This document shows positions 1 to 64,000 of a stretch of 64,000 bases of DNA, piece after piece. The position numbers were made by a program, and so were the translations under genes. Source of the stretch: Microbacterium lacticum (GTDB lineage: Bacteria; Actinomycetota; Actinomycetes; Actinomycetales; Microbacteriaceae); assembly GCF_006716815.1 (NCBI RefSeq), contig NZ_VFPS01000001.1, positions 930,001-994,000 on the forward strand. Reading direction: 5' to 3'. Numbering within the stretch: position 1 is the first letter of the stretch; every line of letters starts with the position of its first letter. Below the pieces are notes generated by a model. That model was not told the origin of the DNA. It saw nothing but the letters and a program-made list of their open reading frames with translations, and ran no database searches.

Positions 1-644
1 CCGTCGCGATGCAGGCCGACGTCGTCGCTCTGCCGGAGACGACGATCGAGGCGGGCGAGGCCGTCGCCATCGCGATGCGCGAGATGGGGTCGCCGATGTG
101 GGCGCACCACGAGGCGTACCCGGGCTGGGCGGCGAACTCCACGACGCTCCTGATCTCCCCGGATCTCGGCGACTACGCCGTCGTCGAGTCGACCTCGGGC
201 GACACCACGAACACCGCCACCGTCCCGACCGTGGTGGCCATGCCGGTCGACGGATCGGGGCCGACGATCGTCGCGGCGCACGCCGTCGCGCCGCGGCAGG
301 ACGACATGGACCAGTGGCGGGAGAGCCTCACCTGGCTCGGCGACCAGTGCGCGAGCGAGAACGTCATCATGGCGGGCGACTTCAACGCGACGGTCGACCA
401 CATGGACCGGCTCGGCGTCGACGGCGGCGATCTCGGCCGCTGCCACGACGCGGCGGTCGCGGCCGGAGCCGGCGCCGTCGGCACCTGGTCGACCGGCTGG
501 CCGTCCCTTCTCGGCACGCCCATCGACCATGTGCTCGCGACGGATGCCTGGACCGCGACCGGCGCCGTCGTGCTGACCTCGCTCGATCAGAGCGGCAGCG
601 ATCACCGTCCGCTCGTCGCGCAGCTCGAGCCCGCCGCCCGCTGA
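1..644 (+). CDS. Endonuclease/exonuclease/phosphatase family protein, C-terminal part
   Basis: The reading frame is open to the left edge of the window, so the N-terminus is missing; the ATG at position 9 is probably internal. The roughly 210 visible residues show the C-terminal hallmarks of the EEP (DNase I/exonuclease III-like) fold: the GDFNAT motif (about 376-395), whose Asp and Asn help form the active site, and the terminal SDHRPL motif (about 595-615), whose Asp-His pair is catalytic. Actinobacterial members are usually membrane-anchored with N-terminal helices, which would lie outside the window. The substrate cannot be read from the sequence; nuclease or phosphodiesterase activity is a family inference. 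The gene runs towards pepP in the same direction. Confidence 0.85.
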   Translation, partial: VAMQADVVALPETTIEAGEAVAIAMREMGSPMWAHHEAYPGWAANSTTLLISPDLGDYAVVESTSGDTTNTATVPTVVAMPVDGSGPTIVAAHAVAPRQDDMDQWRESLTWLGDQCASENVIMAGDFNATVDHMDRLGVDGGDLGRCHDAAVAAGAGAVGTWSTGWPSLLGTPIDHVLATDAWTATGAVVLTSLDQSGSDHRPLVAQLEPAAR

Positions 645-712
645 CCGTCGGCGCGGCCGTCGCGCGTGCACTCCGACGTGCCCGCCGCATGCCGGAGTGG
701 GAGACTGGAGGC

Positions 713-2128
713 ATGAGCACGAACGAGACCGACACGACGACTGCCGAGCCCCAGCCGGCCGCCGAGAACCTCAACCGCAAGCAGCCCTTCCCGCGCGGGT
801 TCCTCGAGACGATCTCGACGGGCTGGGCCGACCGCCCCGAGCAGACTCCCCCGCCGCGCGCGCAGGCGCCTCACGCCGCCGCCCGCCGCGACGCGCTGTC
901 CGCCGCCTTCCCCGGCAAGCGGCTCGTCCTCCCCGCCGGCACCTACAAGCAGCGCTCGAACGACACCGACTACCCGTTCCGCGCACACTCCGCGTTCGCG
1001 CACCTCACCGGCTGGGCGAGCGACGCCGTGCCCGACTCGGTGCTCGTGTTCGAACCGACCGGCGAGACCGGCCACGACGTGACCCTGTACCTCCGCGAGC
1101 GGGCCGACCGCACGACGGCGGAGTTCTACGGCGACGCCACGATCGGCGAGTTCTGGATCGGTCCCCGGCCAGCCCTCGGCGGCGTGGCATCCGACCTCGG
1201 CCTCGCGACGGCGCACCTCGATGCGTTCGACACGCTCCCCGGCGACCTCGTGCTGGAGGAGGACGCCGACCTGACGCGCTTCGTCTCGGAGCTGCGGCTC
1301 GTGAAGGACGCCTACGAGATCGAGCAGCTGCGGCTCGCCGTCGCGGTCACCGCGCGCGGCTTCGACGACATCGTCGCGGACCTCCCCCGGATCATCGACA
1401 CGCCCCGCGGCGAGCGGGCGGTGGAGGGCATCTTCCACCAGCGCGCCCGCATCGAGGGCAACGGTGAGGGCTACGACACGATCGCCGCGTCGGGCCCGCA
1501 CGCCTGCTACCTGCACTGGACCCGGAACGACGGCGCCGTCGTGCCGGGCGACCTGATCCTCGTCGACGCGGGTGTCGAGGTCGACAGCCTGTACACCGCC
1601 GACATCACGCGCACGCTCCCCGTGTCGGGGACCTTCACCGACGTGCAGCGCCGCGTGTACGACACGGTGCTCGAGGCCGCCGATGCGGCGTTCGCCGTCG
1701 CGAAGCCCGGCGTGCGCTTCCGTCAGGTGCACGAGGCCGCGATGGCCGTCATCGCCCGCCGCACGGCCGAGTGGGGGCTGCTGCCGGTCACGGCCGAGGA
1801 GGCGCTCGACGCCGACGCCGGCGGCCAGCACCGCCGCTACATGGTGCACGGCACCAGTCACCACCTCGGCATCGACGTGCACGACTGCGCGCAGGCCCGT
1901 CGCGAGATGTACTACGACGGCATCCTCGAGGAGGGCATGGTCTTCACGATCGAGCCGGGCCTGTACTTCCAGATCGACGATCTGACCGTGCCCGAGGAGT
2001 TCCGCGGCATCGGTGTGCGCATCGAGGACGACGTGCTCGTCACGGCGGACGGCGTCGAGAACCTCTCGGCCGCGATCCCCCGCACGGCCGACGAGATCGA
2101 GGCCTGGATCGCCGGCTCCGCGCGCTGA
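713..2128 (+). CDS. pepP: Xaa-Pro aminopeptidase (M24B, aminopeptidase P)
   Basis: A 471-residue metallopeptidase that removes the N-terminal residue from peptides with proline in second position. The start ATG at 713 follows a GGAGGC-type ribosome site; the frame is open further upstream but runs antisense-like through the previous gene. An N-terminal AMP_N-type domain precedes the pita-bread catalytic domain. The five dinuclear metal ligands are visible in order: Asp in LVDAG, Asp in TADITRT, His in HGTSHHLG, Glu in IEPGLY and Glu in RIEDDV. It is cytosolic and probably acts in peptide turnover. The opposite strand is also open over most of this gene because of the high GC content. Confidence 0.95.
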   Translation: MSTNETDTTTAEPQPAAENLNRKQPFPRGFLETISTGWADRPEQTPPPRAQAPHAAARRDALSAAFPGKRLVLPAGTYKQRSNDTDYPFRAHSAFAHLTGWASDAVPDSVLVFEPTGETGHDVTLYLRERADRTTAEFYGDATIGEFWIGPRPALGGVASDLGLATAHLDAFDTLPGDLVLEEDADLTRFVSELRLVKDAYEIEQLRLAVAVTARGFDDIVADLPRIIDTPRGERAVEGIFHQRARIEGNGEGYDTIAASGPHACYLHWTRNDGAVVPGDLILVDAGVEVDSLYTADITRTLPVSGTFTDVQRRVYDTVLEAADAAFAVAKPGVRFRQVHEAAMAVIARRTAEWGLLPVTAEEALDADAGGQHRRYMVHGTSHHLGIDVHDCAQARREMYYDGILEEGMVFTIEPGLYFQIDDLTVPEEFRGIGVRIEDDVLVTADGVENLSAAIPRTADEIEAWIAGSAR

Positions 2129-2178
2129 CGCCGCGGCGCGGGCCCGTCGTGCTCCGTGGCACGGCGCGCCGCGCGCGG

Positions 2179-2238
2179 GCGCGTCGCGCGCTGGCGCGTC
2201 GCGCGCTGGCGTGTCAGAGGACGGCGCGTCAGAGACGG
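2179..2238. repeat. Degenerate 15-bp tandem repeat (about 4 units)
   Basis: Two identical 15-bp units (2179-2193, 2194-2208) are followed by two diverged units of the same period (to 2238). The repeat lies between pepP and the hydrolase on the other strand. The inferred ancestral hydrolase stop (2229-2231 on the minus strand) lies inside the fourth unit. Confidence 0.6.
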
Positions 2239-2899
2239 GCGCGTAGCCAGGGGCGACGGATGCCGCGAGGCCGGCGCCCACATCGGCCGGAGTCCGTCGG
2301 GCACCCCGCACCTCGAACGAGTGGGCCCCGCCGGCGATCCAGACGATCTCTGAGTCGGCGCATGTGTCGACCGCTGCGCGGAACTGGTCGACCGGTTGGA
2401 TGAACGGATCGGCCGAGCCCTCGACGAACAGCTGCGGTGCGGCGATGCGCGCGAGGTGCGCACCACGCGGAGCCTCGGGCTTGCCGGGGGTGTGGAACGG
2501 GTAGCCGAGGTAGACGAGGGCATCGGGCGCGATCACCCCGTCCGCCGCGGCGACCGACGCCATCCGTCCGCCGTACGACTTGCCCGCCGCGACCTGCGGC
2601 ACGCCCGGGGCGAGCCGGGCGAGCTCGGGCATCACAGCCGACCAGGTCGCCACGGCGTGCGCGGCCGGTCCGGGCATCCGTCGCTCCGCTTCCCGGTAGG
2701 GGAAGACGAAGCGCAGCGTCGCGATGCCCGCGTCGTTCAGGGCGCCGGCGAAGCCGGTGAGGAACGGATGGTCCATGCCGGCCCCTGCACCGTGCGCGAG
2801 GGCGACCGCGGCCCAGGTGCTGCCGGGGTCCGCCGGCGCGTCGAACAGGGTCGACACGGTCACCTCCCCCGCGGGGAGGACGACCGTGAGCGCGGTCAC
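2229..2899 (-). CDS. Alpha/beta hydrolase (KANL3/Tex30-like), probably frameshifted at its C-terminus
   Basis: About 220 residues of an alpha/beta-hydrolase of the dienelactone-hydrolase/KANL3-Tex30 type: an HGAGAG oxyanion loop near the N-terminus, the nucleophile elbow GKSYGG, and a late GGAHSF carrying the catalytic His. It begins with GTG overlapping the upstream gene's TGA (GTGA at 2896-2899). As sequenced, the frame does not end here: it continues antisense through pepP to a stop at 602, giving an implausible 765-residue product. Adding one C to the C4 tract at 2250-2253 gives a C-terminus reading PWLRARL-stop at 2229, a typical end for this family, so that end is reported here. The lesion is either real or a homopolymer miscall. 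Confidence 0.7.
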
Positions 2900-3510
2900 G
2901 GGGTGTCGGGACCGGGCGCCGGGTCGCCGCCGGCGGGAGCGTTCGGCCCGGGCGCCGGGCGCGGGGCGGGAGCCGGCGCCGGATCGATCCGCTCGCCGTA
3001 CTGCGGCGGGGTCGTCAGGTCGACGGGAGCGGGAGCCGCGGCCGTCGGCGCCACGACGTGCCCGACGATCTCCCGGGCGCGGTGGATGCTGCGCGGCAGC
3101 ACCGTCACCTCGTAGCGGTCGCCGAGCACCTGCGTCACCGACGTGTAGTCGCGCCGGCGGCGCAGCAGCGCGTAGGTGAGGATGCTGAGGAGCATCCCGA
3201 TCGCGATGCCCACGAGCATGACGCCGGCGAACAGCTGGATCGCCGCGTTCGGCGTGCCCAGCACGAAGATCGCGGAGAACGCCAGGCCCAGCAGCACGCC
3301 GTTGATCGCGCCCGAACGCGCCGCGGCGGCATATCCCAGCCGTCCCGTGATCGTCTCGACCGAGCGCAGGCCGTGCCCGACGATCGCGATGTCCCGGGCG
3401 GGGATGTCGCCCTGGATCAGCTGCGACACCGCCTGCTGGGCGGCCGGATACGTCGCGTAGTCGGCGATCTTCTCACCGTGCTCCTGCGGAGCGCCGCCCA
3501 TCATGCTCAT
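2896..3510 (-). CDS. General stress protein 17M-like membrane protein
   Basis: 204 residues. The start is taken at the ATG at 3510 (MSMMGGAP); an in-frame upstream ATG at 3555 would add a poorly conserved 15-residue lead. Residues about 15-65 resemble the GSP17M/YflT-type domain (DYATYPAAQQAV, then a PARDIAIVG segment), found in stress-associated proteins of Gram-positive bacteria. Two hydrophobic segments follow around residues 75-120 and probably form a membrane hairpin. The C-terminal ~40 residues are rich in Pro and Ala and probably disordered. It forms a two-gene unit with the hydrolase through a 4-nt overlap. The biochemical function is unknown. Confidence 0.75.
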   Translation of the reverse strand: MSMMGGAPQEHGEKIADYATYPAAQQAVSQLIQGDIPARDIAIVGHGLRSVETITGRLGYAAAARSGAINGVLLGLAFSAIFVLGTPNAAIQLFAGVMLVGIAIGMLLSILTYALLRRRRDYTSVTQVLGDRYEVTVLPRSIHRAREIVGHVVAPTAAAPAPVDLTTPPQYGERIDPAPAPAPRPAPGPNAPAGGDPAPGPDTP

Positions 3511-3604
3511 CGGTCCATCTTGGCATGCGTGCGCTTCGCCCGCCCCGCCGCGCACCCTCGCCGTGCGCCCCGCCCGCGGGCAGGCGGCCGACTACGCTGG
3601 AGAG

Positions 3605-4879
3605 GTGAGTACGCAGAGGGTTTTCGTCGCGCGGCTGGTCGGCTGCGCCGTGTTCGACCCCGCGGGCGACCGGCTCGGCAAAGTCCGCGACGTCGTCGTC
3701 ATCTATCGAAAAGACGATCCGCCGCGCGTCGTCGGGCTCGTCGTCGAGATCCCCGGCCGACGCAACGTCTTCCTCTCGATCGGCCGGGTCACCTCGATCC
3801 GGGCCGGTCAGGTCATCACCACGGGCCTCATCAACGTGCGCCGCTTCCAGCAGCGCGGCGGCGAGGTGCGGGTCATGGCCGAGATGCTCGGCCGCAAGGT
3901 CTACTTCACCGACGGTTCCGGCGAGGCCGTGATCGAAGACGTCGCGATCGAGCGCGACCGGCTCGGCATGTGGGACATCGGCCAGCTCTTCCTCCGCAAG
4001 CCCAAGACCTCCGGCTCCCCGTTCGCGAAGGGTCCGACGACCTTCGCCGACTGGCAGGACGTGCGCGAGCAGCAGTCGCCCGGCGAGGCGCAGTCGGCCG
4101 AGCAGCTCGTCGCGACGTACTCCGAGCTGAAGCCCGCCGACCTCGCCAACACGCTCCTCGACCTCCCCGACGAGCGCCTCCTCGAGGTGGCCGAGGAGCT
4201 CAGCGACGGCCGACTCGCCGACGCCCTCGAGGAGATGCCCGAAGACGACCAGGTGCACATCCTCGAGGCGCTCGGCGACGAGCGCGCGGCCGACATCCTC
4301 GATCAGATGGAGCCCGACGACGCCGCCGACGTGCTCGCGCAGCTGCCCGAGGATCAGCGCGAAGAGCTCCTCGAGCTGATGGAGCCCGAAGAGGCCGAAG
4401 ACGTCCGTGCCCTGCTGAAGTACGGGCCCGACACCGCCGGTGGTCTCATGACGAGCGAGCCGATCGTGCTGTCCGCCGACTCCACGGTCGCCGAGGCCCT
4501 CGCCCTCATCCGGCGCCACGAGCTGCACCCCGCCCTCGCCGCCGCGGTCTTCGTGACGCTGCCGCCGTACGAGACCCCGACCGGGCGCCTGCTCGGCACG
4601 GTGCACTTCCAGCGGATGCTGCGCTATCCCCCGCACGAGCGACTCGGCGCGATCATCGACGAGACCGCCGACGCCGTGCCGGCCACCGCGTCGGCCGCGG
4701 AGGTCGCGCGCATGCTCGCGAGCTACAACCTCGTCTCCCTCCCCGTCGTCGACCAGGCGCATCGCCTCGTCGGTGCGGTGAGCGTCGACGACATGCTCGA
4801 CTACCTCCTGCCCGAAGACTGGCGCTCGCACGACGGCGACGAGACGCCGAAGCCTGCCGCGGGCAGAGCCCGCCGGTGA
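3605..4879 (+). CDS. Soluble MgtE N-domain/CBS protein with PRC-like N-terminus
   Basis: 424 residues, GTG start at 3605 after a GGAGA ribosome site. The first ~90 residues resemble a PRC-barrel (FVARLVGCAVFD, then RVVGLVVEI). Residues about 180-285 form the acidic, Leu-rich helical repeats of MgtE_N, and the C-terminal ~130 residues hold a pair of CBS motifs. In MgtE Mg2+ channels these cytosolic domains sense Mg2+ and gate the pore, but here the protein ends before any transmembrane segment. It overlaps the next gene by one base (TGATG), so translation is probably coupled to the DUF1003 protein and Mrp. A cytosolic cation- or nucleotide-sensing role is an inference. Confidence 0.85.
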   Translation: MSTQRVFVARLVGCAVFDPAGDRLGKVRDVVVIYRKDDPPRVVGLVVEIPGRRNVFLSIGRVTSIRAGQVITTGLINVRRFQQRGGEVRVMAEMLGRKVYFTDGSGEAVIEDVAIERDRLGMWDIGQLFLRKPKTSGSPFAKGPTTFADWQDVREQQSPGEAQSAEQLVATYSELKPADLANTLLDLPDERLLEVAEELSDGRLADALEEMPEDDQVHILEALGDERAADILDQMEPDDAADVLAQLPEDQREELLELMEPEEAEDVRALLKYGPDTAGGLMTSEPIVLSADSTVAEALALIRRHELHPALAAAVFVTLPPYETPTGRLLGTVHFQRMLRYPPHERLGAIIDETADAVPATASAAEVARMLASYNLVSLPVVDQAHRLVGAVSVDDMLDYLLPEDWRSHDGDETPKPAAGRARR

Positions 4880-5451
4880 TGGCGCGCGCTCCCAAGGTGA
4901 GCCTCGAAGACCCGCGCGGGCGCCGCACGGGTGTGCTCACCCGCACCCCCGCGCCCTCGCGCGACCGCTTCGGCCGCTTCACCGAGTGGGTGGCCCGGGC
5001 GATGGGCACCCCGGCGTTCCTCCTCCTGCTGAGCCTCTTCTGCGTCGGCTGGATCATGTGGAACACCCTCGCCCCCGAGAACTGGCGCTTCGACTCGCAG
5101 GTCTACGGGTTCACGGTGCTGACGCTCGTGCTCTCCCTGCAGGCGTCGTACGCAGCGCCCCTGATCCTGCTCGCGCAGAACCGTCAGGACGACCGCGACC
5201 GCGTGCAGATCGAGCAGGACCGTCAGCGCGCCGAGCGGAACCTGGCCGACACCGAGTACCTCGCCCGCGAGGTTGTGGCGCTGCGGATGGCGCTGACGGA
5301 CCTCTCCGATCAGGTGCTCACGCGCGACGTGCTGCGGCAGGAGTTCAAGGCCCTGCTCGAGGAGCTCACGCCCGAGCCCCAACCGTCCGAGCCGGAATCC
5401 GCCGCTGACGCGCCCGGCGCCCCCGCAGCCCCCGGCGCCCCCGCACGATGA
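4879..5451 (+). CDS. DUF1003 membrane protein
   Basis: 190 residues; the ATG shares its A with the upstream TGA. Two transmembrane helices are visible at about residues 45-65 (LLLLSLFCVGWIMWN) and 75-95, followed by the DUF1003 signature around AAPLILLAQNRQ and a charged coiled-coil stretch (DRDRVQIEQDRQ...). The C-terminal 30 residues are Pro/Ala-rich. It probably forms a small membrane unit with the preceding CBS protein. The molecular role of DUF1003 is not known. Confidence 0.88.
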   Translation: MARAPKVSLEDPRGRRTGVLTRTPAPSRDRFGRFTEWVARAMGTPAFLLLLSLFCVGWIMWNTLAPENWRFDSQVYGFTVLTLVLSLQASYAAPLILLAQNRQDDRDRVQIEQDRQRAERNLADTEYLAREVVALRMALTDLSDQVLTRDVLRQEFKALLEELTPEPQPSEPESAADAPGAPAAPGAPAR

Positions 5452-6608
5452 CGACGGCACCCGCACCGGATGCCGAGGCCGTCGCCCGCGCCGTCGGCGC
5501 CGTCACCGACCCCGAGATCCGCCGCCCGCTCGCCGAGCTCGACATGGTGCGCGCGGTGCGGGTGGACGGTGACGTCGCCCACGTCGAGATCGCGTTGACG
5601 ATCGTCGGATGCCCCGCCGCCGATCGCATCGAGCGGGACGTGCGCGCGGCCGCGGCATCCGTTCCGGGGATCGCGGGCGTCGATCTCGCGGTCGGCGTCA
5701 TGACCCCCGCGGAGCGGTCGGCCCTCACCGAGCGCCTCCGCGGCGGCAGGGCCCGCGCCATGCCGTTCGGCCCCGATTCGCTCACCCGCGTGATCGCGGT
5801 GACGAGCGGCAAGGGCGGCGTCGGCAAGTCGACGCTCACCGCGAACCTCGCCGTCGCGCTCGCGGAGCGCGGCCTCGCGGTCGGCCTCATCGACGCCGAC
5901 GTGCACGGATTCTCGATCCCGCCGCTTCTCGGCCTCGTCGAGCCCGACGGCCTGCCGCCGCAGCCCACCCGCATCGACGACCTGATGCTGCCGCCGGTCG
6001 CCTACGGCGTGAAGACGATCTCGATCGGCATGTTCCTCCCCCGCGACCAGCCCGCCGCGGCGGTCGCCTGGCGAGGCCCGATGCTGCACCGCACCGTGTC
6101 GCAGTTCCTCACCGACGTGTTCTTCGGCGACCTCGACGTGCTGCTGCTCGACATGCCGCCCGGCACCGGCGACGTCGCGATCTCGGTCGGCCAGCTGCTG
6201 CCGCACGCCGACGTGCTCGTCGTCACGACGCCGCAGACCGCGGCATCCGACGTCGCCGTGCGCAGCGGCCTCGTCGCCGGCCAGACCGGCCAGCACGTCA
6301 TCGGCGTCGTCGAGAACATGGCCGCGATGACTCTCCCCGACGGGTCGGTGCTCGACCTGTTCGGCGCCGGCGGAGGGGCGGCCGTCGCGGCGGCGCTGTC
6401 CGCCTCCGCGCCGGACGCGCCTCCGGTGCCGCTCCTCGGATCGGTGCCGCTGAGTGTCGCGCTCCGCCGCGGCGGAGACACCGGCGTCCCCGTCGTCGTC
6501 GGCGACCCGACGGATGCCGCGGCGCGCGCCATCTCGGCCGTCGCCGATGCCCTCGCCCGCACCGGCCGCGGCCTCGCCGGGCGTCCCCTGCCGTTCACTC
6601 CGCGCTGA
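5448..6608 (+). CDS. mrp: Mrp/NBP35-family P-loop ATPase (iron-sulfur cluster carrier type)
   Basis: 386 residues; the start overlaps the previous stop (ATGA). The N-terminal ~90 residues are a MIP18/DUF59-like domain. A deviant Walker A, GKGGVGKST, sits at residues 121-129, followed by DADVHG and the LLLDMPPGTGD Walker B region typical of ApbC/Mrp proteins, which bind and transfer Fe-S clusters. Oddity: in the segment after VENM, where well-studied Mrp proteins carry a CPxC cluster ligand, this protein reads MTLPDGSVL and has no cysteine. The cluster-carrier role is therefore a family inference only. It is the last gene of the CBS-DUF1003-mrp unit. Confidence 0.88.
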   Translation: MTTAPAPDAEAVARAVGAVTDPEIRRPLAELDMVRAVRVDGDVAHVEIALTIVGCPAADRIERDVRAAAASVPGIAGVDLAVGVMTPAERSALTERLRGGRARAMPFGPDSLTRVIAVTSGKGGVGKSTLTANLAVALAERGLAVGLIDADVHGFSIPPLLGLVEPDGLPPQPTRIDDLMLPPVAYGVKTISIGMFLPRDQPAAAVAWRGPMLHRTVSQFLTDVFFGDLDVLLLDMPPGTGDVAISVGQLLPHADVLVVTTPQTAASDVAVRSGLVAGQTGQHVIGVVENMAAMTLPDGSVLDLFGAGGGAAVAAALSASAPDAPPVPLLGSVPLSVALRRGGDTGVPVVVGDPTDAAARAISAVADALARTGRGLAGRPLPFTPR

Positions 6609-6635
6609 CGCCCCGTCCGCCCGCCTCACGGGGCG
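6609..6635. terminator. Candidate stem-loop between convergent mrp and tatB
   Basis: An 8-bp perfect stem (CGCCCCGT at 6609-6616 with ACGGGGCG at 6628-6635) with an 11-nt loop lies directly after the mrp stop in the 48-bp gap before the convergent tatB stop. It has no T-tract, so it is at best a weak or factor-dependent terminator. Confidence 0.35.
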
Positions 6636-6656
6636 GTGCGCTCGCGGGGCGCCGCC

Positions 6657-7043
6657 TCAGGTCGCTTCGTTGTCGAACGGCACTCCGGCCGCGGCGGCCT
6701 CGGGGTCGAAGACGGGCGCGAGCGGAGTCGTCGCGGTGGCCGCCGCGGCGGTGCCGACCGCGGCCGCCTGCACCGTGGGCACGGGGGCGTCTTCGAGCAG
6801 GGCGTCACGGATGATCCGCCGCGGGTCGTACTGACGGGGGTCGAGCTTGCGCCACTCGACGTCGTCGAAGTCGTCGCCCATCTCCTCCTTCACGCGCGAG
6901 CGCGCGCCGGCGAGCCACTCGCGGGCGCGCTGGGTGAAGCGGGCGAGCCCCTCCGCGTAGCGCGGGAGACGCTCGGGCCCGATGAGCAGCGCAGCCACGA
7001 CGAGGAGCAGGAGGAACTTCTCCATGTCGTAGCCGAAGAACAT
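6657..7043 (-). CDS. tatB: Sec-independent protein translocase TatB-like
   Basis: 128 residues with the TatA/TatB layout: a short N-terminus, one hydrophobic helix (about residues 7-21), the GPERLP hinge and an amphipathic helix (RYAEGLARFTQRAREW). The acidic/Arg-rich middle and Ala/Val-rich tail, together with the longer length, favour TatB over TatA. TatB with TatC receives folded twin-arginine substrates at the membrane. The start at 7043 keeps three residues before FGYDMEKF; an internal ATG could also be used. Confidence 0.85.
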   Translation of the reverse strand: MFFGYDMEKFLLLLVVAALLIGPERLPRYAEGLARFTQRAREWLAGARSRVKEEMGDDFDDVEWRKLDPRQYDPRRIIRDALLEDAPVPTVQAAAVGTAAAATATTPLAPVFDPEAAAAGVPFDNEAT

Positions 7044-7118
7044 GCCTCCAGGTTACCCGTGCGCCTGCCGCCTTCCCGCCTTCTCGCACCGTACTCTGGC
7101 GGAGAAGGAGTGGTATTC

Positions 7119-7757
7119 ATGGCCGAGTCAGATGCGATCCGCAGGTACGCCCTGGAGGCCGCCGTCGAACCCGAGGCGATCGAGCGTGCCCGCGCCCGCG
7201 CCGTCGAGATCGGCGCCGACCCGATCAGTGCCGCCGTCGGCGCGCAGATCGCCGTGGTGACCGCCGCGACCGCGGCGCTCAGCATCGTCGAGATCGGCAC
7301 GGGCGCCGGCGTCTCGGGGCTCTGGTTGCTGCACGGATCGCCGCGCGCCACCCTCACCACGATCGACAACGAGCCCGAGCACCTCGCCGCCGCGCGCACC
7401 GCGTTCGCCGAGGCGAAGATCGCCCCGGCCCGGTCGCGGTTCATCACCGGCCGCGCCGCCGACGTGCTGCCGCGCATGAACGAGGCATCCTATGACATTG
7501 TCCTCGTGGACGCCGATGCGGAAGGCGTCATCGAGTACGTCGAGCACGGGCTGCGGCTCGTGCGCGCCGGCGGCACCGTGCTCGTGCCGCGCGCGCTGCG
7601 CGGCGGGGCGGTCGCCGACCCGGTGCGCCGCGACCCGATCACGACGGCGTTCCGGTCGCTGATCGAGGAGACGCAGGCTTCCCCCGCGGTGCTCGGCGCC
7701 CTGTCGATCGTCGGCGAGGGCCTGCTGCAGCTGACGACGGTGCCCGCCGAGCACTGA
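7119..7757 (+). CDS. O-methyltransferase (SAM-dependent, class I)
   Basis: 212 residues. The ATG at 7119 follows GGAGAAGGAG with 8-nt spacing. The Rossmann SAM-binding motif VEIGTGAGVSGLWLL, the acidic loop TIDNEPEH and the LVDADAEG segment match the Methyltransf_3/CCoMT-like O-methyltransferases common in actinobacteria near tat genes. The hydroxyl substrate cannot be deduced. It is divergent from tatB and ends 86 nt before DUF3117 on the other strand, with a strong hairpin between them. Confidence 0.88.
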   Translation: MAESDAIRRYALEAAVEPEAIERARARAVEIGADPISAAVGAQIAVVTAATAALSIVEIGTGAGVSGLWLLHGSPRATLTTIDNEPEHLAAARTAFAEAKIAPARSRFITGRAADVLPRMNEASYDIVLVDADAEGVIEYVEHGLRLVRAGGTVLVPRALRGGAVADPVRRDPITTAFRSLIEETQASPAVLGALSIVGEGLLQLTTVPAEH

Positions 7758-7788
7758 CGGCGCACCGCACTCCCGCCCCGCAGACGCC

Positions 7789-7825
7789 GAACGGCCGGTC
7801 ACCTCCGCAGAGGTGCCGGCCGTTC
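7789..7825. terminator. Strong bidirectional hairpin terminator
   Basis: A 16-bp stem with one bulged T (arms 7789-7805 and 7810-7825, loop CGCA) lies between the convergent O-methyltransferase and DUF3117 genes. There is no long T-run on either side. Confidence 0.65.
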
Positions 7826-7843
7826 GCACGGATCGTGAGGGCC

Positions 7844-8017
7844 TCAGGCGGCGCCGACGACCTCACCGAGCACGCCGTGCAGTTCCTTCGCCTCGTCATC
7901 ATTGACGGAGACGACCAGGCGGCCACCGCCCTCGAGGGGAACGCGCACGATGATGAGGCGGCCTTCCTTCACCGCCTCCATAGGTCCGTCTCCGGTTCGC
8001 GGCTTCATGGCTGCCAT
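7844..8017 (-). CDS. DUF3117 micro-protein
   Basis: 57 residues, starting MAAMKPRTGDGPMEA and ending ELHGVLGEVVGAA, with an EGRLIIVRVPLEGGGRLVVSV-type two-strand core. This is the whole length of DUF3117, a small protein conserved across high-GC Gram-positive bacteria. A strong AGGGAGCC ribosome site precedes the ATG. No function is known for the family. Confidence 0.92.
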   Translation of the reverse strand: MAAMKPRTGDGPMEAVKEGRLIIVRVPLEGGGRLVVSVNDDEAKELHGVLGEVVGAA

Positions 8018-8123
8018 TTGGGGGCTCCCTTTCGTCTTCGGACTACAACAGAGAGTTTATCGGTACACCGGGACACGCGCGCTCACGGTTGACACGGCAC
8101 GCCTCACGGTGTCACACGCGAGG

Positions 8124-9332
8124 TCACGGGATCTGCGTGAACGTCGTGCCGAGCACGAGCATCTCGGAGATCCACCACCACTGCAGCGCGATGCCGACGA
8201 CGAGCACCGACCAGCGCCACGCGGGATGACGGGGCAGCGCGAGCGCACCGTAGAGCGGGGCGAGCGGCAGCAGCAGACGGAAGGTGCTCGACTGCGGGAA
8301 GAAGACCAGCAGCAGGTAGATCACATAGCTCGCCGACCACAGCCGGATCTCGATGCCGAGCCGGCGCACGTGCGGCTCGAGCAGCAGCAGCGCCGCGACC
8401 GCGACGACGAGCACGCCGAGCGCGACGTACCCGAGCGGCTCGGACAGCCCCCAGACGCGGAACCAGATCGCGGATGCCTGGACGAACCCTTCGAACGGCA
8501 CGAACCCGCCGTCGCCGCCGGTCCAGCCGCGCCGCCACGACAGCTCGGTCTGCATGTAGGCCGACGAGTCGCCGGTCACGAGTCCCGCGATCAGCTGCCA
8601 GGAGAAGCCGACGACGACCGCGAGAAGACCGAGCGCCACGATGTGCACGATCTGGACGGCGGGGAGCGGATCGGTGCGGCGGCGGAACCACCGCACGATA
8701 CCGTAGAGGCCGAGCAGGAGGGCGAAGGCGAGCACGCCCGGGCGCGTGAAGCCCATCAGCGGGATGAGCAGGTAGAGCCACCCGAATCGGCGGCGCACGA
8801 GCGCGAGGAGGGCGAGGAAGAGCCACAGGAGGAAGAGGCTCTCGGCGTACCCCATCTGGAAGAGCGCCGCGAGCGGCCCTGCCGCGAACAGCGCGACGGC
8901 CCAGAGCGCGGCCGTCCTGTCGATGCGCTCGCGCAGCAGGTGGAAGAGCGCGAGGCACGCGAAGTACCCCGCGACCAGCGACACGAGGATCGCCGCGATC
9001 GGGTACTGCCCGCCGATCACGAACGAGAGTCCCCGCGCGAGGGCCGGATAGAGCGGCATGAACGCCCACGCGTTCTGGGTGACCTCACCCGAGGCATCCA
9101 GGGGCAGCTCCGTCGGGTATCCCGCGGTCGCGACCACCCAGTACCACTGGCCGTCCCAGCGCATCGAGAGCGATCCGATCGTCGCCCCGCCGCCGCCCGT
9201 GCGGTTCGCGATCTCGGCGCCGACGAGGAAGAACACCGTCGTGATCGCGCGCGCCGCGAGGTAGATCGCACCGACGCTCAGCGCCGGGCGCAGCAGGCGC
9301 CGCGGCGCGGCGGCGACGAGATCGCCCGTCAC
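8124..9332 (-). CDS. PIG-V-like mannosyltransferase-type integral membrane protein
   Basis: 402 residues with about ten hydrophobic helices. The GTG start overlaps the dapE stop (GTGA at 9329-9332). The early luminal-type loop [17 protein letters not shown] carries the acidic motif and W/Y-rich region seen in GPI mannosyltransferase-2 (PIG-V)-like GT-C enzymes, which use polyprenyl-phosphate sugars. In actinobacteria such proteins are thought to glycosylate lipids or proteins on the outer face of the membrane. Donor and acceptor are unknown. Its coupling to dapE may reflect position only. Confidence 0.75.
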
Positions 9333-10405
9333 CGGGCGGTCAACCAGGCGCGCAGGGCCCGCTCGACGTCTTCGATCTGGGCGACGGGGACGCGCTCCTG
9401 GTCGTGGTGGGCGAGGCTCGGGTCGCCGGGGCCGTAGTTCACCGCCGGAACGCCGAGCGCCGAGAACCGGGCGACGTCGGTCCAGCCGTACTTCGGGCGC
9501 GGCTCGCCGCCCACGGCGGCCAGGAACTCCTGCGCGAGCGGCGCGTCGAGCCCCGGCCGCGCCCCCGCGGCGGCGTCGACGATCTCGACCTCGAAGCCGG
9601 CGAGCACCTCGCGCACGTGCGCTTCGGCGCCCCCGACGGTGCGGCTCGGCGCGAAGCGGAAGTTCACCTCGACCTCGCACAGGTCGGGGATGACGTTGCC
9701 CGCGACCCCGCCCGTGATGCGGACGGCGTTCAGACCCTCGCGGTAGACCAGGCCGTCGACGTCGATCTCGGCCGGCTGGTAGGCGGCGAGGCGAGTGAGG
9801 ATCGGCGCGGCGGCGTGGATCGCGTTCTCCCCCATCCACGCCCGGGCGCTGTGCGCGCGGGCGCCGTGGGTGCGCGCGATCGCGCGGAGCGTGCCGTTGC
9901 AGCCGCCCTCGACGGCGCCGTTCGACGGCTCGCCGAGGATCGCGAAGTCGCCGGCGAACAGGTCGGGGCGAGTGCGCGCGAGCCGGGTGAGGCCGTTCAG
10001 GTCGGAGTCGACCTCTTCGTTGTCGTACCACATCCAGGTGATGTCGACGCGGGGCGCGACGAGCTCGGCGGCGAGCTTCAGCTGCACCGCCGTGCCGCCC
10101 TTCATGTCGACCGTGCCGCGGCCCCAGAGGTAGCGCTCGCCGTCTTCGACGACCTCGCGCGTGGGCAGGTTGGCGTTGATCGGCACCGTGTCGATGTGTC
10201 CGGCGATCACGACGCGCTGCGCGCGACCCAGCTGCGTGCGGGCGACGATCGTGTCGCCGTCCCGGTAGACGTCGAGGTGGTCGAGCGGGTCGACGGCGGC
10301 GAAGATCGCGTCGGCGAGCGGGGTCTCGTCCCCCGAGACGCTGGGGATGTCGCAGATCGCACGGGTGAGCTCGACGGAGCCGGCGGTGAGGTCCAGGCGG
10401 GGCAT
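9329..10405 (-). CDS. dapE: Succinyl-diaminopimelate desuccinylase
   Basis: 358 residues of the M20 metallopeptidase family. Metal-site motifs are visible: [11 protein letters not shown] (His and Asp), [10 protein letters not shown] (bridging Asp just before), [10 protein letters not shown] (catalytic and metal Glu) and a late [15 protein letters not shown] (His). DapE removes succinate from N-succinyl-LL-2,6-diaminopimelate in the lysine/peptidoglycan pathway. The assignment is strengthened by divergent dapD, which makes the succinylated intermediate, only 45 bp away, and by dapC elsewhere in the window. Confidence 0.93.
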
Positions 10406-10450
10406 GGGCCCGAGTCTAGCCAGCGCCGCGTCGCCGGTACGCTGGGAGGC

Positions 10451-11395
10451 ATGACTGAACAGCGTTGGATCTGGGGGGCAGGCCTCGCCACGATCGCCGG
10501 TGACGGCACCGTCCTCGACACCTGGTTCCCCTCTCCCGCCACCGGCCGCGCCCCCGCCGAGCCCGACACCGCCGCGCTCGACGCGCAGGCAGGGCCCGAC
10601 GAGCGCCGCGATGTCACCGTCGAGACGGTCGTCGTCGAGATCGACCTGGATGCCCCGCCGCAGGCCACGAGCGACGCCTACCTGCGCCTGCACGCACTGT
10701 CGCACCTGCTCGTCGCCCCGAACGAGCTGAACCTCACCGGCATCTTCGCGCACCTCCCGAACGTCGCCTGGACGAACGCCGGACCGGTCCACCCCGACGC
10801 GTTCGCGCGGCTGCGCCCGCGGCTGCAGCGCGCCGGCGTCCAGCTGCAGGGGCTCGACAAGTTCCCGCGGCTCACCGACTATGTCGTGCCGGCGGGGGTG
10901 CGCATCGCGGATGCCTCGCGCGTGCGCCTCGGCGCCCACCTCGCGCCCGGCACGACCGTCATGCACGAGGGCTTCGTCAACTTCAACGCGGGCACGGTCG
11001 GGGCCTCCATGATCGAGGGTCGGATCTCGCAGGGAGTCGTCGTCGGCGACGGGTCGGACATCGGTGGCGGCGCATCCATCATGGGGACGCTCTCGGGCGG
11101 CGGCACGCACCGCGTGTCGATCGGCGCGCGGACGCTCCTCGGAGCGAACGCGGGCATCGGCATCTCGCTCGGCGACGACTGCATCGTCGAGGCGGGCCTG
11201 TACGTCACCGCCGGGTCGAAGATCGTGCTGCCGAACGAGCCGCCGCTGCACGACGGCAGCCGCCCCGTCGTCAAGGGTGCACAGCTGTCGGGTCAGAACG
11301 GCATCCTGTTCCGCCGTAATTCGCTGTCGGGTGCGATCGAGGCCGTGCGCCGCGAGGGCAAGGGCGTCACGCTCAACGAGGCCCTGCACGCGTGA
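10451..11395 (+). CDS. dapD: Tetrahydrodipicolinate N-succinyltransferase
   Basis: 314 residues; ATG at 10451 after GGGAGGC. The C-terminal half has left-handed beta-helix hexapeptide repeats ([39 protein letters not shown]), and the ending [16 protein letters not shown] is typical of actinobacterial DapD. It transfers succinyl from succinyl-CoA to tetrahydrodipicolinate. It is divergent from dapE across a short shared promoter region, and its stop overlaps the next gene's start (GTGA). Confidence 0.95.
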
Positions 11396-11910
11396 ACGAG
11401 GCCGCCGTCGCCGCGTTCTGGGACGACGAGCGCCGGCAAGAGGATGCCACGCTGCCACCTCAGCCGCCCGTGGCCTGGGCGTTCGGGGCGACGCCCGAGC
11501 ACGCCGATGAGCTGCTGGCGCTCGTCCCCGAGGGCGTCAAAACGGGGACGGCGTCGACCGTCTGGGAGTACGAGGACGGCGGCGAGACGATGCCCGTCGT
11601 CGGCGAGCTGAGCATCATCCTCGACGGGTCCGGCGAACCGCAGGCGGTCATCCGCACGACGGCTCTCGAGGTCGTACCGTTCGACCGCGTCGGGCCGGAG
11701 CATGCGCACTCCGAGGGCGAGGGAGACCGCACTCTCGCCTCCTGGCGCGAGGCGCACGAACGCTACTGGCGGGCGCACTCCACGTCGCCGCGCGGATTCG
11801 CCCAAGACATGCCGGTGCTCTGCGAACGGTTCGAGTTGCTCTGGCCACGCCCGGCGTGGGCCCCGGTACGCTCGGGTCATGAGCGAGCGGATGCCGAAGA
11901 AGGCGTATGA
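11392..11910 (+). CDS. ASCH-domain protein
   Basis: 172 residues; GTG start overlapping the dapD stop. The central region ([14 protein letters not shown], then a [23 protein letters not shown] strand pattern) matches the ASCH fold, a PUA-like beta-barrel thought to bind RNA. The C-terminus ([13 protein letters not shown]) is typical of this subfamily. The last 32 bases overlap the start of ppk2. The function is unknown beyond the fold. Confidence 0.85.
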
Positions 11911-12688
11911 GAAGGAGCTGAAGGCCTTGCAGGCCAGGCTCGTCGATATGCAGGCGTGGGTGCAGTCCACCGGCGCGCGGGTCGTCGTCATCTTCGAGGG
12001 GCGGGATGCCGCGGGCAAGGGCTCGACCATCAGCCGCGTCTCGCAGTACCTCAACCCGCGCGTCGCGCGCGTCGTGGCGCTGCCGACCCCGACCGAGCGC
12101 GAGAAGACCCAGTGGTACTTCCAGCGGTACGTGGCGAATCTGCCGGCCGCGGGCGAGATCGTGCTGATGGATCGCTCCTGGTACAACCGCGCGGGGGTCG
12201 AGCACGTCATGGGCTACTGCACGAACATGGAGTACCACCGGTTCCTGCATCAGGCGCCGATCTTCGAGCGGATGCTCGTCGAAGACGGCATCCTGCTGCT
12301 GAAGTACTGGTTCAGCGTGTCCGACGTCGAGCAGGAGGCGCGGTTCCGCTCGCGCAACGAAGATCCGATGCGGCGCTGGAAGCTCTCCCCCAACGACGTC
12401 CTGTCGATCACCAAGTGGGAGGACTACTCGCGCGCGAAGGACACGATGTTCGTGCACACGGACATCCCCGAAGCACGCTGGTTCGAGGTCGACAACGAGG
12501 ACAAGCGCCGCGGCCGGATCAACATGATCCACCATCTGCTGTCGCAGATCCCCTACCAGCCGGTGGAGCGCGAGCCCATCGACATCCCCGAGCGTCCCGC
12601 CTCGGGCGGGTACGAGCGGCCGCCGCGCGAGCTGCAGAACTACGTGCCCGACTACGCCGCCGAGGTCATCGCGCGGGGCGCCGGCTGA
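11879..12688 (+). CDS. ppk2: Polyphosphate kinase 2
   Basis: 269 residues with the PPK2 core: Walker A GRDAAGKGST, Walker B-like LMDRSWYNRAGVE with the lid motif, and the conserved KYWFSVS and DPMRRWKLSPND stretches. PPK2 enzymes reversibly transfer phosphate between polyphosphate and nucleoside di- or monophosphates; the direction cannot be told from sequence. The start ATG lies inside the end of the ASCH gene. The last 23 bases overlap the convergent end of the interrupted gene on the minus strand. Confidence 0.93.
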   Translation: MSERMPKKAYEKELKALQARLVDMQAWVQSTGARVVVIFEGRDAAGKGSTISRVSQYLNPRVARVVALPTPTEREKTQWYFQRYVANLPAAGEIVLMDRSWYNRAGVEHVMGYCTNMEYHRFLHQAPIFERMLVEDGILLLKYWFSVSDVEQEARFRSRNEDPMRRWKLSPNDVLSITKWEDYSRAKDTMFVHTDIPEARWFEVDNEDKRRGRINMIHHLLSQIPYQPVEREPIDIPERPASGGYERPPRELQNYVPDYAAEVIARGAG

Positions 12689-13091
12689 GCCCGTCTCCGT
12701 CGACGCGCCGCCACGGATCGCCTCGCTCCTCGGCGTCCCAGTGCACGCGCGGCTCGTCGATCTCGCGCACCTTCCCGGTCAGCCAGTAGGTTTCATCGGG
12801 ACCCCACCCGCCGATGACGCTCGAGTACTCGGCATCCACCACGATCTCGCGCGTGGCGGCAGTGAGGTAGCCCCAGCCGCTGAGGTGCACGGCATCCCAG
12901 TCGTCGGCGACACGCGACCAATCCGGCAGTAGCCACCGGCCGCCCCGCCCCGTGACCCGGTACCAGTCGTGGCGGCGGCTGTTCGTCACGTCGAGCGGGT
13001 ACGTGCGGCACAGGTGCGCCCAGTCCGCCGCGCCGTGGATCTCGTACGTCCGACCCGCACCCCGCACCGGAATCGCCACGGCGCGGGTCCA
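12666..13091 (-). pseudogene. Interrupted backbone gene, C-terminal half (141 residues)
   Basis: Residues from WTRAVAIPVRG to the stop at 12666. The other half is 23.5 kb away at 36575-37257. Both halves are in the same codon phase at the shared 8 bp (TGGACCCG on the minus strand), so removing the island and one repeat gives an uninterrupted ~366-residue protein reading ...GFGWTRAVAIPV.... The product has Trp/Tyr-rich motifs (WYRVTG, DAVHLSGWGYL, EYSSVIGGW) but no family I recognise. As it stands, a short open frame with a TTG in the IS110 end could make a fusion, which is unlikely to be functional. Confidence 0.85.
13084..13091. repeat. 8-bp target-site duplication (left copy), CGGGTCCA
   Basis: Directly abuts the left end of the composite element. 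The identical copy is at 36575-36582, just outside the right end. An 8-bp duplication fits the 8-9 bp made by IS256-family transposases. Confidence 0.85.
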
Positions 13092-13126
13092 GGGTGAGTC
13101 CCATAGGGTGGATGCTCCTATTGCTG

Positions 13127-14398
13127 TCAAGCGGCCAGTGGCGGGCTGATCTGCTCCAGGGTGGCGGTCGCTCGGGCCTCGAGTTCAGGGTCGGCGCGAG
13201 TGCCGATCTCGAGTCGTCGGAGCCGCTGGTAGGGGACGCCGAGAGTGGCGGCGAGAACGCTGATCGGGATGCCTTTCGCTTGTCGGCGTGCTCGGAGTTC
13301 GCGCCCGACGGGATTGTCGGTGGCGGGATTGAGCAGAGCGGCATAGATCTCGTTCGCGACGTGTCGTTTGAGGCAGCGCATGATGTCACGGTCGGTGAGT
13401 TGCTCCGAACGACGCCTCTCGAAGTAGGCCATCGTCCGAGGCTCGCGATGCCGCATGCGCAACAGCACAATCCGGTGCAGCGCGGCGTTCGCGTGCCGGT
13501 TCCCGCCGCGAGAGAGTCGATGCCGTGTGCGTTGTCCGGAGGAGGCGGGGATCGGGGCGACACCGGCGAGAGCGGCGAAGCTGGCGCGGGTTCCGAGCCG
13601 CTCGGGGTTGTCGCCCGCGGCGACCAGGAGCGTCGCTGCGGTGACAGGACCGACTCCGCTCAGGGACAGCAGCGTGGGGTTGACCTGCCGGACGAGCATC
13701 TCCAACTGTTGTTCTATCAGGTCGATCTCGGCTTGCATCGTGAGGTGTCGGACCGCGAACCGTCGCAGTGTCTGCCGGGCGACGACCGCGGGATCGGGGG
13801 ACGTGATTGTTCCGGGCCGAGTCTTGGCGAGCGTGTTCACCAGACGCGGCCCGCTGAGAGCGCGGAACGCCTGTCGCACGAGCTCGGGTGCGGTGATCAG
13901 CAGCGCGTGGATCTGGTTCATCACTTGCGCTCTGGCCTTGGCCGTCGAGCGCCGCTCTGCGAGGAGGATCCGCATCGACTCGACCGCGCCATCACCAGAC
14001 TTTGGGATCGCGGTGTCCGTTCCTGAGAGGACAGCGGCCGCTGCCTGGTGGGCGTCGAGGGGGTCGGACTTGCCGCGACGACGGCGGGCTTGCCGGTCCT
14101 GTCGCGCGACTTCGATGACGGTCAGCCCCGCCGTGGTCAGCGCGCGTGCGAGGCCAGCCCCGTACGACCCCGTTCCCTCCACCCCGATACGGACGACATC
14201 ACCGTGCGCGTGGAGGAACGCGACGATCTGCGCGTAACCGCGACCGTCGGCACGGAACTCTCGGTCCGCGACAGGTCGGCCCACGAGATCGAGGATCGCG
14301 ACGTGATGCGTGTTCTTGTGCGTGTCGACCCCGGCGACCAACTCGGAGCCTGGTGGCAACGGGTTGGTCAGCGGCGGGTCGAGTGTCATGCTCGTCAT
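13127..14398 (-). CDS. IS110-family DEDD transposase, copy A
   Basis: 423 residues. The RuvC-like DEDD domain has VDTHKNTHH (Asp), VEGTGSYG (Glu) and KSDPLDAHQ (two Asp); the Transposase_20 domain has LLSLSGVGPVTAATLL and the IPASSGQ motif with the presumed catalytic Ser. The last ~55 residues (VGRELRARRQAKGIPISVLAATLG...) look like a Cro/C1-type helix-turn-helix, an uncommon addition. IS110 recombinases work with a structured RNA made from the element's noncoding end. This copy differs from B and D by Tyr for His in the MAxFERRR segment. Confidence 0.93.
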   Translation of the reverse strand: MTSMTLDPPLTNPLPPGSELVAGVDTHKNTHHVAILDLVGRPVADREFRADGRGYAQIVAFLHAHGDVVRIGVEGTGSYGAGLARALTTAGLTVIEVARQDRQARRRRGKSDPLDAHQAAAAVLSGTDTAIPKSGDGAVESMRILLAERRSTAKARAQVMNQIHALLITAPELVRQAFRALSGPRLVNTLAKTRPGTITSPDPAVVARQTLRRFAVRHLTMQAEIDLIEQQLEMLVRQVNPTLLSLSGVGPVTAATLLVAAGDNPERLGTRASFAALAGVAPIPASSGQRTRHRLSRGGNRHANAALHRIVLLRMRHREPRTMAYFERRRSEQLTDRDIMRCLKRHVANEIYAALLNPATDNPVGRELRARRQAKGIPISVLAATLGVPYQRLRRLEIGTRADPELEARATATLEQISPPLAA

Positions 14399-14622
14399 TG
14401 ACGGGATTCCCTTCCAATGGTGATGAACGTCACCGCGGGTCGGGTGAGTGCAGACAGCACAAAGGTGAGACGACTTTCCGGTCAGGCTCCTATCAAGTCA
14501 TGTGCCCGCCCGGCCCGCAGCGACCCCGGCGTCGACGGACAGATCCACAAAAAGACAGCCGCGAACGGCGTCCGTGTAATTTCGGGTCACGCCGGCGCCG
14601 GAGCCGAATCCATCATCTCTGT
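14399..14622 (-). ncRNA. Candidate bridge RNA region, copy A
   Basis: The ~224-nt noncoding leader between the element end and the transposase start. It appears identical to the other three leaders and can form the same stem-loops as described for copy B. Bridge RNA is inferred from the family; transcription is not shown. Confidence 0.45.
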
Positions 14623-14655
14623 GTCATTCCGTTGTTCCCTGTGGGTGGGTGGTGG

Positions 14656-15924
14656 TCAGGCGGTGAGGTAGAGCTCGGGGCGGGCGGGTTCGGTGTGTTC
14701 GTGGAGGGTGTGGACGAGTTTGCGCATGGAGATGTCGGAGAAGTAGCGACGTTCGCCGTATTGCCATTCCTCGTGCTGTTCTTGGAGGACGGCGCCGATG
14801 AGGCGGGTGACGCTGCCCTGGTCGGGGAAGATCTGGACGACGTCGGCGCGGCGTTTGATCTCCCGGTTCAGCCGCTCGATGGGATTGTTCGACCAGACTT
14901 TCTGCCAGTGCTCGCGGGGCAGCGCCGCGAACCCGGTCATGTCCGGTTCGGCGGCCTCGAGCATGGCGGCGATCTCGGGGAATGAGCCGCGGAGGCTGTC
15001 GGTGACGGCCTGGTATTGGGCGGTGACGGCTTCGGTGGTGGTCTGCGCGAAGATCGTGGAGATCAGTGCGTTGACCGGCTTGGAGCGGGCGGAGCCAATC
15101 TTCTGGGTGACGTTGCGAGCGAAATGGACCCGGCATCTCTGCCATCCCGTGCCAGGCAGGATCGCTTTGACCGCGGCTTTCAGGCCGGCGTGCGCGTCGG
15201 AGGTGACCAGGATTGCGCCGAGCGGGTCGGCATCGGTCGCGACCTTCAGTCCGCGCTCGCGCAGCGAGCGGAGGAACTCGGTCCAGAAGTCCGTCGTCTC
15301 CGCGTCGCCCAGCGCCATTCCGAGGATCTCCCGCCGGCCTTCGCCGCTGACACCGGTCGCGACGACGAGGGCCTGCGAGACGACCCGGCCGCGATGGCGG
15401 ACGTCGAGGTAGGTGGCGTCGAGGAACAGGTAAGGGAACCAGGTGTGATCGATCCGCCGGTGCAAGAACTCGTGGACCGCTTCGTCGATCTCGCCGCAGA
15501 TCCGCGATACCGTCGAGCGGGAGATGCCGGTGTCGTTGCCCAACGCGCGGACCAGATGCTCGACCTTGCGGGTGGACACCCCGTCGATCCAGGCCTGGCA
15601 GATCACCGCGTAGAGCGCCTTGTCGACCCGCCGCCGCGGGTGCAGCAGCGAGGGGAAGAACGACCCCTCCCGCAGCTTCGGGAGCTGAAGGTCCACCTCC
15701 CCGGCCGGGGTGGCGAGCGTCTTCGGGCGGGTGCCGTTGCGGCGGGTCGTCCGCTCCGGGGAACGCTCGTAACGGGCGGCGCCGATCTTCGCCGTTGCTT
15801 CCGCGTCGACGAGGTCTTGCAGCCCGGCCTGCAGCATCCGGCGGAACACGTCCTGATGCGCGAGCTCGGGATCGGCGAGGACTTCGCCGATCAGGGTCGA
15901 AAGGGCAGACTGGTACTGGGTCAT
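14656..15924 (-). CDS. IS256-family (Mutator-type) transposase, copy 1, intact
   Basis: 422 residues. The catalytic DDE residues are visible as FLDATYLDVR (first Asp), VTSDAHAGLK (second Asp) and the Glu in NNPIERLNREIK; the C-terminal domain includes YFSDISMRKL. The start ATG at 15924 gives MTQYQSALSTLIG. It is transcribed outwards towards the left end of the composite element. The protein matches both halves of copy 2, which is broken by IS3, so this copy is the likely source of transposase for the composite. Confidence 0.93.
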   Translation of the reverse strand: MTQYQSALSTLIGEVLADPELAHQDVFRRMLQAGLQDLVDAEATAKIGAARYERSPERTTRRNGTRPKTLATPAGEVDLQLPKLREGSFFPSLLHPRRRVDKALYAVICQAWIDGVSTRKVEHLVRALGNDTGISRSTVSRICGEIDEAVHEFLHRRIDHTWFPYLFLDATYLDVRHRGRVVSQALVVATGVSGEGRREILGMALGDAETTDFWTEFLRSLRERGLKVATDADPLGAILVTSDAHAGLKAAVKAILPGTGWQRCRVHFARNVTQKIGSARSKPVNALISTIFAQTTTEAVTAQYQAVTDSLRGSFPEIAAMLEAAEPDMTGFAALPREHWQKVWSNNPIERLNREIKRRADVVQIFPDQGSVTRLIGAVLQEQHEEWQYGERRYFSDISMRKLVHTLHEHTEPARPELYLTA

Positions 15925-16021
15925 CGTGGGATCTCTGCTTTGCTTCTTGCCGGAAACAACTGGTCATCCCACGGTGGCCCTTCAACGTCTACGACGACGA
16001 GAACCCCGCGGGAATTGACAC

Positions 16022-16243
16022 AGAGATGATGGATTCGGCTCCGGCGCCGGCGTGACCCGAAATTACACGGACGCCGTTCGCGGCTGTCTTTTTGTGGATC
16101 TGTCCGTCGACGCCGGGGTCGCTGCGGGCCGGGCGGGCACATGACTTGATAGGAGCCTGACCGGAAAGTCGTCTCACCTTTGTGCTGTCTGCACTCACCC
16201 GACCCGCGGTGACGTTCATCACCATTGGAAGGGAATCCCGTCA
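16022..16243 (+). ncRNA. Candidate bridge RNA region, copy B
   Basis: 222 nt upstream of the transposase. Visible stems: ACGGAC/GTCCGT (16067-16072 with 16102-16107) enclosing a T-rich loop, and GACTT/AAGTC (16143-16147 with 16166-16170). The second loop contains ATAGGAGC (16149-16156), identical to 8 nt at the element's own right end (17521-17528), and the stem strand carries GACTTGA, which also occurs in the IS256 terminal repeat used as target. These matches are what donor- and target-guide loops would need, but they are short. Confidence 0.5.
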
Positions 16244-17515
16244 ATGACGAGCATGACACTCGACCCGCCGCTGACCAACCCGTTGCCACCAGGCTCCGAG
16301 TTGGTCGCCGGGGTCGACACGCACAAGAACACGCATCACGTCGCGATCCTCGATCTCGTGGGCCGACCTGTCGCGGACCGAGAGTTCCGTGCCGACGGTC
16401 GCGGTTACGCGCAGATCGTCGCGTTCCTCCACGCGCACGGTGATGTCGTCCGTATCGGGGTGGAGGGAACGGGGTCGTACGGGGCTGGCCTCGCACGCGC
16501 GCTGACCACGGCGGGGCTGACCGTCATCGAAGTCGCGCGACAGGACCGGCAAGCCCGCCGTCGTCGCGGCAAGTCCGACCCCCTCGACGCCCACCAGGCA
16601 GCGGCCGCTGTCCTCTCAGGAACGGACACCGCGATCCCAAAGTCTGGTGATGGCGCGGTCGAGTCGATGCGGATCCTCCTCGCAGAGCGGCGCTCGACGG
16701 CCAAGGCCAGAGCGCAAGTGATGAACCAGATCCACGCGCTGCTGATCACCGCACCCGAGCTCGTGCGACAGGCGTTCCGCGCTCTCAGCGGGCCGCGTCT
16801 GGTGAACACGCTCGCCAAGACTCGGCCCGGAACAATCACGTCCCCCGATCCCGCGGTCGTCGCCCGGCAGACACTGCGACGGTTCGCGGTCCGACACCTC
16901 ACGATGCAAGCCGAGATCGACCTGATAGAACAACAGTTGGAGATGCTCGTCCGGCAGGTCAACCCCACGCTGCTGTCCCTGAGCGGAGTCGGTCCTGTCA
17001 CCGCAGCGACGCTCCTGGTCGCCGCGGGCGACAACCCCGAGCGGCTCGGAACCCGCGCCAGCTTCGCCGCTCTCGCCGGTGTCGCCCCGATCCCCGCCTC
17101 CTCCGGACAACGCACACGGCATCGACTCTCTCGCGGCGGGAACCGGCACGCGAACGCCGCGCTGCACCGGATTGTGCTGTTGCGCATGCGGCATCGCGAG
17201 CCTCGGACGATGGCCCACTTCGAGAGGCGTCGTTCGGAGCAACTCACCGACCGTGACATCATGCGCTGCCTCAAACGACACGTCGCGAACGAGATCTATG
17301 CCGCTCTGCTCAATCCCGCCACCGACAATCCCGTCGGGCGCGAACTCCGAGCACGCCGACAAGCGAAAGGCATCCCGATCAGCGTTCTCGCCGCCACTCT
17401 CGGCGTCCCCTACCAGCGGCTCCGACGACTCGAGATCGGCACTCGCGCCGACCCTGAACTCGAGGCCCGAGCGACCGCCACCCTGGAGCAGATCAGCCCG
17501 CCACTGGCCGCTTGA
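16244..17515 (+). CDS. IS110-family DEDD transposase, copy B
   Basis: 423 residues, same domain order as copy A (RuvC-like DEDD, Transposase_20 with Ser motif, C-terminal helix-turn-helix). The protein is identical to copy D as far as can be read. Its AAGGGAA ribosome site lies just upstream of ATGACG. The gene is intact and presumably active, acting on this element and, with its RNA, on the IS256 terminal repeat. Confidence 0.93.
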   Translation: MTSMTLDPPLTNPLPPGSELVAGVDTHKNTHHVAILDLVGRPVADREFRADGRGYAQIVAFLHAHGDVVRIGVEGTGSYGAGLARALTTAGLTVIEVARQDRQARRRRGKSDPLDAHQAAAAVLSGTDTAIPKSGDGAVESMRILLAERRSTAKARAQVMNQIHALLITAPELVRQAFRALSGPRLVNTLAKTRPGTITSPDPAVVARQTLRRFAVRHLTMQAEIDLIEQQLEMLVRQVNPTLLSLSGVGPVTAATLLVAAGDNPERLGTRASFAALAGVAPIPASSGQRTRHRLSRGGNRHANAALHRIVLLRMRHREPRTMAHFERRRSEQLTDRDIMRCLKRHVANEIYAALLNPATDNPVGRELRARRQAKGIPISVLAATLGVPYQRLRRLEIGTRADPELEARATATLEQISPPLAA

Positions 17516-17550
17516 CAGCAATAGGAGCATCCACCCTATGGGACTCACCC

Positions 17551-17924
17551 GCTGCTGGATGCGAAGGCGGCGCATCGGTCACGTCGCGCGTATGACCATC
17601 TCCGCTGGATTGCGGCAACGCATGGCATCTCGCGTTCGCGGATTGACGAGGTCATCGAGATCGCGGGTCTGACGTCGGTGGACCCCCGCCGGACAAGCTC
17701 GTCCTCGAACCGGCGGGCTATGTCTTCCAGTGGACCGGCGATGAGCACACCGCGTCCCTCGATCTCGATCCTGACCATGAACTGCTCTCCTGTCTCCTCA
17801 AGTTGAGAAGACCAGCCGATCAGGATCACACGATTATGCCGACAACCGCAGCCCGCCCACCGCCGCTGACCAGGACCGCCCGAGCATCATCGGCATAACC
17901 GCGCACACGGCATAACAGACCACG
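17551..17924. other. Cargo edge with gene remnants
   Basis: No complete gene is supported. On the plus strand, from 17552, a frame reads LLDAKAAHRSRRAYDHL followed by THGISRSRIDEVIEIAGL, which looks like a truncated protein with a helical DNA-binding-like end and no start. On the minus strand, 17545-17829 is open (94 residues) with a plausible internal start at MVRIEIEGRG. I recognise neither. The block ends where the IS256 remnant begins. Confidence 0.4.
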
Positions 17925-18654
17925 ATGCACACGTCCTCGACACCGCGGTTCTTGATCTCGGTGAGCACGCCCAGCCAGAACTTCGCGCCCTCGCCGCCAT
18001 CGCCGGCCCAGATCCCGAGGATGTCGCGCTCCCCGGCCGTGGTGACGCCGACGGCGACGTAGAACGGCTTGTTGCGCACCTGCCCGTCCCGGACCTTCAC
18101 CACGATCGCGTCGATGAACACCACCGGGTAGGCCCGGTCCAGTGGACGGTTCTGCCACTCGGTCATCTCCTCGATCACCTTGTCGGTGATCTTCGAGATC
18201 GTGTCCTTGCTGACACTCGCCCCGTAGACGTCGTCGAAGTGCGCCGCGACCTCACCAGTCGTCAGCCGGCGCGCGGTCAGCGACAGGACAATCTCGTCGA
18301 TCCCGTCCAACCGCCGCTGCCGCTTGCGCACGATCTTCGGCTGGAACGACCCGTCACGATCTCTCGGCACGTCGATCTCGACGGCACCGACCTCGGTGAG
18401 CACGGTCTTGGACCGGGTCCCGTTGCGCGCGTTCTCGCCGTTCGATGACGCGTGCTTCTCATAGCCGAGATGCTCGGTCATCTCCGCCTCGAGCGCGGTC
18501 TCGAGCACGGTCTTCGTCAGCCCGCCCAGCAGCCTCCCGGCCCCACGAGGCTGACGCCCTGCTCCTTCGCCTGCGCAAGCAGCTGCTCGGCGATCTGTTG
18601 CTGATCGATGATCTCTCCTGTCACAGGATCGATCATCTCGATGGTCTGGCTCAT
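17925..18654 (-). pseudogene. IS256-family transposase remnant (different subgroup), frameshifted and truncated
   Basis: The start at 18654 (MSQTIEMIDPVTGEII) reads into the first ~50 residues, then hits TGA (GGCWAG-stop); one base added in the GGGAGG tract near 18530 restores GGLLGGLTKTVLETALEAEM, which continues in the frame open to 17834. The catalytic segment VVFIDAIVVKVRDG is present, but homology stops after VEDVCIVVC at about 17925, so the second and third catalytic residues are lost. An inverted-repeat-like end may lie around 18690-18705. It lies just past the end of the broken large gene. Confidence 0.8.
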
Positions 18655-18720
18655 AGCCCTTCCTTTCGGTCAGGCCAGTCCCAGATCCACCGTTTTGCTG
18701 ACAGTCCCGCGCGCCTGCTG

Positions 18721-18947
18721 TTAGGGGCGCGGTTGCGCAGAGGACGCCTGCTGCAGGAGGTCTGCGAGCTGGATGAGGTCGGTGCGATCGGCGGCATGCC
18801 GGATACGTGCTCGGAACTGGTCCCAGTCGCTGGCTCCGATGCGCTGTTCGGCGAGGATCGGGTTCGCGGCGTCGAGGAGCCGGGTTGCCCAGGCCAGGAG
18901 CGGGTGGACGGCATCAGCGGGCGCGTTGAGCACCGGGGCTAGGTGTA
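18721..18947 (-). pseudogene. Large hypothetical gene, C-terminal fragment cut off by IS481
   Basis: About 75 residues (LAPVLNAPADAVHPLLAW ... LLQQASSAQPRP-stop). It joins in frame with 21285-22944 when the IS481 element and one CTAGG copy are removed, giving ...ITNGLAPVLNAPADAV.... The family is unknown. Confidence 0.75.
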
Positions 18948-19037
18948 CTGACCCAGATCGTTGTTGACGTAGGAGAGACCTCCGGGGTCGAGTTGGAGCT
19001 GTCTAAGTTCTTCAGCTCAAACGCACGGAGGTCTCTC

Positions 19038-19319
19038 TTGTCTCACGCTAATGCCCGGCTGACTCCGGCCGGCCGGTTGATCATGGTTCAGCGCATCCAG
19101 TCGGGGCGTGCGGTCGCGCATGTTGCCGCGGAAATGGGGATCTCCCGCACGACCGCGTGGCGGTGGTGGCGCAGGTTCCGGGAGTGCGGCCCGGCGGGCC
19201 TGATCGATCGTTCCAGCGTCGCCCGCTCCCACCCTCGCCAGACCAAAGCGTGCGTGGAGGCGAGGGTGCGGATCATGCGGCACCTCACTCGGCGTGGGCC
19301 GGTGTTCATCGCTGACAAG
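19038..19319 (+). pseudogene. IS481-family transposase, N-terminal part
   Basis: 94 residues from the TTG start (SHANARLTPAGRLIMV) through the helix-turn-helix (GISRTTAWRWWRRF) to GPVFIADK, where IS3 interrupts it. It continues at 20596. Confidence 0.85.
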
Positions 19320-19374
19320 TGGGGTGTGACACTTCTTGTAGACGGTCGTTACCAGGAAGGAACGACAGGCAGAG

Positions 19375-19665
19375 ATGTCTACGAATCGCAGGAAGTTCAC
19401 TGAGGAGTTCAAGGCCGACGCGGTCCAGCTCGTCGTGCAGGGCGGCCGCCCGATCGCGCAGGTCGCGCGGGAGTTGGAGATCAACGAGAGCTCGCTCGGG
19501 TACTGGGTGAAGGCGTATCGGGCCCAGCACCCCGACCCGGAGACGGCGCCGCCACCGGTGGAGGCCGCGCGGATCGCACGGTTGGAAGCGGAGAACCGGC
19601 GGCTCGCGGAGGAGAACGCGTTCTTGAAAAAAGCCGCGGCCTTCTTCGCGAAGGAGCAGCGGTGA
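19375..19665 (+). CDS. IS3-family OrfA
   Basis: 96 residues: an N-terminal helix-turn-helix (RRKFTEEFKADAVQLV, then GRPIAQVARELEINESSLGYW) and a C-terminal leucine-zipper-like coiled coil (ARLEAENRRLAEENAFLKKA). An A6G tract at 19627-19633, with the -1 frame open from there into OrfB, suggests programmed -1 frameshifting to an OrfAB fusion. Confidence 0.93.
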   Translation: MSTNRRKFTEEFKADAVQLVVQGGRPIAQVARELEINESSLGYWVKAYRAQHPDPETAPPPVEAARIARLEAENRRLAEENAFLKKAAAFFAKEQR

Positions 19666-20552
19666 GCGAGAAGTTCACGCTGATGCACGCGGAGAAGGCC
19701 ACCTTCACGATCGAGCTGATGGCGCGCCTGCTCAGCGTCTCACGCGCCGGCTACTACGCGTGGGCGAAGCGGCGGGACACGATCCCGCCGACCACGGCGC
19801 GGAGGGTGTGGCTGTCTGGTGTGATCACGCAGATCCACGACGACTCGCACGGGGTGAACGGGTTCCGGCGGGTGCTCGCCGAATTGTCTCGCCGCGGGAT
19901 CGCCGCGTCGGAGGGTCTGGTCCGCAAGATCATGCGGGAGGCGGGGATCTTCGGGATCCAGCCCCGCTCCAAGAAGCGCACCACGATCCCCGCCGACGAC
20001 GTGGTGACCCGCCCCGATCTGCTCAAGCGGGACTTCACCGCCGACCGGCCCGGGGTCCGCTTCGTCGGCGACATCACCTACCTGCGCACCGGGGAAGGGT
20101 GGCTGTATCTGGCGACGGTGATCGACCTGTTCAACCGTGAGGTCGTGGGCTGGTCGATGGCTGAGCACATGCGCACCGAGCTGATCGGCGACGCCCTCAC
20201 GATGGCCCATACCCACGGGCGCATCGAGTCGGGCGCTCTGTTCCACTCGGACCGCGGAAGCCAGTACACCTCTGACGAGTACGCCAAGCTCGCGGGCCGT
20301 TTCGGGGTGCGGTTGTCGGTGGGAAGGACCGGGGTGTGCTGGGACAACTCGGTCGCCGAATCGTGGTTCTCGATGCTCAAGAACGAGATGTACTACCGGC
20401 AGTCCTTCGCGACCCGGCGGCGAGCGAGATTCGCCGTGATGCAGTACATAGAGGTGTTCTACAACCGCCGCCGGCTGCACTCCACCCTCGGCTACCGCAC
20501 CCCCGCCGAGACCCGGGCCGCCTACTACGCCCAGACCGCAACCGCGGCCTGA
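19662..20552 (+). CDS. IS3-family OrfB transposase
   Basis: 296 residues; GTG start overlapping the OrfA stop. An HTH_21-type region (SHGVNGFRRVLAEL) precedes the rve integrase core with the DDE residues in VGDITYL, FHSDRGSQYTS and NSVAESWFSMLKNE. Intact; the same protein is encoded at 33301-34191. Confidence 0.94.
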   Translation: MSEKFTLMHAEKATFTIELMARLLSVSRAGYYAWAKRRDTIPPTTARRVWLSGVITQIHDDSHGVNGFRRVLAELSRRGIAASEGLVRKIMREAGIFGIQPRSKKRTTIPADDVVTRPDLLKRDFTADRPGVRFVGDITYLRTGEGWLYLATVIDLFNREVVGWSMAEHMRTELIGDALTMAHTHGRIESGALFHSDRGSQYTSDEYAKLAGRFGVRLSVGRTGVCWDNSVAESWFSMLKNEMYYRQSFATRRRARFAVMQYIEVFYNRRRLHSTLGYRTPAETRAAYYAQTATAA

Positions 20553-20595
20553 AATCCACAAAGAGATCGTCTACGAAGCTTGACACAGCCCAAAG

Positions 20596-21288
20596 CTCGG
20601 CTTGCAGGCCTCAACGGTCGGTAGGGTGTTGCGCCGCCACCACGTGCCGTTGCTGCGGGAGCTGGACCCGGTCACGGGGTCCGTGATCCGCGCGACCCGC
20701 CGATCCGCGCAGCGTTACGAGCATGATCATCCCGGGTCCCTGATCCACGTTGATGTGAAGAAACTCGGCCGTATCCCCGACGGCGGCGGATGGCGTCTGC
20801 ATGGCCGCGGGCAACGTCCTGCGCGCAAGCGGGGCCTGGGTTACGACTACGTGCACACCGTCATCGACGACCATTCCCGAGTTGCTTACGCGGAGATCCA
20901 CGACGACGAGAAAGGCACCACCGCGGCGGGCGTCCTCGACCGCGCGATCGCGTTCTACGCGCGCCTCGGCGTCACAGTCGAACGCGTCATCAGCGACAAC
21001 GCGTTCGCTTACCGCCACTCGGCCGCGTTCAAGGCAGTGGTCGACGCGCACGGCATCCGACAGCGGTTCATCAAACCGCACTGCCCCTGGACCAACGGGA
21101 AAGTCGAACGCCTCAACCGCACCCTCGCCACCGAGTGGGCCTACGCCCGCCCCTGGAGCTCGAACGACGACCGAAAAGCAGGGTTGACGACCTGGCTCGA
21201 CCACTACAACCTAGACAGGCACCACCTCGGCATCGGAGGCAAAACCCCCATCGACCGAATCAACAACGGTCGAGGTCAGTACATCTAG
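20596..21288 (+). pseudogene. IS481-family transposase, C-terminal part
   Basis: Continues from the N-terminal part: IADK joins LGLQASTVGRVLRRHHVPLL after removing IS3 and one AAG. It contains the integrase core (HVDVKKLGRIPDG, VISDNAFAYRHS, WTNGKVERLNRTLATEW). The TAG stop lies inside the right CTAGG duplication. The reconstructed protein is about 324 residues. Confidence 0.85.
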
Positions 21289-22944
21289 GCCGTTGGTGAT
21301 GCGCTCGGCTCCGGGCAGGTCGCCTGCGCGCAGCGCCTCGAACAGGGCGGCTCGCTTGGGTTCGTCGGCGCTGGTGAGGGTGCCTTCGTAGTGGAGACGG
21401 TCGAGTCGGGCGAGCAAACGTGCGGCACGCCCGGCTGGACTATCCGCGGCTTCGTCGCGGATGGCGAGGATGCGGTGGATGTTGTCAGGCAGGAATGGGC
21501 CGTGGTTGCCGGTGCGCTTGTCCATGAAGCGGAGGATCTGCGCGCCGCCGATGCCGATTCCGTCGACGGCGGTCACGACCGCGTCGGGGATGTTGTCGAA
21601 TCGGAACCCGGCTGAGAAGTAGGTCAGCAGTCCCTTCTCATGTGCACGGTGGACGAGCGTGAGTGCGAGGGGGCCGCCGAGCTGGTCGGTGATACACCGG
21701 CTCGGGTAGGTGTCGGCGGTCCCGTCCCAGGTGACTTTGTCGAGTCCGGCCTGCGCGGCGATCTCGATGCCGAGCAGCCCGATCTCCTCCGCTGTGGTGG
21801 CACGGATCACTTCCCGGCGGGCGCGGATGGTCTCTTCGCGGTCGTCGAGGATGGGGGTGTTGATGTTGAACGCCGCGGAGAGTACTTGGGCGTGTCGGTC
21901 GCGGCGCACTTCGCGGGCGAGGGCGGACAGGAGCCGGATCGCTTCGGTCGCGGTGAGCCGCTCGACGGAGAATTTGACTTCCGCGAGTCCGTCGGACAGC
22001 AGTGAGGATGCTGCGGCGGCGAATGTGCGGCTGGTCTTGATGAGCGAGTCTTCGACGGTTCCGTCCAGCAGCGGCCGGCCGATGTAGCTGGAGGTCGGTG
22101 CGGCCTCGGCGGTGTGCAGGCGGACGCGGGCGACGGTGCGCGGGGAGGGAATCCGGTAGGGCTCGAGTTCTTCCCGGCTGCGGCTGACGCCGCGTTCGAG
22201 GTGCTCGACGTGCACGATGACGCCGTGGAGGTAGCCGGGATACCGGGTGGTGCCGGCGAGGTGCCCTTCGCCGGGGTCGGTGATCGAGGCGTAGGTTTGC
22301 ACGTCGCGGAACCCCGAGGTGCCCCAGATCGGGTATGGCCCGGGGATGTGCACGCCCTGGTCGAGCAGCCAGTAAGCGGCTCGTACCGCGATGCGCTCGT
22401 CGATGGTGAGGTTGTCCTCGCCGTCACGGCGGTACGCGATCAACGCGGAAGCGGCGGCGAGGAAGTCCTGCTCTGGGCGGGCGTAGCGCTCGTGATCGAT
22501 GCGGATGGAGACGTCCAGGCCGTCATCGGTGAAGATCGCGTGCGCCCGGGCTGCCGAGCTGGTGGGCTCGAAGCCGTCGCGGAACGCGGCCAGCGCCGTC
22601 CGGTAGGCGGTACCGAGGGCTTCGAGGCCGTGGTCCGGCGCCTGCGTCAGCTCGATCGTTTCGGTGAACCTGTTGATCAGGTCCGTCTGATCGGAGAATC
22701 GGTCCGCGAACCGTGCGAGGTCGGCCCGGACGCGATTCTCGGTGTCTCGCAGGGTCTCCTGGGTGGGGAGCCGGTAGGAGTCGGTCTTGGTGAAGGTGTC
22801 GTCGGTGAACCGTTCCCGGGTGAGGACGGCATCGGCGCGGACGAGGAGGTCGCCGAGGTGCTCGACGATCAGGTGGGTGGCGGCGCCGGCGGGTATCTGC
22901 GCGGTGGTGGGCTGGAGACCAGCCCGGGGAACGAGGGTGACCAT
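21285..22944 (-). pseudogene. Large hypothetical gene, N-terminal part (about 550 residues), cut off by IS481
   Basis: Starts MVTLVPRAGLQPTTAQIP with only a weak GGGAC site upstream; an A8 tract lies just before it. The N-terminal third is helical and acidic. The middle and later part has alternating hydrophobic strand and helix segments (IGLLGIEIAAQAGLDKVTWDG, GLLTYFSAGFRFD, DAVVTAVDGIGIGGAQILRF) that look TIM-barrel-like. As sequenced the frame runs into IS481 and stops at 21211. I do not recognise the family. Together with 18721-18947 it would encode about 630 residues. It is the largest cargo gene and is inactivated. Confidence 0.75.
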
Positions 22945-23050
22945 GTCAAGGCAGTCCCTTTTTTTTGCGTGATGAAGCTGGGGTGTCGGGGCGGTGACGC
23001 GTGTGCCCCGGACTCGGCCGCCCGAGGCACACGCCGTACGTCGCCGCGGA

Positions 23051-23476
23051 TCAAGCGATTGCGGCGAGGGCGGCTGCGGCGACTTCGTGGTCCTGCTCCG
23101 GGGAGCCGCCGCCGGCGCCGATGGCGCCGATCACGGTGCCTGCCGCGTCGGTGATCGGGATGCCGCCGGCGACGAACGCGTAGGCGGCGTCGCGGGTGCC
23201 GAGGCCGAACAAGGCCTGGCCGGGGTTGACGGCGCCCTGGAGGTCCTGGGTGGGCTGGGCGAAGTGCACCGCGGTGAGCGCCTTGGCGACGCTGGTGCCG
23301 ATCGAGGCGAGGGCTGCCCCGTCGCCGCGGACCTGGGCGACGAGGTTGCCGCCGCCGTCGAGGATCGCGATGGTGAACGGGACGCCGAGCTCGTCGGCCT
23401 TCGCGAAGCCCGCGTCGAGGGCGGCATGGGCGCTCGCCCGGGCCAGGACGACCGGGGAGATGGTGGGAGTGGGCAT
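23051..23476 (-). CDS. GlcG/HbpS-family small protein (1)
   Basis: 141 residues; start chosen at MPTPTISPVVLA (23476) because AGAAGGAG lies 8 nt upstream; the longer frame to 23569 has no such support. The family pattern is clear: an N-terminal helix, FTIAILDGGGNLVAQVRGDGA, DAAYAFVAGGIPITDAAGTVIGAIGAGGGSPEQDHEVAAAAL. Members bind haem or flavin-like ligands or occur in glycolate/diol operons; the ligand here is unknown. It is divergent from the HxlR gene, with the candidate HxlR site between them. Confidence 0.85.
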   Translation of the reverse strand: MPTPTISPVVLARASAHAALDAGFAKADELGVPFTIAILDGGGNLVAQVRGDGAALASIGTSVAKALTAVHFAQPTQDLQGAVNPGQALFGLGTRDAAYAFVAGGIPITDAAGTVIGAIGAGGGSPEQDHEVAAAALAAIA

Positions 23477-23578
23477 CGGTGTGCTCCTTCTGATCCAGAT
23501 GCATGGTTCGTCCCGCACGAGATGTGACGGGTGCTGCGAAGGTAAACAACGAGCCGTAGTTACCGGCAAGGCCTGCTA

Positions 23579-23593
23579 CTATCCGATGGGTAT
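23579..23593. promoter_or_regulatory. Candidate HxlR-family operator upstream of the regulator
   Basis: CTATCCGATGGGTAT matches the palindrome upstream of the oxidoreductase (24052-24066) at 11 of 15 positions, mostly in the CTA-CC and TGGGTA half-sites. It lies 36 bp before the regulator start and within the intergenic region shared with the divergent GlcG gene. A second inverted repeat, GGTAA-N14-TTACC, is at 23541-23564. Confidence 0.5.
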
Positions 23594-23628
23594 TGCTGTG
23601 GTGAAATCAGGCCTGGAGGGCGGGAATC

Positions 23629-24027
23629 ATGACGTTGAGTGACAGCCGGGTACCGATCCGTGAGCGGGTCAAGACGCGCGGGGACGTGTACTCAGCCGAC
23701 TGTCCCTGCCGGGACCTGCTGGATGTGGTGGCGACCAAGTGGGCCGCCTTGGCGATCGGCGCCCTCGCGGACGGCACTCTTCGCTTCGGGGAGTTGCAGC
23801 GGCGGTTGCAGGGGGTGTCCCCGAAGGTGCTGACTGCGACGCTGCGGCGGCTGGAGGATTTCGGGCTCGTGCACCGGGAAGTGATCCCGGCCGTGCCCCT
23901 GCATGTCGAGTACTCCCTGACCGACGTCGGGCGCAGCGCCGTCGAACCGGTCTTCGCGCTGCGCGAGTGGGCTGAGTCCCGTTATGCCTTCGCTCTGGCG
24001 CACGCGGAACGCGCCGGAGACGCCTGA
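23629..24027 (+). CDS. HxlR/DUF24-family winged-helix regulator, QorR-like
   Basis: 132 residues. The winged helix is evident (DLLDVVATKWAALAIGAL, FGELQRRLQGVSPKVLTATLRRLEDFGLVHRE, VEYSLTDVGRSAVEPV). Cysteines in DCPCRDLLD near residue 25-27 sit where redox-sensing DUF24 regulators such as YodB, HypR and corynebacterial QorR carry their sensor Cys. The gene is followed by a quinone-reductase-type oxidoreductase, as in the qorR-qor2 pair. Likely role: repressor released by thiol oxidation or quinones, autoregulated through the two similar palindromes. This is inference from family and context. Confidence 0.88.
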   Translation: MTLSDSRVPIRERVKTRGDVYSADCPCRDLLDVVATKWAALAIGALADGTLRFGELQRRLQGVSPKVLTATLRRLEDFGLVHREVIPAVPLHVEYSLTDVGRSAVEPVFALREWAESRYAFALAHAERAGDA

Positions 24028-24051
24028 ACGAACGCGGATCGGATGAGAACG

Positions 24052-24104
24052 CTACCCATTGGGTAGTAGTAGCTCTTGCGGGTAACCACTGGTCACGCGG
24101 TTAC
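24052..24104. promoter_or_regulatory. Candidate HxlR operator and promoter region of the oxidoreductase
   Basis: A perfect 15-bp palindrome CTACCCATTGGGTAG (24052-24066, odd centre) lies in the gap between the regulator and the oxidoreductase. A second inverted repeat, GTAACC-N11-GGTTAC, is at 24082-24104. Sites of this kind are typical binding sites of dimeric winged-helix repressors. Confidence 0.6.
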
Positions 24105-24164
24105 GGTGAAGGCGTCGGCGTTGTTCCGTGCGCCGCGCCACACCCGTGAGAAGGAGCTTCCGCG

Positions 24165-25196
24165 ATGACGACCATCGAACAGACCATGACGATCCCCGCC
24201 GTCGTGTCCCGCGCCGGCGGGTCCGTCGACGGACCCGACAGCCTCATCGACGCCACGATCCCGACCCCGCCCACGCCGACCGGGCACGACCTGCTCGTCG
24301 AGGTCAAGGCCGTCTCCGTCAACCCGGTCGACGTGAAGGTGCGCGCCTCCGGGAACCGGGGCGGCACGGACCGTGTGCTCGGCTGGGATGCCGCCGGCAC
24401 CGTGATCGCCGTCGGTGAGGAGGTCACTCTCTTCCGGCCAGGTGACGACGTGTACTACGCGGGAGCGATCGAACGCCCGGGCTCCTACGCGAGCCGGCAG
24501 CTCGTGGATGAGCGCATCGTCGGTCCCAAGCCCACGAGCTTGAGCTACGCCGAGGCTGCGGCGCTGCCGCTGACCGGGATCACGGCGTGGGAGGCGCTGT
24601 TCGACAAGCTCGGCCTCACCGAGGACTCCACCGGGACGCTGCTTGTGCTCGGCGCCGCGGGCGGGGTGGGCTCGATCCTGATCCAGCTCGCGAAGGCGCT
24701 CACCGGGGTTCGGGTGATCGCCACCGCCTCCCGGCCCGAGTCCCGCGAGTGGGTGCGCTCCCTCGGCGCGGACGTGATCGTCGATCACAGTGCGGATGAT
24801 CTGGACCGGCAGATTCTCGCCGCCGCCCCCGGCGGGGTGGATTACGTGTTCACATCGCAGAGTAAGGGCCGCATCCCGCTGTTCACGAAGGTCGTGCGCC
24901 CGTTCGGGGAGATCGTCGCGATCGACGACGAACGGGACCTCGACTACTTCGCGCTCAAGTCCAAGGCCATCTCGTGGCACTGGGAGTTCATGTTCACCCG
25001 TCCCCGCTACGGCTACGACCTCGAAGCCCAGCATCGCGCCCTCACCCGGATCGCCGAGCTCGTCGACGTCGGCCGCATCCGCACCACCCGCACCCGCACC
25101 CTCACGCCGATCGATGCGAGCACGCTCCGCGAAGCCCACAGGATCGTGGAGACCGGCCACGCCGTCGGCAAGATCGTGGTCGCGGACCGCGAGTGA
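24165..25196 (+). CDS. Zinc-type alcohol dehydrogenase-like/NADPH:quinone reductase (MDR family)
   Basis: 343 residues; ATG after AGAAGGAG. MDR layout: GroES-like N-terminal half (LLVEVKAVSVNPVDVKVRASG, VLGWDAAGTVIAVGEEVTLF), NAD(P)-binding Rossmann motif VLGAAGGVGSILIQLAKAL and the late GHAVGKIVVAD. The structural and catalytic zinc ligands are absent, as in the quinone-oxidoreductase (ZADH-like) branch. It probably reduces quinones or reactive carbonyls with NADPH. Control by the upstream HxlR regulator is likely. Confidence 0.9.
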   Translation: MTTIEQTMTIPAVVSRAGGSVDGPDSLIDATIPTPPTPTGHDLLVEVKAVSVNPVDVKVRASGNRGGTDRVLGWDAAGTVIAVGEEVTLFRPGDDVYYAGAIERPGSYASRQLVDERIVGPKPTSLSYAEAAALPLTGITAWEALFDKLGLTEDSTGTLLVLGAAGGVGSILIQLAKALTGVRVIATASRPESREWVRSLGADVIVDHSADDLDRQILAAAPGGVDYVFTSQSKGRIPLFTKVVRPFGEIVAIDDERDLDYFALKSKAISWHWEFMFTRPRYGYDLEAQHRALTRIAELVDVGRIRTTRTRTLTPIDASTLREAHRIVETGHAVGKIVVADRE

Positions 25197-25228
25197 AGCC
25201 GCGGCGCCGGATGCTCTTGGCCGGGCGG

Positions 25229-25945
25229 TCAGGTGATGCTCTGGCTCTGGGCGATCATCTGGCGGGCGATGTCGGCCAGCCGGGGGCGGGGCAGGCGGCT
25301 GGCTGGGCCGGCGACTCCGATCGCCGCGCCCGGGCCGATGGCGATGGCGATGCAGGAGACCCCGGGGTGGAAGCTGTTCTCGTCGAGCGCGTATCCGCGA
25401 ACCGCAGCATCGGACACAGCCGCCGCATGCGCCGCCCACGCGGCGGGATCGGTGTCGGCGATCCGTTCGGCGAGCGCGGGGTCGGCGGCAAGCAGGGCGT
25501 GTCCGATCGCGGTGCCCAGGAGTGGCTCGCGTTCCCCGGTCGTGACGGTCAGGCGGAGCGGTTCGCTGGATTGCACCGCATCGGCGCACAGATACTCGCT
25601 GCCCGCGGCGAAGGCGAGGTAGGCGGTCTCGCCCGTCTGCGTCGACAGCGCCTCCAGCAACGGCCGGACTCGGGTGCGCAGCATCTGCTCCGCCTCGACC
25701 CGGGGACGCAGCAGCGCTTCCAGCTTGCCGGTCAGCCGATACGGGCCGCCCCGGTTCGGCTGTTCCACGTAGCCCAGCGTCTCCAGGGAGGCCAGCAGGT
25801 TGTGGGCGGTGCTCCGGTTCAGCCCGACGCCGTCCGCCAGGTCGCTCAACCGCAGCCCTTCCGGCGCCGCGGCCAGGTGCTCCACGAGTGCGAACGCGCG
25901 CTGGACCGACTGGATGACCCGGCCCGACTCCGACCTTGATTCCAT
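25229..25945 (-). CDS. IclR-family transcriptional regulator
   Basis: 238 residues. N-terminal winged helix (SVQRAFALVEHLAAAPEGLRLSDLA, GLNRSTAHNLLASLETLGYVEQ) and C-terminal IclR effector domain (ETAYLAFAAGSEYLCAD, LLGTAIGHALLAADP, CIAIAIGPG). IclR regulators usually control a neighbouring catabolic or efflux operon and respond to a small aromatic or acidic ligand. It is divergent from the second GlcG gene across about 125 bp and so probably controls it and the MFS exporter behind it. Confidence 0.92.
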   Translation of the reverse strand: MESRSESGRVIQSVQRAFALVEHLAAAPEGLRLSDLADGVGLNRSTAHNLLASLETLGYVEQPNRGGPYRLTGKLEALLRPRVEAEQMLRTRVRPLLEALSTQTGETAYLAFAAGSEYLCADAVQSSEPLRLTVTTGEREPLLGTAIGHALLAADPALAERIADTDPAAWAAHAAAVSDAAVRGYALDENSFHPGVSCIAIAIGPGAAIGVAGPASRLPRPRLADIARQMIAQSQSIT

Positions 25946-26070
25946 GATGCTGAACTATACCGGACACGAGTGGCATCTGGTTTGACAATCGGGCGAAACC
26001 AAAGATAGTTTGTTCATCAAGACGGAATCCATGTAGCCGTCGTCTCACATTCATTCAGCAAGGAGGAATC

Positions 26071-26463
26071 ATGGTTCAGCGTGTGCGTGCGCAGGCGGTG
26101 ATCGACGCGGTCGTCGCGAAGGCCGACGAGGACGGGCACGGGGTGGCCGTCGCAGTGGTGGATGCCGCCGGGACGCTGGTGGCCTTCGCCCGCACGGACG
26201 CGGCCCTGATCGGCCCGGTCGAGGTGGCGCAGAAGAAGGCCCGCACCGCGGCCCTGTTCGGCACCGACAGCATCGACCTCGGCCGGGACGCGCAGCCCGG
26301 GGGCGCGATCTACTCGATCGAGCACACCAACGGCGGGCTCATCTCCTTCGGAGGCGGCATCGTCCTCCGCGACGGCGACACGGTTATCGGAGCGGTCGGC
26401 GTCGCCGGCGCCACCCTCGACGCCGACGAGGACCTCGCCCGGCTGGGAGCGGCGACCTTCTGA
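26071..26463 (+). CDS. GlcG/HbpS-family small protein (2)
   Basis: 130 residues; ATG after AAGGAGG. Motifs: VAVAVVDAAGTLVAFARTDAA, IEHTNGGLISFGGGIVLRDGDTVIGAVGVAGATLDADEDLARLGAATF. A paralogue or distant relative of the product of 23051-23476. Sitting opposite the IclR gene and before the MFS gene, it may be part of a ligand-handling unit, but no substrate can be named. Confidence 0.87.
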   Translation: MVQRVRAQAVIDAVVAKADEDGHGVAVAVVDAAGTLVAFARTDAALIGPVEVAQKKARTAALFGTDSIDLGRDAQPGGAIYSIEHTNGGLISFGGGIVLRDGDTVIGAVGVAGATLDADEDLARLGAATF

Positions 26464-26481
26464 CCGCGGAACCCGAATCGC

Positions 26482-26513
26482 GGAGGCGGGTCGCACCCGA
26501 GCGACCCGCCTCC
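26482..26513. terminator. Strong hairpin between glcG-like gene 2 and the MFS gene
   Basis: A perfect 13-bp stem (26482-26494 with 26501-26513) with a 6-nt loop, followed by GTTGTCC. It could attenuate or end transcription before the MFS gene, which has its own ribosome site. Confidence 0.6.
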
Positions 26514-26572
26514 GTTGTCCGCCCGAGTGGCATCGCCCCTCACTTCCTCCGCAGAAAGCGAGACAGACACCC

Positions 26573-27748
26573 ATGATCCGGCTTCTCTCCTTGACCGTCG
26601 CCGCGTTCGCGATCGGCATCAGCGAGTTCGTCCTCGTCGGGCTGCTGCCCACCATCGCCGCAGAGACCGGCGTGAACGTCGGCACCGCAGGCCTGCTGGT
26701 CACGTTCTACGCCCTGGCGATCACCGTGCTCTCACCCGTGCTGACGAGCTGGCTCAGCCGCTACGACTCCCGCTGGGCGCTCGTCGCCCTCATGATCGCC
26801 TTCGCCGCCGGGAACGTCCTCGTCGCCACCGCTGGAGGCTTCACCGGGCTGCTGCTCGGCCGCATCCTCGCCGGAGCCGCCCACGGCACCGTGTTCGCCC
26901 TGGGAGCCCCGGCCGCCGCCGCGCTCGTCCCGAAGGACAAGGCCGCCCACGCCATCTCCCTGATGTTCCTCGGCCTCACCGGCGCGATGGTCATCGGCGT
27001 CCCCCTGGGCACCATCATCGGCACCGCCGTCGGCTGGCGCACCACGTTCCTCATCGTCGCCGCGTTGGGCGCGATCGCAGCATTCGCCATCGCGGCGCTC
27101 ATCCCCTCCACCCGCACCGGCGAGTCGGTGAGCCTGCGCGAACAGCTCTCCCTGCTGCGAGACCGGCCGATCGCGATGACCTACCTCGTCACCGGCCTTG
27201 GGTTCGGCGCGACTTTCGCCGTGTTCACTTACCTCGAACCCCTTCTCACCGGCGACGCCGGCTACACCGCCACCGGGGTGACCCTCGCGCTGTTCCTGTT
27301 CGGCGGCGCGACCGTGATCGGCAACCTCGCCGGCGGAGCCCTGGCCGACCGCCTGGGCACCACACGGGTCATACGCATCGCCCTCATAGGGCTCATCGTC
27401 AGCTTCATCGGCGTGCTGGCCACCTCGTCCAGCACAGTAGGGATCGCCATCGTGATCGCCGTATGGGGCGTGTTCGCGTTCCTCATCTCACCCCCCGTGC
27501 AGACCCACGCCGTCGCCCTCGCCAGCGGCCGCGGCCCCGGCGCCGAGAAGGCAGCCAGCGGGCTGAACATCGCCGCCTTCAACGCCGGAATCGCCCTCGC
27601 CTCCTGGGCCGGCGGCGTGATCGTGGAATCCGCGGGCGTCACACGCACCCCATGGGCCGCCCTCGCCCTGTCGATCCTCGCTCTCGTCGCCAGCTTCGGC
27701 ATCAACCGCGCCTTCGCGGCCGCCCGGTCCGCCCGCGTCGAGGCGTGA
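26573..27748 (+). CDS. MFS transporter, DHA1 (drug:H+ antiporter-1) type
   Basis: 391 residues with 12 hydrophobic segments. The N-terminus (LTVAAFAIGISEFVLVGLLPTIA) and the GRILAGAAHGTVFALGAPAAAALV motif are typical of the AraJ/YdhP/PbuE branch of DHA1, 12-TM proton antiporters that export drugs, sugars or purines. It lies after the IclR-controlled GlcG gene. The substrate cannot be predicted. Confidence 0.92.
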   Translation: MIRLLSLTVAAFAIGISEFVLVGLLPTIAAETGVNVGTAGLLVTFYALAITVLSPVLTSWLSRYDSRWALVALMIAFAAGNVLVATAGGFTGLLLGRILAGAAHGTVFALGAPAAAALVPKDKAAHAISLMFLGLTGAMVIGVPLGTIIGTAVGWRTTFLIVAALGAIAAFAIAALIPSTRTGESVSLREQLSLLRDRPIAMTYLVTGLGFGATFAVFTYLEPLLTGDAGYTATGVTLALFLFGGATVIGNLAGGALADRLGTTRVIRIALIGLIVSFIGVLATSSSTVGIAIVIAVWGVFAFLISPPVQTHAVALASGRGPGAEKAASGLNIAAFNAGIALASWAGGVIVESAGVTRTPWAALALSILALVASFGINRAFAAARSARVEA

Positions 27749-27827
27749 ACAGCGTGACGCGGCCGATCAGCGGCGGCGGGAACCCTTCCAGCAAGGGCAC
27801 AGCGGCACCGCCGTCAGAGGGGGGTGG

Positions 27828-28769
27828 ATGCATGTGCCGGAGCCTCACGGCCTGCACCGTGTGCGTCCACCGTTCACGGCGCACTGCCACGCTCTCACGC
27901 AGACGATCGAGTCCGCCGGCGACTGCGTGACGATCGTCGTCGTGCGGCGGGGCGGTGCGACCATCGCCGGAGACGCCGGCGGAAGGTTCGTGCGGACAGG
28001 GGACGTCATCGTGATGACGGCGTCGGACGCCTCCCTGCGTGCGGAGCCTGAGCCTTGTTCGACAGCGACAACCCTGCGTGTCGATTGCGCCTATCTGAGT
28101 GATCAGGCGTTCTGGCAACACGCTGGCATCTTCTCCGACCGCCTCGACGCCAAGCGCATGCTAGAAGCCCGCCCGGGCAGTTCCATCCAGATCGTGCGGG
28201 TCAGCGAGAGCCGCAATGAGCGGATCGGATCGTGGCTGGACGAGCTTGTCTTCCTCAGCGCGGAGGGGTTGCCCTCCGCCCGGTTCTATCGGGCGCAGTC
28301 GATCTTGTTCTCTGTGCTGCACGCGGTCGTTCCCGATCTGACGCTGATCCAGCACGGTGAGCGCGTCGCGCAGCGGGGCGGTGCGCATTCGGGGAACGCA
28401 GGGGTGCGCATGCACCTCCCTTACAGAACAGAGGCGCGTCTCGTCGCGGAGCTGTTGCGAGACGATCTGCGGCGTCGACGGACGCTGGACGAGCTGGCGC
28501 GCACCGTCCATCTCTCACCATCACAGCTCAACCGCGTCTTCGTGCAAGCGTTCGGTCGACCACCGATCGCCTACCTGACGATGCTTCGGGTGGAGCGGAT
28601 GGCGCTTCTGCTTCGCACGACCGACCTGACCGTTTCCGCGATCGCCGCGGAGGTCGGATGGGGCAGCGCCGACTTCGCCGCGCGGCAGTTCCGCCGCAGC
28701 CAAGGCGTCAGTCCGACGCGCTACCGAGCCGGACTCGATCTGCCTGCTCTCGGGGATACGCCCGACTGA
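27828..28769 (+). CDS. AraC-family transcriptional regulator
   Basis: 313 residues. The C-terminal ~100 residues form the double helix-turn-helix (LDELARTVHLSPSQLNRVF and LTVSAIAAEVGWGSADFAARQF, ending GVSPTRYR). The N-terminal ~170 residues look like the AraC-binding-like cupin domain (RFVRTGDVIVMTASDASL). The N-terminus begins MHVPEPHGLH; the start is not strongly supported by a ribosome site. The neighbour suggests control of the MFS gene, without proof. Confidence 0.88.
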   Translation: MHVPEPHGLHRVRPPFTAHCHALTQTIESAGDCVTIVVVRRGGATIAGDAGGRFVRTGDVIVMTASDASLRAEPEPCSTATTLRVDCAYLSDQAFWQHAGIFSDRLDAKRMLEARPGSSIQIVRVSESRNERIGSWLDELVFLSAEGLPSARFYRAQSILFSVLHAVVPDLTLIQHGERVAQRGGAHSGNAGVRMHLPYRTEARLVAELLRDDLRRRRTLDELARTVHLSPSQLNRVFVQAFGRPPIAYLTMLRVERMALLLRTTDLTVSAIAAEVGWGSADFAARQFRRSQGVSPTRYRAGLDLPALGDTPD

Positions 28770-28987
28770 TCTTCGCAACGATCCCACCGATCAGCGCGGG
28801 ATGGCCCGCTATCGCTTCTGCGAGCTTTCTTTGCCAGGTAGACCGGGCTAGACACGTCGGGTTCATCGGAGCCTGGCGGTCGCCACTGTCCGTTCCGTCC
28901 GTCCTCGTCTCCTGATCTTCCCGGCGCACCTCATGGTCGCAAGGGTCAACGGCTCGCGCCGCTGGCCTCGCCGGGAGGAGGTCGATT
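28770..28987. other. Intergenic stretch, no gene seen
   Basis: 218 bp between the AraC gene and the ArdC-like gene. I see no conserved ORF, RNA gene or repeat. It probably marks a junction between differently derived cargo blocks and holds the promoter of the ArdC-like gene; GGGAGGAGG precedes the GTG start. Confidence 0.5.
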
Positions 28988-30067
28988 GTGGCGACGAACG
29001 AGGAGGCTCGGGCTGTGCGGGATGCGAAGCTCGATGAGCTGCACGAGCGCCTGACGGCCGCGGTGGAACAGCTCGTCACCGGGGAGGACTGGAAGCGTGC
29101 TCTGGAGTTCGCGGCCCGGTTCCGGGCGCGGTCGTTCCGTAACACGCTGCTGATCTTCGCCCAGCACGAAGCTGCGTTCCAGGCTGGCCGCGTGCCTGGC
29201 CCGGTCCCGTCGTATGTCGCCGGGTACAAGCAATGGCAGGCGCTCGGCAGGAACGTTCGGGGTGGCGAGCCGGGGTATCGCAGCTTCGCCCCGGTTACGG
29301 GCCGATTCGCGTCCTCGACCCCGCTGGACTCCGGTTCGTGGCGGCGGCTGGACAGGTTCGAGAAGCCTAAGCCCGGCGAGGTCGTGCGCTCGCGCATGGT
29401 CGGATCGAAGGCCGCGTACGTCTGGGACGTCGCGCTCACCGGCGGTGTTCCGATCCCGGAGCGCCCGACCGTCGCGCCGCTCACGGGCGAGGCGCCCGAC
29501 GGATTGTGGGAGGGTCTGGTGGCGCTGATCGAGGCCGAGGGGTTCGCCGTCCGGCGCGTCCCGGACGCCGCCGCCATTGAGGGCGCGTATGGGCTGACGC
29601 AGTACCGGACCCGCACCGTGTCGGTGCGGGAGGACCTCTCGTCGGCCGAGCAAGCGGTGACGCTCGTGCATGAGCTGGCGCATGTGCGGATGCACGGCCC
29701 CGACAACGAGGATGGCACGCGGCACCGTGGCATCCGGGAGGTCGAGGCGGAGTCGGTGGCGGTGATGGTCGCCGCCGCGCACGGCATGGAGGCGACCGCC
29801 CCCTCCGCGGCCTACGTCTCCGACTGGGCGGCGACGGTGACGGACAAGTCCCCCGTGGACGTGGTGCAGGAGACCGGCGAGAAGGTTCGCAACGCCGCAG
29901 GCGCCATCCTCGATGCCATCTCGACCGTGCAGGCCGGCACGGGCGACCCGCCCGGCCTGACCCGCAACGCTTCGCCGCCGCTGGAGCGGGCCGGCCGGGC
30001 ACTCGCACCCGTTGCGGAGCCGCGTCCCGCATCCGCATCGACCGCCCGTTCGGTGAGGGGGCTGTGA
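28988..30067 (+). CDS. ArdC-like protein: ssDNA-binding N-domain + zinc-metallopeptidase motif
   Basis: 359 residues; GTG start after a strong GGGAGGAGG site. Residues about 25-130 match the ArdC N-terminal (DUF1738-like) region (FRARSFRNTLLIFAQ, VAGYKQWQALGRNV). The central part has an HEXXH metal site (LVHELAHVRMHG) with a downstream Glu (REVEAESVAVMV), as in ImmA/IrrE-like domains. The Ala/Pro-rich tail is probably disordered. Such proteins are encoded on conjugative plasmids and help incoming DNA, in some cases as antirestriction factors. The start of the next gene overlaps its end. Confidence 0.88.
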   Translation: MATNEEARAVRDAKLDELHERLTAAVEQLVTGEDWKRALEFAARFRARSFRNTLLIFAQHEAAFQAGRVPGPVPSYVAGYKQWQALGRNVRGGEPGYRSFAPVTGRFASSTPLDSGSWRRLDRFEKPKPGEVVRSRMVGSKAAYVWDVALTGGVPIPERPTVAPLTGEAPDGLWEGLVALIEAEGFAVRRVPDAAAIEGAYGLTQYRTRTVSVREDLSSAEQAVTLVHELAHVRMHGPDNEDGTRHRGIREVEAESVAVMVAAAHGMEATAPSAAYVSDWAATVTDKSPVDVVQETGEKVRNAAGAILDAISTVQAGTGDPPGLTRNASPPLERAGRALAPVAEPRPASASTARSVRGL

Positions 30068-30840
30068 TGAGCGTCGCCAGCGTCCTCGGCTCCGTGTCGG
30101 CCCTTCCGCTATCGCAGGCCGCCGTGCGGCTCGCGGCAGCCGGGGTGCCGGTGTTCCCGTGCGTGCCCGGCGCGAAGAACCCGCTGCTGAAGCCCGACGA
30201 GGACAACCCGCAGGCGCAGCCCGGCGGGTTCCACGCGGCAACCACCGATGCCCGTCGGGTCGCGGCGTGGTGGCGGCGTTGGCCGGCCGCGAACATCGGC
30301 GTCCCGACCGGTGCCGCCTCCGGGGTCGAGGTCGTCGATGTGGACCGCAAGCCCGGCGGTGACGGGTTCGCGGCGTTCGAGCGCGCCCGCCGCGCCGGGC
30401 TGGTGCCGGGGTGGCTGGCGGTGGTGCGTTCCGCGTCGGGCGGGGCGCACTTCTACTTCCCGGCCGACCCGGACCGGCCGCAGCGGTCGTGGCAGGCGGC
30501 GACGGCGCATGTGGACTTCCGTGGCGACGGCGGCTACATCATCGTCCCACCCTCGGCCGTCGGCGGCGCCGGCTCCTACGAGCTCGTCGCCGGCGCCGAT
30601 CGTGCGCCTGGCCCGGTTGATGCGGCCCGGCTGCGGGACTTCCTCGACCCGCGCCCCGAGCCCACCCCGCACCGCGTGAGCGGGCCGATCCGTTCTAGGG
30701 ATGCGGCGCGGCTGGCCGCCTGGGTCGCGATGCGTGCCGAGGGCGAGCGCAACCGCGGCCTGTTCTGGGCGTCCTGCCGTCTCGCGGAGGCCGGCCTGTC
30801 GCTGCCTGAGATGGTCGACGCGCTTGCGCCTGCCGGCAAA
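30067..30840 (+). pseudogene. Bifunctional DNA primase/polymerase (Prim-Pol) N-terminal domain, truncated by IS256
   Basis: About 258 residues of native sequence, starting MSVASVLGSVSALP (an in-frame ATG at 30064 is directly upstream). Prim-Pol features: ALPLSQAAVRLAAAGVPVFPC, ANIGVPTGAASGVEVVDVDRKPGG (catalytic acidic residues), SASGGAHFYFPAD and DFRGDGGYIIVPPS. After PEMVDALAPAGK the frame enters the IS256 terminal repeat at 30841 and ends at 30981 with IS-derived residues, so the distal part is missing. These proteins act in plasmid and phage replication, so with the ArdC-like gene it points to a plasmid-derived block. Confidence 0.85.
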
Positions 30841-30875
30841 GGTCAAGTCCCGTGGTGTGGATGCTCCTATTGCTG

Positions 30876-32147
30876 TCAAGCGGCCAGTGGCGGGCTGATC
30901 TGCTCCAGGGTGGCGGTCGCTCGGGCCTCGAGTTCAGGGTCGGCGCGAGTGCCGATCTCGAGTCGTCGGAGCCGCTGGTAGGGGACGCCGAGAGTGGCGG
31001 CGAGAACGCTGATCGGGATGCCTTTCGCTTGTCGGCGTGCTCGGAGTTCGCGCCCGACGGGATTGTCGGTGGCGGGATTGAGCAGAGCGGCATAGATCTC
31101 GTTCGCGACGTGTCGTTTGAGGCAGCGCATGATGTCACGGTCGGTGAGTTGCTCCGAACGACGCCTCTCGAAGTGGGCCATCGTCCGAGGCTCGCGATGC
31201 CGCATGCGCAACAGCACAATCCGGTGCAGCGCGGCGTTCGCGTGCCGGTTCCCGCCGCGAGAGAGTCGATGCCGTGTGCGTTGTCCGGAGGAGGCGGGGA
31301 TCGGGGCGACACCGGCGAGAGCGGCGAAGCTGGCGCGGGTTCCGAGCCGCTCGGGGTTGTCGCCCGCGGCGACCAGGAGCGTCGCTGCGGTGACAGGACC
31401 GACTCCGCTCAGGGACAGCAGCGTGGGGTTGACCTGCCGGACGAGCATCTCCAACTGTTGTTCTATCAGGTCGGTCTCGGCTTGCATCGTGAGGTGTCGG
31501 ACCGCGAACCGTCGCAGTGTCTGCCGGGCGACGACCGCGGGATCGGGGGACGTGATTGTTCCGGGCCGAGTCTTGGCGAGCGTGTTCACCAGACGCGGCC
31601 CGCTGAGAGCGCGGAACGCCTGTCGCACGAGCTCGGGTGCGGTGATCAGCAGCGCGTGGATCTGGTTCATCACTTGCGCTCTGGCCTTGGCCGTCGAGCG
31701 CCGCTCTGCGAGGAGGATCCGCATCGACTCGACCGCGCCATCACCAGACTTTGGGATCGCGGTGTCCGTTCCTGAGAGGACAGCGACCGCTGCCTGGTGG
31801 GCGTCGAGGGGGTCGGACTTGCCGCGACGACGGCGGGCTTGCCGGTCCTGTCGCGCGACTTCGATGACGGTCAGCCCCGCCGTGGTCAGCGCGCGTGCGA
31901 GGCCAGCCCCGTACGACCCCGTTCCCTCCACCCCGATACGGACGACATCACCGTGCGCGTGGAGGAACGCGACGATCTGCGCGTAACCGCGACCGTCGGC
32001 ACGGAACTCTCGGTCCGCGACAGGTCGGCCCACGAGATCGAGGATCGCGACGTGATGCGTGTTCTTGTGCGTGTCGACCCCGGCGACCAACTCGGAGCCT
32101 GGTGGCAACGGGTTGGTCAGCGGCGGGTCGAGTGTCATGCTCGTCAT
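30876..32147 (-). CDS. IS110-family DEDD transposase, copy C
   Basis: 423 residues, domains as in copy A. Two substitutions relative to copies B and D are visible: Val for Ala in the HQAAxAVLSG segment after the DEDD motif, and Thr for Ile in MQAExDLIEQQ. All catalytic motifs are kept. Confidence 0.93.
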   Translation of the reverse strand: MTSMTLDPPLTNPLPPGSELVAGVDTHKNTHHVAILDLVGRPVADREFRADGRGYAQIVAFLHAHGDVVRIGVEGTGSYGAGLARALTTAGLTVIEVARQDRQARRRRGKSDPLDAHQAAVAVLSGTDTAIPKSGDGAVESMRILLAERRSTAKARAQVMNQIHALLITAPELVRQAFRALSGPRLVNTLAKTRPGTITSPDPAVVARQTLRRFAVRHLTMQAETDLIEQQLEMLVRQVNPTLLSLSGVGPVTAATLLVAAGDNPERLGTRASFAALAGVAPIPASSGQRTRHRLSRGGNRHANAALHRIVLLRMRHREPRTMAHFERRRSEQLTDRDIMRCLKRHVANEIYAALLNPATDNPVGRELRARRQAKGIPISVLAATLGVPYQRLRRLEIGTRADPELEARATATLEQISPPLAA

Positions 32148-32371
32148 TGACGGGATTCCCTTCCAATGGTGATGAACGTCACCGCGGGTCGGGTGAGTGC
32201 AGACAGCACAAAGGTGAGACGACTTTCCGGTCAGGCTCCTATCAAGTCATGTGCCCGCCCGGCCCGCAGCGACCCCGGCGTCGACGGACAGATCCACAAA
32301 AAGACAGCCGCGAACGGCGTCCGTGTAATTTCGGGTCACGCCGGCGCCGGAGCCGAATCCATCATCTCTGT
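32148..32371 (-). ncRNA. Candidate bridge RNA region, copy C
   Basis: Noncoding leader of copy C, with the same sequence and stem-loop potential as copy B. No transcription evidence. Confidence 0.45.
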
Positions 32372-32466
32372 GTCAATTCCCGCGGGGTTCTCGTCGTCGT
32401 AGACGTTGAAGGGCCACCGTGGGATGACCAGTTGTTTCCGGCAAGAAGCAAAGCAGAGATCCCACG

Positions 32467-33260
32467 ATGACCCAGTACCAGTCTGCCCTTTCGACCCTGA
32501 TCGGCGAAGTCCTCGCCGATCCCGAGCTCGCGCATCAGGACGTGTTCCGCCGGATGCTGCAGGCCGGGCTGCAAGACCTCGTCGACGCGGAAGCAACGGC
32601 GAAGATCGGCGCCGCCCGTTACGAGCGTTCCCCGGAGCGGACGACCCGCCGCAACGGCACCCGCCCGAAGACGCTCGCCACCCCGGCCGGGGAGGTGGAC
32701 CTTCAGCTCCCGAAGCTGCGGGAGGGGTCGTTCTTCCCCTCGCTGCTGCACCCGCGGCGGCGGGTCGACAAGGCGCTCTACGCGGTGATCTGCCAGGCCT
32801 GGATCGACGGGGTGTCCACCCGCAAGGTCGAGCATCTGGTCCGCGCGTTGGGCAACGACACCGGCATCTCCCGCTCGACGGTATCGCGGATCTGCGGCGA
32901 GATCGACGAAGCGGTCCACGAGTTCTTGCACCGGCGGATCGATCACACCTGGTTCCCTTACCTGTTCCTCGACGCCACCTACCTCGACGTCCGCCATCGC
33001 GGCCGGGTCGTCTCGCAGGCCCTCGTCGTCGCGACCGGTGTCAGCGGCGAAGGCCGGCGGGAGATCCTCGGAATGGCGCTGGGCGACGCGGAGACGACGG
33101 ACTTCTGGACCGAGTTCCTCCGCTCGCTGCGCGAGCGCGGACTGAAGGTCGCGACCGATGCCGACCCGCTCGGCGCAATCCTGGTCACCTCCGACGCGCA
33201 CGCCGGCCTGAAAGCCGCGGTCAAAGCGATCCTGCCTGGCACGGGATGGCAGAGATGCCG
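32467..33260 (+). pseudogene. IS256-family transposase copy 2, N-terminal part
   Basis: The first ~264 residues, matching copy 1 up to GTGWQRCR, then interrupted by IS3. It includes the first two catalytic Asp. It continues at 34537. Confidence 0.88.
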
Positions 33261-33300
33261 TGGGCTGTGTCAAGCTTCGTAGACGATCTCTTTGTGGATT

Positions 33301-34191
33301 TCAGGCCGCGGTTGCGGTCTGGGCGTAGTAGGCGGCCCGGGTCTCGGCGGGGGTGCGGTAGCCGAGGGTGGAGTGCAGCCGGCGGCGGTTGTAGAACACC
33401 TCTATGTACTGCATCACGGCGAATCTCGCTCGCCGCCGGGTCGCGAAGGACTGCCGGTAGTACATCTCGTTCTTGAGCATCGAGAACCACGATTCGGCGA
33501 CCGAGTTGTCCCAGCACACCCCGGTCCTTCCCACCGACAACCGCACCCCGAAACGGCCCGCGAGCTTGGCGTACTCGTCAGAGGTGTACTGGCTTCCGCG
33601 GTCCGAGTGGAACAGAGCGCCCGACTCGATGCGCCCGTGGGTATGGGCCATCGTGAGGGCGTCGCCGATCAGCTCGGTGCGCATGTGCTCAGCCATCGAC
33701 CAGCCCACGACCTCACGGTTGAACAGGTCGATCACCGTCGCCAGATACAGCCACCCTTCCCCGGTGCGCAGGTAGGTGATGTCGCCGACGAAGCGGACCC
33801 CGGGCCGGTCGGCGGTGAAGTCCCGCTTGAGCAGATCGGGGCGGGTCACCACGTCGTCGGCGGGGATCGTGGTGCGCTTCTTGGAGCGGGGCTGGATCCC
33901 GAAGATCCCCGCCTCCCGCATGATCTTGCGGACCAGACCCTCCGACGCGGCGATCCCGCGGCGAGACAATTCGGCGAGCACCCGCCGGAACCCGTTCACC
34001 CCGTGCGAGTCGTCGTGGATCTGCGTGATCACACCAGACAGCCACACCCTCCGCGCCGTGGTCGGCGGGATCGTGTCCCGCCGCTTCGCCCACGCGTAGT
34101 AGCCGGCGCGTGAGACGCTGAGCAGGCGCGCCATCAGCTCGATCGTGAAGGTGGCCTTCTCCGCGTGCATCAGCGTGAACTTCTCGCTCAC
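33301..34191 (-). CDS. IS3-family OrfB transposase (copy 2)
   Basis: 296 residues, same protein as at 19662-20552, with the DDE residues in VGDITYL, FHSDRGSQYTS and NSVAESWFSMLKNE. Intact. Confidence 0.94.
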   Translation of the reverse strand: MSEKFTLMHAEKATFTIELMARLLSVSRAGYYAWAKRRDTIPPTTARRVWLSGVITQIHDDSHGVNGFRRVLAELSRRGIAASEGLVRKIMREAGIFGIQPRSKKRTTIPADDVVTRPDLLKRDFTADRPGVRFVGDITYLRTGEGWLYLATVIDLFNREVVGWSMAEHMRTELIGDALTMAHTHGRIESGALFHSDRGSQYTSDEYAKLAGRFGVRLSVGRTGVCWDNSVAESWFSMLKNEMYYRQSFATRRRARFAVMQYIEVFYNRRRLHSTLGYRTPAETRAAYYAQTATAA

Positions 34192-34478
34192 CGCTGCTCC
34201 TTCGCGAAGAAGGCCGCGGCTTTTTTCAAGAACGCGTTCTCCTCCGCGAGCCGCCGGTTCTCCGCTTCCAACCGTGCGATCCGCGCGGCCTCCACCGGTG
34301 GCGGCGCCGTCTCCGGGTCGGGGTGCTGGGCCCGATACGCCTTCACCCAGTACCCGAGCGAGCTCTCGTTGATCTCCAACTCCCGCGCGACCTGCGCGAT
34401 CGGGCGGCCGCCCTGCACGACGAGCTGGACCGCGTCGGCCTTGAACTCCTCAGTGAACTTCCTGCGATTCGTAGACAT
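34188..34478 (-). CDS. IS3-family OrfA (copy 2)
   Basis: 96 residues, same protein as at 19375-19665, with helix-turn-helix, leucine-zipper-like tail and the A6G tract in the FLKKAAAFF codons. Confidence 0.93.
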   Translation of the reverse strand: MSTNRRKFTEEFKADAVQLVVQGGRPIAQVARELEINESSLGYWVKAYRAQHPDPETAPPPVEAARIARLEAENRRLAEENAFLKKAAAFFAKEQR

Positions 34479-34536
34479 CTCTGCCTGTCGTTCCTTCCTG
34501 GTAACGACCGTCTACAAGAAGTGTCACACCCCACCG

Positions 34537-35011
34537 GGTCCATTTCGCTCGCAACGTCACCCAGAAGATTGGCTCCGCCCGCTCCAAGCCGGTCAACGCA
34601 CTGATCTCCACGATCTTCGCGCAGACCACCACCGAAGCCGTCACCGCCCAATACCAGGCCGTCACCGACAGCCTCCGCGGCTCATTCCCCGAGATCGCCG
34701 CCATGCTCGAGGCCGCCGAACCGGACATGACCGGGTTCGCGGCGCTGCCCCGCGAGCACTGGCAGAAAGTCTGGTCAAACAATCCCATCGAGCGGCTGAA
34801 CCGGGAGATCAAACGCCGCGCCGACGTCGTCCAGATCTTCCCCGACCAGGGCAGCGTCACCCGCCTCATCGGCGCCGTCCTCCAAGAACAGCACGAGGAA
34901 TGGCAATACGGCGAACGTCGCTACTTCTCCGACATCTCCATGCGCAAACTCGTCCACACCCTCCACGAACACACCGAACCCGCCCGCCCCGAGCTCTACC
35001 TCACCGCCTGA
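34537..35011 (+). pseudogene. IS256-family transposase copy 2, C-terminal part
   Basis: Continues the copy 2 transposase from VHFARNVTQKIG through the catalytic Glu (SNNPIERLNREIKRR) to the same end as copy 1 (PARPELYLTA). It would need removal of IS3 to be made as one protein. Confidence 0.88.
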
Positions 35012-35045
35012 CCACCACCCACCCCAGGAAGCAACGGAATGACAC

Positions 35046-35267
35046 AGAGATGATGGATTCGGCTCCGGCGCCGGCGTGACCCGAAATTACACGGACGCCG
35101 TTCGCGGCTGTCTTTTTGTGGATCTGTCCGTCGACGCCGGGGTCGCTGCGGGCCGGGCGGGCACATGACTTGATAGGAGCCTGACCGGAAAGTCGTCTCA
35201 CCTTTGTGCTGTCTGCACTCACCCGACCCGCGGTGACGTTCATCACCATTGGAAGGGAATCCCGTCA
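35046..35267 (+). ncRNA. Candidate bridge RNA region, copy D
   Basis: Noncoding leader of copy D, with the same sequence and stem-loop potential as copy B. No transcription evidence. Confidence 0.45.
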
Positions 35268-36539
35268 ATGACGAGCATGACACTCGACCCGCCGCTGACC
35301 AACCCGTTGCCACCAGGCTCCGAGTTGGTCGCCGGGGTCGACACGCACAAGAACACGCATCACGTCGCGATCCTCGATCTCGTGGGCCGACCTGTCGCGG
35401 ACCGAGAGTTCCGTGCCGACGGTCGCGGTTACGCGCAGATCGTCGCGTTCCTCCACGCGCACGGTGATGTCGTCCGTATCGGGGTGGAGGGAACGGGGTC
35501 GTACGGGGCTGGCCTCGCACGCGCGCTGACCACGGCGGGGCTGACCGTCATCGAAGTCGCGCGACAGGACCGGCAAGCCCGCCGTCGTCGCGGCAAGTCC
35601 GACCCCCTCGACGCCCACCAGGCAGCGGCCGCTGTCCTCTCAGGAACGGACACCGCGATCCCAAAGTCTGGTGATGGCGCGGTCGAGTCGATGCGGATCC
35701 TCCTCGCAGAGCGGCGCTCGACGGCCAAGGCCAGAGCGCAAGTGATGAACCAGATCCACGCGCTGCTGATCACCGCACCCGAGCTCGTGCGACAGGCGTT
35801 CCGCGCTCTCAGCGGGCCGCGTCTGGTGAACACGCTCGCCAAGACTCGGCCCGGAACAATCACGTCCCCCGATCCCGCGGTCGTCGCCCGGCAGACACTG
35901 CGACGGTTCGCGGTCCGACACCTCACGATGCAAGCCGAGATCGACCTGATAGAACAACAGTTGGAGATGCTCGTCCGGCAGGTCAACCCCACGCTGCTGT
36001 CCCTGAGCGGAGTCGGTCCTGTCACCGCAGCGACGCTCCTGGTCGCCGCGGGCGACAACCCCGAGCGGCTCGGAACCCGCGCCAGCTTCGCCGCTCTCGC
36101 CGGTGTCGCCCCGATCCCCGCCTCCTCCGGACAACGCACACGGCATCGACTCTCTCGCGGCGGGAACCGGCACGCGAACGCCGCGCTGCACCGGATTGTG
36201 CTGTTGCGCATGCGGCATCGCGAGCCTCGGACGATGGCCCACTTCGAGAGGCGTCGTTCGGAGCAACTCACCGACCGTGACATCATGCGCTGCCTCAAAC
36301 GACACGTCGCGAACGAGATCTATGCCGCTCTGCTCAATCCCGCCACCGACAATCCCGTCGGGCGCGAACTCCGAGCACGCCGACAAGCGAAAGGCATCCC
36401 GATCAGCGTTCTCGCCGCCACTCTCGGCGTCCCCTACCAGCGGCTCCGACGACTCGAGATCGGCACTCGCGCCGACCCTGAACTCGAGGCCCGAGCGACC
36501 GCCACCCTGGAGCAGATCAGCCCGCCACTGGCCGCTTGA
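35268..36539 (+). CDS. IS110-family DEDD transposase, copy D
   Basis: 423 residues, same protein as copy B; DEDD, Transposase_20 and C-terminal helix-turn-helix regions all intact. Transcribed outwards towards the right end of the composite element. Confidence 0.93.
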   Translation: MTSMTLDPPLTNPLPPGSELVAGVDTHKNTHHVAILDLVGRPVADREFRADGRGYAQIVAFLHAHGDVVRIGVEGTGSYGAGLARALTTAGLTVIEVARQDRQARRRRGKSDPLDAHQAAAAVLSGTDTAIPKSGDGAVESMRILLAERRSTAKARAQVMNQIHALLITAPELVRQAFRALSGPRLVNTLAKTRPGTITSPDPAVVARQTLRRFAVRHLTMQAEIDLIEQQLEMLVRQVNPTLLSLSGVGPVTAATLLVAAGDNPERLGTRASFAALAGVAPIPASSGQRTRHRLSRGGNRHANAALHRIVLLRMRHREPRTMAHFERRRSEQLTDRDIMRCLKRHVANEIYAALLNPATDNPVGRELRARRQAKGIPISVLAATLGVPYQRLRRLEIGTRADPELEARATATLEQISPPLAA

Positions 36540-36574
36540 CAGCAATAGGAGCATCCACACCACGGGACTTGACC

Positions 36575-36582
36575 CGGGTCCA
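36575..36582. repeat. 8-bp target-site duplication (right copy), CGGGTCCA
   Basis: Identical to 13084-13091; abuts the right outer IS256 end. Confidence 0.85.
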
Positions 36583-37257
36583 TCCGAATCCGTCCTCGAC
36601 GTACGGGATGCCGGCGGGCAGGCCCGAGCTCAGAACACCGGTCGTGTGCGGCGCACCCCACGGGTGCGACCACCAATCCCCGCTCCACCCGGCCGTCGGG
36701 TCGGCCGGTCGGTCGATGCGGGCGCGCGACTCCCCGGCTTCGGTGCGTTCACGCCACCGCTGCACGCCACCCGGCGCGGGGTCGAACGGCGCTCCGTCAC
36801 CGTCCGGATCGAACTCGACCGCCCACTGCTCGATGCTGCGGTCGCGCTGCCACCATGCGGCATCCGGCCGCCGGGCCAGGCCCGCGCCGACATCGGCCAG
36901 TGCCGAGGTGACGACGGGATCGGCGGCCACGAGATCGTCGCCGTCAGCCGCCTGCCAGTACCGGGCGGTGTCGACCGACCGCCGCACCGACTCCACCAGC
37001 TCCTCCCCGTCGGGACGCAGCGACCCGAGAGCCCGGATCGCGTCGGCGAGCTGCTCCGGTGACGGCACGGACGGCGTCTGCCCACCGTCGTCCCCCACGC
37101 GACGGAAGGTCAAGCGCGTCACTGCCGCGCCCGCGGCCACGTCGGCCCGGTACGCGAGCTCGAACAATCCGCGACGCATCTCTTCCGGCAGAAGGTCTCG
37201 AACCAGCTCGATCACGACGCGCCGTCCGCGTGGGCCGTCGCACAGCCGGGAACTCAT
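36575..37257 (-). pseudogene. Interrupted backbone gene, N-terminal half (about 225 residues)
   Basis: Start chosen at the ATG at 37257 (MSSRLCDGPRGRRVV), with GGTGGAGG just upstream; a GTG at 37269 is an alternative. Trp-rich sequence (DAAWWQRDRSIEQWAVEFD, GWSGDWWSHPWGAPH) runs up to GFGWTR at the duplication and then continues at 13091. It begins 13 bp after the lctP stop in the same direction, so it was probably the distal gene of that unit, followed by the convergent ppk2. The family is unknown. Confidence 0.85.
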
Positions 37258-37270
37258 CGCCTCCTCCACC

Positions 37271-38875
37271 TCACGTCACCAGCGACAGCACGAAGCTCCA
37301 CACGCACACGAACGCGAGCATGCCGAGGCTGTAGAGGATGGATGCCCGGAGGATCTCGCTCTCTCGACCGGACAGACCCACCGCACCCGCCGCGATCGCG
37401 ATCGACTGCGGCGAGATGACCTTGGCCGTGTTGCCGCCGGCGGTGTTGGCGGCCACGAAGAGCGACGGGTCGACCGACAGCTTGTCGGCGGTCGCGACCT
37501 GCAGCGGCGCGAAGAGCGTGTTGTTGTTGACGACCGACCCGGTGAGGAAGACGCCGATCCACCCGATGATCGGGGCGAGGAGCGGGAAGACCGGACCGGC
37601 GGCCGCCAGCGCGTAGCCCATCGCGGTCGAGGCGCCCGCGTAGTTCGCGATGTTCGCGAGCATGAGGATCAGCGCGATCAGCACCAGCGCGCGCCAGAGC
37701 TCGGTGAGGGTGTTGCGCAGCTCGCGCCAGAGATCGGAGGCGCGCAGCGTCGCGGTGGTGAAGAAGGTCACGAGCACCGCGAGGAGGATGGCGGTGCCGG
37801 TCGCATTCAGCGGGGTGAAGCTCCAGGTCGCTGTGACGACGCTCCCCGACGAGGTCGTGACCTCGCCCGTGAGCCCCGGGATGGGCACCGACAGGACGCT
37901 TGCGGACAGCGCGCCGCCCGCGGCGAACAGATCTTTGAAGACGGGCAGGCTCCACACGAGGATGAACGCCGTCAAGATGTAGAACGGACTCCACGCCGCC
38001 GCGATCTCGCGCAACGAGTGGCGCTCCGGCTCCGGCGCCGTCCCCCCGTCTTCGCGGTAGGTCCGCGTGGGCTGCCAGACGCGCCCGAACAGGAAGATGG
38101 CGACCATCGCGGCGAGGCCGGCACCGAGGTCGGCGAGTTCCGGGCCGAGGAACCAGAGGACGGATGCCTGGACACCGCTGAAGACCAGGGTGACCACGAG
38201 CGCCATCGGCCAGGTCTCGCGCAGGCCCCGCCGCCCATCGAGGATCGCCACGAGGACGAAGGGGATGACGAGGGTCAGCGGCTGGAGCATGAGCACCATG
38301 GCGCGGGAGAGCTCCAGCACGTCGAGCCCGCTCACCTGCGCCCCGACGATGACGGGGATGCCGATTGCGCCGTACGCCCCGGCGCCCGCATTCGCGACGA
38401 GTGAGATCATCGCGGCCTTCACCGGCCGGAATCCGAGCTGGACGAGAAGCGCCGCACAGATCGCGATCGGCACGCCGAACCCCGCGGCACCCTCGAGGAA
38501 CCCGCCGAACGCGAAGCTGATGAGGAGCACCTGGACGCGCTGGTCGGGCGAGACCCCGCCGATGGAGGCTCGGATGACGTCGAAGCGACCACTCGCATCG
38601 GCGAGTTTGTACAGCCAGACCGCCATCACGATGATGTAGGCGATGGGCCAGATCGCGGTCAGCAGACCGAGCAGCCCCGCGCCCGCGACGGCTGTGGCGG
38701 GCATGTGGAACGGCAGCATCGCGACGACGATCTGGGTCGCCAGGGCGACGAGCGCGGCGGTGATGCCGCTCAGCTTGAAGACGACGAGGCCGGCGAGGAA
38801 CACGACGATCGGGATCGCCGCGACGAGCGCGGAGAGCCACAGCGACCCGAACGGATCGACGGTCTGCGTCCACAT
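37271..38875 (-). CDS. lctP: L-lactate permease family transporter
   Basis: 534 residues, highly hydrophobic with at least 12 transmembrane segments. LctP features: an N-terminal FGSLWLSALVAAIPIVVFL, the conserved SFAFGGFLEGAAGFGVPIAI region that lines the substrate path in the family, and SVVNNNTLFAPLQ near the C-terminus. It imports lactate or glycolate with protons. The protein is intact, but the gene just downstream was split by the island. Confidence 0.92.
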   Translation of the reverse strand: MWTQTVDPFGSLWLSALVAAIPIVVFLAGLVVFKLSGITAALVALATQIVVAMLPFHMPATAVAGAGLLGLLTAIWPIAYIIVMAVWLYKLADASGRFDVIRASIGGVSPDQRVQVLLISFAFGGFLEGAAGFGVPIAICAALLVQLGFRPVKAAMISLVANAGAGAYGAIGIPVIVGAQVSGLDVLELSRAMVLMLQPLTLVIPFVLVAILDGRRGLRETWPMALVVTLVFSGVQASVLWFLGPELADLGAGLAAMVAIFLFGRVWQPTRTYREDGGTAPEPERHSLREIAAAWSPFYILTAFILVWSLPVFKDLFAAGGALSASVLSVPIPGLTGEVTTSSGSVVTATWSFTPLNATGTAILLAVLVTFFTTATLRASDLWRELRNTLTELWRALVLIALILMLANIANYAGASTAMGYALAAAGPVFPLLAPIIGWIGVFLTGSVVNNNTLFAPLQVATADKLSVDPSLFVAANTAGGNTAKVISPQSIAIAAGAVGLSGRESEILRASILYSLGMLAFVCVWSFVLSLVT

Positions 38876-38970
38876 GGCCGACCTCCTTCTGGCGCCGCGC
38901 CGAAGGCGACGGGGCGCGAGGCCAGACTAGAGCACTCGACCGCTGCGCGTGCGGAGGTCGCGCCCGCCGG

Positions 38971-40263
38971 TCAGACGCCCGGGTAGTTCCGCTCGCCGGC
39001 GCCGATGTAGAGCTGCTGCGGGCGGCCGATCTTGGTCTGCGGGTCGTTCTGCATCTCGGTCCAGTGCGCGAGCCAGCCGGGAAGGCGGCCGATCGCGAAC
39101 AGCGGCGTGAACATGCGGGTGGGGAATCCCATCGCCTTGTAGATGACGCCGGTGTAGAAGTCGACGTTCGGGTAGAGCCGGCGCTCCTTGAAGTAGTCGT
39201 CCTCGAGGGCGACCTGCTCGAGCTCCTGCGCGAGGTCGAGCAGCGGATCGTGCACGCCCAGCTCGGCGAGGATCTCGTCGGCCGACTCCTTGACGAGCTT
39301 CGCGCGGGGGTCGTAATTCTTGTAGACGCGGTGCCCGAAGCCCATCAGCTTCACGCCGTCTTCCTTGTTCTTCACGCGCTCGACGAAGCGCTGCACGCTC
39401 TCGCCCGAGTCGCGGATGCGCGCCAGCATGTCGAGCACGGCTTCGTTCGCGCCGCCGTGCAGCGGCCCGTACAGTGCGTTGATGCCGGCCGAGATCGACG
39501 AGAACTGGTTGGCACCCGTCGAGCCGACGAGGCGCACCGTCGAGGTCGACGCGTTCTGCTCGTGGTCCTCGTGCAGGATCAGCAGACGCTCGAGCGCGCG
39601 CGAGGTGACCGGGTTCACCTCGTACACCTCGGCCAGGTTGCCGAAGTTCAGCTTCAGGAAGTTGTCGACGAAGCTCAGCGAGTTGTCCGGGTAGAGGAAC
39701 GCCTGACCGATCGACTTCTTGTGCGCATACGCGGCGATCACGGGCAGCTTCGCCAGCAGACGGATCGTGTTCAGCTCGACGTGCTCGGGGTTGTCGGGGT
39801 CGGACTGGCCCTCGTAATAGGTCGAGAGCGCCGCGGTCGCGGCCGAGAGCACCGACATCGGGTGCGCCGTGTGCGGCAGCGACGAGAAGAAGCGCTTGAG
39901 ATCCTCGTGCAGCAGCGTGTGGTGGCGGATCTTGTCGTCCCACTCGCCCAGCTGGTCGGTCGTCGGCAGTTCGCCGTAGAGCAGCAGCCAGGCCACCTCG
40001 AGGTAGGTGCTGTTCTTCGCGAGCTGCTCGATCGGGTACCCGCGGTAGCGGAGGATCCCCTGGTCGCCGTCGATGAACGTGATCGCCGACTTAGTGGCCG
40101 CGGTGTTCACGAAGCCATAGTCGAGCGCGGTGTGCCCCGTCTGCTTCGTGAACGTCGCGAAGTCGACGCTGGGAACGCCCTCGGTGCCGGCGAGGATCGG
40201 CAGCTCGGCGGTCTTGTCGCCGACGGTGACGGTCGCGGTCTGGGGGGTGCCCGTGTCGCTCAC
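38971..40263 (-). CDS. gltA: Citrate synthase
   Basis: 430 residues, a full hexameric-type (type II) citrate synthase. Active-site regions are visible: HTLLHEDLKRFFSSLPHTAHPM, the His in GPLHGGANE, and MGFGHRVYKNYDPRAK, with the catalytic Asp in the later VDFYTGVIYKAMGFP. It condenses oxaloacetate and acetyl-CoA at entry to the TCA cycle. Single gene, separated from dapC by about 100 bp with no clear terminator. Confidence 0.97.
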   Translation of the reverse strand: MSDTGTPQTATVTVGDKTAELPILAGTEGVPSVDFATFTKQTGHTALDYGFVNTAATKSAITFIDGDQGILRYRGYPIEQLAKNSTYLEVAWLLLYGELPTTDQLGEWDDKIRHHTLLHEDLKRFFSSLPHTAHPMSVLSAATAALSTYYEGQSDPDNPEHVELNTIRLLAKLPVIAAYAHKKSIGQAFLYPDNSLSFVDNFLKLNFGNLAEVYEVNPVTSRALERLLILHEDHEQNASTSTVRLVGSTGANQFSSISAGINALYGPLHGGANEAVLDMLARIRDSGESVQRFVERVKNKEDGVKLMGFGHRVYKNYDPRAKLVKESADEILAELGVHDPLLDLAQELEQVALEDDYFKERRLYPNVDFYTGVIYKAMGFPTRMFTPLFAIGRLPGWLAHWTEMQNDPQTKIGRPQQLYIGAGERNYPGV

Positions 40264-40363
40264 GAAGCCTCCTTGCAGTGGTCGAGGGATCCTTTACAGC
40301 CTAGTAGTCGTCGCGGCCTACTCAGATCTCCGCCAAAGGACGGCCGGATGCCTCCGAGGAAAC

Positions 40364-41488
40364 CTACGAAGTCTGCGAAGCCTGCGCCGCCGACAGTCGC
40401 CGCGCGGCTTCCGCGATGCGCTCGTCGGTCGCGGTGAGCGAGAACCGCACGTGCTGCGGGTAGTGCTCGCCGTAGAAGTGCCCGGGGCCGGCCAGGATGC
40501 CGCGCTCCGCGAGCGCGCCCATCGTGTCCCAGGCATCCCGACCCTCGGTCGCCCAGAGGTACAGCCCGCCCTCGGAGTGGTCGATGCGGAATCCGGCGTT
40601 CTCGAGCGCGGGCTTCAGCACCTCGCGGCGGGCACGGTAGCGCTCCCGCTGCGCCGCGACGTGCGCGTCGTCGCCGAGCGCCGCCGTCATCGCCGCCTGC
40701 ACAGGGGCCGGCAGCATGAGCCCGAGGTGCTTCCGCACCGTGAGCAGGCTCGCGACGAGCGTCGCGTCGCCGGCGAGGAACGCGGCGCGATACCCTGCGA
40801 GGTTCGACTGCTTGCTGAGCGAATACACCGACAGGATGCCTCGGCGATCGCCGTCCGTCACGCGGGGGTCGAGGATGCTCGGCACGGGCTCGCTCGCCCA
40901 GGCACCGTCCCATCCGAGCTCCGCGTAGCACTCGTCGGAGGCGATGACCGCGCCGAGCTCGCGCGCCCGGGCGACGGCGGCGCGGAGCGCCTCGACGTCG
41001 AGCACCCGCCCGTCGGGGTTGCCGGGCGTGTTCAGCCAGACGAGGCGCGTCCCCTCCGGCCAGGTCGCCGGGTCGTCTGCGGCGACGGGCGTGGCGCCGA
41101 CGAGCTTCGCGCCGACGGCGTAGGTCGGATACGCCGCGCGGGGGTGCACGACGATGTCACCCTCAGCGAGTCCGAGCAGCAGCGGCAGCAGCGCGACGAG
41201 CTCCTTCGAGCCGACGGTGGGGAGCACCTCCGAGGCATCCAGCCCCGGCACGCCCCGCCGGCGCGCATACCAGGCGGCGATCGCCTCGCGCAGGGCCGGG
41301 GTGCCGACCGTCTGCGGGTACGCGTGCGCGTCGGTCGCGGCGCGGAGGGCGTCGGCGACGACGGCGGGCGTCTCATCGACGGGCGAGCCGATCGACAGGT
41401 CGACGAGGCCGCCGGGGTGCTCCGCGGCGCGGCGCGCGTAGGGAGCGACGGCGTCCCACGGGTACTCGTCGAGGTCGCGGACGGCCAT
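40364..41488 (-). CDS. dapC: Succinyldiaminopimelate transaminase
   Basis: 374 residues, class I/II PLP aminotransferase. The PLP Lys is in YSLSKQSNLAGYRAAF; the substrate-side motifs NTPGNPDG and SDECYAELGW match actinobacterial DapC. It converts N-succinyl-2-amino-6-ketopimelate to N-succinyl-LL-DAP, between dapD and dapE in the pathway. It is 6 bp downstream of fdxA, the usual actinobacterial fdxA-dapC pairing, which supports this over other aminotransferases. Confidence 0.93.
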   Translation of the reverse strand: MAVRDLDEYPWDAVAPYARRAAEHPGGLVDLSIGSPVDETPAVVADALRAATDAHAYPQTVGTPALREAIAAWYARRRGVPGLDASEVLPTVGSKELVALLPLLLGLAEGDIVVHPRAAYPTYAVGAKLVGATPVAADDPATWPEGTRLVWLNTPGNPDGRVLDVEALRAAVARARELGAVIASDECYAELGWDGAWASEPVPSILDPRVTDGDRRGILSVYSLSKQSNLAGYRAAFLAGDATLVASLLTVRKHLGLMLPAPVQAAMTAALGDDAHVAAQRERYRARREVLKPALENAGFRIDHSEGGLYLWATEGRDAWDTMGALAERGILAGPGHFYGEHYPQHVRFSLTATDERIAEAARRLSAAQASQTS

Positions 41489-41494
41489 CCGAGG

Positions 41495-41815
41495 TCAGTG
41501 TCCCTGCGGCGGGAGCGCGGCGATGATGGGGTGGTCCTTCGCGATCACGCCGACCTTCGCCGCGCCGCCGGGCGAGCCGATGTCCTCGAAGAACTCGACG
41601 TTGGCCGTGTAGTAGTCCTGCCACTCTTCGGGCAGGTCGTCCTCGTAGTAGATCGCCTCGACGGGGCAGACCGGTTCGCACGCGCCGCAGTCGACGCACT
41701 CATCCGGATGGATGTAGAGGGAGCGCAGGCCTTCGTAGATGCAGTCGACGGGGCATTCGTCGACACAGGCACGGTCCTTCACATCCACGCAGGGCAGGGC
41801 GATCACGTACGTCAC
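41495..41815 (-). CDS. fdxA: 7Fe ferredoxin
   Basis: 106 residues. Cys pattern of a 3Fe-4S/4Fe-4S ferredoxin: [17 protein letters not shown] near the N-terminus and [15 protein letters not shown] in the second half. A small soluble electron carrier, cytosolic. First gene of the fdxA-dapC pair. Confidence 0.96.
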
Positions 41816-41870
41816 CCCTCGAGTCTAGTTCGTCGTCCGCTCGGCGGGTTCCGCGTCCGGCGTCGCGCGT

Positions 41871-42269
41871 CTACGCGCTGGGGGGCGCGGGCGTGTCCCG
41901 CCGGCCGGAGCGCGACGGCCAGCCGACGATGATCGCGGCGAGCAGCGGCACGGCGATCGTCCAGACGACGCCGGTGGAGAACTGCCCGTCGGCGGGCGCG
42001 GGCACGACGATCGACCCGCCCGGCCCGCGGCCGGAGAACACGAGCGTGGCGAGCATGACGCCCAGTCCGCAGGCGAGCGCCGCCCAGCGGTCGTCGGTGA
42101 GGGTGCGGACGGCGAGCATCAGCGCGCCGACGCCGATCACGGCGATGACGAGCCCGAGCGGCACCGGTCCCCACATCGCGGCCTGACCGATCGTGCCGGC
42201 GACGCCGTAGACGATGCCGATCACGCCGGCGACGATCCACGTGCCCACGCGCGCCCAGGAGAATCCCAC
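41871..42269 (-). CDS. DUF6113-family membrane protein
   Basis: 132 residues with four hydrophobic helices (WIVAGVIGIVYGVAGTIG, PLGLVIAVIGVGALMLAV, WAALACGLGVMLATLV, VWTIAVPLLAAIIVGW). Matches the small actinobacterial membrane family usually found beside fdxA/dapC. The function is unknown. Confidence 0.8.
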   Translation of the reverse strand: MGFSWARVGTWIVAGVIGIVYGVAGTIGQAAMWGPVPLGLVIAVIGVGALMLAVRTLTDDRWAALACGLGVMLATLVFSGRGPGGSIVVPAPADGQFSTGVVWTIAVPLLAAIIVGWPSRSGRRDTPAPPSA

Positions 42270-42327
42270 GCGGCCAGCTTAGGCGACAGGCATCCGCGCC
42301 GCCCCGCGCGCGGCGCGGCCCCCGGCG

Positions 42328-42642
42328 CTACGCGGCGAGCCCCCACAGCCGCAGCAACGCGGCGACGACCGCCGCGGCGACCACGACCACGAGGAATGGC
42401 GCCCGCACCATGAGCAGCCCGGCGGCGACGAGCAGCGCCGGCACCCGGGCATCCACGACGATCTGCTGGCCGACGCCGAGCGTCTGCACGGCGACCAGGG
42501 CGGCGAGAAGCGCCACGGTCAGCAGGTCGATGATGCGCGACGGCGCGGGCGCGGTGAACCACCGCGGCGGGATGAGATACCCGAGCGCCTTGAGCGCGAA
42601 GCAGAGCAGGGATGCCACGAGCACGGCCGTCCAGAGGGTCAC
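42328..42642 (-). CDS. azlD: AzlD-family branched-chain amino-acid exporter subunit
   Basis: 104 residues, four helices, with the typical start of AzlD proteins (LLCFALKALGYLIPPRW) and the LLTVALLAALVAVQTL helix. It works with AzlC to export branched-chain amino acids or azaleucine. Its start overlaps the azlC stop by 4 nt. Its partner is frameshifted here. Confidence 0.88.
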   Translation of the reverse strand: MTLWTAVLVASLLCFALKALGYLIPPRWFTAPAPSRIIDLLTVALLAALVAVQTLGVGQQIVVDARVPALLVAAGLLMVRAPFLVVVVAAAVVAALLRLWGLAA

Positions 42643-43405
42643 GGCAGTCCCTCCAGCTCTCCCCCGGGACCCTGCGGGTCACCGCCCGCGTCGGTGCGCG
42701 GCTGACCCGCCGGTCTCGGCGGGCGCCGCGGGGCGAACCAGTTCGTCCACCCGACGACGACGGCGACGAGCGCGGCGATCAGCACGGGGATGCCGGGGAG
42801 GAGCACCGGCGTCAGCACGGTCGCGACGACAGCCGCCGCCACGCCGACGGCGATGGCCTGCCGCTGCCGCAGGCGCGGCCACAGCAGCGCGAGGAAGGCC
42901 GCGGCCGCCGCGGCATCCAGTCCGTACTGCTTCGGGTCGCCGAGCACGTCGCCGAGGAGCGCGCCAAGGAGGGTCGTGAGGTTCCAGCCGAGATAGATGC
43001 CGACGCCGGTCACCCAGAATCCGAGCCGGCGCGCCTTCGGCTCTTCGTGTGCGAGCGCGACCGCCGTCGACTCGTCGATCGTGAAGTGCGGGGCGACGAT
43101 CCGGCGCCACGGCGACGTGCCGACCACCGGCGCCATCCGCAGGCCGTACGCGACGTTCCGCACGCCCAGGAGGCCCGACGAGGCGATCGCGGCGGGGGCG
43201 GCCGCCACTCCCCCGGCGCCGATCACGCCGATGAAGGCGAACTGCGACCCCCGGTGAACATCACGAGACTGAGCACGCAGGTCTGCCAGATGTCGAGCCC
43301 GGATGCCACGGCCAACGCACCGAACGAGATGCCGTAGGCGCTCGTGGCGAGCGCGACCCCGAGCCCCTCCCGCCGCGCGCGGCGGGAGGCGGCGTCAGTG
43401 GTCAC
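42639..43405 (-). pseudogene. azlC: AzlC-family exporter subunit, frameshifted
   Basis: From the GTG at 43405 (TTDAASRRARREGLGVALATS) the frame gives the AzlC start through LSLVMFTGG, then reads RSSPSSA-stop near 43223. From 43226 another frame continues with MIGAGGVAAAPAAIASSG to the normal end. One extra G in the G5 tract (43248-43252) would restore TGGSQFAFIGVIGAGG, the conserved AzlC sequence. The whole would be about 255 residues. It is either a real single-base deletion or a homopolymer error. Confidence 0.85.
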
Positions 43406-43444
43406 CTGCCTGAGCCTACTGACCTGGCAGAGCCCGCCCGCCCG

Positions 43445-43520
43445 AACTGCAAGGGATTCGGCGCGACACGCCGCGCGGGGCGCTCGGACCACGGCGTGTC
43501 GGCGTCGAGGCCTTGCAGTT
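43445..43520. repeat. Nested hairpin repeat
   Basis: Outer arms AACTGCAAGG/CCTTGCAGTT (43445-43454, 43511-43520) and inner arms CGACACGCCG/CGGCGTGTCG (43464-43473, 43492-43501), both perfect. It lies between the divergent azlC and DUF2200 genes. Confidence 0.65.
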
Positions 43521-43574
43521 GCGCCGGGGCGCGGGGCCCGGGGCCAGACGGCGTCGGCGCGTACGCTGGTGGGC

Positions 43575-43925
43575 ATGGACCGGAACGAGCGCCTCTACGG
43601 GATGCCTTTCGCGAAGGTGTACCCGCTGTACATCCAGAAGGTGGAGCGGAAGGGGCGCTCGAAGGCCGAGGTCGACGACGCGATCCGCTGGCTGACCGGC
43701 TTCACGCAGGACGAGATCGACGCTCACGTGGCATCCGACACGACCTTCCGGGACTTCTTCGCGGACGCCGATCTGAACCCGAACGCGGGCCTCATCACGG
43801 GTGGGATCTGCGGCGTGCGCGTCGAGGAGATCGAGGATCCCCTGATGCAGCGGATCCGCTACCTCGACAAGCTCGTCGACGAGGTCGCGCGCGGCAAGGC
43901 GATGGACAAGGTCCTCCGCGCCTGA
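43575..43925 (+). CDS. DUF2200 protein
   Basis: 116 residues: MDRNERLYGMPFAKVYPLYI, then AIRWLTGFTQDEIDAHV and VEEIEDPLMQRIRYLDKLVDEVARGK. This is the full DUF2200 family signature. A small soluble helical protein of unknown function. It is convergent with typA, ending 14 bp from its stop. Confidence 0.92.
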   Translation: MDRNERLYGMPFAKVYPLYIQKVERKGRSKAEVDDAIRWLTGFTQDEIDAHVASDTTFRDFFADADLNPNAGLITGGICGVRVEEIEDPLMQRIRYLDKLVDEVARGKAMDKVLRA

Positions 43926-43939
43926 CGCGCGCCCCGCGC

Positions 43940-45853
<1,914 letters not shown>

Positions 45854-45868
45854 GGAATGCCTAACGAA

Positions 45869-45906
45869 AGAATGGGATGCGCCCCGAGCGGAGCGCATCC
45901 CATTCT
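45869..45906 (-). terminator. Hairpin between the ABC substrate-binding gene and typA
   Basis: A perfect 14-bp stem (45869-45882 with 45893-45906) and 10-nt loop, followed on the minus strand by TTCGTT. It is 31 bp after the substrate-binding-protein stop and 15 nt before the typA ATG. Confidence 0.6.
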
Positions 45907-45937
45907 ACAAGGGATGACCGTCAGTGACGGTCAGACC

Positions 45938-47620
45938 TCACTTCTTCCAGCCGACGACCGTCCAGTCGACCGGCGAGTAGCCGAACATCGCCGCACCGTA
46001 GTTGACGAGGCCCTGCTTCACGGCCCACACGTTGGGCAGCGGCGCGATCGGGAACATCGGGACGTACGACCAGATGGTGTCGTTGATCTCGTGCGCGATC
46101 TCGATGCGCTTGTCGGGGTCGAGTTCGGTGTTCGCCTTGGTCCACAGGTCGCCGAGCTTCTCGTCGGTCGTGCCGGTGTAGTTCTGACCCGAGTCGAGCG
46201 GGTAGAACAGCGACTCCCTCGACGAGATCGGGAAGGGCGTGCCCTGCCACGAGAAGCTGACCATCTCGAAGTTGCCGGGGATCACGTAGTCGCTGAAGTA
46301 CTGCGCGACCGGAACCGTCGTCAGTTCGACCGGGATGCCGAAGTCACCGAGGTCGGCCTGCACCTGCTCGGAACGCTGGATGTTCGTCGTCGTGTCGGCG
46401 GGAACCGTGATCGTGAGCTTGAGCGCCTCGCCGTCCTTCGTCCAGCTGTCGCCCTCCTTCGTGTAGCCGGCGTCCTTCAGGAAGCCCTCGGCCGCGGCGG
46501 TGTCGCGCGGCAGCGCCTTGTCCTGGTAGCCCTTCTGGCCGTTCATGAAGATGTAGTCGCCCTGGGTGACGGCGGGAACACCGACGGGGGTGTTGGCAGC
46601 CGCCGCGATCTGCTCGCGGTTGACGACGGATGCCACGGCCTTGCGGACGTTGACGTCCGACAGCGGGCCCGACTTGGCGTTCATCGTGACGTGGGTCCAG
46701 GTGAGACCGTTCGTGGCCTGGATCTCGGCGTCGTCACGCGACTTCGCGGTGGCGTACAGGTCGGCGTTCGCCGAGATGTACAGCGCGTCGATCTCCTTGT
46801 TGGCGAACGACGAGCCCTGCTGGGCCTGGCTGACCACCTTGAAGAGGATCGTGTCGAGCTTCGGCTTCTCGCCCCACCACACCGGGTTGGGCGTCAGGGT
46901 GACGACCTGGCCGGTCTGGTCGATGTTGGAGATCACGTACGGGCCGTACGACGGCATCGCCTTCGCGGTGTACCCCGTGTTGAAGGCCGTCGGGTCGTTC
47001 GCGATGGCAGCGGGCAGCACCGTGCCGCCGAACAGGCTCTGCCAGTCGGCGAACACCGAGCTGAAGGTGACCTTCACGTCGAACTCGTCCGAGCCCTGCT
47101 CGACCGAGCCGATCTGGTCCCACCCGGTCGTCGAGACGACCTGGTAGGCCTCGTTGGTTCCGTTGAGCGCCTTCCAGGTGGCCTCGTAGTCGGCGACGGT
47201 GATGGGCGTGCCGTCTTCCCAGACCGCCTTGGGGTTGAGCTTGATCTCGACGACCTGGGGGTCTTCGCTCGTGAGCTCGACCGAGGACGCGTAGTCGGGG
47301 TTGACCTCGGTGCCGCCGTCGGTGGTGATCCGCAGCGGCCCGCCCTGGGTGGGCGAGAGCAGCGTGTTGGTGTCGACCTCGTTGCCGTCGATCTGCGAGT
47401 TGTTGTAGTTGACCGGCAGGGCGCCGACGGCGAGCGTCAGCGTGCCGCCGTCCTGAACGTCGCCCGCGTCGGCGGCATCCCAGTCGACCGTCGGCAGCGC
47501 CGCTGCCGGGCTGTCGGTCGAGCTCGGCGCGGTGTTGCCTGCGGCGCAGCCGGCGAAGACCATCGCTGCTGCGCTGAGCAGAGCGACGGCGCCGAGCGCT
47601 TTTGCACTCCGTGTCCTCAT
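45938..47620 (-). CDS. ABC transporter peptide-type substrate-binding lipoprotein (operon 1)
   Basis: 560 residues. Lipoprotein signal with lipobox FAGC (Cys25), then an SBP_bac_5 fold: DGGTLTLAVGALPVNYN, WEDGTPITVADYEATWK, VRKAVASVVNREQIA. Binds oligopeptides or similar ligands outside the membrane and delivers them to the permeases upstream. Last gene of a four-gene operon, 63 bp after the ATPase gene. Confidence 0.93.
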   Translation of the reverse strand: MRTRSAKALGAVALLSAAAMVFAGCAAGNTAPSSTDSPAAALPTVDWDAADAGDVQDGGTLTLAVGALPVNYNNSQIDGNEVDTNTLLSPTQGGPLRITTDGGTEVNPDYASSVELTSEDPQVVEIKLNPKAVWEDGTPITVADYEATWKALNGTNEAYQVVSTTGWDQIGSVEQGSDEFDVKVTFSSVFADWQSLFGGTVLPAAIANDPTAFNTGYTAKAMPSYGPYVISNIDQTGQVVTLTPNPVWWGEKPKLDTILFKVVSQAQQGSSFANKEIDALYISANADLYATAKSRDDAEIQATNGLTWTHVTMNAKSGPLSDVNVRKAVASVVNREQIAAAANTPVGVPAVTQGDYIFMNGQKGYQDKALPRDTAAAEGFLKDAGYTKEGDSWTKDGEALKLTITVPADTTTNIQRSEQVQADLGDFGIPVELTTVPVAQYFSDYVIPGNFEMVSFSWQGTPFPISSRESLFYPLDSGQNYTGTTDEKLGDLWTKANTELDPDKRIEIAHEINDTIWSYVPMFPIAPLPNVWAVKQGLVNYGAAMFGYSPVDWTVVGWKK

Positions 47621-47683
47621 GTGATCTTTCCTTTCGTTACCTTCTGGGGGCCCGGGCGAGGTGGTGCGCTCGCCGGGGGTCTG

Positions 47684-49819
47684 TTACGACGCGGCGGCCA
47701 GCACCGTGTCGGAGACGAGCTCGGAGCGGTCGGCGTGGTGGCACGCGACCTTCGAACGGCCGTGGGGGGTGAGTTGCGGGTCGGAGGCCCGGCAGAGCTC
47801 CTGCGCGGACTCGTCGAGGAGCGCATAGAGCGGGCAACGGGTGCGGAAGCGGCATCCGCTGATCTCCTGCGTGGGGCTCGGCAGGTCGCCGTTGAGGAGG
47901 ATCCGGGTGCGTCCGCGCTCGATCGCCGGGTCGGGGATCGGCGCCGCGGAGATCAGCGCCTTCGTGTACGGATGCCGCGGATTGTTGAACACCTCGGCGG
48001 CGGGGCCCTGCTCGACGATCACGCCGAGGTACATGACCGCGACGTCGTCGGCGATCTGCCGGACGACGGCGAGGTCGTGCGCGACGAAGAGGTACGAGAG
48101 CCCCAGACGCTCGCGCAGGTCCTCGAGCAGGTTGATGACACCCGCCTGGATCGACACGTCGAGGGCGGAGACCGGCTCGTCGAGGATGAGCACGGCGGGG
48201 TTGGTCGACAGAGCGCGAGCGATGCCGATGCGCTGGCGCTGACCGCCGGAGAACTCGTGCGGGTACCGGTCGGCCATCGCGGGGTCGAGCCCCACGAGGT
48301 CGAGCAGCTCCGCGACGCGCTCGTCGCGTTCGGACTTCGAAACGCCCTGCACGCGCAGCGGCTCCGTGATCACCTCGCCGACCGGGAGGCGCGGGTCGAT
48401 CGCGCCCATCGGGTCCTGGAAGACGATCTGCACGTCGCGCCGGAGGTTCTTGATCTCCTTCTTCGACGCCTCGGAGACATCGACGCCCTCGATGCGGATC
48501 GACCCCGACTGCGGGGCGGTCATCTCCATCACCTCGAGGATCGTCGTCGTCTTGCCGCACCCCGACTCTCCCACGAGGCCGAGCGTGCGCCCGGGGCGAA
48601 GCGTGAACGACACCCCGTCGACGGCGCGCACCGTGCCGACGCGTCGCGGGAACACCGAACCGCGCATCAACGGGAAGTGCCGTGTGAGGTCGGACACCTC
48701 GAGCACCGGCTGCTGATCGGTCTCGGCGCGCTCTTCGGCCGGAAGCGGCTCGGGGCGGGGGAACACCTCGGCCCGCACCAGCTCGCCGTCCACGATCTCT
48801 CCGGCGCGGATGCACGCGGAGACATGGGTCGGCGAGGCCGGATCGTGCGCGACGAGCGAGGGCTCGACCTCTCGGCACGCGTCGACCGCGATCGGGCAGC
48901 GGGCGGCGAAGGGGCATCCCTTCGGCAGGTTCGCGAGGGACGGCGGGCGCCCCTCCAGCGGCACGAGCCGCTGCGTGCCGGCGGTGAGCATGTTCGGCAC
49001 CGAGCGCAGGAGGCCGATCGTGTACGGCATCTGCGGCGCGGCGAACACCTCGCCGGTCGCGCCGAGCTCGACCATCTTGCCGGCGTACATCACCCCGACG
49101 CGGTCGGCGTGGCCGGCGACGACACCGAGGTCGTGCGTGATGAGCACGACGGATGCCCCGGTGATGTCCTTGGCCGTCTCGAGCACCTCGAGGATCTGCG
49201 CCTGGATCGTGACGTCGAGCGCGGTCGTCGGCTCGTCGGCGATGATGACCTTCGGGTCGTTCGCGATCGCCATCGCGATCATCGCGCGCTGACGCATGCC
49301 GCCGGAGTACTCGTGCGGGAACGCGCGGGCGCGCCGCTCGGCGTCGGGGATGCCGACGACCTTGAGCAACTCGACGGCGCGGGCGGCGGCGGCCTGCATC
49401 GACAGCTTGCTGTCGTGCAGGCGCAGCGCCTCGCTGATCTGGTCGCCGACGGTGTAGACGGGGGTGAGCGCCGACAGCGGGTCCTGGAAGACCATCGCCA
49501 GCTCCTTGCCGCGGATGCGGGAGAGCTTGTTGTCGTCGAGACCGATCAGCGGGCGGCCCTCGAACTCGATCGAGCCGGTGATCTCGGCCGTCGAGGGCAG
49601 CAGGCCCATGATCGCGAGCGACGAGACCGACTTGCCCGATCCCGACTCCCCCACGATGCCGAGGAACTCGCCCGGGTAGACGTCGTACGAGATCCCGCGC
49701 ACCGCCTGCACGGCGTCGCCGTCGCGCTGCGGGAACGTGACGCTCAGGTCGCGCACCGACAGGAGCGGTGTCCCCGTCCGCTCGCGCGTTGCGGTGGCGA
49801 AGGTGGCGGGCTCAGTCAC
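47684..49819 (-). CDS. ABC transporter ATPase, two ATP-binding domains fused (DppD-DppF type, operon 1)
   Basis: 711 residues; GTG start overlapping the permease end by 8 nt. Domain 1 has Walker A GESGSGKS, signature YSGGMRQRAMIA and Walker B VIIADEPT. Domain 2 has GESGCGKT, FSGGQRQRIGIA and LILDEP. Both halves end with the Cys-containing oligopeptide-binding C-terminal motif (GCPFAARCPIAVDAC; GCRFRTRCPLYAL). It energises peptide or nickel-type uptake with the two permeases. Confidence 0.95.
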   Translation of the reverse strand: MTEPATFATATRERTGTPLLSVRDLSVTFPQRDGDAVQAVRGISYDVYPGEFLGIVGESGSGKSVSSLAIMGLLPSTAEITGSIEFEGRPLIGLDDNKLSRIRGKELAMVFQDPLSALTPVYTVGDQISEALRLHDSKLSMQAAAARAVELLKVVGIPDAERRARAFPHEYSGGMRQRAMIAMAIANDPKVIIADEPTTALDVTIQAQILEVLETAKDITGASVVLITHDLGVVAGHADRVGVMYAGKMVELGATGEVFAAPQMPYTIGLLRSVPNMLTAGTQRLVPLEGRPPSLANLPKGCPFAARCPIAVDACREVEPSLVAHDPASPTHVSACIRAGEIVDGELVRAEVFPRPEPLPAEERAETDQQPVLEVSDLTRHFPLMRGSVFPRRVGTVRAVDGVSFTLRPGRTLGLVGESGCGKTTTILEVMEMTAPQSGSIRIEGVDVSEASKKEIKNLRRDVQIVFQDPMGAIDPRLPVGEVITEPLRVQGVSKSERDERVAELLDLVGLDPAMADRYPHEFSGGQRQRIGIARALSTNPAVLILDEPVSALDVSIQAGVINLLEDLRERLGLSYLFVAHDLAVVRQIADDVAVMYLGVIVEQGPAAEVFNNPRHPYTKALISAAPIPDPAIERGRTRILLNGDLPSPTQEISGCRFRTRCPLYALLDESAQELCRASDPQLTPHGRSKVACHHADRSELVSDTVLAAAS

Positions 49820-50738
49820 GGTTCATTCCAGAGGTGGGGTCGATCGCGTCGCGCAGCGCATCGCCGACGAGGCTGATGGCGAACAGCAGGATGATGAGGA
49901 CGAAGGCGGGGAAGACGAACAGCCACGGGCGCGTCACCGCCGCGGCGGTGCCGTCGGACAGGAGCGTGCCGAGGGAGACGTCGGGCTTCTGGATGCCGAA
50001 GCCGAAGTAGCTGAGGGACGTCTCGGCCATGATCGCAGAGACGACGCCGAGCGTCGCGTCGATGATGAGCAGCGACGCCATGTTCGGGATGATGTGGCGC
50101 GAGAGGATCGTGTGCGTCGGCTCGCCCATATAGCGCGCGGCGCGCACGAAGTCGCGGTTGCGGAGGGATCTCGTCTGGGACCTGACGACCTGCGCCATGA
50201 TCATCTAGCTGAACAGGGCGATGTAGAACATCAGCACCACCCACGACAGCCCCTTGATGAGCGGGCTCAGCAGGATGAACAGGAAGAAGGCGGGGATGAC
50301 GAGCAGCAGCAGGATGATCCACTGGATCACCCGGTCGACCCAGCCGCCGATGTATCCGGCCGTCGAACCCACGAGCGCCGCGATGATCGTGGCCGTCGGT
50401 CCGGCGACCAGACCGATGACGAGCGACTTCTGCAGGCCCGCGAGGGTCTGGGCGTAGATGTCCTGCCCGATCGAGTTGGTGCCGAACCAGTGGATCATGG
50501 TCGGGCCCATGCCCATGTTGAGCGGATCGCGGTCGGTGATCGACCACGGATAGACGAGCGGCCCGACGAACGCCCAGAGGATGATCGCGACGACGACCAC
50601 GATGCCGATCCAGAATCGGGGCATCTTCTTCAACCGCGACCAGACGAGCCCCGAGCGCGAGAGCGGCTTGCGGGTCTGCGTGACGTCGCTGACGCTCTCG
50701 AGCGACTCCTCGATCGCTTTCTCCTGCATCACGGACAC
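49812..50738 (-). pseudogene. ABC permease DppC-like (operon 1), internal amber codon
   Basis: Reads MSVMQEKAIEESLESVSDVTQ to FYIALFS, then TAG (50205-50207), then in the same frame MIMAQVVRSQTRSLRNRDFVR to NRD-stop. Relatives have Trp at this place (SWM), so TGG to TAG is a single-base change. The stop cuts the protein in the EAA-loop region (MGEPTHTILSRHIIPN lies after it). The next codon is ATG, so a coupled restart could make the second half separately. Without the stop it would be a normal 308-residue permease with six helices. Confidence 0.88.
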
Positions 50739-50739
50739 G

Positions 50740-51723
50740 TCAGCTCCTCACTCTCGGATCGAGTGCGGCGTAGAGCACTTCGGACAGCGTCGACGCGATG
50801 AGGTACAGGATCGCGACGAACAGGGCGGCACCGGCGACCGCGTTGATGTCGTTCTTCTGGATGGCCTCGATCTGGAACTGCCCCATGCCGCGCCAGCTGA
50901 AGACGATCTCGAGCATCGCGGAGCCCGCGATCAGCGTGCCGAAGCTGTAGGCGAAGAAGGTCGACATCGGGATGAGGGCCAGCCGCACGCCGTGCCGGAA
51001 GAGCGCCTTCGTGCGCGGCAGCCCCTTGGCGCGGGCGGTGCGGATGTAGTCGGCGCCGAGCACGTCGAGCATGACGCTGCGCTGATAGCGCGAGAAGGAT
51101 GCCGCGCTGATGAGCACGAGCGCGATCGTGGGCAGCAGCAGGTGGATGGCCCTGTCGAGGGCGAGATCCCACCAGCTGCCGCTGATGCCCGCCGTGTACT
51201 CACCGGTGAAGGTGATGACTTGAGACCCGACGAGGTTGTTGAACTGCGTCGCGAGGATCATCAGCAGCACGCCGATCACGAAGGTCGGCGTCGCGAACAC
51301 GATGTAGGAGGCGTACGTGACGATCTGGTCGCTGGCGCGGTACTGGCGCACCGCCCCCCAGACGCCCAGCAGCACGCCGAGGATGGCGCCGATGATCGAG
51401 CCGATGAGCAGCAGCCGCAGGCTCGCGCCCGAGCGAGCGGCGATCTCCGCCGTCACCTGGGCGCCCCCGACCGTGGTGCCGAGCGAGAACTGGGTGAACA
51501 GGTTCGTCAGCCAGTGCCACAGCCGCACGAGGATCGGCACGTCGGGGTTCACGCCCATGGCATCCAGCGACGCGTCGATCGAGGACTGCGGCGGACTCGG
51601 GTTCATTCCGTAGAAGCGCGCGGCGGGGTCGAGCGCGATGCTCGCGAGGATGTACGCCATGCACGTCGCGATGAGGCTCAGGATGGCGTAGTTCAGGAAC
51701 CGCCGAAAGATGTAGATGGTCAT
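50740..51723 (-). CDS. ABC transporter permease, DppB-like (operon 1)
   Basis: 327 residues, six transmembrane segments. N-terminal BPD_transp_1-type helix (FRRFLNYAILSLIATCMAYI), a large extracytoplasmic loop, and the EAA motif (YIRTARAKGLPRTKALFRHGVRLALIP). First gene of operon 1; the second permease starts one base after its end. A weak GAGG ribosome site precedes the ATG. Confidence 0.93.
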   Translation of the reverse strand: MTIYIFRRFLNYAILSLIATCMAYILASIALDPAARFYGMNPSPPQSSIDASLDAMGVNPDVPILVRLWHWLTNLFTQFSLGTTVGGAQVTAEIAARSGASLRLLLIGSIIGAILGVLLGVWGAVRQYRASDQIVTYASYIVFATPTFVIGVLLMILATQFNNLVGSQVITFTGEYTAGISGSWWDLALDRAIHLLLPTIALVLISAASFSRYQRSVMLDVLGADYIRTARAKGLPRTKALFRHGVRLALIPMSTFFAYSFGTLIAGSAMLEIVFSWRGMGQFQIEAIQKNDINAVAGAALFVAILYLIASTLSEVLYAALDPRVRS

Positions 51724-51964
51724 TGAGCCGGCCTCGCGGCCTGCCGGGGGTCAGACGTGCACATCGTCGTTCTTTCGTCAGGGTCAGTCTGGGGAATGCA
51801 GCGTGTGCGGGGCCGCGATACCGTCGAGCCCGATCCTTCGACCCTAACCCCAGAGCCACGCTGCGACCGTCGTTGATGGGGAGTCTTTGCACGACCGTAA
51901 CATTGGGTCACGCCTTCGCAAAATGACCCGTGCGTGGTGGCGTTCATAGGCAATCCTGATACTT
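51724..51964. other. Intergenic, promoter region of ABC operon 1
   Basis: 241 bp between the end of the PH-domain gene and the first permease. It includes a less GC-rich part around 51880-51920 that may hold the promoter. I see no RNA gene. Confidence 0.4.
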
Positions 51965-52618
51965 TCAGGCGGTCGTGCTGAGCGCAGAGATCACTGCGCC
52001 GACCACGATGACGGCGAGAGCCACGAGGGCGGGAACATCCCACGATCGCTGGATGCCGAGGTCGCCGGCATCCCGACCGGCGGGTGCCCCGGCGGCGTCG
52101 CCCGACTGCCAGGCATCCACGCCCTGCCAGGCGTCACGCAGTTCGGCGACGTCGCGCAGCGCGGCGGGCACCGCGCGCCCCGGTGACGGGTCGGCGGGGC
52201 CCGTGCCGGCCGACCGCGTCCGGTCGGTGCGGGGTGCGCGCCCCGGCCGACCCGCCACCGGGCCGCCGTAGGCGGGCAGCGACGAGCCGTCGTCGAGGCC
52301 GAACACGACCTGCCAGCGCATCGCGATGTCGCGCACGCGCGGCCAGGGCACCCGGGTGATACGCAGATAGTTCTGCACGGTGGCGCCCTCGCGGTCGAAG
52401 GTGATGTGCGAGGCGTAGAGCAGCACGTACACCGCCCATACGGCGAGCAGCACCCAGGGCACCAGGCGCAGCATCTCGACGACACCCGCCCGCACGAGCG
52501 CGTCGCCGAGCAGCAGCACCGCGACGGCGCCCGCGAAGATCAGTGCGATGGTGCCCGAGGTCGCACGAAGGGTCCGGCGCGGCGGGGACGACCCCGCCGC
52601 GCCGGAGGAGTGCTGCAC
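51965..52618 (-). CDS. PH-domain-like membrane protein
   Basis: 217 residues with GTG at 52618; a TTG at 52624 overlapping the ATPase stop (TTGA) is an equally possible start. Two helices at about residues 20-60 (GTIALIFAGAVAVLLLGDAL, VPWVLLAVWAVYVLLY), then a PH-like segment (HITFDREGATVQNYLRITRVPWPRVRDIAMRW), a Pro/Arg-rich linker and a last helix (PALVALAVIVVGAVISAL). The family is known as actinobacterial membrane PH-like proteins. It may be the last gene of operon 2. The function is unknown. Confidence 0.75.
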   Translation of the reverse strand: MQHSSGAAGSSPPRRTLRATSGTIALIFAGAVAVLLLGDALVRAGVVEMLRLVPWVLLAVWAVYVLLYASHITFDREGATVQNYLRITRVPWPRVRDIAMRWQVVFGLDDGSSLPAYGGPVAGRPGRAPRTDRTRSAGTGPADPSPGRAVPAALRDVAELRDAWQGVDAWQSGDAAGAPAGRDAGDLGIQRSWDVPALVALAVIVVGAVISALSTTA

Positions 52619-52620
52619 GC

Positions 52621-54303
52621 TCAAGACCCGGCCGCCGCTCCCCCGCCGAGCGGGATCGAGGCGCCGGGGATCGCGTCGAGCAGACGTTTCGTGTACGGCT
52701 GGGTCGGGTTCGCGAAGATCTCGTCGACCGTGCCCTGCTCGACGACCTTGCCGCGCTCCATGACGCAGACGAGGTCGGCCGCCACGCGGACCACCGCGAG
52801 GTCGTGCGTGATGAACAGGTACGTGAGCCCGAGCTCCGACTGCAGGTCGGCGAGCAGCTTCAGGATCTGATCCTGCACCAGCACGTCGAGCGCCGAGACC
52901 GCCTCGTCGAGGATGACGATGTCGGGCTTGAGCGCGAGGGCACGGGCGATCGCGACGCGCTGCCGCTGGCCGCCCGAGAGCTCGTTCGCGTAGCGCGAGG
53001 CGAGCGCACGCGGCAGCGACACCTGGTCGAGGAGCTCGTTGACCCGGGCGCGACGCGACGCGGAGTCGCCGACCTTGTGGATCTCGAGCGGCTCGGCGAT
53101 CGTGTTGCCGATGTTGCGCATCGGGTCGAGCGAACCGTACGGGTCCTGGAACACCGGCTGCATGCGCCGGCGCAGGTCGAAGGTCTGCTTGCGGGAGAGC
53201 CCGGAGACGTCGACGCCGTCGATCTCGATCGCCCCGGAGGTCGGGTCTTCGAGCTTCAGCACCATCTTCGCGACCGTCGACTTGCCCGATCCCGACTCGC
53301 CCACCAGCGCCAGCGTCTTCCCGCGCGGGATGTCGAACGACACGGCATCCACGGCGCGGAACGGCTCGCTGCGGAAGCTGCCCTGACGGATCTTGTAATC
53401 CTTCGTCAGGCCGCGCACGCGCAGCGTCGGCGTCGCGTCGGCGAGGTCGTCGAGGGACTTCACGCCGCGGTCCTCCGCCACGGCCTGGATGCGCTGCGAG
53501 GCGATCGAGGGCGCGGCGGCGACGAGGCGCTGCGTGTACGGGTGCTGCGGGTTCTCGAGGATGAGGCGGCTCGGGCCGGACTCGACGATCTCGCCGTCCT
53601 TCATCACGATGATCCGCTCCGCGCGCTCGGCGGCGAGGCCGAGGTCGTGGGTGATCAGCAGCACCGAGGTGCCCTTCTCGCGGGTGAGCTTCGCCATGTG
53701 GTCGAGGATCACGCGCTGCACCGTCACGTCGAGAGCCGAGGTCGGCTCGTCGGCGATCAGCAGCTTCGGGTCGGCGGCGAGGCCGATGCCGATCAGCGCC
53801 CGCTGGCGCATGCCGCCGGAGAACTGGTGCGGGTACTGGTGCATGCGCTTCTCGGCATCCGCCAGACCCGCCTGCTTGAGCACCTCGACGGCGCGCGCCT
53901 CGATCTCCTTCTTGCCGCTGGCGATGCCGTTGGCGCGCACCGCCTCCTTCACCTGGAAGCCGATGGACCACACCGGGTTGAGGTTCGACATCGGGTCCTG
54001 CGGGACGTAGCCGATCTCGCGACCGCGGATCTTCGCCATCTGCGCCTGGTTGTACAGGGTGAGGTCGTCGTCGCCGAGCATGATGCTGCCCGACGTGACG
54101 TGACCGGTGCCCGGCAGCAGCTGGATGATCGCGGATGCGGTCGTGGACTTGCCCGACCCCGACTCCCCCACGATGGCGATCGTCTCGCCGGGGAAGATGT
54201 CGAAGCTGACGTTGTGCAGCACTTCGCGGCTGCCCGACTGGGATTCGAACGCGACGCGGAGGTCGCGCACGCTCAGCAGCGGTTCGCGGGAGGCCCCGGT
54301 CAT
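52621..54303 (-). CDS. ABC transporter ATPase, two ATP-binding domains fused (operon 2)
   Basis: 560 residues. Domain 1: GESGSGKST, FSGGMRQRALIG, LLIADEPT. Domain 2: GESGSGKST, LSGGQRQRVAIA, IVILDEA. It lacks the Cys-rich tail motifs of the operon 1 ATPase and is about 150 residues shorter, so the two are different subtypes. It overlaps the permease by 4 nt. Confidence 0.95.
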   Translation of the reverse strand: MTGASREPLLSVRDLRVAFESQSGSREVLHNVSFDIFPGETIAIVGESGSGKSTTASAIIQLLPGTGHVTSGSIMLGDDDLTLYNQAQMAKIRGREIGYVPQDPMSNLNPVWSIGFQVKEAVRANGIASGKKEIEARAVEVLKQAGLADAEKRMHQYPHQFSGGMRQRALIGIGLAADPKLLIADEPTSALDVTVQRVILDHMAKLTREKGTSVLLITHDLGLAAERAERIIVMKDGEIVESGPSRLILENPQHPYTQRLVAAAPSIASQRIQAVAEDRGVKSLDDLADATPTLRVRGLTKDYKIRQGSFRSEPFRAVDAVSFDIPRGKTLALVGESGSGKSTVAKMVLKLEDPTSGAIEIDGVDVSGLSRKQTFDLRRRMQPVFQDPYGSLDPMRNIGNTIAEPLEIHKVGDSASRRARVNELLDQVSLPRALASRYANELSGGQRQRVAIARALALKPDIVILDEAVSALDVLVQDQILKLLADLQSELGLTYLFITHDLAVVRVAADLVCVMERGKVVEQGTVDEIFANPTQPYTKRLLDAIPGASIPLGGGAAAGS

Positions 54304-55256
54304 CGGCGTGCCCTCGCTCTCGGGTCGAGGGCGTCGCGGATGAGCTCGCCCAGAAGGATGAAGGCCAGCACCGTGACCGTGAGGATGATCGACGGGTAGA
54401 TGAGCGCCATCGGCGCGACGCGCAGCGACTGCTGCGCCTGCGCGATGTCATTACCCCACGACATGACGTTGCTGCCGAGACCGACACCCAGGAACGCCAG
54501 CGTCGCCTCTGCGACGATCGCGTAGGCGAGCGAGATCGTCGTGATGACCAGCAGCGGCGCGATCGCGTTCGGCACGACGTGGCTGATGAGGGTGCCGAAG
54601 CGCGACTTGCCGAGCGCCCGGGACGCGGTGACGAAGTCGGCCTGACGCACGCGCAGCACTTCGGCGCGCACGACACGGGCCGTGGATGCCCAGGCGAAGC
54701 CACCGATCGCGAACGCCAGCGTGAACACGTTGCGGTTCGTGGAGAAGACGCTCATGACGACGATCGCCGCGAGGATGTACGGGATCGAGAAGAAGATGTC
54801 GCCGATGCGCGAGAGCAGCGAGTCGAGCCAGCCGCCGTAGAAGCCGGCGAACGCGCCCATGATGAGGCCGATGACCGTGCCGATGATCGTCGCGAGCAGG
54901 CCGACGGTCAGCGAGGTGCGCGCACCCCAGACCATGCGCGCCCAGACGTCGCAGCCGAGGAACGTGAAGCCGAGCGGATGCCCGTCGGTCGGGCCGCCGT
55001 TGCTGTTTCCGAGCTGGCAGTCGTTGTTCGGCGGAACCTGCGTGAACAGGGTCGGCCAGATGGCCATGAGCAGGACGATGGCCACCACCAGCAGGCTCAG
55101 CCAGAACACGGGGCGGCGGCGCAGGTCGCGCCACGCGTCCGTCCAGAGGTTGCTCGGCTTCTCGTCGACGCGGACGGCGTCGACGACGAGCGTCGTGGTC
55201 GGGACGGGAGCGACGTAGTGGTTCACCCCCGTGGGGTCGTTGCGATCACTTGACAT
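54300..55256 (-). CDS. ABC transporter permease, DppC-like (operon 2)
   Basis: 318 residues. OppC_N-type start (WTDAWRDLRRRPVFWLSLLVVAIVLLMAIWP), a Cys-bearing extracytoplasmic loop (NNDCQLGN ... FLGCDVW), then the core permease with the EAA motif (FVTASRALGKSRFGTLISHVVPN). Intact, unlike its operon 1 counterpart. It overlaps the upstream permease by 11 nt. Confidence 0.94.
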   Translation of the reverse strand: MSSDRNDPTGVNHYVAPVPTTTLVVDAVRVDEKPSNLWTDAWRDLRRRPVFWLSLLVVAIVLLMAIWPTLFTQVPPNNDCQLGNSNGGPTDGHPLGFTFLGCDVWARMVWGARTSLTVGLLATIIGTVIGLIMGAFAGFYGGWLDSLLSRIGDIFFSIPYILAAIVVMSVFSTNRNVFTLAFAIGGFAWASTARVVRAEVLRVRQADFVTASRALGKSRFGTLISHVVPNAIAPLLVITTISLAYAIVAEATLAFLGVGLGSNVMSWGNDIAQAQQSLRVAPMALIYPSIILTVTVLAFILLGELIRDALDPRARARR

Positions 55257-56175
55257 AGCGGATCCTCGGGTCGAGCAGGCCGTAGAGCAGGTCCACGAGC
55301 AGGTTGACGAGCACGTAGATGATGACGAACACCGTGACGAAGGACACGACGGTCGGACCCTCGTGCTTCTGGATGGCGAGGAAGAGCGTGTTGCCGACGC
55401 CGGGCACGTTGAAGATGCCCTCGGTCACGGTCGCACCCACCAGCAGCACGCCGAAGTTGGTGGCGGTGTTCGTGATGACGGGGATGAGCGAGTTGCGCAG
55501 CACGTGCACGGGGATGACGCGGCGACGCGGCAGGCCCTTGCTGTACGCGGTGCGCACCCAGTCCTGGTTGAGCGTGTCGATGACCGAGGAGCGCATGAGC
55601 CGCATGCTGGTGGCGTACAGGCTGAGGCCGAGCACGATGGCCGGCAGCCACAGGTCGCCCCAGTCGTTCTGCGCACCCACGGTGGGCTTGAACCAGCCCC
55701 ACTGGATCGCGAGGAAGTACTGCGCCAGGAAGCTCAGGACGAAGATCGGCACCGCCACGAAGATCAGCGCGATCACGAGCATCGTGTTGTCGAAAAGCTT
55801 GCCCTTGCGCAGCGCCGAGATCGTGCCGATGATGATCGCCAGCGTGAACTCGATCGCGATGGCCATGACGGCGAGGCGCGCCGTGACCGGGAGGGTGCGG
55901 GCGAGCACGTCGTTGACCGACTGGCCCGAGAAGGTCGAGCCGAGGTCCCCCTGGAAGATGCCGGTGATGTAGTAGAAGTACTGCACGAGGAACGGCTGAT
56001 CGAGGTGGTATTGCGCGCGCAGCTGCTCGACGACCGCGGGGTTCGGCGTCTTGTCGCCGAACAGGGCGACGATCGGGTCTCCGGGCAGCGCGAAGACCAT
56101 GAAATAGATGAGCAGTGTGGCCCCGAAGAACACCGGGATCACCTGCAACAGGCGTCTGAGGATGTAACCGAACAT
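55246..56175 (-). CDS. ABC transporter permease, DppB-like (operon 2)
   Basis: 309 residues, six helices, starting MFGYILRRLLQVIPVFFGAT, with the typical EQLRAQYHLDQPFLVQYFYY loop and EAA region (WVRTAYSKGLPRRRVIPVHVLRNSLIP). Forms the heteromeric channel with the DppC-like protein. Confidence 0.95.
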   Translation of the reverse strand: MFGYILRRLLQVIPVFFGATLLIYFMVFALPGDPIVALFGDKTPNPAVVEQLRAQYHLDQPFLVQYFYYITGIFQGDLGSTFSGQSVNDVLARTLPVTARLAVMAIAIEFTLAIIIGTISALRKGKLFDNTMLVIALIFVAVPIFVLSFLAQYFLAIQWGWFKPTVGAQNDWGDLWLPAIVLGLSLYATSMRLMRSSVIDTLNQDWVRTAYSKGLPRRRVIPVHVLRNSLIPVITNTATNFGVLLVGATVTEGIFNVPGVGNTLFLAIQKHEGPTVVSFVTVFVIIYVLVNLLVDLLYGLLDPRIRYVK

Positions 56176-56333
56176 CCCTCTCCTTCAGATGTGGGGTGCG
56201 GCCCGTCGGGTACGGCCGGCTCACCCGCGAGAAGCATCGTGCCGCGCAGACGGCGCGGACGCGAGAGCCAGATGGACATACCGCGGGGCGGTGACGAGGT
56301 GTCACCGCCCCACGGATGATCAGGATGATCTGA

Positions 56334-57998
56334 TTACTTGGTGATGAGGTAGTACAGCGGCACCGAGTTCCAACCGAACTCGACGTTCTGCACGCCCTCG
56401 GCGAAACCGCCGGTGACGTTCTGGTACCACAGCGGGGTCGCCGGGAGGTCCTTCAGCAGGATCGACTGCGCCTTCTGGAAGTACTCGTTGGCCGTGGCCG
56501 AGTCGGTCGCTGAGATGCCGTCGGAGAGGAGCTTGTCGAACTCGGGGTTCGAGTAGTCACCGTCGTTCGAGCCGGCGTTGGTCGCGTAGAGCGGGCCGAG
56601 GAAGTTGTACAGACCGGGGTAGTCGGCCTGCCATCCGGTGCGGAACGCCGTCTGGATCGTGCGACCCGTGACGTCCTTGCGGAGTGAGGCAAAGTCGGCG
56701 TAGGGGTTGCCCGACGCGTCGATGCCGAGGGTGTTCTTGATCGAGTTGGTCACCGCGTCGACCCACGTCTGGTGGCCGCCGTCAGCGTTGTACGAGATCT
56801 GGAACGCGCCCGACCACGGCGCGATGGCGTCGGCCTGGGCCCACAGCTTCTTCGCCTCGTCGGGGTTGTACGCGAGCACCTCGGAGCCTTCGAGCTTGTC
56901 CGACCAACCGTCGATGACGGGCGAGGTGAAGTCGCTCGCGGGGGTGCGGGTCTCGTTGAAGACGACCTTGGTGATCTCCGGCCGGTTGATCGACATGGAG
57001 ATCGCCTGGCGGCGCAGCTGGCCCTCCTCGCCCGAGAAGTGCGGGAGGCGCTCCGGGACGGTGAAGGACCGGAAGATCGCGGCGGGCTGGTTGACCGCGC
57101 GGTCGCCGAGCTCGGACTGGAAGGTCGCGAGCGCGGACGGCGGGACGCCGTCGATCACGTCGACCTGACCCGAGAGCAGGTCGGCGTATGCCGCGTCCTG
57201 CGTCCCGTAGAAGACGATGTCGAGGCCGGCGTTGTGCGCTGCACGGCCGCCCTGGTAGTCCTCGTTCTTCACGAGCGAGATCTGCACGTCGTGCTGCCAC
57301 GCGTCGTCGGAGGCGATCTTGTAGGGGCCGTTGCCGATCGGGTTCTGGCCGAAGGCATCCATGTCCTCGAACGCGGCGTCGGGCAGCGGGTAGAACGCCG
57401 AGTAGCCCAGGCGCAGCGCGAAGTCGGAGGCCGGCTTGTTGAGCGCGATCGTGAAGGTGTAGTCGTCGACTTCCTTCAGACCGGACATCGGGCCCTGCGC
57501 GCCGTAGAGGTCGTCGTCGGTTCCGGCTTGGCCGTCCGCGCCCGCGTTGTTCTCGAAGCCCTCGATGTCCTCGAAGAAGTAGCTGTTGAGCTGGGCGTTG
57601 GACTGCAGCGCACCGTAGTTCCACGCGTCGATGAAGTTGTGGGCCTGCACCTCGGTGCCGTCCGTGAACTTCTGGCCCTTCTTGAGCTTGACCGTGAGGT
57701 TCTGCGCGTCGTCGACGGTGATCGACTCGGCCATGTCGTTCTGCGGCGCGCCCTTGGCGTCGTAGTAGACCAGGCCCGCGAAGATCTCGTCGAGGATCTT
57801 GCCGCCACCGACCTCGTTGGTGTTGGTCGGGATCAGCGGGTTCGCGGGCTCAGTCCCATTGGTCTTGATGATGGCGGTGCTGTCGCCGCCGCCCGATGCG
57901 CTCGGCGTGCCGCCGCCGCTGCCGGAGCAGCCCGTGAGGGCGAGTCCTCCGGCGACGAGCAGCGCGATGCCCGCGAGGGCGATCTTGTTGCGCTTCAA
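56334..57998 (-). CDS. ABC transporter peptide-type substrate-binding lipoprotein (operon 2)
   Basis: 554 residues from a TTG start (57998), chosen because AGGAGGA lies 4 nt upstream and the protein then begins with a signal peptide (KRNKIALAGIALL) and lipobox LTGC (Cys24). Upstream in-frame ATG 58094 would give an unlikely leader. SBP_bac_5 fold: KKGQKFTDGTEVQAHNFIDAW, GYSAFYPLPDAAFEDMDAFG, RQAISMSINRPEI. First gene of operon 2 and presumably the most highly expressed. Confidence 0.92.
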   Translation of the reverse strand: MKRNKIALAGIALLVAGGLALTGCSGSGGGTPSASGGGDSTAIIKTNGTEPANPLIPTNTNEVGGGKILDEIFAGLVYYDAKGAPQNDMAESITVDDAQNLTVKLKKGQKFTDGTEVQAHNFIDAWNYGALQSNAQLNSYFFEDIEGFENNAGADGQAGTDDDLYGAQGPMSGLKEVDDYTFTIALNKPASDFALRLGYSAFYPLPDAAFEDMDAFGQNPIGNGPYKIASDDAWQHDVQISLVKNEDYQGGRAAHNAGLDIVFYGTQDAAYADLLSGQVDVIDGVPPSALATFQSELGDRAVNQPAAIFRSFTVPERLPHFSGEEGQLRRQAISMSINRPEITKVVFNETRTPASDFTSPVIDGWSDKLEGSEVLAYNPDEAKKLWAQADAIAPWSGAFQISYNADGGHQTWVDAVTNSIKNTLGIDASGNPYADFASLRKDVTGRTIQTAFRTGWQADYPGLYNFLGPLYATNAGSNDGDYSNPEFDKLLSDGISATDSATANEYFQKAQSILLKDLPATPLWYQNVTGGFAEGVQNVEFGWNSVPLYYLITK

Positions 57999-58158
57999 CT
58001 TGTCCTCCTGTGCAGGGTGAATCGCCCACGGCGTGCTGTGTGAACGCAGGGGCGGGAATAGGGAAACTGTAAGTAACCGAACAGTCTTCGACAAATCAAC
58101 CTCGGAAAACGTTACAGACCCTTAACTCAACGGACTCCAGACGTGGCAATCTGACAAG

Positions 58159-58959
58159 ATGAGCGCCAATCGTCACCCAATCGGTCCTGTCGCACCCCTG
58201 ACTTCGCGTGCCGCGTTGCGCACCTCGCTCTGGTGGGAGATCGCGATCGTCCTCGCCCTGTCGGTGGGTCGGTCGGCGGTGTACTCGGTGCTGGCGCTCA
58301 TCCAGGCGCTGACGAGGGAGCAGGCGCTCGGCGACCAGTCCACCGCGCTCAACCCGGGGGCGGACGCCGAACAGTTCTGGGACGTGCTCTACCAGTTCGT
58401 CGGGGCGTTCTTCGGTTTCGCGCCGGTGGCGCTCGCGATCTACCTGCTGTGGGAGCCGGGACGCTCCGCCTTCTGCCGCATCGGCCTCGACTTCCGCGTC
58501 TTCGGACGGGATCTCGGCGCAGGCATCCTGCTCGTGCTCGTCATCGGCGTGCCGGGGCTCGGGCTCTACGCGGCCGGGCGCGCGCTCGGTCTGACCGTGC
58601 AGGTGGATGCCGCGCCGCTCGACGGCTCGTGGTGGACGGTCCCCCTGCTGCTGATCGCCGCGCTGCGCGCGGGGCTCACCGAGGAGGTCATCTTCATCGG
58701 GTACCTGTTCGACCGGCTCCGCCGGCTCGGCTGGGGCACGTTGACGATCATCCTCTCGACGGCGGCGCTCCGCGGCGCGTACCACGCCTACCAGGGCTTC
58801 GGCCCGATCGTCGGCAACATCGCGATGGGCATCGTCTTCGGCTGGGTCTACCAGCGCTGGGGCCGGGTGATGCCCCTCGTGATCGCCCACACCCTGATCG
58901 ACGTGATCGCCTTCGTCGGCTACCCCCTCGCCGCCGCCTGGTGGCCCGCCCTGTTCTGA
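58159..58959 (+). CDS. CPBP-family intramembrane protease
   Basis: 266 residues, about seven or eight helices. The Abi/CaaX-like motifs are present: LTEEVIFIGYLFDRLRR (EE pair; the usual FRG is IGY here), AYHAYQGFGP (FxxxH-type) and IAHTLIDVIAF (HxxxD-type). Members are membrane glutamic/metal-type proteases or immunity proteins. It is divergent from the operon 2 lipoprotein across 160 bp. Confidence 0.88.
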   Translation: MSANRHPIGPVAPLTSRAALRTSLWWEIAIVLALSVGRSAVYSVLALIQALTREQALGDQSTALNPGADAEQFWDVLYQFVGAFFGFAPVALAIYLLWEPGRSAFCRIGLDFRVFGRDLGAGILLVLVIGVPGLGLYAAGRALGLTVQVDAAPLDGSWWTVPLLLIAALRAGLTEEVIFIGYLFDRLRRLGWGTLTIILSTAALRGAYHAYQGFGPIVGNIAMGIVFGWVYQRWGRVMPLVIAHTLIDVIAFVGYPLAAAWWPALF

Positions 58960-58994
58960 CCCGCGTCACGCGCGTGGCCCCGGTCCGGCCCCTC

Positions 58995-59058
58995 CGCCGA
59001 GACGGCATGCAGCGCGTGAAACGCGGGGGCGTACGCCGCGCTGCATGCCGTCTCGGCG
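58995..59058. repeat. REP-like hairpin, 22-bp perfect stem
   Basis: Arms 58995-59016 and 59037-59058, 20-nt loop. The stem carries CGAGACGGCATGCAGCGCG, nearly the same as the hairpin at 60183-60240. Confidence 0.75.
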
Positions 59059-59180
59059 TGAAGTGGGGGGCGCGTCGGAGCGGTGCGGCGCCTCCTCCAC
59101 AAGGTCGAGAATCGCGGGTGCGAAGAGGACCGGGTGGGGATAACCCGGATACGGTGCCCATCGGCATCGAGGCTGGGCGG

Positions 59181-60134
59181 ATGGACCTCGCAACCTCGCT
59201 GCGGCCGTGCCCCGTGCCGCTTCTCATCGCTCACGATGCCGATCCGACGGGGCGGCCGCGGGAGCTACCCGGCCAGATTCGGGTGCGCCGCGGCGTCTAC
59301 GTGCCTGTGGCTCCGTGGCGTGCGCTCGCGCCGTGGGACCGCTACCTCACCAGGGTGCATGCCGTCGCCGCGGTGCGACCGAACTCGGTGTTCTGCCTCG
59401 AATCAGCCGCGGCACTATGCGGACTGCCTCTCTTCGGCGAACCACGCAACATCCACGTCTACGACCCCGTCGCGGCGCGGTCGACGACCTTCGGCGACAT
59501 CGCCGTGCACACGAGTCGAACACCACGCATCGTGAGCCGCCACGGCGACAACGACGTCGTCGGTGTCGCCGACACCGTCGTCGACCTCGCCCGGGTGTTG
59601 CCGCCTGCGTTCGCGCTCGCGACGCTCGACGCCGCGATCGGCCCGGGCTCTGCTGCTCATCTGACTCTCGACACGATCGCAGACCGACTCGCGTGCCGCG
59701 CTGACGGCAGCCGCGGCACGCGCCGAGCGCGGTGGGCGATCGATAAAGCCGAGGGGCGCGCAGAGTCGGTTGGAGAGAGCGTCAGCCGTGCCGTGATCGA
59801 TTGGCTGGGCTACCCTCCCCCGACCCTGCAACGCACGTTCCGGTTCGAGGGAGTCGAGGATCGTGTCGATTTCTTCTGGGAGGAATACGGGGTCGCCGGC
59901 GAATCAGACGGTTACGGAAAGTACTCAGCGGATGCCGTGGCATCCGTCATCGGCGAGAAACGTCGTGAAGACCGCCTTCGCCGTCATCTGATTGGCTTCG
60001 CGCGGTGGGACTGGACGGATGCCATGCGCGCGGACCCCCTCGACCGGTCGCTCGCCGCCGCTGGCCTTCGCCCGGAACGGGCGCGTCAGCACGGCATGCT
60101 CGCAACGCTCCGCCGAAACCCCCGCTCGCTCTAA
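59181..60134 (+). CDS. AbiEi-like N-domain + PD-(D/E)XK (DUF559/Vsr-like) protein
   Basis: 317 residues; ATG at 59181. The N-terminal ~110 residues resemble the AbiEi-type antitoxin/winged region found in actinobacteria (RVRRGVYVPVAPW, SVFCLESAAALCGLP). The C-terminal third looks like a Vsr/DUF559 nuclease: Asp230 in RVDFFW, Glu241 and Asp243 in GESDGYGKY, Lys247, and the RREDRLRRHLIGFARW strand-helix. Such proteins are common actinobacterial orphans; a role in defence or DNA repair is inferred. Codon use is slightly less GC-rich than the neighbours, and a REP-like hairpin stands on each side. Confidence 0.8.
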   Translation: MDLATSLRPCPVPLLIAHDADPTGRPRELPGQIRVRRGVYVPVAPWRALAPWDRYLTRVHAVAAVRPNSVFCLESAAALCGLPLFGEPRNIHVYDPVAARSTTFGDIAVHTSRTPRIVSRHGDNDVVGVADTVVDLARVLPPAFALATLDAAIGPGSAAHLTLDTIADRLACRADGSRGTRRARWAIDKAEGRAESVGESVSRAVIDWLGYPPPTLQRTFRFEGVEDRVDFFWEEYGVAGESDGYGKYSADAVASVIGEKRREDRLRRHLIGFARWDWTDAMRADPLDRSLAAAGLRPERARQHGMLATLRRNPRSL

Positions 60135-60182
60135 CCGACTCCACGCCCGCACGACCCGGGCTACGCCGGTTTCCGGACGTTC

Positions 60183-60240
60183 CGAGAAGGCATGCAACGC
60201 GCCCCACGGAGCCGCGCGAGCCGCGCTGCATGCCTTCTCG
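60183..60240. repeat. REP-like hairpin, 19-bp stem (one mismatch)
   Basis: Arms 60183-60201 and 60222-60240, with CGAGAAGGCATGCAACGCG on the left. Same family as the hairpin at 58995-59058. It is also suitably placed to end transcription of both convergent neighbours (the AbiEi-like gene and gcvP). Confidence 0.75.
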
Positions 60241-60257
60241 CGAAGAGGGCGCGGGCG

Positions 60258-63163
<2,906 letters not shown>

Positions 63164-63167
<4 letters not shown>

Positions 63168-63544
63168 GCCTCGCCGCCCGTGAGCGCGACGTAGGCGGCG
63201 CGGTCCATCAGCGCCTCGACGGCGGCCGGGTCGACGCGGATCTTCACGAGCCACGCGTCGAACGCGTTGCCGTTGACCGACGCGGGGTCGGCCACGACGT
63301 CATCGTTGATCTCGACGACCTCGCCGCTGAGCGGCGCGTAGAGCTCGCCGACCGACTTGGTCGACTCGATCTCACCGCAGACGTCGCCGGCGGTGACCGC
63401 CGAGCCGACCGAGGGCAGGTCGACGAAGACGACGTCGCCGAGCTTGTCGGCGGCGTAGTCGGTGATGCCGACGGTCGCGACATCACCCGACAGGGCGACC
63501 CACTCGTGCTCGTCGGTGTACTTGAGGGCGGTCAGATCGGTCAT
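63164..63544 (-). CDS. gcvH: Glycine cleavage system H protein
   Basis: 126 residues, full length. The lipoyl-Lys is in [18 protein letters not shown]. The start overlaps the gcvT stop by 4 nt. It shuttles the aminomethyl group between P-, T- and L-proteins. Confidence 0.97.
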
Positions 63545-64000
63545 GCGTTCCTCCGGTAAAAGGGCAGGGCGGCGACGGCGGCGGGGATGCGGGTCCCCCG
63601 CACGTCGATGAACAGGGCGGTGCCGGGCTCGGCGAGATCCGGCGTCACGAAGGCCATGGCGACGGGATGCCCGAGCGTCGGGCTCAGCGCACCGCTGGTG
63701 ATCTCGCCGACGGGCTCGCCGCCCTCTGCCGCGGAGTAGACCGCATACCCGGCGCGGCCGGCGCGGCGGCCCTCGGCGGCGAGGCCCACGAGGACGGGCA
63801 GGTCGCTCGGCGCGGCGGCGAGGGCATCCTTGCCGATGAAGGAGTCTTTGTCGGATGCCACGACCCGGCCGAGCCCCGCCTGTGCGGGGAGGATGGCGTC
63901 GCTCAGTTCGTGTCCGTGGAGCGGCATGCCCGCCTCGAGACGCAGCGTGTCGCGAGCGGCGAGGCCTGCCGGGACGAGCCCGAGCGGTTTACCGGCGGCG
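63541..64000 (-). CDS. gcvT: Glycine cleavage T-protein (aminomethyltransferase), C-terminal part
   Basis: About 150 residues of the C-terminal domain ([53 protein letters not shown], ending LPFYRRNA). The N-terminus and the operon promoter lie beyond the right edge, so a glycine riboswitch, if present, cannot be seen. It moves the methylene group from the H-protein to tetrahydrofolate. Confidence 0.95.

Follow-up and report, generated by a model that had tools for sequence, protein, structure and literature searches.

The window (the whole 64-kb stretch of DNA that was analysed) contains four near-identical copies of an IS110 element, designated A, B, C and D, and two copies of an IS256-family element (PF00872), each of which is flanked by two oppositely oriented IS110 copies, one per end. 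Searching the whole assembly (3,086,904 bases, 9 contigs) returned the four copies and one 41-base match. Within the element (to 17531 in copy B), copies A, C and D differed from copy B at 1, 2 and 0 bases, respectively. The 222-nt leader between the left end and the open reading frame (ORF) of a 423-aa recombinase was identical in all four copies, as the earlier note had observed; it was judged non-coding from its position and conservation, and mechanical ORFs overlap it on the other strand. The features, with predicted roles for the parts of the putative RNA, were as follows:

13092-14626, minus strand: IS110 copy A with short repeat remnants; leader the same as in B
14621-16021, minus strand: IS256-family element with an IS110 copy in each terminal repeat; transposase at 14656-15924 (PF00872)
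16016-17550, plus strand: IS110 copy B with repeat remnants
16022-17531, plus strand: IS110 copy B proper, running from the first base past the shared C (left junction) through the shared C (right junction), placed by junction comparison with homologues and with the uninterrupted IS256 ends of genomes G179 and G029
16022-16243, plus strand: non-coding left end, predicted to encode a bridge RNA (comparative, covariance-model match)
16025-16030, plus strand: -10-like GATGAT (motif only), 17 nt from TTGACA once the ends join in a circle
16039-16116, plus strand: predicted target-binding loop; closing stem 16039-16052 with 16105-16116, inner hairpin 16070-16088
16060-16068, plus strand: left target guide AAATTACAC; 7/9 letters agree with the left flank at each copy; covariation
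16094-16097, plus strand: right target guide GTGG, complementary to CCAC of the right junction
16098-16099, plus strand: handshake guide AT, complementary to AT at the element's right end; covariation position 6
16130 to about 16202, plus strand: predicted donor-binding loop (3' border approximate) with helices 3 and 4; closing stem partly supported
16149-16156, plus strand: left donor guide ATAGGAGC, identical to 17521-17528
16168-16175, plus strand: right donor guide GTCGTCTC, pairing with GAGATGAT (16023-16030) if two G-U pairs are allowed
16244-17515, plus strand: IS110 recombinase, 423 aa; D25, E74, D112, D115 and S287 align with D11, E60, D102, D105 and S241 of IS621
17512-17517, plus strand: -35-like TTGACA at the right end (motif only)
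17521-17531, plus strand: right end, comprising left donor ATAGGAGC, handshake AT and shared C
17532-17550, plus strand: remainder of the outer IS256 repeat, comprising right target CAC, CCTAT and tip GGGACTCACCC
30841-32375, minus strand: IS110 copy C with short repeat remnants; leader the same as in B
35040-36574, plus strand: IS110 copy D with short repeat remnants; leader the same as in B

The 423-aa proteins of all four copies matched both IS110-family domains, PF01548 and PF02371 (copy B: 4e-23 and 9.8e-20). The alignment to IS621 also placed the catalytic DEDD and serine residues of the family; this assignment is our own reading of the alignment, with a +2 offset of chain numbering, and the IS621 numbers were taken from PMC11208158. 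A single-sequence phmmer search of solved structures returned no relative of the recombinase, whereas a profile built from the window's sequence and those of 12 relatives (13 in all) matched IS621 (E 3.2e-14) and ISCro4 (E 4.4e-13), followed by a third, weaker match to chain 7on8_A (0.00045). A scan of viral contigs found no relative.

The window's leader can be aligned with those of relatives in Microbacteriaceae, Rhodococcus, Arthrobacter and elsewhere. Because single-sequence fold energy did not reach significance (z +1.43 over 16050-16190 and z -1.41 over 16022-16243), covariation was used instead, and the structural support is that of covariation and not of energy. Among 13 homologues, two-sided changes were found at 20 of 32 pairs compared with 11.0 (sd 2.1) in shuffled data, and paired cells reached 83.9% compared with 73.8%. 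Slid versions of the structure gave 4-7 two-sided pairs, although the structure was drawn with the 13 sequences in view and was thereby favoured over them. The results revealed two stem-loops with internal guide loops. The target loop is closed by a 13-pair stem with the inner hairpin inside it, and its helices 1 and 2 showed two-sided changes at 14/20 pairs; the stem of the donor loop was weaker, with one two-sided change among the 6 pairs of helix 4. The earlier note had proposed loop-bearing stems at 16067-16107 and 16143-16170. The two-loop structure held, and the borders shifted to 16039-16116 and 16130 to about 16202: of the note's intervals, the first takes in the inner hairpin plus a portion of the target loop, and the second just a portion of the donor loop.

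At E 0.001, a covariance model of the leader (172 positions) had matches in 72 of the 394 class genomes sampled and in 29 of 299 from the family. Applied to 92 sources, the model gave 97 matches; extra same-genome copies, weak or partial hits (e.g. L130, L160, L162, L163, L167-L172, L174), L108 and L109 were not given to it. Three matches were dropped, namely second hits in used loci (L126:1274 and L090:886) and an alignment without the hairpin (L197), leaving 94 elements. The left-guide tests used the 91/97 matches with enough left flank, the right-guide test used 55/94 elements with one exact donor 8-mer downstream (38 distinct right guides), and the left-donor-guide count used 89/97 with 1400 nt downstream. 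Two Rhodococcus plasmid relatives (L109, L111) kept a donor-loop-like stretch upstream, and by eye a target loop of the window's type was absent from both; a covariance-model search of L111 gave no match, and inspection of L108 and L109 by eye revealed no leader motif of the window's type.

We then compared the target guides with the insertion flanks. As the left target guide we took 11 letters, the last of them separated from the hairpin by one base. For 69 distinct guides and flanks of 90 nt, the summed score was 505, against a maximum of 362 in 5000 permutations (mean 4.74 per guide), a permutation that leaves in the kinship by which guides and flanks are partly co-inherited. A score of at least 7 was reached by 42/69 guides compared with 5.3% of mismatched pairs. 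The 90-nt comparison was a rerun, because the 45-nt flank of the first run had missed longer left ends (e.g. G581, G550, G361); that run gave 464 against a maximum of 327 in 10000, and in 32/69 cases no other guide scored higher on a flank than that flank's own. The letters to the right of the donor-guide copy served as the comparison for the right target guide, with the register held fixed. Over 38 distinct guides, positions 8-13 scored 192 against a maximum of 118 in 10000, and positions 9-13 agreed at 0.89, 0.95, 0.68, 0.79 and 0.79, compared with 0.28-0.32 after permutation. Handshake position 6 agreed at 0.89 with its own partner and at 0.53 when permuted, and positions 14-16 were at background; position 8 was uninformative because it is nearly always C (0.95 own and permuted). 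These results indicate that the target loop matches its target and covaries with it, so the comparison of loops with insertion flanks across homologues that the earlier note had asked for proved positive on both sides.

Individual elements illustrated this covariation. L116 has TCGTACAC both as its left guide and in its flank, with right guide CGATGG at junction CCATCG; L112 has left guide CAGCAAAAAAC, the same 11 letters in its flank, and right guide CGACG at junction CGTCG. In the window, the right guide agrees with 4 letters of the site at copies A and B and with 5 at copies C and D. A counter-example was L106, which carries the window's guide and yet has the flank AAACTCCAC, a better fit to the guide of G064; G064 itself sits at AACCCCAC.

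The donor loop also followed the element's ends, and less strongly than the target loop followed its target. The identity of ATAGGAGC in the second loop with the right end of the element, pointed out in the earlier note, stands; an 8-mer of the leader recurred in the last 19 nt up to 17534 for 2.0% of shuffled leaders. The left donor guide had an exact copy of its own downstream in 36/71 representatives, compared with a permuted mean of 17.3 and a maximum of 26 in 5000. Among non-consensus left donor guides, 11/35 had an exact own copy downstream and 24/35 failed, 7 of the latter having the consensus ATAGGAGC downstream instead. The right donor guide was positive and weaker (72 representatives: 513 against a maximum of 439 in 5000). 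Joining of the ends gives TTGACA-17-GATGAT, equalled by 3/5000 shuffles, and TTGAC with a pair spanning the joint was present in 37/38 rows, which include the 4 window copies and close relatives; in L093, L110, L114 and L115 the joint was placed one or more bases off. The joined ends thus rebuild a promoter as a motif. In three Arthrobacter/Paenarthrobacter plasmid relatives, the right end lies about 280-760 bases past the recombinase ORF (L110 at 4172, L112 at 4003 and L114 at 4513), and in L110 and L114 a hypothetical protein is annotated between the two.

The junctions placed the element within the terminal inverted repeats of IS256. All 26 right junctions of the element and its relatives, 6 of them from one Leifsonia genome, read AATAGGAGCATCCAC followed by variable letters. 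The empty site was read from uninterrupted IS256 ends in two other genomes, namely CGCGGGAAGTGACACCAC-GCTACGAGACGCACCC in G179 (whose IS256 element has GTAACACCAC at its other end) and GTGACACCAC-GCCACGGGACTTGACC in G029. The guide-matched bases fall in the inner motif GT(G/A)ACACCAC of these repeats. Since the left junction keeps target letters through ...ACAC and target letters begin with CCAC at the right junction, the crossover lies at one C, the 20th base from the IS256 tip. Because the motif is present in both terminal repeats, IS110 occurs at both ends of each IS256 copy, in opposite orientation. An IS256-type transposase frame or fragment adjoins the left junction in 9/35 other loci examined (L070, L071, L073, L080, L086, L087, L106, L107 and L116), a count in which L103 is the same contig as L073 and many other loci have little or no left flank. 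The transposase is further away in L090 and L092, and is present in L108, where the leader was unrecognised. A second genome (L070, 463-4865) shows the same arrangement of two inverted IS110 copies at both IS256 ends; its IS110 copies are 83% identical to those of the window and its IS256 transposase 42% identical. Among the open-licence papers matched by our searches, no title or abstract opening reports IS110 in IS256 terminal repeats.

The structure, the guide covariation, the junctions, the promoter motif at the joint and the catalytic residues, all observed in the sequences compared, provide strong comparative evidence that the leader at 16022-16243 is an IS110-group bridge RNA. We put at roughly 92% the probability that it is the bridge RNA gene of an IS110-group element, with a first loop that reads the IS256-repeat motif and a second loop that reads the element's own joined ends. 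Transcription, binding, pairing and catalysis would then proceed as follows. After excision, the ends would join and create the TTGACA-17-GATGAT promoter, which would transcribe the leader, and the RNA would bind the 423-aa DEDD/serine recombinase. The first loop would read the target, AAATTACAC with the left half and GTGG with the right half, roughly NNTTACACCAC, an inner motif of the IS256 terminal inverted repeats. The second loop would read the joined ends via ATAGGAGC and GTCGTCTC, and the two handshake bases AT would pair with the donor after strand exchange. The split terminal repeats would presumably stop IS256 from moving.

The bridge-RNA reading of the earlier note is therefore borne out by the architecture, the guide covariation, the promoter motif, the match to the IS256 repeat and the donor guide; its choice of GACTTGA as the target guide is not. 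The heptamer occurs where that note placed it, at 16143-16149 and, within GGGACTTGACC, in the outer halves of copies C and D, and GGAC stands at the tip position in 20/26 right junctions, as recognition of the repeat through the donor loop would have it. We nevertheless consider such recognition very improbable. Copies A and B have GGGACTCACCC in place of the GACTTGA-bearing tip, and among homologues GACTTGA stands beside the donor guide in the RNA of 29/94 elements and in 5/21 of their right junctions, so it follows the flank neither between copies nor between homologues. Its partner would be the repeat tip, at junction positions 17-27, whereas the right flank ceases to covary after position 13. 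Some 7-mer of GGGACTTGACC turned up in 4.6% of shuffled leaders, a figure that rose to 19.6% when both tips and both strands were counted, and the real leader also has two 7-mers of the A/B tip at other places. GACTTGA, which lies in the donor loop, was rejected as the target guide, and the better-supported target guides are AAATTACAC and GTGG in the first loop.

It is less improbable, though still unlikely, that the first loop provides only part of the specificity and that the protein, or some other contact, recognises the IS256 tip GGGACNNNACC, restricting insertion mostly to terminal repeats. GGAC lies 10-13 bases right of the shared C and is kept in those 20 junctions (counted by eye) though the guide covariation stops before it; the six without it are G137a, L090, L093, L098, L099 and L101, of which L098 is clearly different. 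Copies of the unrelated relatives G208 and G581 share right-side letters past the guide, while by eye those of G651, G673 and G411 have no evident shared sequence past the guide region, and the tip may be common just because these targets are IS256 ends. The genome has 15 unoccupied TKACACCAC sites, yet all 4 copies lie in terminal repeats. With two more guide positions, however, the longer ANTKACACCAC leaves 3 unoccupied sites (two AGTGACACCAC and one AATGACACCAC), whose fit to the guide is about that of the used sites; because only these 3 remain free, the eleven-letter guide alone nearly explains the location of all 4 copies. A regulatory 5' untranslated region (riboswitch or attenuator) with incidental guide matches would equally lie just upstream of an ORF and have a conserved structure. 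A search of 12900-36800 in the window against Rfam at E up to 1 found nothing in the element and one weak match elsewhere, and regulation does not predict two guide segments that change with the flanks at unrelated insertion sites; we regard this explanation as scarcely probable.

We further compared the two junctions in 25 elements with distinct guides and both junctions. Positions are numbered presumptively as in IS621, with the right guide and the handshake bases as reference points. The junctions agreed at position 8 in 22/25 elements, at position 7 in 3/25 and at position 9 in 6/25. The left match had to reach the 3' end of the guide, which favours target letters to position 8 on the left; this selection does not force agreement between the two junctions. 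At the left junction, target letters run to position 8 and element letters start at 9; at the right junction, element letters run to 8 and the letters that follow the right guide start at 9. With only position 8 common to both, the pattern fits strand exchange between positions 8 and 9 and a core of one base. The window's target guides read TTACAC/GTGG, compared with CTCCAC/GTGG in G064 and TCGTACAC/CGATGG in L116. We tentatively suggest, at somewhat less than even odds, that this actinobacterial clade exchanges strands at a single C (position 8), one base before the IS621 top-strand cut, and that its target guides changed along with the IS256 repeats used, so that the element would track another transposon and cap both its ends.

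IS4321 and IS5075, of the IS1111 group, reportedly insert in the terminal repeats of Tn21, and the present element is likewise a DEDD element that targets the terminal repeats of a different mobile element. The IS1111 group has subterminal inverted repeats (7-17 bp) and its RNA on the right; in the present case the RNA lies on the left and IS256 is the target. A long non-coding left end, 222 nt left of the ORF, is matched by model R1, and 16 nt separate the stop codon from the junction on the right, which leaves the element in the IS110 group. According to PMC11187229, the two target matches of the IS110 type are in the order opposite to IS1111, and the seekRNA of ISEc21 and other IS110/IS1111 elements likewise comes from a non-coding region and selects the target; the present case differs from the ISEc21 seekRNA in its clade and target, and is known from sequence alone.

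The likeness to IS621 (PMC11208160, PMC11208158) includes an RNA in the left end with two internal loops, a DEDD and serine recombinase, a 4-nt right target guide followed by handshake bases (AU in IS621) that pair with donor AT, and a promoter across the joined ends. Unlike IS621, the element has a 423-aa recombinase that is reached among solved structures by profile only. The IS621 target is a REP element, compared with the IS256 terminal repeat here, and the left donor guide lies three bases further left in the carried-over numbering. IS621 has a CT core at positions 8-9 with a top-strand cut between 9 and 10 (PMC11208158); an IS621-like CT core was not found at both junctions here, which share one base, C at position 8, and the element remains in the IS110 group. 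On these comparisons, the element is a further case of the already-known bridge-RNA kind; its guide map has been corrected, and it may differ from IS621 in one mechanistic point. What began as a claim of base matches is thereby a guide map open to testing, for an IS110 clade whose recombinase is long and which falls outside the solved IS621 type. The element would also provide an example of an insertion sequence that lands, under RNA guidance, in the ends of another. The one-base core, a concrete prediction at odds with IS621, could be relevant to recombinase engineering.

Several further observations concern the region around the copies. IS256-type elements make target repeats of 8-9 bp. The 8 bases outside copy A (13084-13091, TGGACCCG outward) are the reverse complement of those outside copy D (36575-36582, CGGGTCCA), that is, an 8-bp direct repeat brackets the whole 13092-36574 region; the bases outside copies B and C gave no such match. 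The outer repeat tips are CCTATGGGACTCACCC at A and B and ACCACGGGACTTGACC at C and D, whereas the IS256 bodies would instead pair A with D and B with C. The IS256 bodies may have been flipped or exchanged via recombination between IS110 copies, with 17551-30840 brought in between. Two inverted copies of a further IS with an rve integrase core and HTH_21 (19319-20592 and 33261-34534) are 100% complementary, and one of them sits within the second IS256. The bracketed segment also carries an MFS transporter and an AraC-type regulator at 26573-28769.
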